Positions 1 to 36,222 are shown, counted from the stretch's first letter. The stretch: DNA of 36,222 bases from Planctomycetales bacterium (GCA_027449865.1 DAIDKV010000019.1:1-36222); one strand, 5' to 3'. Notes: generated from the letters alone by a model not told the origin. Numbers and translations: made by a program.

Positions 1-258
1 GAAATCGATCAGCGTCGGCCGATCGGCGGCTCGGAGATCGGGTCGGCCGTCGGGGTCGAGCGCGGCGCCGTAGAGAGCGACGATCGGCACACCGCTCGCG
101 GTCTTGAGCCGGACCAGCTCGGCGCCGTTGCGCGGGCGGACGACAGCATAAGCCTGACCCTGGGACTCTTGTCCGGGGAAAATGAGGCGAGTCTGGAACG
201 AGAACATCAGGGTGCCGAAGGCCAGGTAGGAAATGGAGAGGAAGCGAGCGATTCGCAT
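1..258 (-). CDS. Alpha/beta hydrolase, N-terminal part (runs off the left edge)
   Basis: The first 86 residues of a minus-strand protein are visible; the rest lies beyond base 1. The N-terminus is a short hydrophobic, export- or anchor-like segment (MRIARFLSISYLAFG) followed by RLIFPGQ. That arrangement resembles membrane-anchored alpha/beta hydrolases of the BEM46/serine-aminopeptidase type, where this region precedes the catalytic core. The segment ending SGVPIVALYGAAL resembles the first strands of the hydrolase fold. The nucleophile elbow and the catalytic triad are not in the window, so the hydrolase call rests only on the N-terminal pattern. The ATG at 258 is the only suitable start before the reading frame loses coding character. 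Substrate unknown. Confidence 0.6.
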   Translation of the reverse strand, partial: MRIARFLSISYLAFGTLMFSFQTRLIFPGQESQGQAYAVVRPRNGAELVRLKTASGVPIVALYGAALDPDGRPDLRAADRPTLIDF

Positions 259-468
259 CGGCCAGGGTCTACTTCCACGGAGGAAGGGGCGCGCGTCCGA
301 TCGACCCGGCGATGGCGGTTCGCCGGGTCGATCGGAAGGATTCGGGAGGGACTCGTCTTGGATCCTCAGTTGGGATGACTCCAGGTGGCTACGTCAAGAT
401 TCCTTCATGGGATGAGGGATTCATTCGAGGACCAGGCAACGAGTTGCGACGGGATATCCCGGATCGGA

Positions 469-1158
469 TCAAAGGCCGCTGCCGAAGCCCGAAGGTTCGC
501 CGCGGTGGTTGTGGTTGTGGTGATGGTCCACCGTCATCCCCTCGTGCGACTCCTTGCGGGTCGAAAGGTGGGGTCCGCGGAGGACGGACTGGCCGGCACG
601 GGCGTGCTGGGTGTGCCCGCGAAGCGGGCCGCGACGGAGCGGGGGCTCGCCAGCGGTGGCGGCCAGGCCCGACGAGGCGGCGTGCGTCTCGTACGGGACG
701 TCGAAGTCATCGGTTTCGTAGTCGTCGTAGCGGGAGACGTACCCCGGCATCTTGGAGCGCTCCAGCTCCTCGGCGTAGGAGGCGAGGACGGCCGCCTGGA
801 TCTTCTCGCGACACATCGAGTTGATCGGATGGGCGATGTCGGCGTGGAGCTTGGCTCGCCCGTCGGCGTCGCGCAGGGCCCGGTTCTCATCGAGCCGACA
901 TCCGCACTGGTTGCAGAAGCGGCTCCGGAGGTGGTTCTTGGTGCCACAGTTGTGGCAGCGGTCGGTCAGCTTCCGCGACGGCATCGCGACGAAGAAGCCC
1001 TTGGCGCCCTCGATGATCTTGAGGTCGCGAATGACGAACATGTCGTCAAAGGTGATACTACAAAAGGCTTGCAGCCGCTCATTGCTCCCCGAGTTGTCTT
1101 CCATGAGCTTGATGCGGACTTCGGTGATCTCCACAGCCGGTACTCCTTTACGTGGCAT
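469..1158 (-). CDS. spoVG: SpoVG family protein with an inserted zinc ribbon
   Basis: SpoVG proteins are small nucleic-acid-binding regulators, first known from Bacillus septation and sporulation. The core is recognisable here: [10 protein letters not shown] at the N-terminus, then [26 protein letters not shown] and [16 protein letters not shown] normal SpoVG is about 85-100 residues; this one is 229. The extra length is a four-cysteine zinc ribbon (C68, C71, C82, C85) inserted between the AMPSRK and DIAHPIN blocks, and a poorly conserved C-terminal tail ending in a histidine-rich stretch (DHHHNHNH, residues 211-218). The gene starts 7 bases downstream of ispE on the same strand, so the two are almost certainly co-transcribed; ispE and spoVG are also close neighbours in Bacillus. 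The family call is strong; the role of the ribbon and His tail is unknown. Confidence 0.9.
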
Positions 1159-1165
1159 TCGCTGC

Positions 1166-2044
1166 TCAGGGGCCGCAGGTCACGACCCGGACCCATCCTA
1201 GTCCGAGGGGTTGAAGCACTTCCGCGGCGTGGCGGGCCGCGGTTCGGTCGCGGCAGAGGCCGTAATAGGCCGAGCCGCTCCCGCTCATCGCGGACCCGTC
1301 AAGCAACGGGCCCAGGTCCGCCAGGGCATCCCGAACCCGGATCAACTCGGGTCGGATCGCCTCGGCGACGGGTTGGAGCCGGTTGAACAGGCTCCGTCCC
1401 AGTTCGGTCGTCTCGCCTCGCTCCAGCGCGGCCAGGATCGTCCCGGCCGATCTGGGGCCCTCGGGCGGCACGACCTGACGGTAAACGTCGGCCGTGCTGA
1501 CTCCGACAGGCGGACAGATTAGCACAAAATGATACTCCCGATTCAACGATACCGGCTCCACCCGTTCGCCCCGGCCTCGGCAAACGGCCGCGGGGAGATG
1601 GTTGAAGAACGGCACGTCGCTGCCGACCTCGGCCGCCAGGGCGTCCTTCTGCTCGGGAGCCAGTCCCAGCCCCCAGAGTTGATCCAGGCCCGCCAGGGTC
1701 GCCGCGGCGTCGCTCGAGCCGCCCGCGAGCCCAGCTTGCGCGGGGATCGCCTTGGCCAACTCGATCTCGGCACCACGTCGGCATCCGGTCGTCTCGCGGA
1801 GGCGATCGGCTGCCCGGATCACAAGGTTCTCGGCCCCGACCGGTAAGGTCGGATCGCTGCACCGAAGGCGGAGCTCGCCTGTCGGGTCGTCCCGGATCGT
1901 CAAGGTGTCGCACAGGCTGGTGGCGACCATCACGGTCTCAATTTCGTGATAGCCGTCGGGCCGGCGCCCCAGGATCTCCAGGAACAGGTTTAACTTCGCC
2001 GGCGCGAGGATCTCCACGCCACCGGCGACCGATCGTAGTTTCAT
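1166..2044 (-). CDS. ispE: 4-diphosphocytidyl-2-C-methyl-D-erythritol kinase
   Basis: IspE is a cytoplasmic GHMP kinase that phosphorylates CDP-methylerythritol with ATP in the MEP pathway of isoprenoid precursor synthesis. The protein has the expected motifs: [11 protein letters not shown] with the active-site lysine (K17), [11 protein letters not shown], the phosphate-binding loop [14 protein letters not shown] (101-114), and GSDVPFF with the catalytic aspartate (D143). The length of 292 residues from the ATG at 2044 fits the family. An in-frame start at 2095 would add 17 residues with no family counterpart (GLEGPGRSGEV...), so 2044 is preferred. It heads a two-gene unit with spoVG, 7 bases downstream. 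Confidence in the function is high. Confidence 0.95.
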
Positions 2045-2325
2045 GAGTCCCGCGTCCCGGACTTCCCCGCTTCGACCGGGGCCTTCGAGGCCCACTTCGG
2101 CCGGGTCGATCCGAGCATACCACGGGCCTCTCGTCTCGCGGAAGCACCTCCAAACGATCCAGGGCTAGTCGATCGTCGGCAAGGGGTTACGGAGAGAAGG
2201 GCCCGTCGCGTGCGTCTCACTTCGCGGGTCTCAAATCCGCGGTGGTTCTATCCCGATTGGTGCTTCGCCGCAAGTCCGAAAAATTCCTCAAGTCGGAAAA
2301 GGCTTTGGCCGGCCGACGCTCTTTT

Positions 2326-2796
2326 TCAGACGCCCCGATCGGGCCGACGCGATGTGGGAGGTTGGCCCCCGCCAGGACGTCCGACGAGCCGATCTCGAAG
2401 AGCCCGAAGCTCCCCGACGTCGGCGGCCTGGCCCGTCGCTTCAAGAGACTGAATCAGGCCGTCGAGCGCCTCATAGAATGGTCGATTGGCCGGTCGATCG
2501 GGCGGGAGAACGCCGGAGAAGCCGGGAGGAATCGAGCGCTGGACAAGCTCGACGGCATAGCCGAAGTGGCCGCGGGCGAGGCTGGGGTCGCGGAAATCTT
2601 CCAGCGCGATCCGGCCGAGGCCGAGATGAATCCAGATGTTGTCGCGGCAGGCGGCCAGCGCATAGCGAAGGGCGTCTCGGGCTCCCTCGGGATCGCCGGC
2701 CGCGCGGATCTCCATCCCTTCCTCGTAATCCATCTCGGTCTCCTGGACACAGCCGGGGTGTCCGAGCTGGAAGCGGTTCCCCCCGATCGGGACCAT
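2326..2796 (-). CDS. Small tetratricopeptide-repeat-like protein
   Basis: A 156-residue protein with a TPR-like helical pattern: MDYEEGMEIRAAGDPEGARD, then ALRYALAACRDNIWIHLGLG, RIALEDFRDPSLARGHFGYA, and a third helical pair near residue 110. It has no signal peptide or membrane segment, and the C-terminal 20 residues are basic and proline-rich. Such small TPR proteins usually act as binding partners, but nothing here identifies the partner. The open frame continues 113 codons upstream to 3135, but that stretch is Arg/Gly/Pro-rich low-quality sequence, so the ATG at 2796 (MVPIGGNRF) is chosen. No clear ribosome-binding site precedes it, which leaves the start uncertain. Confidence 0.65.
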   Translation of the reverse strand: MVPIGGNRFQLGHPGCVQETEMDYEEGMEIRAAGDPEGARDALRYALAACRDNIWIHLGLGRIALEDFRDPSLARGHFGYAVELVQRSIPPGFSGVLPPDRPANRPFYEALDGLIQSLEATGQAADVGELRALRDRLVGRPGGGQPPTSRRPDRGV

Positions 2797-3309
2797 GCGA
2801 AGCGGCCCGGTTCGTCTCGATGCCGGTGGGCCAGGTCGCCGGCCTGGCCCTGGGCCTCGGGGACGCCCTGGGTCGGATCGCCCCGCCCGGCCGCCGTGTG
2901 CCCTCTCCGAACTGCCCGGACCATCTCGTCCCTCGCCCGCCATCACCTGGACCTCCGATCCCATCCTCAATTGGACCGCGCCGATTCGCGATCCTTTCTG
3001 GGATCTCATCATAACAGTTCCGGCGGATCGCCTGATCGCAGGACGCAAGGCCGGGCTTGACGGCTGGCGAGGATGAGGTACCTTACGCCTCGAAGTCGCG
3101 GACGGTCGATCAGGGACCGCGCGGCCTTCACCCATCTTGTGGATTGGATCGGCCAGGCGCCCCAGACCATGTCGAGACGGGCGAATCCGCCTGGTTTGAG
3201 CAGGCGAGCCGGATGATAGGGCGCGGGGTCTCGTGCGCCCGGACGGAGGAATAGGGCCTGGCGGCTTTCGTCCGTCAACGGCCTCGGTCTCCGCACGACG
3301 GAGGGATTG
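2797..3309. other. Intergenic region between divergent genes, no gene seen
   Basis: About 510 bases separate the TPR gene (minus) from the secreted Ig-like protein (plus). Reading frames are open on both strands, but their translations are Arg/Pro/Gly-rich without domain patterns, as expected of GC-rich non-coding DNA. I see no tRNA, clear promoter or terminator. The only functional element is the ribosome-binding site GGAGGG at 3300-3305, which belongs to the downstream gene. Confidence 0.5.
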
Positions 3310-4653
3310 ATGTCGTCTCTGGTTAGACCAAGGGGTCGGGACTCTCGGCCAGGCCGTGCCTCGGCGCGCCGCGAAATGGAGGTTCTGGAATCCCGGGCCT
3401 TGCTCAGCACGACCACGACGAGCAATCTCTTCGGCGCCCCGACCACCCCGGCGACCCCGACGGGCCTGCCGACGGTTCTCAATCTCAAGTCGGTCGCCTC
3501 GCTGGCCGAGGCCGGACAGCCAATTCCGTTGGTTGCCAGCGTGGGGCCCAGCGGAAATGCAAAGCAGTTGAAGGCGTCGATTGGTCAGGCCATCTCAGGC
3601 ACGATTGAGATCTACACAATCACGCCCAGGCATACCCTGCTCGGAAGCATCGCGATCAACAAGGGGGCGAGCAGCTCGAACAATTCGTTCCTCACAGCGC
3701 TCAGCTCCAGTTTCGGCGTGAACCCAGTTGGTTCGGGAAGCATCAACAACACGGCCTTTCTGACCACGACGAAGCTTCAGACCGTCGGCCAGACTGAGGT
3801 CCAGGCGAAGTTCATTCCCTCGAATTCGATCTACAGAGCCAGCACTTCGGACATCAAACTCCTGACGATCACGGCAAGGACGCGGAACGCCCCCACAAGC
3901 ACGACCCTGATCGCACCGACCAGCAACATCGAGGCGGGGGCGGCCATCTCCTTCACGGTCAACGTGCATAATGCGGATAGTAACCTCACAAGTGGCCACG
4001 TGCAGCTCGTGACGGTGGGCCCCCATCCGATTGTTCTGGGGCGAGACTCGATCGGGCTGTTTGACCGACCGGTCGGTTTCGCGACCAGCAAGCTTAGGGT
4101 GGGCACCTACGAGGTCGAGGCGGTCTTCACGGCGGGGACGAACCGGTTTGCCTCCAGCACCTCCGCGCCGGTGATGATTACCGTGACGCCGCTCTCAGCC
4201 GTCTCGTTCCGGGTGAAGCCCATTCGGCCCTATGGCTACATGGGCCAGCCGCAGAGCTTCGACGTGACCGCGCTGGGAGCCAACGGGAAGGCACTGCCGA
4301 CCTACACCGGGACCGTCGGCTTTTCCAGCCCGACCGATTCGTGGACCATCCTTCCGCCGAACGTCTACAAGGAACTTCAGATCGCGCAGCCCGTGAACAA
4401 CGCCCCCTGGCTCGCGACCTTCTCACCCGGGGTCTACACCTTCACTCCGGCCGATCACGGGACGCATCGCTTTAACGGCGCTGTCACGTTCAACAAGGGG
4501 GGGATGAACAGCCTGGTCGTCACCCAGACGAACGATCCGGAGGTCACCGGGAGCACGATCATCGCGACCGCGCCCCGGACCCAGCCGAAGAAGGGCCACA
4601 CCGGGTATTATCCTCCCTACGGCTTCATCGATCTTCGCCAGAAGAAGAGTTGA
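3310..4653 (+). CDS. Secreted Ig-like repeat protein with LEPR-XLL-type N-terminus
   Basis: A 447-residue, Thr/Ser/Ala-rich protein. The N-terminus is basic and carries EVLESRALLS, a variant of the planctomycete LEPR-x-LLS motif found at the start of many large extracellular proteins, where it is thought to mark an export or surface-sorting region. The body contains beta-rich segments resembling bacterial Ig-like (Big) repeats: about residues 193-290, with SNIEAGAAISFTVNV and GTYEVEAVFTAGTNRF typical of such domains, and a further one from about 295 to 415 ending in PADHGTHRFNGAVTF. No enzymatic motif is visible. A likely role is in the cell surface or matrix. ATG 3310 is preferred over the adjacent TTG at 3307 because GGAGGG at 3300-3305 leaves a better spacing. 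It stands alone. Confidence 0.75.
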   Translation: MSSLVRPRGRDSRPGRASARREMEVLESRALLSTTTTSNLFGAPTTPATPTGLPTVLNLKSVASLAEAGQPIPLVASVGPSGNAKQLKASIGQAISGTIEIYTITPRHTLLGSIAINKGASSSNNSFLTALSSSFGVNPVGSGSINNTAFLTTTKLQTVGQTEVQAKFIPSNSIYRASTSDIKLLTITARTRNAPTSTTLIAPTSNIEAGAAISFTVNVHNADSNLTSGHVQLVTVGPHPIVLGRDSIGLFDRPVGFATSKLRVGTYEVEAVFTAGTNRFASSTSAPVMITVTPLSAVSFRVKPIRPYGYMGQPQSFDVTALGANGKALPTYTGTVGFSSPTDSWTILPPNVYKELQIAQPVNNAPWLATFSPGVYTFTPADHGTHRFNGAVTFNKGGMNSLVVTQTNDPEVTGSTIIATAPRTQPKKGHTGYYPPYGFIDLRQKKS

Positions 4654-4939
4654 CCCGAGACCGGTCGTGGCTGATCGGGTTTCCTGAGGGATGGATTTTG
4701 TGAATCTTGTGGACACCCGTCGATCGGGTTTTCGGGGTGCGCACGGCCCCGTTTCGGCAAGCGCTGCTGACCGTATCGGCGGCCGAGATTCCGGGAGGAC
4801 TCCCGGGCTCCGACCGTGCCACCTTGACCGCATGGCCGCTGAATCCGATCCTGGCATAGCTCGGACCGCGCGGGAATAATAGCGAGGTGCCTGTGCGGGA
4901 TCGCTCATCGTCTCCATTCAACCGAAACGAGTTTGCCCG

Positions 4940-7690
4940 ATGCCGTCGACCGTCGCCGAGCCCCCCCTCCCGATCGAGGAGGCTGAGGCCTTCGAGACCC
5001 TGCTGGTCCGCGCCCGGAAGCGTACTGGCAAGATCCCGCCCGAGGTGCTGGTTCGGCATGTCCTGGCGATCGTTCCGGCGAGCGAATGGCCCGTGCGCGT
5101 GGAGGCGCTCGACGCGCTCTTCCGTCGGCTGGACGCCTCCCACGAGGATCGGCTCCGGATCGAGACACGCCCGCCCGATGGCCGGATGCTTGGGCTCTGG
5201 GCGACACGAAGGCCCGGCTCGGGCGCCCGGCCCTACCGAACCGTCCTCGTCGGCATCGACCCGATCGGCGCTCGCTGCGACTGCCCCGACTTTCTTCGGA
5301 ACTCGCTGGGTCTTTGCAAGCACGCGCTGACGGTGCTGGAGCATGTTCACGCGCGTCCCCGGCTGCTCCAGCACGCGGTCAAGGAACAGGAGTGGGGCGA
5401 CCCGCCTGGACGAGAGGGTCTCTGGTGGGACCCGATCCGGCCGCTCACCGGGGTCGGTGACTGGATGGTCCGCCTCTCCTGGCGAGGCAAGACCGAACCG
5501 GTGGCCGCTCGATCGGCTCGAGCCGCCCAGGCCCTGCAATGGTTTCAGCCAACGGCCCGCGACGGCTGGGCAATTCTCAAAAACGCCCACCTTGACGATC
5601 CGAAGCGCCGGCTTGCGATCGTGGACGATCTGCTGAAGGTGATTCCTCCGGGAGCTTCGGGGATCCGACACGATTCGGCCGTGCGCGCCCTTCTCGTCCG
5701 CGAGCGGCAGCGGCTTGGGTTGATCGTCGACCAGGCCCTCGCGGCGGCTGAGATCCGACAGGGATTGCGGTCGCTGAAGCGGCCCCTGTATCCCTACCAG
5801 GAGGAAGGCGTTCGACGTTTCCTCGCCGAGGGCCGGTTGCTGCTCGCTGACGACATGGGCCTCGGCAAAACGGCGCAGGCGATCGCCGCCAGCGCTGTTC
5901 TCTGGAAGAGCGGACGCGTTCGACGCGGGCTCCTGATCACGCCCGCGAGCCTCAAGCCCCAGTGGGCCCGCGAGTGGGCCACCTTTTCCGAACTACCAAT
6001 CGAGATCGTCGACGGCACGCCCGATGCCCGACAGGCCCTCTATGCCTCGCGCAAGGAAGGCTTTCTCATCATCAATTATGAGCAATTGCTCCGCGATCTG
6101 GAAATTGTCCGCGGTTGGGATCCCGATCTTGTCGTGCTCGACGAGGCCCAAAGGATCAAGAACTGGGCGACCAAGACGGCCCTATCGGTCAAGGGGCTGA
6201 CGCCGAAATATCGGCTTGTCCTGACGGGGACGCCGATGGAGAACCGGATCGACGAACTGGCCTCGGTGGTCGAGTGGGTCGACGACATGGCGCTCGAGCC
6301 GAAGTGGCGGTTGAGCGCGTTTCACGCGATCCGCGAGGATGGCCGGGTCGAGATGGTTGGCGTTCGGCACCTGGGGACGATTCGGGATCGGCTCCGGCAC
6401 TGCATGCTCCGCCGGATCCGCCGCGATGTCCTCGACCAGCTTCCGCCGCGTACAGACACGCGCGTTCCTGTCGAGATGACCGAGGTCCAGCGCCGGCAGC
6501 ACGATTCGCTCGATCAGCCCATCATCATGCTGATGCAGAAGGCGATGCTCCGGCCACTTACACAGGCCGAGTTTCTTCGGCTCATGAGCCTTCTAACGAT
6601 CCAGCGGATTATTTGCAACGGGATCGCTCAGCTTCAGTTCGAGGAGATCTGGCCGACACTCCGCGATCGGAGACCGGATGACTCGGCACTCCAGGGACTG
6701 GCGACGCCGAAGCTCATCGAGCTTCGGCAGCTTGTCCAGCAGGTGGTGATCGGCCAGGGGCGCAGGGTGGTGATCTTCAGTCAGTGGCGCCGGATGCTCA
6801 ATCTGGCGAACTGGGCTGTCCGCGATCTTCTGGAGGAGAACGGCCTTCGCGCCGGCTTCTTCACCGGCGCCGAGAACAGCCGGCGGCGGACTCAGAACAT
6901 CGTCGAATTTCATGACGATCCCTCGTTCCGAATCCTATTCTCGAGTGATGCGGGCGGGGTTGGGCTAAACCTTCAGCGTGCCGCGAATTGTGTGATCAAT
7001 CTCGATCTGCCCTGGAACCCGGCCGTGCTGGAGCAGCGGATTGGGCGGGTGTACCGACTGGGGCAGAAGACGCCGATTGATGTCTATAATCTCGTCAGCG
7101 AGCAGGGGATCGAGTCGCGGATTTCGGTTTTGGTGGATACGAAGCAGGCGTTCTTCAAGGGGCTTTTCGACGGGGATACGGAGACGGTTCGATTTGGTGA
7201 GGCGTCGGGATTCCTGGCGAGGATGCAGAAGCTGATCGACCCATCGGCGATCGCGGTGATCGCGGCGAGGGGCGGCCAGGCGGAGGCGGAGGCCGATCGA
7301 GATGGTCCCGACGCCGACATCGACCTCGATGACGCGGCGGAGGATTCGCTCGGCGAACTGATCGACGCGGCCGATGAGTCGGACGACGACGAGGTTCCGG
7401 AGGCTGAGGCCGTGATCGAGCCGTCATCGACGGCTCTCGAGGTGACGGTCCCCGAGCCGCAACGATCGGAGGCGACGTCTGGTCACGACGGCGAAGGGCG
7501 ACCCTCCTTGCCGTCGCCGGCCAGCGTCCGCGAGCTGTTTTCACGGCTGGAGGTTCGGCGTGAGCCGGCCTCGGGGAAGGTCGTGATCGAGGCGCCGGCC
7601 GAGGTCGCTGGGGAACTTGGAGCGCTCTTCGAGGGCATGGCTTCCCTCTTGCAGAGTTTCGCTCGTCCGGGCTCGGGTTCGTCGACTTAG
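4940..7690 (+). CDS. SWIM zinc-finger SNF2-family helicase
   Basis: A 916-residue cytoplasmic SWI2/SNF2 ATPase, predicted to translocate on double-stranded DNA or remodel protein-DNA complexes. Domain order: an N-terminal SWIM zinc finger (C113, C115, C126, H128), a linker, the SNF2 N-terminal ATPase lobe with Walker A DDMGLGKT (304-311), Walker B DEAQ (401-404) and TGTPMENR (429-436), the helicase C lobe with GGVGLNLQ and QRIGRVYRLGQ (699-709), then an acidic tail around 785-830 and a final helical segment. The Walker B box is DEAQ where most SNF2 proteins have DEAH. Neither neighbour is related to DNA metabolism, so the gene appears to be a single transcription unit. No convincing Shine-Dalgarno precedes the ATG, but coding character starts there. 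Confidence 0.9.
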   Translation: MPSTVAEPPLPIEEAEAFETLLVRARKRTGKIPPEVLVRHVLAIVPASEWPVRVEALDALFRRLDASHEDRLRIETRPPDGRMLGLWATRRPGSGARPYRTVLVGIDPIGARCDCPDFLRNSLGLCKHALTVLEHVHARPRLLQHAVKEQEWGDPPGREGLWWDPIRPLTGVGDWMVRLSWRGKTEPVAARSARAAQALQWFQPTARDGWAILKNAHLDDPKRRLAIVDDLLKVIPPGASGIRHDSAVRALLVRERQRLGLIVDQALAAAEIRQGLRSLKRPLYPYQEEGVRRFLAEGRLLLADDMGLGKTAQAIAASAVLWKSGRVRRGLLITPASLKPQWAREWATFSELPIEIVDGTPDARQALYASRKEGFLIINYEQLLRDLEIVRGWDPDLVVLDEAQRIKNWATKTALSVKGLTPKYRLVLTGTPMENRIDELASVVEWVDDMALEPKWRLSAFHAIREDGRVEMVGVRHLGTIRDRLRHCMLRRIRRDVLDQLPPRTDTRVPVEMTEVQRRQHDSLDQPIIMLMQKAMLRPLTQAEFLRLMSLLTIQRIICNGIAQLQFEEIWPTLRDRRPDDSALQGLATPKLIELRQLVQQVVIGQGRRVVIFSQWRRMLNLANWAVRDLLEENGLRAGFFTGAENSRRRTQNIVEFHDDPSFRILFSSDAGGVGLNLQRAANCVINLDLPWNPAVLEQRIGRVYRLGQKTPIDVYNLVSEQGIESRISVLVDTKQAFFKGLFDGDTETVRFGEASGFLARMQKLIDPSAIAVIAARGGQAEAEADRDGPDADIDLDDAAEDSLGELIDAADESDDDEVPEAEAVIEPSSTALEVTVPEPQRSEATSGHDGEGRPSLPSPASVRELFSRLEVRREPASGKVVIEAPAEVAGELGALFEGMASLLQSFARPGSGSST

Positions 7691-7841
7691 GCGGTGGAGA
7701 GTTGCGGAGGGCCGGGCTCTCAGGCATGCTGTGGGATCGTTGCTGTCCCCGGCGGCGAGTCGGGCTGGGCCGCCCGACGCGGGCCTCCCTCATCGGCCGC
7801 CCGTCGCCGTCCCACCCTCCCGATCACGGAGAACACCAGCC

Positions 7842-9197
7842 ATGGACCGTCGCGATTTCCTCAAGCAGACCACTGCCGCCGGCGCGGCCCCGTTCCTCCT
7901 CGGCGGACCGCCGGCCTTCCTCAAGTCGCTCCGACCGGGCCCCAACGAGCGGGTTCGATTTGCCTGCATCGGCGTTGGCGGCAAGGGAGATAGCGACTCC
8001 CGTGACGCTGGCCGCCACGGCGATGTCATCGCCATCTGCGACGTCGACGAGCACACCCTCGACCGCAAGGCCCAGCAGCTTTCCGACAAGCACAAGAATG
8101 TCAAAAAGTATTACGACTATCGGAAGATGCTCGAGGAGCTGGGCGATAAGATCGACGCGGTCACCGTCAGCACGCCCGACCATACCCACGCGCCGGCCAG
8201 CGTCATGGCGATGCGGATGGGCAAACACTGCTTCTGCCAGAAGCCGCTGACCTGGTCCATCGAGGAGGCCCGGGTGATGCGCACCCTCGCTGCCGAGAAA
8301 AACCTGGTCACTCAGATGGGCAACCAGGGGACGGCCGATAAGGGCTTCCGCTCGGGCGTGGAGCTTCTCCGCTCGGGCGTCCTCGGCTCGCTGAAGGAGA
8401 TCATGGTCTGGACCAATCGACCGATCTGGCCGCAGGGGATGCACCGTCCGAAGGAGACTCCGGGGATTCCCAGCAACTTCCACTGGTATGAATTCCTCGG
8501 CGCTGCCCCCGATCGCCCGTACCACCCGAGTTACGCACCTTTCAGCTGGCGCGGCTGGCTGGATTACGGCACCGGCGCTCTCGGCGACATGGCCTGCCAC
8601 ACCATCAACATTGCCTGCATGGCTTTTGAGCTGTTCGACGCGGAGTCGGTCGAGGTCCTCGATACCTCCGGGATCGTGGACGAGGCAAGCTATCCGGCCT
8701 GGTCGATCATCCGGACGCAGTTTGGCCCCCGGAGTGGCCGCGGCCCGGTGACGATGACCTGGTACGACGGCGGCGAGAAACTCCCGAAGGAGAAGCGGGA
8801 GTTCACCAAGCACCTCCACGGCCGGAAGCCCTCGGGCAGCGGCCTGCTCCTGATCGGCGAGAAGGGATCGTTCTACTCCGAGAACGACTACGGCGCCGAG
8901 CACGTTTTGCTTCCGGCCAGCGACTTCCAGAACGTGAAGCAGCCCGAGCCGACGCTGCCGCGAACGAAGGGTCACTTCACCGAGTGGGTCGAGGGGATCC
9001 AGGCGAGCGACCCGCACAAGCCGATGTCGAACTTCCAGTACTCCGGCCGCCTGACCGAGACCGTTTTGCTCGGCGTCGTGGCGCTGAGGGCCGGAAAGAA
9101 GATCGAATGGGATGGCGAGGAGATGCGAGTGAAGAATTGCGCCTTCGCCAACGATTTCGTTCGCCGCGACTATCGCCGCGGGTTCTCGATCCATTGA
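7842..9197 (+). CDS. Tat-exported Gfo/Idh/MocA family oxidoreductase
   Basis: A 451-residue NAD(P)-dependent dehydrogenase of the Gfo/Idh/MocA family, enzymes that mostly act on sugars, inositols or their derivatives. The N-terminus has a twin-arginine signal (DRRDFLKQT, then TAAGAAPFLLGG), so the protein is probably exported folded with its cofactor. The Rossmann loop is ACIGVGGKG (41-49). The usual EKP catalytic motif appears as CQKP with K134 conserved. A C-terminal alpha/beta domain follows, with the family's DYGTGALGDMACHTIN pattern. Planctomycetes carry many exported paralogues of this type and their substrates are mostly unknown. The ATG at 7842 is supported by GGAG at 7828-7831. The open frame upstream to 7617 overlaps the SNF2 gene and is not coding. 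Confidence 0.9.
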   Translation: MDRRDFLKQTTAAGAAPFLLGGPPAFLKSLRPGPNERVRFACIGVGGKGDSDSRDAGRHGDVIAICDVDEHTLDRKAQQLSDKHKNVKKYYDYRKMLEELGDKIDAVTVSTPDHTHAPASVMAMRMGKHCFCQKPLTWSIEEARVMRTLAAEKNLVTQMGNQGTADKGFRSGVELLRSGVLGSLKEIMVWTNRPIWPQGMHRPKETPGIPSNFHWYEFLGAAPDRPYHPSYAPFSWRGWLDYGTGALGDMACHTINIACMAFELFDAESVEVLDTSGIVDEASYPAWSIIRTQFGPRSGRGPVTMTWYDGGEKLPKEKREFTKHLHGRKPSGSGLLLIGEKGSFYSENDYGAEHVLLPASDFQNVKQPEPTLPRTKGHFTEWVEGIQASDPHKPMSNFQYSGRLTETVLLGVVALRAGKKIEWDGEEMRVKNCAFANDFVRRDYRRGFSIH

Positions 9198-9210
9198 CGA
9201 TCGATCGATG

Positions 9211-9350
9211 GCCGGCGCGGCGGGAAAGCCCAACCCGCCGCGTCGCCGAGGGATGGGGGGGTGAATCCCTGGCGACGCGAGCGGGCGGTTGGACCGCCCG
9301 TCACGCCGTCGAGTGCAGGGGGTATAGCCCTCGCGACGTGACTGGGCGGT
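9211..9350. repeat. Two hairpins and an imperfect 23-base direct repeat
   Basis: The intergenic region behind the oxidoreductase gene contains two perfect 8-base-pair inverted repeats. One is GCGGCGGG at 9217-9224 with CCCGCCGC at 9234-9241; the other is CGGGCGGT at 9282-9289 with ACCGCCCG at 9293-9300, leaving a 3-base loop. Independently, 9267-9289 and 9328-9350 are an imperfect direct repeat, 19 of 23 bases identical, each ending in GGGCGGT. Neither hairpin is followed by a T-run, so they are not classical intrinsic terminators, though they may still slow polymerase or protect transcript ends. They could also be a remnant of a small dispersed intergenic element. Confidence 0.5.
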
Positions 9351-9422
9351 CCTGAGGCTGTTCGATGCGACGTCGCATCGAGCTGCCTCAATTCTCCAGA
9401 GAACGCCTATCGAGTCTGGCTC

Positions 9423-9761
9423 TCAGGAGCCGCTGCCACTGGCGTCCTTCGAATTCGTGTCGACCGAGTTTGAGCTGCTGGTGTTTGAGTCTGCCGAGCT
9501 CGTGTCGTTGGGACTTGTATCTTTTGAGTTCTGGTCGATCGAGCCTGTCTCGCGAACGGTATCCGGGCTCTTTTCAATACCGTGGTTTCGATCCGCGGAG
9601 TTCACCCGATCCCTGGAAGCGATGTCGCTGAAATGCCGGACATGCGCCGCCGAATGCAGTGCGGCGACATGCGCCAGCCCGCCGAAGTGCGACGGCGAAA
9701 GGCGGGATTCGAGCGATTCCGGCCGGAATGTGCGGTGATTCAGGGATTTGCGTGACCTCAT
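9423..9761 (-). CDS. Small Ser/Asn/Asp-rich secreted protein with LESRLS motif
   Basis: A 112-residue protein of unknown function. The basic N-terminus contains FRPESLESRLSPS, a variant of the LEPR-x-LLS motif seen at the start of planctomycete extracellular proteins. A middle segment is rich in Ala and His (GGLAHVAALHSAAHVRHF). The C-terminal half is a disordered-looking Ser/Asn/Asp/Thr tail with a repeated unit, SIDQNSKDTS and SVDTNSKDAS. The start at 9761 is well supported by AGGAG eight bases upstream on the minus strand; an upstream in-frame ATG at 9818 lacks such a site. The gene stands between convergent and divergent neighbours with nothing to indicate its job. Confidence 0.6.
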   Translation of the reverse strand: MRSRKSLNHRTFRPESLESRLSPSHFGGLAHVAALHSAAHVRHFSDIASRDRVNSADRNHGIEKSPDTVRETGSIDQNSKDTSPNDTSSADSNTSSSNSVDTNSKDASGSGS

Positions 9762-10227
9762 CGGCGTGGCTCCTGGATTGCGGTGATCGGGGTTGCTTGC
9801 CCCCCCACATCTGATCATCGCGCGGGAGGTCCCCAGGCGCGCGCACGACTATTGGAGAGCAGCTTTTCAGCCACGCGGGTTCCCCTTCACTGTCGAGATA
9901 GGTGATATTCAGTTGACCCACGACCCCCTCGTGCGCTAGAATAATAACAACGAGTGTCGCGGAGTAAGGCGGAGGAATCGAGCGGCGATGGGACTGCTCG
10001 AGTCTCTCTCTGGCAGGCAGCGTTGCGATATCGACGATTGTGTCACTGCGGGGAAGCCGTCTTGATCAGGGATCGATCGAGACGGAATGAGCGAGGTCGC
10101 CGTTGCACCTCTTCGCTCGATGATGAACCTCGAACTTTTAGAATGAAGCACGTTCCGATGACCGGCTACGAATGAGCCGAAGCGTCATCGGTCAGGGGCC
10201 AGACCAGGGCGCCAGGAGATCTCACCG
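9762..10227. other. Divergent intergenic region with a candidate plus-strand promoter
   Basis: This 466-base gap separates two divergently transcribed genes for LEPR-motif proteins. It holds the minus-strand ribosome-binding site of the small Ser-rich protein, the promoter candidate listed separately at 9913-9942, and the ribosome-binding site AGGAGA at 10214-10219 for the plus-strand gene. Between promoter and gene there is a 25-codon open frame at 9988-10065 preceded by GGAGGA at 9971-9976, eleven bases away. It might be a leader peptide but has no other support. No RNA gene or known riboswitch pattern was recognised. Confidence 0.4.
9913..9942 (+). promoter_or_regulatory. Candidate sigma-70 promoter for the 10228 operon
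   Basis: TTGACC at 9913-9918 and TAGAAT at 9937-9942 each match the -35 and -10 consensus at five of six positions, with an 18-base spacer. Sequence downstream of the -10 box is locally AT-rich. Transcription would start near 9950 and give an untranslated leader of about 280 bases before the gene at 10228. The match is by eye only; promoter consensus in planctomycetes is poorly known. Confidence 0.45.
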
Positions 10228-11217
10228 ATGAAACCGCGCGGCGGGCGATTGTTCTGCCCGGGGGTGGCGAGCCTCATCGGGACGGATGTCCTCGAAATCC
10301 GTCAATTGCTGAGTGGCTCGGTCGATCTCGCGATGGGAGCAGAGCGGCCCGCGGCGATCGCTCCTGTAGTGGTTACCTCCCGGAGTGACTCGACGGAGGC
10401 TCCCTCCTCTGGGCAGGGCGAGACACGCACGGAATCCTTGGCCATCACGGTGGATCCCAGCAAATCGTCCGACGGGTCTACGAATGCGGAGCCCGGCGCG
10501 GAAGACGCGATCATAGCCGTTCCCCCATCTCCCGACTACGGCGCGCCGGATGAATCGCCCGCGGCGGCACCGGGCGACCCGCCTGAGACTCTTTCGGCCG
10601 GTGCGATGGGCACAATCACAGCGATCAGTGGTGTGCAGCCGACTCCGACGGCAATGGCGGTCCTGGTTCCCTGGACTGCGCACCATTCGGCGGCGAACCG
10701 ATTAGAAGCGGGCACGCCCGATGGTTCTTCGTCCCGGCCATCGAGCGTCGTCTCGACAAATGTCGAGTACGGGGCAGAAGATGGGGCTCTCCTGCTGGAT
10801 GTTGGAGCCGTGGCCGGTTCGGAGCCGCACCGATGGCTCGCCGCTGGCGATCCGGAGGAATCCTCCTCGAGTCCGATCGCGGACGCGACCGCTTCTAACG
10901 AGATCGCGGAACCGATCTCGCACGATCCGGTGGCCGCCGATCTGATCACAGAGTTTCTGCCCTTCGACCGGAACGCTCTCGATGCCGCGATCGACCGTTT
11001 CGCGGCCCCGCTGGACGAACTGGGCACCAACCTGGCCGGTTGGGCGTTTCGGTGGGATGCCGCCTCGGGGACGATGCTGGTTCTGGCAACGGCCCTTGCC
11101 ATCGAGGTGGCTCGCCGGCGTCTCCGGGATGGTGGGCCGCTCTCCTCCGAAAGTCACGACGAGGAGCTTGTTCGGTTCCCGGGCCATCCTTCGACCTGGG
11201 GCCTCGGCGAATCATGA
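10228..11217 (+). CDS. Membrane protein with LExRQLLS motif, first gene of an ECF-kinase operon
   Basis: A 329-residue protein without a recognised domain. The N-terminus contains DVLEIRQLLSG, again a relative of the planctomycete LEPR-x-LLS motif. Residues from about 45 to 250 are acidic, Ser/Pro/Ala/Glu-rich and look disordered. A hydrophobic stretch near 281-294 (TMLVLATALAIEVA) followed by RRRLR may be a single membrane segment, leaving a short tail of about 30 residues on the basic (cytoplasmic) side. The gene is preceded by AGGAGA at 10214-10219, eight bases from the ATG. Its stop overlaps the start of the ECF sigma gene (ATGA at 11214-11217), so the two are translationally coupled. That linkage suggests a role as sensor or anti-sigma-like partner, but this is inference from context. 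Confidence 0.7.
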   Translation: MKPRGGRLFCPGVASLIGTDVLEIRQLLSGSVDLAMGAERPAAIAPVVVTSRSDSTEAPSSGQGETRTESLAITVDPSKSSDGSTNAEPGAEDAIIAVPPSPDYGAPDESPAAAPGDPPETLSAGAMGTITAISGVQPTPTAMAVLVPWTAHHSAANRLEAGTPDGSSSRPSSVVSTNVEYGAEDGALLLDVGAVAGSEPHRWLAAGDPEESSSSPIADATASNEIAEPISHDPVAADLITEFLPFDRNALDAAIDRFAAPLDELGTNLAGWAFRWDAASGTMLVLATALAIEVARRRLRDGGPLSSESHDEELVRFPGHPSTWGLGES

Positions 11218-11798
11218 GCAAACCCTCTGCCTCGCTCGATACACTTCTGGAGAAGCTTGCGACAGGGGATATCGAGGCGGCCGAGCGTGTCTTTCGCGAA
11301 TATGAGCCGTTCCTTCGATCAATGGTCCGGCGTCGGCTTACGCCGTTGCTCCGCAGTAAATTCGACTCCATGGACGTGGTTCAATCGGTCTGGGCCGATG
11401 TCCTCGAAGGCTATCGAGCGGAGGGCTGGCGATTCGCCGATCAGGCGCACCTCCGGGCCTTCCTCGCCCGGGTCACTTACAACCATTTCGCGACGCAATG
11501 CCGGCGCCATCGGACAGCGCTTGAGCATGAACGCCCGATCTACGAGGATGAGTCGCCGCCTGAGCCGGCCTCAGCCCAGCCTCGGCCCAGCCAGCTTGCT
11601 CAGGCGCGTGAGATGTGGGATCTTCTGATGGATCTCTGCCCGCCCGCGCACCGCCAGATCCTCGAAATGAAGGGGCAAGGGGCCTCGCTTTCGGAGATTG
11701 CCGAGCGGACGGGGTTTCATGAGTCGAGTGTCCGCCGCATCCTTTACGAGCTGGCGAAGAAGCTGGCCGCCGCTCGTCAGCGATCTGCCGAGGGCTGA
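11214..11798 (+). CDS. ECF-type RNA polymerase sigma factor (kinase-associated)
   Basis: A 194-residue sigma-70 family factor with region 2 (about residues 25-95, including FDSMDVVQSVWADVL) and region 4 (about 140-188, with a helix-turn-helix SLSEIAERTGFHESSVRRIL), joined by a Pro-rich linker. It would direct RNA polymerase to a specific promoter set. Its start is fused to the preceding membrane-protein gene through ATGA, and the Ser/Thr kinase gene begins 25 bases after its stop. ECF factors encoded next to a Ser/Thr kinase form known planctomycete groups, in which the kinase is thought to control the sigma factor by phosphorylation. The ATG at 11214 lacks a strong ribosome-binding site, consistent with translational coupling. 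Confidence 0.9.
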   Translation: MSKPSASLDTLLEKLATGDIEAAERVFREYEPFLRSMVRRRLTPLLRSKFDSMDVVQSVWADVLEGYRAEGWRFADQAHLRAFLARVTYNHFATQCRRHRTALEHERPIYEDESPPEPASAQPRPSQLAQAREMWDLLMDLCPPAHRQILEMKGQGASLSEIAERTGFHESSVRRILYELAKKLAAARQRSAEG

Positions 11799-11823
11799 GG
11801 CTCCATCCGAACGAGGCCACCGC

Positions 11824-14322
11824 ATGTCGATCGACACGATGCGCCCGGCCAGTTCGCTGGCGACCCGACAGGTCGACGAGATGGTCGCCGCCTGGCGACG
11901 CGGCGAGCGGCCGACCGTTGAGGAGATCCTTGCCCGCCATCCTGAGCTGGATGACGATGCGAGGATCCGGCTGATCTACGAGGAATATAGCCTGCGTCAG
12001 GAGGCGGGCCTCGAGGTCGATGCGGAAGAGATCGTGCGTCGGTTCCCCCGGTATCGAGACGAGCTGGCCCTCCTGTTCGACTGCCATCGCCTGCTCGAAT
12101 CCGCCCCGGCGCGTGTGGAGTATCCACGCATCGGCGAGGTGCTCGCTGGCTTCCGGCTGATCGGCGAACTGGGGCGAGGAGCGGCCGGCCGGGTCTACCT
12201 GGCGGCTCAGCCCTCGCTCGGCGACCGTCCGGTTGTGCTGAAAGTCACGCGACGCGGGCGTGACGAGCATCTCTCGCTGGCAAGGCTCCAGCATATGAAT
12301 ATTGTGCCACTTTATTCGGAGCACGCGATTCCCGCCCGGGGTTTACAGGCCCTCTGCATGCCCTATCTGGGAGGAACGACGCTCGCCCAGGTTCTCGAAG
12401 CGATTGAGGACCGACCGGCCGCCGAGCGGACGGGCGCTGAAATTGTCGAGGTGCTCGACCGATCCAGCCGGCGCCGGGAGTCGGCGTCGGCGGTGGTCGG
12501 ACCCTACCGCCGATATCTGACGCGGGTTTCATACGTGGAGGCCATCGTCTCGATCGGTGCGGCGCTGGCGGACGGGCTGCATCACGCCCACGAGCGAGAG
12601 CTGGTCCACATGGACGTCAAGCCGTCGAACGTTCTGCTTGCCGACGACGGCCAACCGATGCTTCTGGACTTTCACCTGGCGCGCGGACCGATCGACCCGG
12701 ACCGGCCGCCGCCGGAGTGGATGGGCGGGACGCTGGAATTCATGTCGCCCGAGCATCGCCGGGCGATGTCGGCCGTTCGGGCGGGCCAGCCAATCCGCGA
12801 TGCGGTCGACGCGCGTGCCGACATCTACTCGCTGGGAATGCTCCTTTACGTTGCGCTGGGAGGGCCGGTGCCTGACCCTCCCGAGTCGCCGACGAAGGCG
12901 CTCCATCGTTGTAATCCGAAGGTCTCGCTGGGCCTATCCGATATCGTTGGCAAGTGCCTCGCGGATGATCCGAGCGACCGATATCCCGACGCGTCGTCGG
13001 TCGCACTCGACCTTCGACGGCACCTCGCCGACCTTCCGCTTCGGGGTGTTCCGAACCGAAGTTGTCTCGAGCAATGGCGGAAGTGGAGGCGGAGGCATCC
13101 CTCGCCCTTCTCGCGAAGGGGGCTCGCCGCCACGATCCTGGTCGCGGCGATCGCCGCCCCCGCCTCGATGATGGCGATCACCTACAACGAGCGACGTGGG
13201 GTCGCCTCGGTAGCTCTCACGCGAGGTCTTGATGAGCTGAAACGGAATCGATACGCCGAGGCCCGATCGATGCTACGCGGGGGTCTCGCCGCGATCGAAG
13301 GATTGCCAGGACTCGATGGACGCCGACGCGAGCTAACCTCGGCCCTCGACCGGGTCGCAAGAGCCGCGCGAGTGGCCGAGTTGCATGACCTGGCCGAGTC
13401 GATCCAGTTTCGATATGGCCTCTCGCCGCCGCCGGCCGACGAGGCGCCCGCGCTGATCCGGCTCGGTCGAGAGGCCTGGGAGGCCCGGCGATCGCTGCTC
13501 GAAGGGATTGAGGCGAATGGCGACTCCAGGGCTGCACGACGCCTTCGCAACGATCTCCGTGATCTTGGCATGCTCCGCGCTGACCTGCTTGTCCGATATG
13601 CCGCACCCGGGGATCATGATCGGGCCACGCGTGAAGCCGACCGATTACTCTCGGAAGTGCTGAGCGAGCTTGGCCCGAGCGCGGCCATCGAGCACGATCG
13701 TCGATCGTATACCGATGGCGGGGTGGGAATTCCCTCGGAACGGGTCGAGCCCCGGACGGCCCGAGATCATTATGACCTGGGGCGATCGTACCTCCGATCC
13801 GGCCGACCGGACCTCGCCGCGGAGGAGTTTCAGCGTGGCCTGAGGCTCCGCCCGCAGGACTTCTGGCTGAACTTCTACGACGGCCTCTGTACCTATCGCC
13901 TGGGCCAGTTTGACCGGGCCGAGGGTGCATTTCGGACCTGTGTCGCCCTCGCGCCCAGTTCGGCCGAATGCTACTATAACCGTGCTCTGGCGCTTCAGTC
14001 GCTTGGACGACTCGACGAGGCGATCGAGGACGACGGCGCGGCCCTGAAGCGCAACCCTCGGCTGGTCGATGCGCTTCTGAACCGGGGCGTTCTCCACTTT
14101 CGGAAGGGTCGGCCTGAGGAGGCACTGACCGACCTCGATGCCGCGATGGGGCTGGCATCAGACTCCCGCGCCCGACGTGTGCTGCGGTACAATCGGGCGT
14201 TGGTGCATCAGGTCCGCGGCAACCTCGACGCCGCGATCACCGACGCCCGCGCGGCCGTTGAACTCGGTCATCCCGAGGCCCACGACCTGCTCCGTCGGCT
14301 GGAGCAAGGGCAGAGTCCATAG
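11824..14322 (+). CDS. Transmembrane Ser/Thr protein kinase with C-terminal TPRs
   Basis: An 832-residue Hanks-type kinase. Residues 1-100 are a helical N-terminal region; the kinase domain runs about 107-405 with glycine loop ELGRGAAGRVYLA, ATP lysine K140 (VVLKV), catalytic loop HMDVKPSN (D264, N269), DFH (282-284) in place of DFG, and SPE at 308-310. About 45 residues with an unusual Arg-rich insert (near 200-230) separate the N- and C-lobes. A membrane segment follows at about 434-454, then a helical linker and four TPR-like repeats at about 647-825. The core catalytic residues are kept, so it is probably active despite HRD becoming HMD and DFG becoming DFH. It presumably senses a signal outside through the TPR part and acts on the adjacent ECF factor. 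GAGG at 11813-11816 serves the ATG at 11824. Confidence 0.92.
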   Translation: MSIDTMRPASSLATRQVDEMVAAWRRGERPTVEEILARHPELDDDARIRLIYEEYSLRQEAGLEVDAEEIVRRFPRYRDELALLFDCHRLLESAPARVEYPRIGEVLAGFRLIGELGRGAAGRVYLAAQPSLGDRPVVLKVTRRGRDEHLSLARLQHMNIVPLYSEHAIPARGLQALCMPYLGGTTLAQVLEAIEDRPAAERTGAEIVEVLDRSSRRRESASAVVGPYRRYLTRVSYVEAIVSIGAALADGLHHAHERELVHMDVKPSNVLLADDGQPMLLDFHLARGPIDPDRPPPEWMGGTLEFMSPEHRRAMSAVRAGQPIRDAVDARADIYSLGMLLYVALGGPVPDPPESPTKALHRCNPKVSLGLSDIVGKCLADDPSDRYPDASSVALDLRRHLADLPLRGVPNRSCLEQWRKWRRRHPSPFSRRGLAATILVAAIAAPASMMAITYNERRGVASVALTRGLDELKRNRYAEARSMLRGGLAAIEGLPGLDGRRRELTSALDRVARAARVAELHDLAESIQFRYGLSPPPADEAPALIRLGREAWEARRSLLEGIEANGDSRAARRLRNDLRDLGMLRADLLVRYAAPGDHDRATREADRLLSEVLSELGPSAAIEHDRRSYTDGGVGIPSERVEPRTARDHYDLGRSYLRSGRPDLAAEEFQRGLRLRPQDFWLNFYDGLCTYRLGQFDRAEGAFRTCVALAPSSAECYYNRALALQSLGRLDEAIEDDGAALKRNPRLVDALLNRGVLHFRKGRPEEALTDLDAAMGLASDSRARRVLRYNRALVHQVRGNLDAAITDARAAVELGHPEAHDLLRRLEQGQSP

Positions 14323-14422
14323 CCGGAGTGGGCGCCCGTTTCGACGGGAGGGGGCCGACTGGTCCCAGGTAGAGATGAGGTCCACCCGAAGAACCTCGAC
14401 CTCGAGGCTCGGTTACGATTTC

Positions 14423-16747
14423 TCAAACAGATCGAACTTCCTGCTCCAGCCGATCGGGCGACCATGCGCCCTCGTGGAGTGAGAACAGCGGGCGACTTCG
14501 GAACGGCTTTCCTTCGAGTGTCGGCGCCATGTCAGGCCATCGGCCGACAAAGCTGCCGGCCGTCGCACCTTTTCGGCCCGGAATCCAGTGTGGGATCGCG
14601 CCTTCGGTCGAGAACCAGTCGGCCACCCGATCGACGTCCTGCTGGCTCTCCAACCGGCCGACGAGTTTCGTGCTGCAATTCCCGAAGACGTTGTAGTCAA
14701 CCGATCGAGGACTCTGCGTGCAGATCAGCCCCGCGACGCCGTACTTCCGCCCCTGCGTGAAGAGCCGGATCATGGGCAGCTTGGCGGGGGGCTTTGACGT
14801 CCCCGCCGGGATGAAGTCGCGGGCCTCGTCTAGGTAGAAGAGCAGTCGCAATCGAACATTCGCCGGGGCACTGGTCGTGACCATCCATCGGTAGACCTCG
14901 GCCGCCAGACCGGCCGCGAAGAAATGTTTGGAATGATCGTCCGCGAGAGCGTTCAGATAAATCACATTCAGCGGAACTTTCCCTGGCGTCTCGGAACGGG
15001 TCATGGCGTCGAGGTCAAGCCGGGTCCCGCCCACGAAGAGGGCCGACGTCGGCCCGAGCCGCATCGCGTGGAGTTTCCGAGCCATCCGCTCACGCTCGGT
15101 CTTTTTTATGAGACGGTCGGGATCATCCAGGCCGATCGATTCCGGCTCACTAATGGCATTCGCGATTCGCTCCAGGGTGACGTCCTGGCCCTGGCCGTTA
15201 GACGTCAACCGGCGGAAGACCTCCATCAGGAAAGTCTGCTGCGAGTCAGTCTCGCCGCCGAGCCGAGCCAGGCCGACAAGTTGCGACGCCGCGACGCCGA
15301 GCATGTCCTGCCACTCTTCCTCACGCCGGGTGAGGTCGTCGAGGTCGCGCAGGTCGTCGAGGCCCGGGAGGCGGATGGGATCGAGACTGAGCCGACGGCC
15401 GTGCGAGGAGCCTGGCGTCCAGATCCGGGGCTCCACTTTCGCGAGGAAATCGCGCCGGGCTTCGCGATCCGCCGCCGACATCTCGGCCCGCTCGGGAGAT
15501 GTTCGGAGGAACTGGACCAGGTCACCTTGCGGGTCGATCGCCAGCACGGGGACACCCCGCCGTACGGCCTCCTCGGCGATCACCTTCGCCAGCCAGGTTT
15601 TGCCGCTCCCCGCGGCGCCGACGACCGCGAGATGGGTCGGCATCGCCGCGATCCCGATGAGGACAGGCAAGCCCGACTCCGCCGTCCCGATCCTTAAGCG
15701 ATCGGTCTCCGTCCGTTCGTCCACAACATCGTCGACCGTCGGCTCAACCTCGAGAGCCCAGGAGTGCGAGGGTCCGGCCGCCTGGCGAGTTTCCACGGCG
15801 GGCTCGGCCTCGACGGCGCTGGTCCAGTGTCGTAGCCGGGTTCCCTCGTGCTTGGGACCCAGTCGTTTCAGGCACTCGCCGTCCCGATCCCACTTGCAAT
15901 GCGGGCACCACGAGGGCTCGCCCGGCGGTCGAAGGCCCGATTGGTGGACCTCGTCGTACTCGGCCCAACCAGCCATCGAGGCCAGAAGGTTGTAGAGCCG
16001 GTGTCGTCTCTCGTGAACCTCCTCCCACGTCAATTCGACCATCCTGCGCTCGGGGTGCAGGTACAGCACGCCGACATCGGGCGTTGTTCCGTGCTGAACG
16101 TTGTGCATCAGGGCGTAGAGGGCGACCTGGAAGAGGTCGTTGGAGGGATCGTCGGCCGGCGTGAGTTTGTAGTCAAGGATCCGATGATGGGCCGTCCGCC
16201 AGTCGTAGAAGACGTAGTCGAGCGTCCCCGTGACGCGGACCGGCTCGCCCTTCGGCCCGACCTGGAAGGTCACGTCAACCCGCCTTCGACGATCCCCGAA
16301 GAGGTGATCGATCACCTCCTCCGCGGGTTTGCCCCGGGAACGGGCGTCGGCGACGATCTCGGCCAGCTCACCCATGTAGATCGCGACAGCCCGAATAAAC
16401 GCCTGCTGCTGCTCGGCCGATTTCCGAGCGAGAAGATCGAGGTTGACGCACTTCTGATTCAAGGAGGCGCGCAGGGATTGTTCGATGGCACGTGCGTCGA
16501 GTTCGGTCTCGATGGTGGTACGGACCTGGTCGGCATCGAGTGCCTGGCGGTTGAACGACTCGATGGTGTTGTGGAACATCGATCCGCAGGCTGTTCCCGA
16601 GTCGCTGGCCTTCCAGAGCCGAGTGACTGCGCGGCGCTTGAGCCGGTTTCGGCGTGTGAGGTCGGCGTCGAAGTAGGTGATCCGCGGGCAGGTGGCAGCC
16701 ACGCGGACCTCCGTCACGCTGAACCTTGCCGGCGGCATGACGATCAT
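14423..16747 (-). CDS. Cas4/RecB-like nuclease fused to a HerA-like ATPase
   Basis: A 774-residue fusion. Residues 1 to about 300 form a PD-(D/E)XK nuclease of the RecB/Cas4 type: GSMFH with H59, GTLDYV with D177, the DYK motif at 192-194, and Q207 in FQVALYA. C20 together with C281, C284 and C292 matches the four-cysteine arrangement that holds an iron-sulphur cluster in Cas4 and AddB. From about 350 to 774 lies a HerA/FtsK-class ATPase with Walker A GAAGSGKT (377-384), a strand ending AIDPQGDL, and Walker B LLFYLDE (635-641). HerA proteins pump double-stranded DNA and are usually paired with a separate nuclease; here both are one chain. It is the last gene of a three-gene operon, overlapping the ATPase gene by 4 bases (ATGA). 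The function as a DNA-cleaving motor is inferred. Confidence 0.85.
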   Translation of the reverse strand: MIVMPPARFSVTEVRVAATCPRITYFDADLTRRNRLKRRAVTRLWKASDSGTACGSMFHNTIESFNRQALDADQVRTTIETELDARAIEQSLRASLNQKCVNLDLLARKSAEQQQAFIRAVAIYMGELAEIVADARSRGKPAEEVIDHLFGDRRRRVDVTFQVGPKGEPVRVTGTLDYVFYDWRTAHHRILDYKLTPADDPSNDLFQVALYALMHNVQHGTTPDVGVLYLHPERRMVELTWEEVHERRHRLYNLLASMAGWAEYDEVHQSGLRPPGEPSWCPHCKWDRDGECLKRLGPKHEGTRLRHWTSAVEAEPAVETRQAAGPSHSWALEVEPTVDDVVDERTETDRLRIGTAESGLPVLIGIAAMPTHLAVVGAAGSGKTWLAKVIAEEAVRRGVPVLAIDPQGDLVQFLRTSPERAEMSAADREARRDFLAKVEPRIWTPGSSHGRRLSLDPIRLPGLDDLRDLDDLTRREEEWQDMLGVAASQLVGLARLGGETDSQQTFLMEVFRRLTSNGQGQDVTLERIANAISEPESIGLDDPDRLIKKTERERMARKLHAMRLGPTSALFVGGTRLDLDAMTRSETPGKVPLNVIYLNALADDHSKHFFAAGLAAEVYRWMVTTSAPANVRLRLLFYLDEARDFIPAGTSKPPAKLPMIRLFTQGRKYGVAGLICTQSPRSVDYNVFGNCSTKLVGRLESQQDVDRVADWFSTEGAIPHWIPGRKGATAGSFVGRWPDMAPTLEGKPFRSRPLFSLHEGAWSPDRLEQEVRSV

Positions 16748-18981
16748 TTCCTCAGCAGAAGGAAGAGGTCGGTGTCATGGGGGGTGGCGTGGATCAGCCC
16801 TTCAGCATGCATCCGCCCGCCGATTTCCTTGAATGCCTTCCAGACCGCCTCGACCAGAGGTTTCGGTTCGGGGATCTCCTCGGCGAAACCTCGCGCTAGC
16901 GCCTCGGCGGTTGAGCCCATCCGCCAGGCGAGCTGGGCCATGATGTACTGTCGGACCCGGGTTTCGTCGAACGCGATGGAAGGCGGGACAATCCTTGAAG
17001 GGACGGCTGGATCCTCGGTCAGCAACGGACGGAGCAGGGGATGCTCTCGAAATCGGTCGCGGCGGTGATGAGACGCCACAACCTCGGCCTCGGTAACGCT
17101 CTGGATCGTTCCCCGACTCGCCTCGATTTCGAGGTCTCCCGAGCGGGCCATCCCGATCACGTTCTGAAGGGCGTCGAGGCGGGCATACTGTTCGAAGTCG
17201 AGCTTCAGATGCTCGAATTTCCCGGGATCGAGTCGTTCGAGCTCGCGATAGTATTCCGAGCCCTGGGCCCCGACCTTCAACGGGCGACGTTCCTCGTCGG
17301 TGGCAAGCAATCGATGCTCGGGTGCTGGATCGACCTCGAGCATTCGTCGCATCGATTCCGTTGCGGAGCGACCGACGTTGGTCACAAACGTCAGGCCCGT
17401 CCGAACCTCGCGGCCATCGGAATTCCTGCGTTCGAGGACCATCAGATCAAACGCTGGCAGACGCCCGTTCTTCTTCTTGAGCCGGTCGAGGCCGCGGAAG
17501 GTGTAGGGCCGTCCGTCGCCCTTGCAACAGGCCAGGAGCGACTCGACCAGCCCCGCGAGATTCCCCGCGTCGGGCGGTAAGCTCCCTGGTTGAAGTCGAA
17601 GCAGGGCCACATGCTCCTCGATCTTGCGGTCGACTGCCGCATCGATCAGAGCGTCGATGTCGGGCGTTGTCTCGTCCCGAGCCGGACTATGAACTGGCCG
17701 GACCACACGTTCGATGCCGGCGGTGCCCCCGATCGCCGCGATTGTTTCGCGGCCCTCTTCCCAGGCGTCGCGTGCCCAGTTGAGCACTTCACGAGCCTTG
17801 AATTCCAGGCCATCGCCGAATCGGTTCTCCAGCCATTCGCGACTGAGAGGAAAAAGGGTATCGGATTGAACGCGGAGGCGGACCGACTCCAGTTCAAGGA
17901 ATGGTTCGAGGAACCGCTCCAGCCGAGCCTCGAGGATCTGCCGAGCCTCCGACCGCTTCAGACGATGTAGCTCGACAACCCGATCCGCGATCCGGTCCCA
18001 CGCGGCCTCGGGGATGACGAAGTCTTCGCGATAGGCGAGGAGAGTCTGCTTCACACCGCAGGTGATCACGAGCAGGTTGGAGACGCGATCAAGCATCGCG
18101 TGGAGGAACCGGCAGAACGGCGTGACCTTCTCAGGATCGAGGTTTTCAAACTGATCGATGCAGAGAACCAGCGGTTGCTCACTCACCCGCGCCAGTTCGG
18201 CCAGCGCGTGGAGAACACTCTTGACCTGCTCGTCGTCGGCGAGCATGACCGGCTCCTGCTCGTCGACGGCAAGACCGAGTTGGGCGGCGAGACCTGGATC
18301 GACCTCGTCCCCGGAGAGCCAGGCCAGCGCCGCTCCGGCGAGGAGCCGGCGCCTTGGATCGTCGGCCCTGTCCGGCCGGGCGAACCGCCAAAACTGAAGG
18401 AGAGTGACGAAGGTCGGCCGAATCTCCGCGGATCGGACGAAGTGGGAGAGATAGGCATCGACCGCGAGCTGAAGCTGATCCTCGATCCGATCGACTGTAA
18501 TCCCCGAGACCCCCAGCGCATGGCGGATGGCCCGATCGAGGAAGCCGAAAAGCGGCGTTCGGCTCAGCGGCCCCTGACCGCCATTCGAAAGTCGACTCAC
18601 GACATACTTCAAAAGGTATCGCGGGAGCCGATCGGGATCGGCCAGAATATTGTGCAGGTAAACATAACAGGCGCGTGGACCGCCGCCTGGGCCGGTTTCA
18701 GAAGCCCACCGATAGAGACGGGAGAGCAGGTGACTCTTTCCAATCCCCGCGCCGCCGAGAAGGGCGACGCCGATCCCGGTCCTCGCACGCATTGCCTCGG
18801 AGGCGAGCGAGACAAGCCGGTCAAATGCATCGGCGTGGATTGAAGCAACGTCGACATCGTACGGAGAAGGCTCGGTTACTCGGTTGGAGGCAAATGGGTT
18901 CTCGTCGCGGACGGCGGCGAGGTAGCGATCGAGTCCGGGCACTTCCGCGGTGGACCTGAGCTTTGTGGATTTGGCCGGCAT
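16744..18981 (-). CDS. P-loop ATPase of an operon with the nuclease-HerA fusion
   Basis: A 745-residue protein with an AAA/STAND-like NTPase domain at about 45-410: Walker A GGAGIGKS (76-83) and Walker B LVLCIDQFENLD (271-282), followed by a sensor-like strand LLVITCG at 303-309. A leading segment DENPFASNRV resembles the region before the P-loop of ORC/Cdc6-like ATPases. The second half, from about 430, has alternating strands and helices (FDLMVLERRN, GLTFVTNVG, RLLATDEERRPLKVG) that could be a degenerate nuclease-like or partner-binding domain. The C-terminus (about 665-745) looks like a winged helix. No membrane segment is present. It is the middle gene: 5 bases after the upstream gene and a 4-base overlap with the downstream nuclease. 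The specific family was not recognised; a loader or sensor role in DNA handling is inferred. Confidence 0.8.
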   Translation of the reverse strand: MPAKSTKLRSTAEVPGLDRYLAAVRDENPFASNRVTEPSPYDVDVASIHADAFDRLVSLASEAMRARTGIGVALLGGAGIGKSHLLSRLYRWASETGPGGGPRACYVYLHNILADPDRLPRYLLKYVVSRLSNGGQGPLSRTPLFGFLDRAIRHALGVSGITVDRIEDQLQLAVDAYLSHFVRSAEIRPTFVTLLQFWRFARPDRADDPRRRLLAGAALAWLSGDEVDPGLAAQLGLAVDEQEPVMLADDEQVKSVLHALAELARVSEQPLVLCIDQFENLDPEKVTPFCRFLHAMLDRVSNLLVITCGVKQTLLAYREDFVIPEAAWDRIADRVVELHRLKRSEARQILEARLERFLEPFLELESVRLRVQSDTLFPLSREWLENRFGDGLEFKAREVLNWARDAWEEGRETIAAIGGTAGIERVVRPVHSPARDETTPDIDALIDAAVDRKIEEHVALLRLQPGSLPPDAGNLAGLVESLLACCKGDGRPYTFRGLDRLKKKNGRLPAFDLMVLERRNSDGREVRTGLTFVTNVGRSATESMRRMLEVDPAPEHRLLATDEERRPLKVGAQGSEYYRELERLDPGKFEHLKLDFEQYARLDALQNVIGMARSGDLEIEASRGTIQSVTEAEVVASHHRRDRFREHPLLRPLLTEDPAVPSRIVPPSIAFDETRVRQYIMAQLAWRMGSTAEALARGFAEEIPEPKPLVEAVWKAFKEIGGRMHAEGLIHATPHDTDLFLLLRK

Positions 18982-18986
18982 GGGGG

Positions 18987-20078
18987 TTATCTCCGCGATG
19001 CATAGACCAGCAGCGAGCCTGCCTCTCTCACGCCCGCCTCGCGTTCTGTCTCGCTAAGTGTTCCATGTAGGCCCTCATGGCTATCCAGCGAGAAATCGCC
19101 CGCCATCCGAAGTTCTCTCAGTCCCGCATCGAACTCCTCGCGGCGGAATTCCGAGAGTAACTGGCGAAGGTCGGCCAGCTTGACGAAGTTGGTCAAACCA
19201 TTCCGACGATCCAGGATATCGAACGCCTCCCGGAACGCGCCCACGAAATCGCCAGGCGCGTAGGTCTGGCCGTCGGACGCCGTCGGCGGCTCGTCGAGGA
19301 GCAACATCGACGACTCGGTTTCGTCTGAGTTGGAGGGCGAAGAATGGGTCGGCCGCAGGTGCTCCGAGAGGAAGAGCAGCGGCTCTCCCTTGACGATCAC
19401 CCAGGAGATTCCGGCCGGACACCTTTTCTTCTCCGCGATGGCCCGCGCCGCCTTCTCCAGCTGGGCCTGCAACGCGGGGACAAGCCGCCTGGAGAGCTCC
19501 TTCGGGGTGAAGGCCATCGTCTCGACCAGTTTCTTCTTCACGGTCTTATTGATGGGGCTCAGTACGAAGTGAAGCAGAGCGCCGAGGGCCCTGTCCTCCA
19601 CGTCGTCCCTGAAAACCACCGGCGCATCGAGCCCCTTCTTCGTGGCCACGATCGCCCGATCGGCCATCGGCGAGACGGAGGCAGCCTTGCGCAGGAGCTT
19701 CTCCGAACCCTTCTCGTGGCAGAGTCCGGCAAGCTGGCGAAGGCTCGGCGGATACGACGAGGTGCCGAGGCGGGCCTGCTGCTCGAGAACGGCGAGCATG
19801 TGCTGCGAGAGTTCATCCTCGGGTCTCGGTTCCTCGCCCCGGAAGTAGACTCGTCCGTCGAGGGCTGGCTTGCCGGCCACCTTTCGGACGACGACCGCCC
19901 GTTCGGTGAACGGCTTTCTGGTCGCCGCCTTGACGATCAACTCGGGCGAGACTGCGCCGTCGCTCATCTCGCCGAGTTCTTGCAACGTCGGGTGGCCATC
20001 GAAGGTCCGTCGCGATTCCAGGACCCGAATCATCTCTCCGGCGAGTTCCACCGCCGGGTCGATCTTCCTCTTGCTCAT
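18987..20078 (-). CDS. Duplicated winged-helix-like protein, first gene of the nuclease operon
   Basis: A 363-residue protein of unrecognised family. Two similar modules are visible in the N-terminal half, about residues 15-78 and 92-157: each runs from an ML/MI-x-VLE helix through a second helix (LQELGEM / LRQLAGL) and a third (ELIVKAA / EKLLRKAA) to a basic strand ending VYF or VVF. That pattern suits winged helix-turn-helix folds. The C-terminal 90 residues form another likely winged helix (FREAFDILDRRNGLTNFVKL ... SLLVYASRR). The middle part contains a Lys/Arg-rich helix. This suggests a DNA-binding subunit, perhaps target recognition or control. AGAGGG lies seven to eight bases before the ATG at 20078, and the ATPase gene begins 5 bases after its stop, so the three genes form one operon. 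Confidence 0.75.
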   Translation of the reverse strand: MSKRKIDPAVELAGEMIRVLESRRTFDGHPTLQELGEMSDGAVSPELIVKAATRKPFTERAVVVRKVAGKPALDGRVYFRGEEPRPEDELSQHMLAVLEQQARLGTSSYPPSLRQLAGLCHEKGSEKLLRKAASVSPMADRAIVATKKGLDAPVVFRDDVEDRALGALLHFVLSPINKTVKKKLVETMAFTPKELSRRLVPALQAQLEKAARAIAEKKRCPAGISWVIVKGEPLLFLSEHLRPTHSSPSNSDETESSMLLLDEPPTASDGQTYAPGDFVGAFREAFDILDRRNGLTNFVKLADLRQLLSEFRREEFDAGLRELRMAGDFSLDSHEGLHGTLSETEREAGVREAGSLLVYASRR

Positions 20079-20237
20079 GGGTATCCCTCTCGACTACGGG
20101 TCGGCCGCGTCGTTGCGGAGGATGGAGGTGGAGACCGTCCGGGACTGTCTCGCCTGATTTTTCGGATCGTGATCCCTTTGTACTCATCCCGATCCGGGCA
20201 TGCAAGCAACAGGTTCGACCTCGCCGAAGAAAGTCGG

Positions 20238-23200
20238 CTATGGATTCGACCCGGCGAATTTCCAACCGGGTGCATGATCAGCGGCAAGCGGCTCTCCGGT
20301 GAGCGAAGCCCGGATCATCTCGATCGGGATCGCATTCTCCTTCAGCACGGCGTCGTGGAAATCGCGGTCCGTCATCCGACCCGACTCAACCAGTTCACGA
20401 TGCAAGGCCCGTAGTTGCATTCCGCCGAGCAAGTATGCGGCCTGATAAAGTGGGCCGTACGAGCCGTTGAACGATCGTCGGACCTCGGCCGTCGCATTGT
20501 CTCGTTCATGGCCGACCCGGTTTACCAGTAGCTCAATGCACTCCTTTGGTGTCATCGTGCCGAGGTGGAAACTCAGTGAAAAAATGATTCGGGCGCACCG
20601 ATGCATTCTCCAGAAGAGCATTCCCACTCGATTCTCGGGCGATTTCGCGAAGCCGCGATCCCAGAGCAGGAGCTCCCAGTAAAGCGACCACCCCTCGACC
20701 AGAAACGGCGTACGGAAAAGTTGACGGTACGGGCGATATCGGGCCGCCATGAAGCCTTGCAGGTGATGTCCGGGGATCACCTCGTGATGCACGGTCGCCC
20801 TGGCGAAGTGCCGGTTATTTCCTCGGAGACTCATCATCTTCGCATCATGGGGCATGGTGTTTGTGGGATATGAGACGATGATTGTCTCGCCACCCAGGAA
20901 GAATGGGTTCACGAGTTGTGCCTCGGGTGACATCATTGTCATCCGCCAGGATTCCCTGCAGAGCGGTGGAATGGTGACGAGACTGTTCGCGTCGAGGTAC
21001 GCGATGGCTTCCCTCGCGAGGTCGCGAATCATCGTGGGCTGCTCGCCGGGAGCCACGTGATCGTCCTTCACCCGCTCGAGTGCGGCGTGCCAGTCGTCGC
21101 CCAGACCCATCTCGCGCGCGGCCTTCTTCATTTCGGTTTCGCACCAGTCGAGTTCCTTACGGGCGAGCGAGATGAGCTCCTCGGGAGTGTAGGGAATCAT
21201 CTCATTCCGCAATTCGACGAGGAGCGCCTCGCGGCCGATCGGTGTGCCGATGATTTCCTCGTCGCGACGATCTGCCGAACGAGTGGATGGGGAGTTCGGC
21301 GAGTTGCTGCTTCTCGAACTGCCCCGGCGTCGCCCGCCTATTTCCCGGCCCACGCCCGCTGTCGAGGCCCCGAACCGGTCGCGCAGGGACGTGGCGTAAA
21401 GTTCGATCGCACGATCAACCGCTCGATACGGCTCCTGCATCCACCAGGAAAAGACAGGATCATATCCATCGTAGAACCCGAACCAGGTTTGAAGCGTTTC
21501 TCGGAGCGACTCGACCTCTGCTAGTGCCCGGTTCGCCGATCGGAGCCGGGCTGCGCGGTCCTTGACGGTTGCGTCCTTGTCATTCGGTGCGGAATTGAGA
21601 GCGCTCCGGGCCGCCTCAATCTTCCTGGAGAGGTCGTGGAGTCTTCCGGCGGTCTTGCCCCAATCCATCCGCCGAAGCTCTCGACGAGAGGCGTCGAGGT
21701 CCAGGATTGGCCTCACGAACGGGACCAGTTTCTCCCAGTCACTGCGCTCGCGGTTGAGGATCTCCAGTCGTCCCCGCTCGTGCTCGAGGTGGTTGCGGAA
21801 GAGCAGGTAATCGATCCGACCGGCCTGACCCAGACGGTCAAAATCATACGCCTTGAGACGGTCGAACCATTCTTCGTTGAAGTGTTTCAACCGGGCCTCT
21901 CGCTCCAGGGACCCAGGAGCCGGAGCCGATCGGAGGAGCAGTCCGCGATCGACCTCGTAGCGTTCGATTGCGGGTCGGAGTTCGCTCTCGTCTGCCGCGA
22001 GATCAGTTGGAGCGGGTTTCTCGGCCCTCGTCGGAGCTTGCTCCTCGAGCAGATGTCGGACGAAGAACTCGCGTAGCCGGCGTTCACCGTAGGGGCCGCC
22101 CATCCCGTGGCCGGCGTTGGGGACGACCAGCATCTCGAAATCCTTGCCGGCCTTCACCAGGGCGTCGACCAGCCGAAGCGTCGACTCGGGCGGGACGTTC
22201 GTATCCATCTCGCCGACGATGAGCAGAAGTTTCCCCTTCAATCGATACGCATTGTGGATGTTGGACGACGCGGAGTACCAGGGACCGACCGGATAGCCCA
22301 TCCATTGCTCGTTCCATGAGGCTTTATCCATACGGTTGTCGTGGCAACCGCACCCCGCGACACCAACCTTGTAGAAGTCGGGGTGGAAGAGCAGGCCGGC
22401 CGCGGCGTTCTGGCCGCCCGCCGAACCGCCGTAGATTCCCACTCGCGTGAGGTCGTAGCTCGGGTGTTTTTTCGCCACTGCCTGGTGCCAGAGGATGCGG
22501 TCGGGAAAGCCGGCGTCCTTCAGGTTGTGCCAGCAGATGTCGTGGAACGACTTCGACCGGTTGGCTGTGCCCATCCCGTCGATCTGCACGACAATGAAGC
22601 CCAGGTCGCAAAGCGACGAGTATCGGAGTGCCGGCGTAAACGACTTCGGTACGAACGAACCCTGCGGGCCGGCGTAGATGGATTCGATCACAGGATATTT
22701 TCGAGACGGGTCGAAGTTTCTGGGCCGGCAGATGATCCCCCAGATGTCGGTCTTGCCGTCCCGACCCTTCGCCACGAAGACCTCAGGAGGCTTCCATCCG
22801 CTCGCCTCAAGCGCCGAGATGTCGGCTTGCTCAAACCGACCCATCAGAACTCCGTCATCGACACGACGAACCTCGTGGACCGGCGGCATGTCCACTCGAC
22901 TGTAGGTGTCGATCAGAAAGGCGCGATTCGGCGAGAATTGAACGCGATGGTCGCCATTTTCTGGTGTCAGCGAGACCAGCTTTGAGCCGTCGAGGCTCAC
23001 CCGGTAGTGATGGAGGAAGTAAGGATCCTGACCGGGTTCCTTCCCTCCGGCCTGGAACCAGATCTGCCGTTTCTCCTGATCGACGCGATCGATCCCGCGG
23101 ACGACCCACTCTCCGGTAGTAATCGCGTTTTTGACCGCGCCGGTGCGGGCATCGAGCAGATAGAGATGCCGCCATCCACTGCGCTCGGTCGCGTAAATCA

Positions 23201-24425
23201 GTTCATCGGTGGGATCGAGCCAGGTGATGGTGTCGAGCGGGACGTTCTCGCGATGGGTCGTCCAGATGAAGGTGTTCGACTTTTCATCGATGATCGTTGT
23301 GGCCTCGCCATGACTCGCGTCCACTCGAATCAATCGATATCGCTGATGGCCACGGTCGATCTTCTCGTAAAAGAAGTGGCAGCCCTCACGGTCCCAGTGC
23401 AATTCGGGCTGGCCGTAGTCAATTCGATCGACGGCCGGACGAATGGCCTTCTGGGCGACCTCGAAGAGGTTCAATTCATACGATGTGAACCGATCTCCCG
23501 GAAGCGGATACGGCCGCGACCGAAGCCGTGCCCGACCGCCGCCGGGCGGAGACGACTGGATCAGATAGACCTCCTTGCGATCGCCAGGTTCGATTCGGAA
23601 CCCGATCAGCATCCTTGAATCCGGCGACCAGGAGAGCCGGCCGTAGGCGAGACCTTCCTTTCCGTCGTGAGTCAGGTCAATCACTTCCTTTTTCAGATGT
23701 GAGACCAGTGTGATGTTATGATCCTTCACGAGTGCCGTCCACTGGCCGTCGGGCGATCGGACGCCATCGGACGGCGAGGGCCAGTCGGGGCCCTGCGGAG
23801 GCGAGAGCACGGGCCCACGCCCGGGACGGTGCGTTGGCCGCGCGATCGGCCGGGCCTCACGCTCGATCGCGACGCACTCGTAATTGCTCAGGTTGTACGT
23901 CCAGTCGAGATCATCCGCCCGGAAATGAATCCACCATTTCTCGCTCCCATTCGTCCTGTCAACCGGGATAGGCCCGAGGATGCCCCCGATCTTCAATGAG
24001 ATGGTTCCGGGCCCTTCCAGGTATTCGAACTCGTCGAACGGAAGTCGATCGGACTCGACCTTTTTTTCGGTCGCTTTCGAGAGTGCTTCGGCGAGTCGGG
24101 CGTGGTCGAACGCCGGGGCCCGTGTCCCGCGCGGAGCATAAACCGAGACGAACTCTTTCTTCCCGTCGGCGAAGTCGTTGCGATACCAGAACCGGACGTC
24201 ACCGTCGTACCAGTGCGGCTCGATCCGGGTTTTGAAGACCATCCGATCGGCCGGTGAGCCCCGACGCTCGCGCAACTGCGGCGCCTGATACCAGGGATCT
24301 CCGGGCGGGATTCTGTATGTCTCGCCGCCGACGAGGTCTTCCTCCGCGACCGAGGGGCGTGCCACGCCCGACCAGACCAGGATCATCAGGGCGAATGTCG
24401 CGGTACGCAGTCGTTGCGCTTTCAT
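20238..24425 (-). CDS. Secreted S9 prolyl-oligopeptidase fused to a DUF885 peptidase-like domain
   Basis: A 1395-residue exported protein with a signal peptide at the N-terminus (QRLRTATFALMILVWSGVA). The first half is an S9 peptidase of the dipeptidyl-peptidase IV type: a beta-propeller to about 580 and an alpha/beta hydrolase domain with the nucleophile in YGGSAGGQ (S668), D741 in GEMDTNVPP and H773 in NAGHGMGG. From about 830 to 1380 is a DUF885 domain with the metal-binding-like motif HHEVIPGHH (H1214, E1215, H1220, H1221). A Ser/Arg-rich low-complexity stretch interrupts DUF885 near 1070-1100. The protein may combine serine- and metallo-peptidase activity in the periplasm. The ATG at 24425 begins the signal peptide; the in-frame ATG at 24521 would add 32 residues lying over the neighbouring terminator. 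The reading frame is continuous, so the fusion is genuine. Confidence 0.88.
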   Translation of the reverse strand: MKAQRLRTATFALMILVWSGVARPSVAEEDLVGGETYRIPPGDPWYQAPQLRERRGSPADRMVFKTRIEPHWYDGDVRFWYRNDFADGKKEFVSVYAPRGTRAPAFDHARLAEALSKATEKKVESDRLPFDEFEYLEGPGTISLKIGGILGPIPVDRTNGSEKWWIHFRADDLDWTYNLSNYECVAIEREARPIARPTHRPGRGPVLSPPQGPDWPSPSDGVRSPDGQWTALVKDHNITLVSHLKKEVIDLTHDGKEGLAYGRLSWSPDSRMLIGFRIEPGDRKEVYLIQSSPPGGGRARLRSRPYPLPGDRFTSYELNLFEVAQKAIRPAVDRIDYGQPELHWDREGCHFFYEKIDRGHQRYRLIRVDASHGEATTIIDEKSNTFIWTTHRENVPLDTITWLDPTDELIYATERSGWRHLYLLDARTGAVKNAITTGEWVVRGIDRVDQEKRQIWFQAGGKEPGQDPYFLHHYRVSLDGSKLVSLTPENGDHRVQFSPNRAFLIDTYSRVDMPPVHEVRRVDDGVLMGRFEQADISALEASGWKPPEVFVAKGRDGKTDIWGIICRPRNFDPSRKYPVIESIYAGPQGSFVPKSFTPALRYSSLCDLGFIVVQIDGMGTANRSKSFHDICWHNLKDAGFPDRILWHQAVAKKHPSYDLTRVGIYGGSAGGQNAAAGLLFHPDFYKVGVAGCGCHDNRMDKASWNEQWMGYPVGPWYSASSNIHNAYRLKGKLLLIVGEMDTNVPPESTLRLVDALVKAGKDFEMLVVPNAGHGMGGPYGERRLREFFVRHLLEEQAPTRAEKPAPTDLAADESELRPAIERYEVDRGLLLRSAPAPGSLEREARLKHFNEEWFDRLKAYDFDRLGQAGRIDYLLFRNHLEHERGRLEILNRERSDWEKLVPFVRPILDLDASRRELRRMDWGKTAGRLHDLSRKIEAARSALNSAPNDKDATVKDRAARLRSANRALAEVESLRETLQTWFGFYDGYDPVFSWWMQEPYRAVDRAIELYATSLRDRFGASTAGVGREIGGRRRGSSRSSNSPNSPSTRSADRRDEEIIGTPIGREALLVELRNEMIPYTPEELISLARKELDWCETEMKKAAREMGLGDDWHAALERVKDDHVAPGEQPTMIRDLAREAIAYLDANSLVTIPPLCRESWRMTMMSPEAQLVNPFFLGGETIIVSYPTNTMPHDAKMMSLRGNNRHFARATVHHEVIPGHHLQGFMAARYRPYRQLFRTPFLVEGWSLYWELLLWDRGFAKSPENRVGMLFWRMHRCARIIFSLSFHLGTMTPKECIELLVNRVGHERDNATAEVRRSFNGSYGPLYQAAYLLGGMQLRALHRELVESGRMTDRDFHDAVLKENAIPIEMIRASLTGEPLAADHAPGWKFAGSNP

Positions 24426-24484
24426 GGGGTTGTCTCGTGGTCGGAAGGGTCGGAAAGCATCGCAGTCCCTGGCTCTACCACAAT

Positions 24485-24519
24485 AAAAAAGCGGCGGCCG
24501 GTGCGAGACCGACCGCCGC
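24485..24519 (-). terminator. Intrinsic terminator behind the PVC cytochrome gene
   Basis: On the minus strand a GC-rich stem (24519-24508 with 24502-24491, eleven of twelve pairs formed, five-base loop) is followed at once by a run of six T and then ATTG. It lies 17 bases beyond the stop of the cytochrome gene that ends at 24537 and 60 bases before the start of the S9-DUF885 gene, so it separates these two same-strand genes into different transcription units. Confidence 0.85.
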
Positions 24520-24536
24520 ATCTGCTTCGAATGGGT

Positions 24537-27500
24537 TCAATGGCCGCTTTCGGCCCCCTCAATCGTCACCGCGAGCACGACCGGGGCGGTCTCGTCGTTC
24601 CCCTTGACCAGCTCGATCCGGTCGATCACGTCGGTCTTTTTGGGGTGGATTGCCAGGTAGCGGACCTGCTGTCCGCCTGCGAGCCGGTAGGCCAGCTTTG
24701 AGCCAGGGACGTCAACCACGCGGATGTAATCGGCGAGTTCCTGACCGTTGCGGAGAGGGTGATCCTCGACGGACCCGTCGGCGTAGTGCAGCCGAACGAT
24801 CATCGAGATGGATCCCTTCTGGCCGCCAGGGAATCCCCATCCGCTGATTCCGCCAAGAATGTGGACGGTCCGCGCGGGGGCGTGGCAGGTCAGTTCGACC
24901 GATCGGGGCATCCGCGGCGGGAAGGCGCCATGGGGGCCATGCAGAAGGACGACGTTCGAGGTTCGGCCCCCTTGCGGATCAACCAGCAGGAACGGGACAT
25001 TCTCGAAGACCTTCGGCGACCAGTCGGGGAAGACCAGCGATTCTTGCGAGGCGTCGGCCTCGTAGAACATGCCACGGGCGCTGGAGATGGTAGCCACCTT
25101 GCGGAGGTCCAGCGGCAGGTACTTACCCCGGTTGGTGAGAAAAGCGAGCAGGTCGTTCAACTGGGCCGGAGTGACCTGTTTTTCGAAGCCCTCGGGCATC
25201 AACGACTTCTTCGACGCCTTCATCTCGTCGATGTCCTCGCGGAGGACGACGTGCCGCTTTCCCTCGGCGTCGAGCAGCTCGACGGTCGTCTTCGTCTCGG
25301 CGGCGAGCAGGCCGGAGATGATCCGGCCGTCGAGTGTCGCGACGGTGTACTGGACGAAGTTACCCTCGACCGATCGGCTGGGGTCGAGGATATGAATCAG
25401 GAGCTCATCGCGGGGCAGGGCGGCTGTTCCGGAGAGGTCGGGGCCGACCTGCCCGCCCTCGCTGCCGTGACGGTGGCACTTGGAGCACTGCTGAGTGAAG
25501 ACGAGCTTGCCGGCGGTCGGATCGCCGCCCTGGCGGAGCCCCGGCATGAGCTGATCGATCACCTTCTGGCGGTCGAGATCGGGCATGCCGCCCCCCTGCT
25601 GGAGCATCCTGCGGACGCGTCGAGCGATGGAGAACGTGGGGTGAGTGGCGAGCGCCTGCTTCTGATCAAGCGGCAACTCTGAAAGCCGGATGAGACCCTT
25701 CTCCATGGCATCGACCAGGGCGACGGTCCACTCGCCTCGCCTTGACAGAACTCGGAGCGCCTGCGTCCGAAGTGACGGTCCCATCGCCGACATTCGCTCG
25801 ACGATCGCCGCGCCGGCGCCTGGGGCCGACCCAGCCCCAACTGCTTCAACAAGACCGGCGGCCAGCTCGGGCGATGTCCGGGGCTCGATCATCGCGAGCA
25901 GCTCACGAACGGGTTCGTCGCTCGCCGGGCTCAATTCCAGGAGCTGGCGGGCCGCCTCGAGACGCCGGGCATCGGCGACCTCGGGATCCTTCGCGGTTTT
26001 CAGCAATGTTCCGGTCATCTCAGAGTTGATCCCGGCCAGGATCGGATCGTGCCAGGGTGTCACCAGCCGGATGAGTTGCCCGCGAGGCGCGGAGGGGAGG
26101 GAAAGGGCCAGCTTCTTGATCGCCTCGGCGTCCTTCGAATCCAATTTCACGGTCTTGCCCTTCGGCCATCCGCGGGCGAGGCCGCGGAGCATTGCCTCTC
26201 CGAGAGCCGGCTCGCCTCCCTGGAGACTGGCGAGCAGCCCACCAACCTGGTCAACGGGCCCACCTCGCGCCCAGTGCTCGGCGACTCGCTCGACGATCCG
26301 GGCGATCTCCGATCCTCCACCGTGATGCGGACTCGCCGCGATCGCCCCGAGGAAACCGCGATCGTTTCGAGCGGCGGCGGCGGTTGCGGCGTCGGCAAGC
26401 CATCGATCGTTCCGAACCCGGCCGCCCAGGACGAACCGGGCGATCGCCTTCGCGTTGGCGTCGGAGGCCGGCTCGTCCGCGATCGCGAGGATCGCCGCCA
26501 GCCGGACCTGAGCGTCGGGGTCGTCCAGCAGCCCGGCCGAGGCGACGGCCTGGCCCGCCCGCGCAACCGGCGGCAGCGCCTGGACCGCGTTTCGGCGGAC
26601 GCCCGCCGATGGGTGCTTCAGGGCCGAGGCCACTGCCTTGAACGCCTCGCCGTTTGTGTCGTCCAGCGCGCCGAGTCCTCGAAGCGCCCCAATCGCGTGG
26701 ATCGCGCCGACGTTCAGGCCAATCTCGTCGACCGAGGTGTCCTTCACCTTCGCGATCAGCCCGGGGACAACGTCTGTCTTTCCCCGCTCGACGATCAGCC
26801 GCTGCGCGTGCATCCGCCAGAACTGATTATCGTTCGAGAGCGCGGCGATAAGTCCCGAAGCGTCGGACGGGTCGAGAGTCGGGGCCTTGCCTGGCTCGGT
26901 CTCGCCGCCAACGTACTCGATCCGGTAGATCCGACCGTGGGTCCTGTCGCGGAGGGGGGTCTCGTACGCGTTGCCCGTCCCCGTCTTGAAGCCGATCGGC
27001 GTCGGATTATGCTGGACGATATAATTATACCAGTCGATGATCCAGACGTTTCCGTCCGGACCGACCTCCGCGGCGATTGGCGAGGTCCACTCATCGTCGC
27101 TAGCGACGAGGTTCCAGCCGTAGTACGCCTTGACGTCGCTCCCCTTGCGCTGGAGGGTGAAGGTGGCGATCAGGTGACCGGTCGGCTCGGCGACGAACGC
27201 CGTTTGGTTCCAGTATTGTCGGGGGTAGGTCCGAGCGGTGTAGAGGGCATGCCCGGCCGCCGCTGTGAAGCCGCCGTGCCAGTCTACCTGCCGGACCCGG
27301 TCGGTAATCGGGTAGAAGTTGTTATTCACCGCGATGTTGCTGAGGACTCGTGGCGCGTATCCACGGACCGACTCGTAATAGCGGTTCGGCACGGGCATGT
27401 ACACGGTCGGGCAGCCATTGGCCGTCGAGCCGAAGAGCAGGCCGTCCTCGCTGAAGCCGACCCCCCACGAGTTGTTGTTGGTTCCGCGGAGGAATTCCAG

Positions 27501-28904
27501 CCGGGAGCCGTCGGGCTTGAACCGGTAGAACGCCTGACCGGCGCGATGTTCCTCGCCGCCGACGGTTCCCTGGAAACCTGAATAGCCGACGATTCCATAG
27601 ATCCAGTTGTCCAGCCCATATCGCAGGTTGCTGGGGCCGGCGTGAGTGTCGCGTGTCCCCCAGCCGGTGAACAGAACTTTTCGCTCGTCGGCCTTGCCGT
27701 CTCCGTCCGTGTCCTTGAGGAAAAGGGTATCGGGCGCCTGCAAGACGATCAGGCCGCCCGCGGCGCAGAGAATGCTGGAGGGGACGTTCAGCCCCTCGGC
27801 GAAGACGCTGTACCGGTCGGCCTTGCCGTCGTGGTCGGTGTCCTCGCAGATGGTGATTCGGTCTCGGCCAGGCTGCCCTGGGTGCTTGGTGTTCGGGTAG
27901 TCGATGCTCTCGGCAATCCAGAGCCGGCCCTTGTGATCCCAGGTCATGCAGATCGGCTTCACGATTTCCGGATCGGCGGCGAAGAGCTTCGGCGCGAAGT
28001 CCCGTGGCACGACCATGTGGCGGATCGACTCCTCGGGCGAGAGCGGATGCTGCATCTTCCGGATCGCCTCGCCCTGTGTCCCCCAGCGCTGGCCTGGGAG
28101 GTAGTTGGGGATATCGACGGGCGATTCATCATAAGTGAACGGCGGAAGCCCCGCGGGGACGCGACCCCGGCTGTCATGGACCAAACCCTCATGGACCGCC
28201 CACCGGATGCCCCGCTCGAGCAAATCCTGGAATCCAGGGTTCTGCCAGGTTCGACCATCGTGACCGTAGGCGGTGTAGAAGATGCGTCCCTTGCCCTGCG
28301 TCCGGACCCATGTCCAGGGCTCGTCGCCCTTCCCCTCGGCGCGGACCTGGAGGACGTGCCGACCTTCCTCGTTGTGCTTGGCATGCACATAGGTCTCGTC
28401 CCAGGTCCGAAACGGGTCGAACCCCTTCATGATCGGGTGCGATGGGTCGACGATCTTGGTGTCGAACTCACCCGTCCCGTGTCGGAGGAACTGGGCGCCG
28501 ACCAGGGCAATGTATTTCGGGGAGTTCAGGAAGCAGAAGGAGGCACAATGCACCGGGATGAAGGCGCCGCCCCCTTCAACGTAGTCGATCAGCGCTTTCT
28601 CCTGCGGCGGCGTGATCCGATCGATGTTCGCGTAGATCAGGAGCGCGTTATACTTTGAGAGAGTCTCGGGGTTAAGGTCGTCCACGCGCTCGGAGTACGT
28701 GACCTGGATACCACGTCCCGCGAGCACGGGCGTGATCTGTGCGGCTCGGTCGGCGGGTTCGTGGTGGCCGCGGTCGCCGAGAAAGAGGACGCGGATCGGG
28801 GATTCCGCCCCGGCCCGGGCGAGCACCGGCGCCTCGGCACGGGCGTGAGGTCCGAGTGCCAGGGCCAGGAACATGGGAATCACAGACGCGAGCGTTCTTG
28901 TCAT
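24537..28904 (-). CDS. Exported ThuA / PVC-type haem-binding protein with HEAT repeats and cytochrome c domain
   Basis: A 1455-residue periplasmic protein of a family characteristic of Planctomycetes and Verrucomicrobia. After a signal peptide (ASVIPMFLALALGPHARA), the order is: a ThuA-like domain (about 35-245; GGGAFIPVHCASFCF), a membrane-bound-dehydrogenase-type beta-propeller (about 300-690, with EDTDHDGKADR and KDTDGDGKADE loops that may bind calcium), Ala-rich HEAT-like repeats (about 690-1120), a cytochrome c segment with CSKCH (C1140, C1143, H1144) and LMPEGF offering the methionine ligand, and a C-terminal sugar-binding-like (NPCBM-type) beta domain. Members are thought to oxidise carbohydrates and pass electrons to haem. 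The ATG at 28904 has GGGAG eight bases upstream; the in-frame ATG at 28919 does not. It follows the FecR gene by 89 bases. Confidence 0.88.
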   Translation of the reverse strand: MTRTLASVIPMFLALALGPHARAEAPVLARAGAESPIRVLFLGDRGHHEPADRAAQITPVLAGRGIQVTYSERVDDLNPETLSKYNALLIYANIDRITPPQEKALIDYVEGGGAFIPVHCASFCFLNSPKYIALVGAQFLRHGTGEFDTKIVDPSHPIMKGFDPFRTWDETYVHAKHNEEGRHVLQVRAEGKGDEPWTWVRTQGKGRIFYTAYGHDGRTWQNPGFQDLLERGIRWAVHEGLVHDSRGRVPAGLPPFTYDESPVDIPNYLPGQRWGTQGEAIRKMQHPLSPEESIRHMVVPRDFAPKLFAADPEIVKPICMTWDHKGRLWIAESIDYPNTKHPGQPGRDRITICEDTDHDGKADRYSVFAEGLNVPSSILCAAGGLIVLQAPDTLFLKDTDGDGKADERKVLFTGWGTRDTHAGPSNLRYGLDNWIYGIVGYSGFQGTVGGEEHRAGQAFYRFKPDGSRLEFLRGTNNNSWGVGFSEDGLLFGSTANGCPTVYMPVPNRYYESVRGYAPRVLSNIAVNNNFYPITDRVRQVDWHGGFTAAAGHALYTARTYPRQYWNQTAFVAEPTGHLIATFTLQRKGSDVKAYYGWNLVASDDEWTSPIAAEVGPDGNVWIIDWYNYIVQHNPTPIGFKTGTGNAYETPLRDRTHGRIYRIEYVGGETEPGKAPTLDPSDASGLIAALSNDNQFWRMHAQRLIVERGKTDVVPGLIAKVKDTSVDEIGLNVGAIHAIGALRGLGALDDTNGEAFKAVASALKHPSAGVRRNAVQALPPVARAGQAVASAGLLDDPDAQVRLAAILAIADEPASDANAKAIARFVLGGRVRNDRWLADAATAAAARNDRGFLGAIAASPHHGGGSEIARIVERVAEHWARGGPVDQVGGLLASLQGGEPALGEAMLRGLARGWPKGKTVKLDSKDAEAIKKLALSLPSAPRGQLIRLVTPWHDPILAGINSEMTGTLLKTAKDPEVADARRLEAARQLLELSPASDEPVRELLAMIEPRTSPELAAGLVEAVGAGSAPGAGAAIVERMSAMGPSLRTQALRVLSRRGEWTVALVDAMEKGLIRLSELPLDQKQALATHPTFSIARRVRRMLQQGGGMPDLDRQKVIDQLMPGLRQGGDPTAGKLVFTQQCSKCHRHGSEGGQVGPDLSGTAALPRDELLIHILDPSRSVEGNFVQYTVATLDGRIISGLLAAETKTTVELLDAEGKRHVVLREDIDEMKASKKSLMPEGFEKQVTPAQLNDLLAFLTNRGKYLPLDLRKVATISSARGMFYEADASQESLVFPDWSPKVFENVPFLLVDPQGGRTSNVVLLHGPHGAFPPRMPRSVELTCHAPARTVHILGGISGWGFPGGQKGSISMIVRLHYADGSVEDHPLRNGQELADYIRVVDVPGSKLAYRLAGGQQVRYLAIHPKKTDVIDRIELVKGNDETAPVVLAVTIEGAESGH

Positions 28905-28993
28905 CGGCGAGGCTCCCATCAGGTACGGAGTTCATCTCGAGAGGTCGTGATCGGGGCCTGACTCGGATCTCGAGCGGTTGTCGATCACGGGCG

Positions 28994-30664
28994 TCAATGG
29001 GGCATCCCCGACCCGGGGACGCGGTGCTTCAGGTCGGCTTCCTGCACGATTGTCCGCGATGGTCCCATCGGCGTCCAGACGGTCACCTTGAGCCGGCGGA
29101 CAGTGAGTGTCCGGGGCGTATCGCTCTGGGTGTTGGCTCCAAAGATCCCGACGTGAAGATCGGTCTCTCCGTCCAGGAATGCGGGATGCGCGATTTCGAG
29201 TGTGCTGGAGCTGCGACGAGTCTGGTCGTCGACGACAAGCGAATACCGTCCGCTGACCCTGCGGAGGGCCAGCCGGAGGTCGTCCCCGGTATTCATCAGG
29301 CCGACCTCATAGTAGTCGGAATCGATTCCCTTGCGATCGTTGACCAGGAATAAAGTGTAAGTGTCGGGCTGGGAGCGGCTGATCAGGCCACCCCGGATGT
29401 TCCGATCGCTCCGGGTGCCGGCGTAGAGCCCGAACTGGCCAACAACGGCGAGCCCTGGTATTCTCGGGAGGTCGGCCCGGATCTCAAAATCCTCGGCGCC
29501 GGTGAATCCCAGGTCGCGAAGGCGAACACCGAGGTACTCGCCCGTCGCCATACGATCCTGGGTATTGATGTCGCTCCGGGTGGTGGTCAGTTCGAGGGCA
29601 TGTTGATCGGATCGAAGGCGGATATTTCGATCAAGTGTTGGCAGCCCGGTACCGGTGCCGGGGAGTCGATACTTCAGTCCGATGCCGCGGCCGTCGGCGT
29701 CGAGAAGCGTCGCTGGAATCGGTCGATCAAAATCGAGGATGAGAGTTCGAGGCTCGATGATGGTTGGCGGCTCGATGTTTCGTACGTAGCGGTCGACCTG
29801 GCCTTCAGGGGGGTGGCGAGGCCCGTCGACCTTCGGGCCGACAAGCCGCGCCGCCTGATCCTGGCGGATGGTCACGCCAGCGCCCTCATGGGACTCTGGG
29901 GCCACTGGGTAGGCCACGACCTCGCCGGTGAACACCCGGACCATCGCTGCGCCGGCATCGTCGACCGAGAGGCCAAACTCGGTGCCAAGGTCGACCACGC
30001 GGTTGTGCGGCGTGAGCACGGTGAATCCCCGGGCCCGGGCCGGAACGCGGGCGGTGAGCGAACCGCGGAGCAACCGCGCTAACCGTCCGGAGAGCAACCG
30101 GAGCCCTGCCGGACCCTGAAGTATCACCCGGGCGCCACTCTCAAACTCAATCTCGGCCAGGCCGCTCGATAGGGAGAGCACCTTCCCCGCATCCATGTCC
30201 CGGCCAGGCGACTGGCTGGCGTCGTTCCAGATGCAATCCTGGGCGTTAACCAGCCAGGCAATGTTCCTCGTGCTGGATGCCATTAATGTGATCGGGTCAT
30301 CATTATTCAGGGACCAGGGGCCAATCACTCCGACGGCAACGACCGCTGCCAGTCCGGCCAGCCCAATCCATGCAACTCGTAACCACCTTCGACGAGCCGA
30401 CCAGGCCGATCGACGCGGGCCGAGCATCGTGGCTTCGGACTCCAGACGGTCCAGAACCACGCTGACGGCCCTCTCGGCGCGTACCGCGAAATGGATTTCG
30501 GTGTGATTCTGCACGTAGGCCACGAAGTAACGCCGCGCCTCGACGCTGGCGAGAAGGATCGCCTCAAGTCGCTCGATCCCCGCCCGATCAATTACGTCGG
30601 AGCAATAGTCGTCCACCAGGTCAAGGAACCCGTAGGGAAGATCGTCTCGCCTGTCGCGATTCAT
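28994..30664 (-). CDS. FecR-domain membrane regulator (anti-sigma-like)
   Basis: A 556-residue protein. Residues 1-95 are a cytoplasmic helical segment of the kind that binds sigma factors in planctomycete FecR-like regulators; a single membrane helix spans about 96-117 (RVAWIGLAGLAAVVAVGVI). Outside lies a FecR domain at about 165-290 (SGLAEIEFESGARVIL, FTVLTPHNRVVDLGTEFGL, VRVFTGEV). A beta-rich C-terminal domain of LamG/concanavalin type follows at about 330-540. Its start overlaps the stop of the sigma gene by 4 bases (ATGA at 30661-30664), a typical sigma/regulator pair. It probably holds or releases the sigma factor in response to an extracellular, perhaps carbohydrate, signal. An in-frame ATG at 30700 lies inside the sigma gene and is not preferred. 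Confidence 0.88.
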   Translation of the reverse strand: MNRDRRDDLPYGFLDLVDDYCSDVIDRAGIERLEAILLASVEARRYFVAYVQNHTEIHFAVRAERAVSVVLDRLESEATMLGPRRSAWSARRRWLRVAWIGLAGLAAVVAVGVIGPWSLNNDDPITLMASSTRNIAWLVNAQDCIWNDASQSPGRDMDAGKVLSLSSGLAEIEFESGARVILQGPAGLRLLSGRLARLLRGSLTARVPARARGFTVLTPHNRVVDLGTEFGLSVDDAGAAMVRVFTGEVVAYPVAPESHEGAGVTIRQDQAARLVGPKVDGPRHPPEGQVDRYVRNIEPPTIIEPRTLILDFDRPIPATLLDADGRGIGLKYRLPGTGTGLPTLDRNIRLRSDQHALELTTTRSDINTQDRMATGEYLGVRLRDLGFTGAEDFEIRADLPRIPGLAVVGQFGLYAGTRSDRNIRGGLISRSQPDTYTLFLVNDRKGIDSDYYEVGLMNTGDDLRLALRRVSGRYSLVVDDQTRRSSSTLEIAHPAFLDGETDLHVGIFGANTQSDTPRTLTVRRLKVTVWTPMGPSRTIVQEADLKHRVPGSGMPH

Positions 30665-31248
30665 GTGAGGTCTCCCTGAGCCAGGGATCGCTGCACGCAT
30701 TCGAAGAGTGTTCTGCGAATCCGGCGGAGCGAATTGTGGACACTCTGCGGCGAACGCCCACAGTCTCGGGCTACCTCACGGACCCCGGTGGATCGCCCGT
30801 AGCATGCGGAGAGTAAGTCTCGATCTCGATCGCGGAGCCGCTGGATGCAGCCGGCCAGAGCAGACCTCCGATCGTCCAGGTTTTCCTGTTCTAGCTCTTC
30901 CTGGGCCTCGATGAGGGAAAGGCTCAGCTCGTCGCCGAAGTGGAGTCGATCGCGACGACGTGCCCTCAGGTCGTTCAGAACCTCGTATCGCGCGACCCCA
31001 CACGCCCACCCCACGAAGCTCCTCGACGCCTCGAACCGCTCGAACTTGTCCCAAAGCACCAGGCAAGTCTGCTGGAACAGGTCTTCCGAGCGATCCAGAT
31101 CGCGCACGAGCGAATAGATGTATCCGAGGATTTGCCCCTGGTGGCGAGCCAGGAGTTCGGCAAACTCGACGCGCTCAGAACCCGATCGAGCCGGCCTCGT
31201 CCGGAACTCCGGGCACTCCTCGGCCGCCCATCCCAAACGTTCGTACAC
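30661..31248 (-). CDS. ECF-type sigma factor (Rhodopirellula/Verrucomicrobium family)
   Basis: A 195-residue sigma-70 factor of the planctomycete/verrucomicrobial type. Region 2 is at about 27-97 ([51 protein letters not shown]) and region 4 at about 130-187 with the DNA-binding helix [19 protein letters not shown]. It directs transcription of a target set that may include its own operon. It overlaps the FecR regulator gene by 4 bases and sits upstream of the PVC cytochrome gene on the same strand, so sigma, regulator and enzyme may be one regulon or operon. The start ATG at 31248 gives the expected length; no strong ribosome-binding site is visible. Confidence 0.9.
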
Positions 31249-31608
31249 GAGACAACCTCCGATGCGCGGTGCTCCCTCCTGGAGTCAGTCCGCCGATCCA
31301 GCCCATTTGTAACTCGCAGGAGCCGGAGAAAAAATCGACTCGACTCCGAAATTCTTACGCATGTCCCGATCGGCACAAGGATTACAGCGGCATGCGGGGC
31401 CAAAATGGCCCGCCCTCGGATTTTTTCCGTGAATCCTCGAAGTATCCGGCGGATTGGTTATGGATGGCGTTCCGATCTCTTTCCCTGGAGGTTGCGCCGT
31501 CTGCCGTCGCCGGCGCTGCCCGGCCCGTTCTTCGTCCGCTCTGGCCCGGCTATCGGCGTTCGACGTCGATCGTCTCCCGTACCGGGCCGCCCCGTGGGAG
31601 GATCCATC
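31249..31608. other. Divergent promoter region, no gene seen
   Basis: These 360 bases lie between the minus-strand sigma factor and the plus-strand prepilin gene and must hold promoters for both. The stretch 31300-31460 is less GC-rich than its surroundings and includes several A and T runs, but I could not pick out a convincing -35/-10 pair. GGGAGGA at 31596-31602 is the ribosome-binding site of the prepilin gene. No RNA gene is evident. Confidence 0.45.
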
Positions 31609-32688
31609 ATGATCCAAGGAAGCCGCCGCGGATTCACCTTGATTGAACTACTGGTTGTCATCGCGATCATCGCCGTTCTCATCGCCCTTTTGCTGCCGGC
31701 CGTGCAGGCGGCGCGCGAGGCGGCCCGCCGCGCCCAGTGCACCAACAACCTCAAGCAGATTGGTCTGGCACTGCACAATTATCACAGCGCTGTGAACGCG
31801 ATACCCTGGGGCGATGGGCCCTGGTGGATCGAGTGGTCGGCTCATACGATGTTGCTGCCTTACATCGAGCAGACCGCGATCTATAACTCGATTAACTTCG
31901 CCGACACGCAACCGCTCGGGTTGGCCTCCTTTGTCCAGAACAGTCCATTCAACTCGACGGCGACCTACGCGGTGCTTTCTGAGTTCCTTTGCCCCTCGGA
32001 TGCCGACCGGCTCACTGATCCCGATGGCCACAACAACTACATGGCGAACGTCGGTTCAGCGCCCAACTGTGACTACGGCGGCAACTCCAACTCCCCCTCG
32101 TGGAACGAGCCGGCGGCGGGGCCTTTCATCTACTCGTCCAACGGTGTGGACACCGGCCCTCCCGGCTTCGGAGGCAGTTCGATCAATCTCGCGGCGATCA
32201 CGGATGGGACGAGCAACACGGCTGCGTTCAGTGAGCGAGTGAAGGCGATCGGCAACAACTTCACCAACACCAGCGCCCCGTTCGACGCCTCGACCCCAAC
32301 AGCTTCGCTAGCCACCCCGCCCGCTGTCCCGAACAACCAGGAGTCGATACCTCAGCCATACTACCAGGTCTGCAAATCCAATCCGCCGGTCCCAGTCAAT
32401 GGCAACCAGGACGCGGCCAATTTTTCCGACGATAACATTTCCGGCGCGATGTGGTGTGATGGCCAGCCGGCCTGTACGCGATATGCCCATGTGATGCCTC
32501 CCAACACCTGGAGTTGTCGATCGGGCCTGCAGATCGCGCATGTCGCCAGCAGCCGACACCCTGGCGGGGTCAACACCCTTTTCATGGACGGGTCGGTGAA
32601 ATTCATCAAGGCATCGATCAGCGTCCCGACCTGGTGGGCCGTCGGTACCCGGGCGGGTGGCGAGATCGTCTCTTCAGACCAGTATTGA
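31609..32688 (+). CDS. DUF1559 family prepilin-like protein
   Basis: A 359-residue protein of the DUF1559 type, abundant in planctomycetes. It has a type IV prepilin/pseudopilin leader: basic residues, then the cleavage site [12 protein letters not shown] with G8 before F9 and glutamate at mature position 5 (E13), followed by a long hydrophobic helix. The C-terminal motif H-x9-DG ([12 protein letters not shown]) identifies the DUF1559 group. It is processed by prepilin peptidase and probably ends up in a membrane-anchored pseudopilus or other surface structure. The ATG at 31609 is six bases from GGGAGGA. The lipoprotein-like gene begins 56 bases after its stop and a TPR gene follows, an arrangement often seen in this phylum. 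Confidence 0.93.
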
Positions 32689-32744
32689 TATTTTCTCCCG
32701 GGTGGGGTGGTCCCGCCTTGCCACTGAGCTTTGGGATCCTTGCC

Positions 32745-33197
32745 ATGTTCGTCCATCGAAGAATCGCCGGGGCCTTCGTCGCCTTCGGCCTGCTCACCAT
32801 GTCCACGAATCCGGGTTGCGGCGACGGGAAGCCTTCCACCGACACCTCGCTCACGGAGGCGACCGTCACGGGTGTCGTCAAGGCTAATGGCGAGCCGGTA
32901 ACCGAGGGAGGGACGATCGCCTTCAACCCCAGCAATTACGGCCGGAAGGTCGCCGCGAGAACGGCCCAGATCGGGCCGGACGGGCGATACACCATCACGA
33001 CCTACACCGGTGACAATCAGGTAAGCTACGGCGGGCCGGTTGCTAGCAAGCATCCCGGCGTCGGGCTTCGACACGACTTTGCAACCGTGACGTCCGGGGA
33101 GAATACCTTCGACTTCGACGTGCTGGCCGAGGGGGGCAAGAAGGTCTCGATCGACCCTGCTCGGTTACCGAAGGTCGGCAAGAAGCGGGGTCGATGA
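32745..33197 (+). CDS. Small exported protein with carboxypeptidase-regulatory-like fold
   Basis: A 150-residue protein with an N-terminal hydrophobic segment (about 8-18) ending near C25 (TNPGCGDG). It might be a lipoprotein, but the residues before the cysteine are not a good lipobox. Residues about 38-130 look like the beta-sandwich seen in small planctomycete proteins of the carboxypeptidase-regulatory type: VTGVVKANGEPVTEGG, TIAFNP, GPDGRYTITTYTGDN. These proteins often sit next to DUF1559 prepilins, as here (56 bases downstream). The stop overlaps the following TPR gene by 4 bases (ATGA), indicating translational coupling. The precise role is unknown. Confidence 0.75.
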   Translation: MFVHRRIAGAFVAFGLLTMSTNPGCGDGKPSTDTSLTEATVTGVVKANGEPVTEGGTIAFNPSNYGRKVAARTAQIGPDGRYTITTYTGDNQVSYGGPVASKHPGVGLRHDFATVTSGENTFDFDVLAEGGKKVSIDPARLPKVGKKRGR

Positions 33198-34528
33198 ACG
33201 CCGGACATCCGAAACGCCCTTGCGTTCAGCCTGGGCTCCTGGCCGTTGCTCCTGGGGATCCCTGTCCCGTGATCTTCACCCCGAAATCGCCCTCTGAGTC
33301 GATGCCGCCTGGCCGAAACAGGAGGATGATCGCCCTCACCGCGTTCACAGTAATTGGGGCCGCGATCCTCCTGGCCGGATGGGCGGCCTTGCGGGCGCGT
33401 CCCGACCCCGATCGGCTCTGGGGCGAGGCGGAAACCGCGTTTCTGGCCGGTCGATGGGATCGGGCTCGGGCCTCGCTCGTGCGACTGGCCCGGCTTCGCC
33501 AGCCGACACCGCTCGACCGCCTGCTCGAGGCTCAACTCGCGACCGCCGAGGAACGCCCCGACGAGGCCCTTGCCGCCATCGGCTCGATCCCCGAGTCTCA
33601 TCCGATCGCCCCGCAGGCGCTGCTCCTCTCCGGGCGGATCGAGCGACAGAGAGATCGAATCGCCGCGGCCGAGTTGGCCTTCCGCCGAGCCCTTACCCTG
33701 AAGCCTGGACTGATCGAGGCACACCGCGAGCTGATTTACATCCTGGGTATCCAGTCGCGGCGTTCCGAGGTCGACGCCGAGTTTCGCGCCCTGGCGGGCC
33801 TGACGACTCTGACCCACCACGACCTCTTTACCTGGGCCCTCACCCACTTCAGCCGGTGGAGCCCCGATGTTGTCTCAGACCTGGAAGGCTTCATTGCCGC
33901 CGATCCCGGTGACCGACAGAGCCGGCTGGCGCTCGCCTCGATGCTCATTGGACGTCCTGGGACCGAGGACCAGATTCGGAACATCCTCGCGCCAATACCT
34001 CTCGGCGATCCCGACGCTCTCGCGCTCCGGATTCAGGCCGCATTCGAGCGAGGCCAGGTCGCTGAGGCAACCGGGCTGCTCGCCGAGGCGCCGGAGGACA
34101 ATCCGCGGATCGAGCGAATCCGGGGCGAGCTGGCGATGAGACACCGAGACCTTGACGCCGCGATCCGCCATTTCCGCCGCGCGATCACCGCCGAGCCTTA
34201 CGATCGGGTCGCTCCGGCGCAGCTTGCCCGGGCGCTCCGGCTGCGTGGCGATACCGACGCGGCGGCCGCGCTGGAGGAACAGTCTCGACGGCTGAATCGT
34301 CTCTACAACCTCATCTTTGCGATTCGGTCGCCGGGCCGCGCCAATCGGCCATCCGACCTCGTCGATCTGGGCCTTGCCTGTGAGAACGCCGGCCTGATCG
34401 ACGAGGCCCGAGGCTGGTACGATCTGGCCATCACTGCCAGTCCGCTTGACGTCGAGGCCCAGCAGGGGCTGCATCGACTGGGGCCCTCGCGTCGGCCAGC
34501 AGTGCGTGCCGGTCTCGCCCGCCGCTGA
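33194..34528 (+). CDS. Membrane-anchored TPR protein
   Basis: A 444-residue protein with one membrane helix (about 46-67, IALTAFTVIGAAILLAGWAAL) after a Pro-rich N-terminus, then an array of TPR-like repeats from about 75 to 435 (for example LWGEAETAFLAGRWDRARAS, AAAELAFRRALTLKPG, LDAAIRHFRRAITAEP, ARGWYDLAITASPLDVEA). It would present a protein-binding scaffold on the outer face of the cytoplasmic membrane. Its ATG overlaps the stop of the preceding gene, so it belongs to the prepilin operon and may help to assemble or position that structure. A start at 33302 or 33326 would place the membrane helix nearer the N-terminus and cannot be excluded; the ATG at 33326 has AGGAGG directly abutting it, too close to work. 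Confidence 0.8.
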   Translation: MNAGHPKRPCVQPGLLAVAPGDPCPVIFTPKSPSESMPPGRNRRMIALTAFTVIGAAILLAGWAALRARPDPDRLWGEAETAFLAGRWDRARASLVRLARLRQPTPLDRLLEAQLATAEERPDEALAAIGSIPESHPIAPQALLLSGRIERQRDRIAAAELAFRRALTLKPGLIEAHRELIYILGIQSRRSEVDAEFRALAGLTTLTHHDLFTWALTHFSRWSPDVVSDLEGFIAADPGDRQSRLALASMLIGRPGTEDQIRNILAPIPLGDPDALALRIQAAFERGQVAEATGLLAEAPEDNPRIERIRGELAMRHRDLDAAIRHFRRAITAEPYDRVAPAQLARALRLRGDTDAAAALEEQSRRLNRLYNLIFAIRSPGRANRPSDLVDLGLACENAGLIDEARGWYDLAITASPLDVEAQQGLHRLGPSRRPAVRAGLARR

Positions 34529-34553
34529 ACGCCCTCCGTTTTCACGAATTCAG

Positions 34554-34624
34554 AGATGCCGGCGGGAGTCGAACCCGCTTCCACCGGGTTGCAACCGGTC
34601 GCCTTACCGTCTGGCTCCAGCATC
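34554..34624 (-). tRNA. tRNA-Cys (GCA)
   Basis: A full cloverleaf folds on the minus strand: acceptor GATGCTG/CGGCATC with one G-T pair, a three-pair D stem, anticodon stem ACCGG/CCGGT around the loop TTGCAAC (anticodon GCA), a four-base variable region and a perfect T arm GCGGG-TTCGACT-CCCGC. The discriminator base is U, as needed for cysteine identity. The 3' CCA is not encoded. It is the most regular member of this cluster. Confidence 0.88.
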
Positions 34625-34645
34625 CTTTCATCCGACTGTGGTCGA

Positions 34646-34718
34646 TGTCCTCGCCAGGAGTCGAACCTGGTCTTCGACCTTCGCAAGGTCGCGTGCGATT
34701 CCGGCACACTCCGAGGGC
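34646..34718 (-). tRNA. tRNA-Arg (GCG), unusual anticodon
   Basis: The minus strand folds to a 73-base cloverleaf: acceptor GCCCTCG/CGAGGAC with one mismatch at pair 2-71, D arm GTGT-GCCGGAATC-GCAC, anticodon stem CGACC/GGTCG with loop TTGCGAA (anticodon GCG), and a perfect T arm CCAGG-TTCGACT-CCTGG, discriminator A. It would read CGC and CGU codons. Bacteria normally read these with an inosine-bearing tRNA encoded as ACG, so a GCG anticodon is out of the ordinary. No CCA is encoded. It may be a functional extra tRNA or one in decay. Confidence 0.75.
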
Positions 34719-34734
34719 GGGCTGCGGCGTGTAC

Positions 34735-34815
34735 GACGCGTGCGGCAGGGACGCCACGATTCGACCGCTCTCCGCGAGTTTTCGAGGCTCGATCCTCTCC
34801 CGGTCGCACATCGCT
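34735..34815 (-). pseudogene. Degenerate tRNA-like element (Ser CGA-like)
   Basis: Between the Arg and His tRNAs the minus strand keeps an anticodon arm CGAGC-CTCGAAA-ACTCG (anticodon CGA, U33 and A37 present, one mismatch) and, four bases later, a T-loop GTCGAAT. The T stem pairs at only three of five positions, and no D arm or matching acceptor stem can be built. It lacks the long variable arm of a true tRNA-Ser. I read it as a tRNA remnant; the boundaries are approximate. Confidence 0.35.
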
Positions 34816-34827
34816 TCTTGACTTCAG

Positions 34828-34900
34828 GGTATTCGGCGGGAGTTGAACCCTGCGCTTCGAGATCCACAGTCTCGCGTGCTTCCGTTACACCACGAATACC
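34828..34900 (-). tRNA. tRNA-His (GTG)
   Basis: The minus strand gives an eight-pair acceptor GGTATTCG/CGAATACC, with the extra G at position -1 opposite C73 that marks tRNA-His. The D arm is GTGT-AACGGAA-GCAC, and the anticodon stem CGAGA/TCTCG encloses the loop CTGTGGA (anticodon GTG). The T loop TTCAACT is normal, but the T stem CAGGG/CCCGC has two mismatches at its base (A-G and C-C), so the molecule may be weakened. CCA is not encoded. Confidence 0.8.
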
Positions 34901-35004
34901 ATTTCGGATGCGCCCGGTCCCTCCCGAATTCCGGTGGGTTTGGGGGGCGGCGAGTGAACCTGATGAATGCACCGGGCTGGCGACTCATCTCGTTTTGATG
35001 CGAG

Positions 35005-35072
35005 TTCCGGGGGCTGGAATCGAACCAGCGGCCTCCACGTTCAGAGCGGTACAATGACTGCACCTATGCCCA
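35005..35072 (-). pseudogene. Degenerate tRNA-like element (Gln CTG-like)
   Basis: A perfect T arm GCTGG-TTCGATT-CCAGC lies at 35029-35013 on the minus strand. Upstream of it are a CTCTGAA segment resembling a Gln(CTG) anticodon loop and a four-pair D-like stem (GTGC/GTAC) whose loop lacks the conserved GG. The anticodon stem pairs poorly in the Gln register, and the acceptor strands TGGGCAT and CCCCGGA match at only two positions. It is probably a decayed tRNA; boundaries are approximate. Confidence 0.4.
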
Positions 35073-35547
35073 TAAACCTAGTAGCCGCATGGCGTTACAG
35101 AGTCGGTGCTTAACTAGGCGTTCTTGCGCCCGTCACTTGATCACCGCGCCTCCGCCACGGGCCGATTTTCGGGCGAAACGGGTACTGGGATGGTGACTGC
35201 GCGGCTCCTTATCTGGTTGACTCCTTGATCCGTTTCACATCCTCCAGACACACGAAAGGGGCAGGAGGTTCGTGCTGTTTTTTGGATTTCGCCCCTCGCT
35301 AGTTCCACATCGTTGCCTGTGTGCCTGCTATCCCATGCCCGCTTTATCGGAATTTTGTTTAACACGAATTGTCATGGGTTCAGGTAGCGGGTAGGATGGG
35401 TGATGCGTGCTGGGCAACGCCGTCGACTTTCCAGTTCCTCAAATGTATCCTGCTGCGGGGCCTCCACCGATGGGACGCAATCTATTCGGCGGTTGGGAGA
35501 GCACCTCGGGATATCCGAATCGAGAACATCGGCGGGAGAACTATGAC
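35073..35547. other. AT-richer intergenic region, no gene seen
   Basis: This stretch between the tRNA cluster and the TIR-like gene has lower GC content in places (for example 35340-35370) than the rest of the window. Short open frames exist on both strands, but none has a recognisable domain. The upstream in-frame extension of the TIR-like gene from 35407 reads as a Pro/Gly-rich segment without family counterpart. No integrase gene or obvious attachment repeat was found. Confidence 0.4.
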
Positions 35548-36111
35548 GTGGCTAAAAAGAATGTCAGCGCTTCCGAGCAGCCAGAAAAGCCCTTGCTGGT
35601 CATTTCCAGAGAAGAGGCTGAGCGGAGGCTGCAAGGTCAGATCGACAGAGGGAAAGACCTCCTCGCTCGCACGATCACGGATCATGGGGCGATGGAAGCG
35701 GCAGAGCAGGAGTATTTCCGCTGGGATGATTTCAACTTCGAATTGATAAAGGCCATGTTCAATTTGGAAGGCTATGCCCTTCAATACCGCGGATTCAGCA
35801 TTGGTAGCGCAACACCTCGCACACTGAAAGATCAGATCGATAATTTCCACGAAGACCTGAAATACCACGTGAACCATCTAGAATCGCTGAAAGATCGGCT
35901 GGTTTTGATACCTGAAGATCCCGGCATCACACGCACGATAACCGTTGCGGAGTCGGAATCGATGAAGTCATCCAACAAGGTCTTCGTCGTTCATGGCCAT
36001 GATGAACTGGCAAAGCAATCTATGGCCCGCTTCATCGAGAAACTCGGCCTAGAGGCCGTCATCCTCCACGAGAAGGCGAATCTGACGTCACCGACAGAAA
36101 TCCGCGTGTGA
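35548..36111 (+). CDS. TIR-like (CAP12/Pycsar-type) effector, C-terminally truncated
   Basis: A 187-residue protein. Residues about 16-140 match the helical N-terminal region common to predicted nucleotide-binding proteins with a TIR-like domain (ISREEAERRLQGQIDRGKDL, YFRWDDFNFELI). From residue 144 the TIR-like domain begins with KVFVVHGHDE, followed by FIEKLGLEAVILHEKAN. In the family, TIR-like domains of this kind degrade NAD in anti-phage signalling (CBASS, Pycsar and relatives). Here the domain stops after about 40 of the usual 120 residues: the expected continuation (a GRTIIEK-like block) is replaced by LTSPTEIRV and a stop. The protein is probably non-functional or its end has been exchanged. 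GTG at 35548 is chosen because GGGAG lies nine bases upstream and it matches usual family N-termini; an ATG at 35407 is the alternative. Confidence 0.7.
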   Translation: MAKKNVSASEQPEKPLLVISREEAERRLQGQIDRGKDLLARTITDHGAMEAAEQEYFRWDDFNFELIKAMFNLEGYALQYRGFSIGSATPRTLKDQIDNFHEDLKYHVNHLESLKDRLVLIPEDPGITRTITVAESESMKSSNKVFVVHGHDELAKQSMARFIEKLGLEAVILHEKANLTSPTEIRV

Positions 36112-36222
36112 GGGGACTCGGTTTTTGGCTCAAGCGGCGAATGAGGCTGTCCCGCGATGAAATCCGCCCCAAGAGCTCCGGAATGGCCTCGCCAAGTCCC
36201 ACCAGGGCCACGTTTCGGGGGC

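Follow-up and report, generated by a model that had tools for sequence, protein, structure and literature searches.

Layout, coding evidence and surroundings of the operon

Do three closely packed genes of a Planctomycetales bacterium encode the parts of one DNA-handling machine and, if so, what does this machine act on? The genes, here called A, B and C, all lie on the minus strand of the stretch of DNA that was analysed (the window, 36,222 nucleotides). The initial annotation had described them as a three-gene operon with a 5-base gap between A and B and a 4-base overlap between B and C, and ORF calls confirmed these coordinates, giving lengths of 363, 745 and 774 amino acids, respectively:

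18987..20078, minus strand: gene A, multi-winged-helix protein, putative DNA-recognition subunit (ORF; AF2 model)
16744..18981, minus strand: gene B, predicted Orc/Cdc6-like AAA+ ATPase (ORF; AAA_16; AF2 pLDDT 79; Foldseek; VIA-align)
14423..16747, minus strand: gene C, PD-(D/E)XK nuclease fused to a HerA motor (ORF; Pfam; alignment)

A ribosome-binding-like stretch, GAGAGGG, is found 5' of the ATG of A. Chance does not account for the lengths of B and C: no ORF in 100 Markov-simulated windows exceeded 655 amino acids, and the longest per window had a median of 375. A, B and C are real genes evolving under purifying selection, with dN/dS values of 0.18, 0.16 and 0.13 (NG86, window against the congeneric locus L057).

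The neighbouring genes, initially taken for a kinase and an S9 peptidase unrelated to the operon, were confirmed as such by Pfam:

11698-14322: flanking kinase/TPR gene
20238-24521: flanking S9-peptidase/DUF885 gene

The latter is a single ORF of 1427 amino acids joining a DPPIV/S9 peptidase to DUF885, an unusual fusion with a long homologue in genome G002. The view of the operon as a self-contained cassette agrees with the comparison to G002, in which the downstream flank differs and, on the upstream S9-peptidase side, synteny is kept with additional genes interposed; the S9-peptidase flank is common to the window, G002 and G004. A scan of the window for defence genes near the operon found none, the neighbours being housekeeping or secreted enzymes and the SNF2 and kinase matches generic. 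The window is no defence island. At 4940-7690, some 7 kb away, the window has a SWIM-SNF2 helicase gene, and genes for a DEAD/DEAH helicase and a SWIM protein (positions 1-3456 of locus L119) stand beside a plasmid-borne relative described below. Their presence was taken for a probable coincidence, since such genes are absent from most other loci.

Domains and conserved residues of gene C

A Pfam search assigned residues 8-286 of C to PDDEXK_1 (E 5e-13) and the part from residue 352 on to the HerA domain DUF87 (E 1.3e-13) plus HerA_C. Two domains were delimited accordingly:

15872..16723, minus strand: nuclease domain of C, amino acids 9-292 (7-sequence alignment; PDDEXK_1 and Cas4 profile matches)
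14612..15697, minus strand: HerA ATPase domain of C, amino acids 351-712 (DUF87/HerA_C; solved HerA chains; alignment)

The residues H59, D177, D/E192-x-K194, Q207 and Y211 are kept in all seven aligned nuclease domains, which come from two phyla, residue 192 being an aspartate in the window. The same seven domains keep an N-terminal cysteine, C20, and three C-terminal ones, C281, C284 and C292. One N-terminal and three C-terminal cysteines are the pattern of iron-sulfur nucleases of the Cas4/AddB/Dna2 kind. Judged from these residues, the nuclease of C is of the Cas4/AddB type, and the four conserved cysteines probably form an iron-sulfur cluster. PADLOC profiles of Cas4 match the domain weakly, and the nuclease domain alone gave no significant match among PDB sequences. 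NurA found no match in C in the Pfam search, where the nuclease is PDDEXK_1. The distant members L130-L132 retain the catalytic residues and are devoid of the cysteines, so the design can do without the cluster.

In the HerA half, which is matched by solved HerA chains in a PDB search, the Walker A (377-385), Walker B (LDEA, 639-642) and TQSP (677-680) motifs are intact. The two lysines singled out in the initial annotation for mutation both fall in catalytic motifs of the alignment: K194 sits in the invariant D-Y-K and K383 in the Walker A sequence GAAGSGKTW. The nuclease looks active, its residues being intact, and would be expected to degrade DNA.

Predicted folds of genes B and A

B matches AAA_16 (E 2e-7, Pfam). 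In an AF2 model built from 14 sequences, with a mean pLDDT of 79, the AAA+ domain is followed by an alpha/beta domain (442-613) and, at the C-terminus, by a winged helix. The best Foldseek matches of this model are Cdc6 (E 1.5e-4) and Orc1 (E 3.4e-4) at a probability of 1.00, and VIA-align returned Z scores of 14.7 for TnsC, 14.1 for Orc1 and 14.1 for RdrA of the RADAR defence system. By fold, B is predicted to be an Orc/Cdc6-like AAA+ ATPase. The two parts that follow the AAA+ domain are:

17143..17658, minus strand: alpha/beta domain of B, amino acids 442-613, between the AAA+ lid and the C-terminal wHTH (secondary structure of the model; alignments)
16753..16965, minus strand: C-terminal winged helix of B, amino acids 673-743 (AF2 model, pLDDT mostly 78-92)

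In the AF2 model of whole B, the alpha/beta domain has the topology H-H-E-E-E-H-E-H-E-H, with the strand-helix order of the REase fold, and no (D/E)xK was seen in strand 3 in the aligned members. The domain may therefore be a catalytically dead, REase-like one, the REase identity being that of a predicted topology only.

A has no significant match to any family in Pfam, PADLOC or NCBIfam, and its sequence has none in the PDB. Its AF2 model (pLDDT 75.6, pTM 0.48) repeats a helix-helix-helix-strand-strand pattern four times, from which four winged helices are predicted, the last being the best supported:

18993..19247, minus strand: predicted C-terminal winged helix of A, amino acids 278-362 (hmmsearch 'Acdom'; VIA-align Z about 7-8)

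Foldseek with the whole model of A gave no match at E 0.001. Most VIA-align matches were to single winged helices (Z about 7-8), accompanied by loose multi-winged-helix matches to SelB and ESCRT-II. In most related loci, the C-terminal domain is found by hmmsearch ('Acdom') directly upstream of B or near it, and nothing argues more strongly for a joint function of A and B than this recurrence.

The composition proposed at first, a probable DNA-binding protein, an ATPase and a nuclease-HerA fusion, was borne out by PDDEXK_1 plus DUF87 in C, the AAA_16 ATPase B and the winged helices predicted for A by AF2. That reading had overlooked the iron-sulfur signature, the domain make-up of B and the plasmid-borne relative.

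Distribution and conserved gene order

Among 45 genomes of the family, 7 have the operon, as judged from highly similar copies of B. These are all five genomes of the window genus, one of another genus (G023), and G014, where a fragment of B at a contig end is followed by C. Across the phylum, the nuclease profile was found in 6 of 392 genomes, each time with a B-type ATPase adjacent or fused. Upstream, two of the six have a clear A-like gene; such a gene is weak in G083 and G400, likely in G244 by its similarity to G400, and was not called in G322. A scan of genome contigs yielded four close relatives, all of them planctomycete MAGs. A universally conserved core locus with a housekeeping role, the outcome that the initial annotation had named as speaking against its reading, is ruled out by this patchy spread.

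The same annotation had asked whether homologues keep their order in other genomes. The order A-B-C is found again in congeneric genomes, in a second genus and on a conjugative MOBQ plasmid from the cyanobacterium Pseudanabaena sp. PCC 7367 (L119), where B and C likewise overlap by 4 bases. The plasmid nuclease is conserved (2e-21), and the motor there is FtsK plus FtsK-alpha; E-values of the local scans for relatives were obtained on small sets of sequences and serve only to rank candidates.

Exchange of motors and nucleases among relatives

The motor is swapped among loci while the nuclease and B persist. The window genus uses HerA, L068 has a HerA that lies nearer to mad8, and the motor of L119 and L130 is FtsK with FtsK-alpha. 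At L129 (7153-12279), a single protein of 1708 amino acids comprises a B-type ATPase, two near-identical copies of the nuclease and HerA; its gene adjoins an A-like gene and a kinase-STAS gene. The commoner layout in planctomycetes consists of A, a B::HerA fusion and a gene for a DUF559 nuclease (L053, L101, L102, L114-L117). The fusions of this layout have about 1050-1120 amino acids, and in L054 the HerA part appears to be out of frame. The genome of the window itself carries at L060 (8380-12505, G000:C31) a B::HerA-type fusion of 1123 amino acids, and the next gene encodes Mrr_N and Mrr_cat domains; no A was recognised at this locus. A recognised conflict-system gene adjoins one relative only: at L130, a TOTE conflict-system gene (13248-16235; primase-helicase-PLD) lies beside the A-B-C operon with the FtsK motor.

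These loci bear on two alternative explanations. An ordinary chromosomal operon, whose three genes have some unrelated role and form no joint machine, would suit the unrelated neighbours in the window. It is very improbable, given that the genes keep their order and spacing in two phyla and that B is fused to motors in the sister loci, including the protein with two nuclease copies at L129. It is also unlikely, to a lesser degree, that the genes are a module for plasmid or replicon exclusion or maintenance (partition, dimer resolution or plasmid competition) with domesticated chromosomal copies. The relative on a conjugative plasmid, the Orc/TnsC-like ATPase and the FtsK motor variants argue for such a module; the lack of replication, partition or transposase genes in the window operon, the intact nuclease and the pairing of B-type relatives with other, restriction-type nucleases argue against it.

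Comparison with known systems

The initial annotation did not recognise the three-part set as a named system. This held only in part: the domain set fits the 'HerA/FtsK capture systems' that Rakesh, Aravind and Krishnan predicted computationally in 2024 (PMC10853773), and the kind of nuclease, together with its being fused to the motor, looks new against the main text of that paper. The gene neighbourhoods described there combine an Orc/CDC6 ATPase, whose C-terminal wHTH is preceded by an inserted, inactive REase, with an active REase, a HerA/FtsK and a wHTH; some add a protein with 2-4 wHTH domains related to DndG/SspB/FokI. The proposed role is to intercept invader DNA in segregation, transfer or packaging, a view restated in a 2026 paper (PMC12839542).

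As far as this description goes, the operon shares with capture systems the Orc/CDC6 ATPase with a domain before the C-terminal wHTH, the HerA/FtsK motor, the active-looking PD-(D/E)XK-type nuclease and the predicted multi-wHTH protein, as well as motors of several sources, including FtsK with FtsK-alpha. A particular kinship of A to DndG/SspB/FokI was not found in the fold searches with Foldseek and VIA-align. In its main text, the 2024 paper mentions two families of REase and one exonuclease; RecB, Cas4 and AddB do not occur there. The effector of the operon is of the RecB/Cas4/AddB type, has four conserved cysteines and is fused N-terminally to the motor. Judged against that main text, the Cas4/AddB-type nuclease and its motor fusion appear to be a variant new to the capture class. 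The operon is best taken as a variant within this class and not as a new class.

Membership in other systems was considered and rejected. DndFGH also combines a HerA/FtsK motor, a nuclease and a multi-wHTH protein (DndG), but A-C contain an Orc-like ATPase instead of the DndF kinase and lack SWI2/SNF2 and inactive methylase domains, and the match to DndH is weak and at the Walker A only. DUF4297-HerA and SIR2-HerA likewise pair a HerA motor with an effector enzyme, yet these are two-gene systems with another effector and without an Orc-like ATPase or a multi-wHTH protein, and neither SIR2 nor DUF4297 matched A, B or C in Pfam or PADLOC. As for MADS, no PADLOC profile matches the HerA half of C better than mad8, but only this motor matches: neither A nor B matched a mad component, the operon has no methylase, and the adjoining kinase matches mad6 among many generic kinase profiles. 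For the BREX-related capture system (BRC), no PglZ, DUF6079 or DUF4007 was found in A-C or among the Pfam matches of the further window genes scanned.

Three further loci were noted. Large plasmid proteins of Piscinibacter and Bacteroides (L120, L121) were tried as relatives; what they have in common with L068 is confined to its HerA part, and they seem to be components of other systems. Both loci consist of a kinase, a protein of 528-557 amino acids and a protein of 1845-1858 amino acids ending in a HerA domain, the Bacteroides locus being followed by PP2C and Fic genes and the Piscinibacter locus near Tn7-like transposition genes. At L061 (5556-12259), B and HerA parts are split by a transposase-like gene, and an A-like domain ends a longer upstream ORF; this locus looks like a disrupted copy of the capture type.

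HerA-NurA and AddAB, both of which serve housekeeping repair without an Orc-like loader, resemble the operon in coupling a motor to a nuclease, in AddB an iron-sulfur PD-(D/E)XK one. By analogy, C could resect DNA breaks, with A and B loading it. The likeness of a Cas4/AddB-type iron-sulfur nuclease with a HerA motor to end-resection enzymes, the stability of the operon in the genus and the purifying selection would all fit such a repair machine. It is nevertheless unlikely, because the genome already has an AddAB-like pair of its own (a UvrD-type helicase next to a C-terminal PDDEXK protein), the operon is sporadic, being missing from 38 of 45 family genomes, and the plasmid-borne relative has a different motor. 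Nor is there a NurA-like or recombination gene near the operon.

Proposed mechanism and significance

The probable explanation, in line with the defence role that the initial annotation had considered, is that A-B-C is an Orc/CDC6-coupled HerA/FtsK capture system that intercepts invading DNA, in a variant with a Cas4/AddB-type iron-sulfur nuclease-pump. This explanation is supported by the fit of the domain set to the published definition, the patchy distribution, the plasmid copy with its FtsK motor, the motor variants L130 and L068, the sister loci with DUF559 or Mrr nucleases, the TOTE gene beside L130, and the retention of all catalytic motifs at dN/dS values of about 0.13-0.18. With its several winged helices, A would recognise a site or intermediate in DNA that is characteristic of incoming elements. 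On that DNA, B, as suggested by its predicted fold, would assemble with ATP as a loader or scaffold, and then recruit the HerA ring of C around the duplex, a step supported by the B-motor fusions of the sister systems. HerA would then pump the DNA into the nuclease heads of the same polypeptide, whose intact residues suggest that it is degraded there.

Two sets of observations call for caution. The operon is stabler than many defence systems, and its presence in 5 of 5 genomes of the genus, its one syntenic flank and its housekeeping or secreted neighbours temper the defence reading. This reading is further tempered by searches with the window sequences as queries, which found no C homologues in viral contigs (pattern scan) or phages and no B homologues in plasmids.

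More tentatively, the operon might be a distinct, modification-independent immune machine, in which an Orc-like loader guided by A sets the iron-sulfur nuclease-pump on replicating or transferring foreign DNA, and pump and nuclease are exchanged as invaders change. No modification gene is present in the operon.

As far as the literature was found, HerA/FtsK capture systems are so far computational predictions. With a compact three-gene version, its close and distant relatives and its catalytic residues named, the Orc-like loading of a DNA pump becomes testable. A Cas4/AddB-type nuclease with interchangeable pumps would be built from parts common to defence, repair and plasmid machinery.
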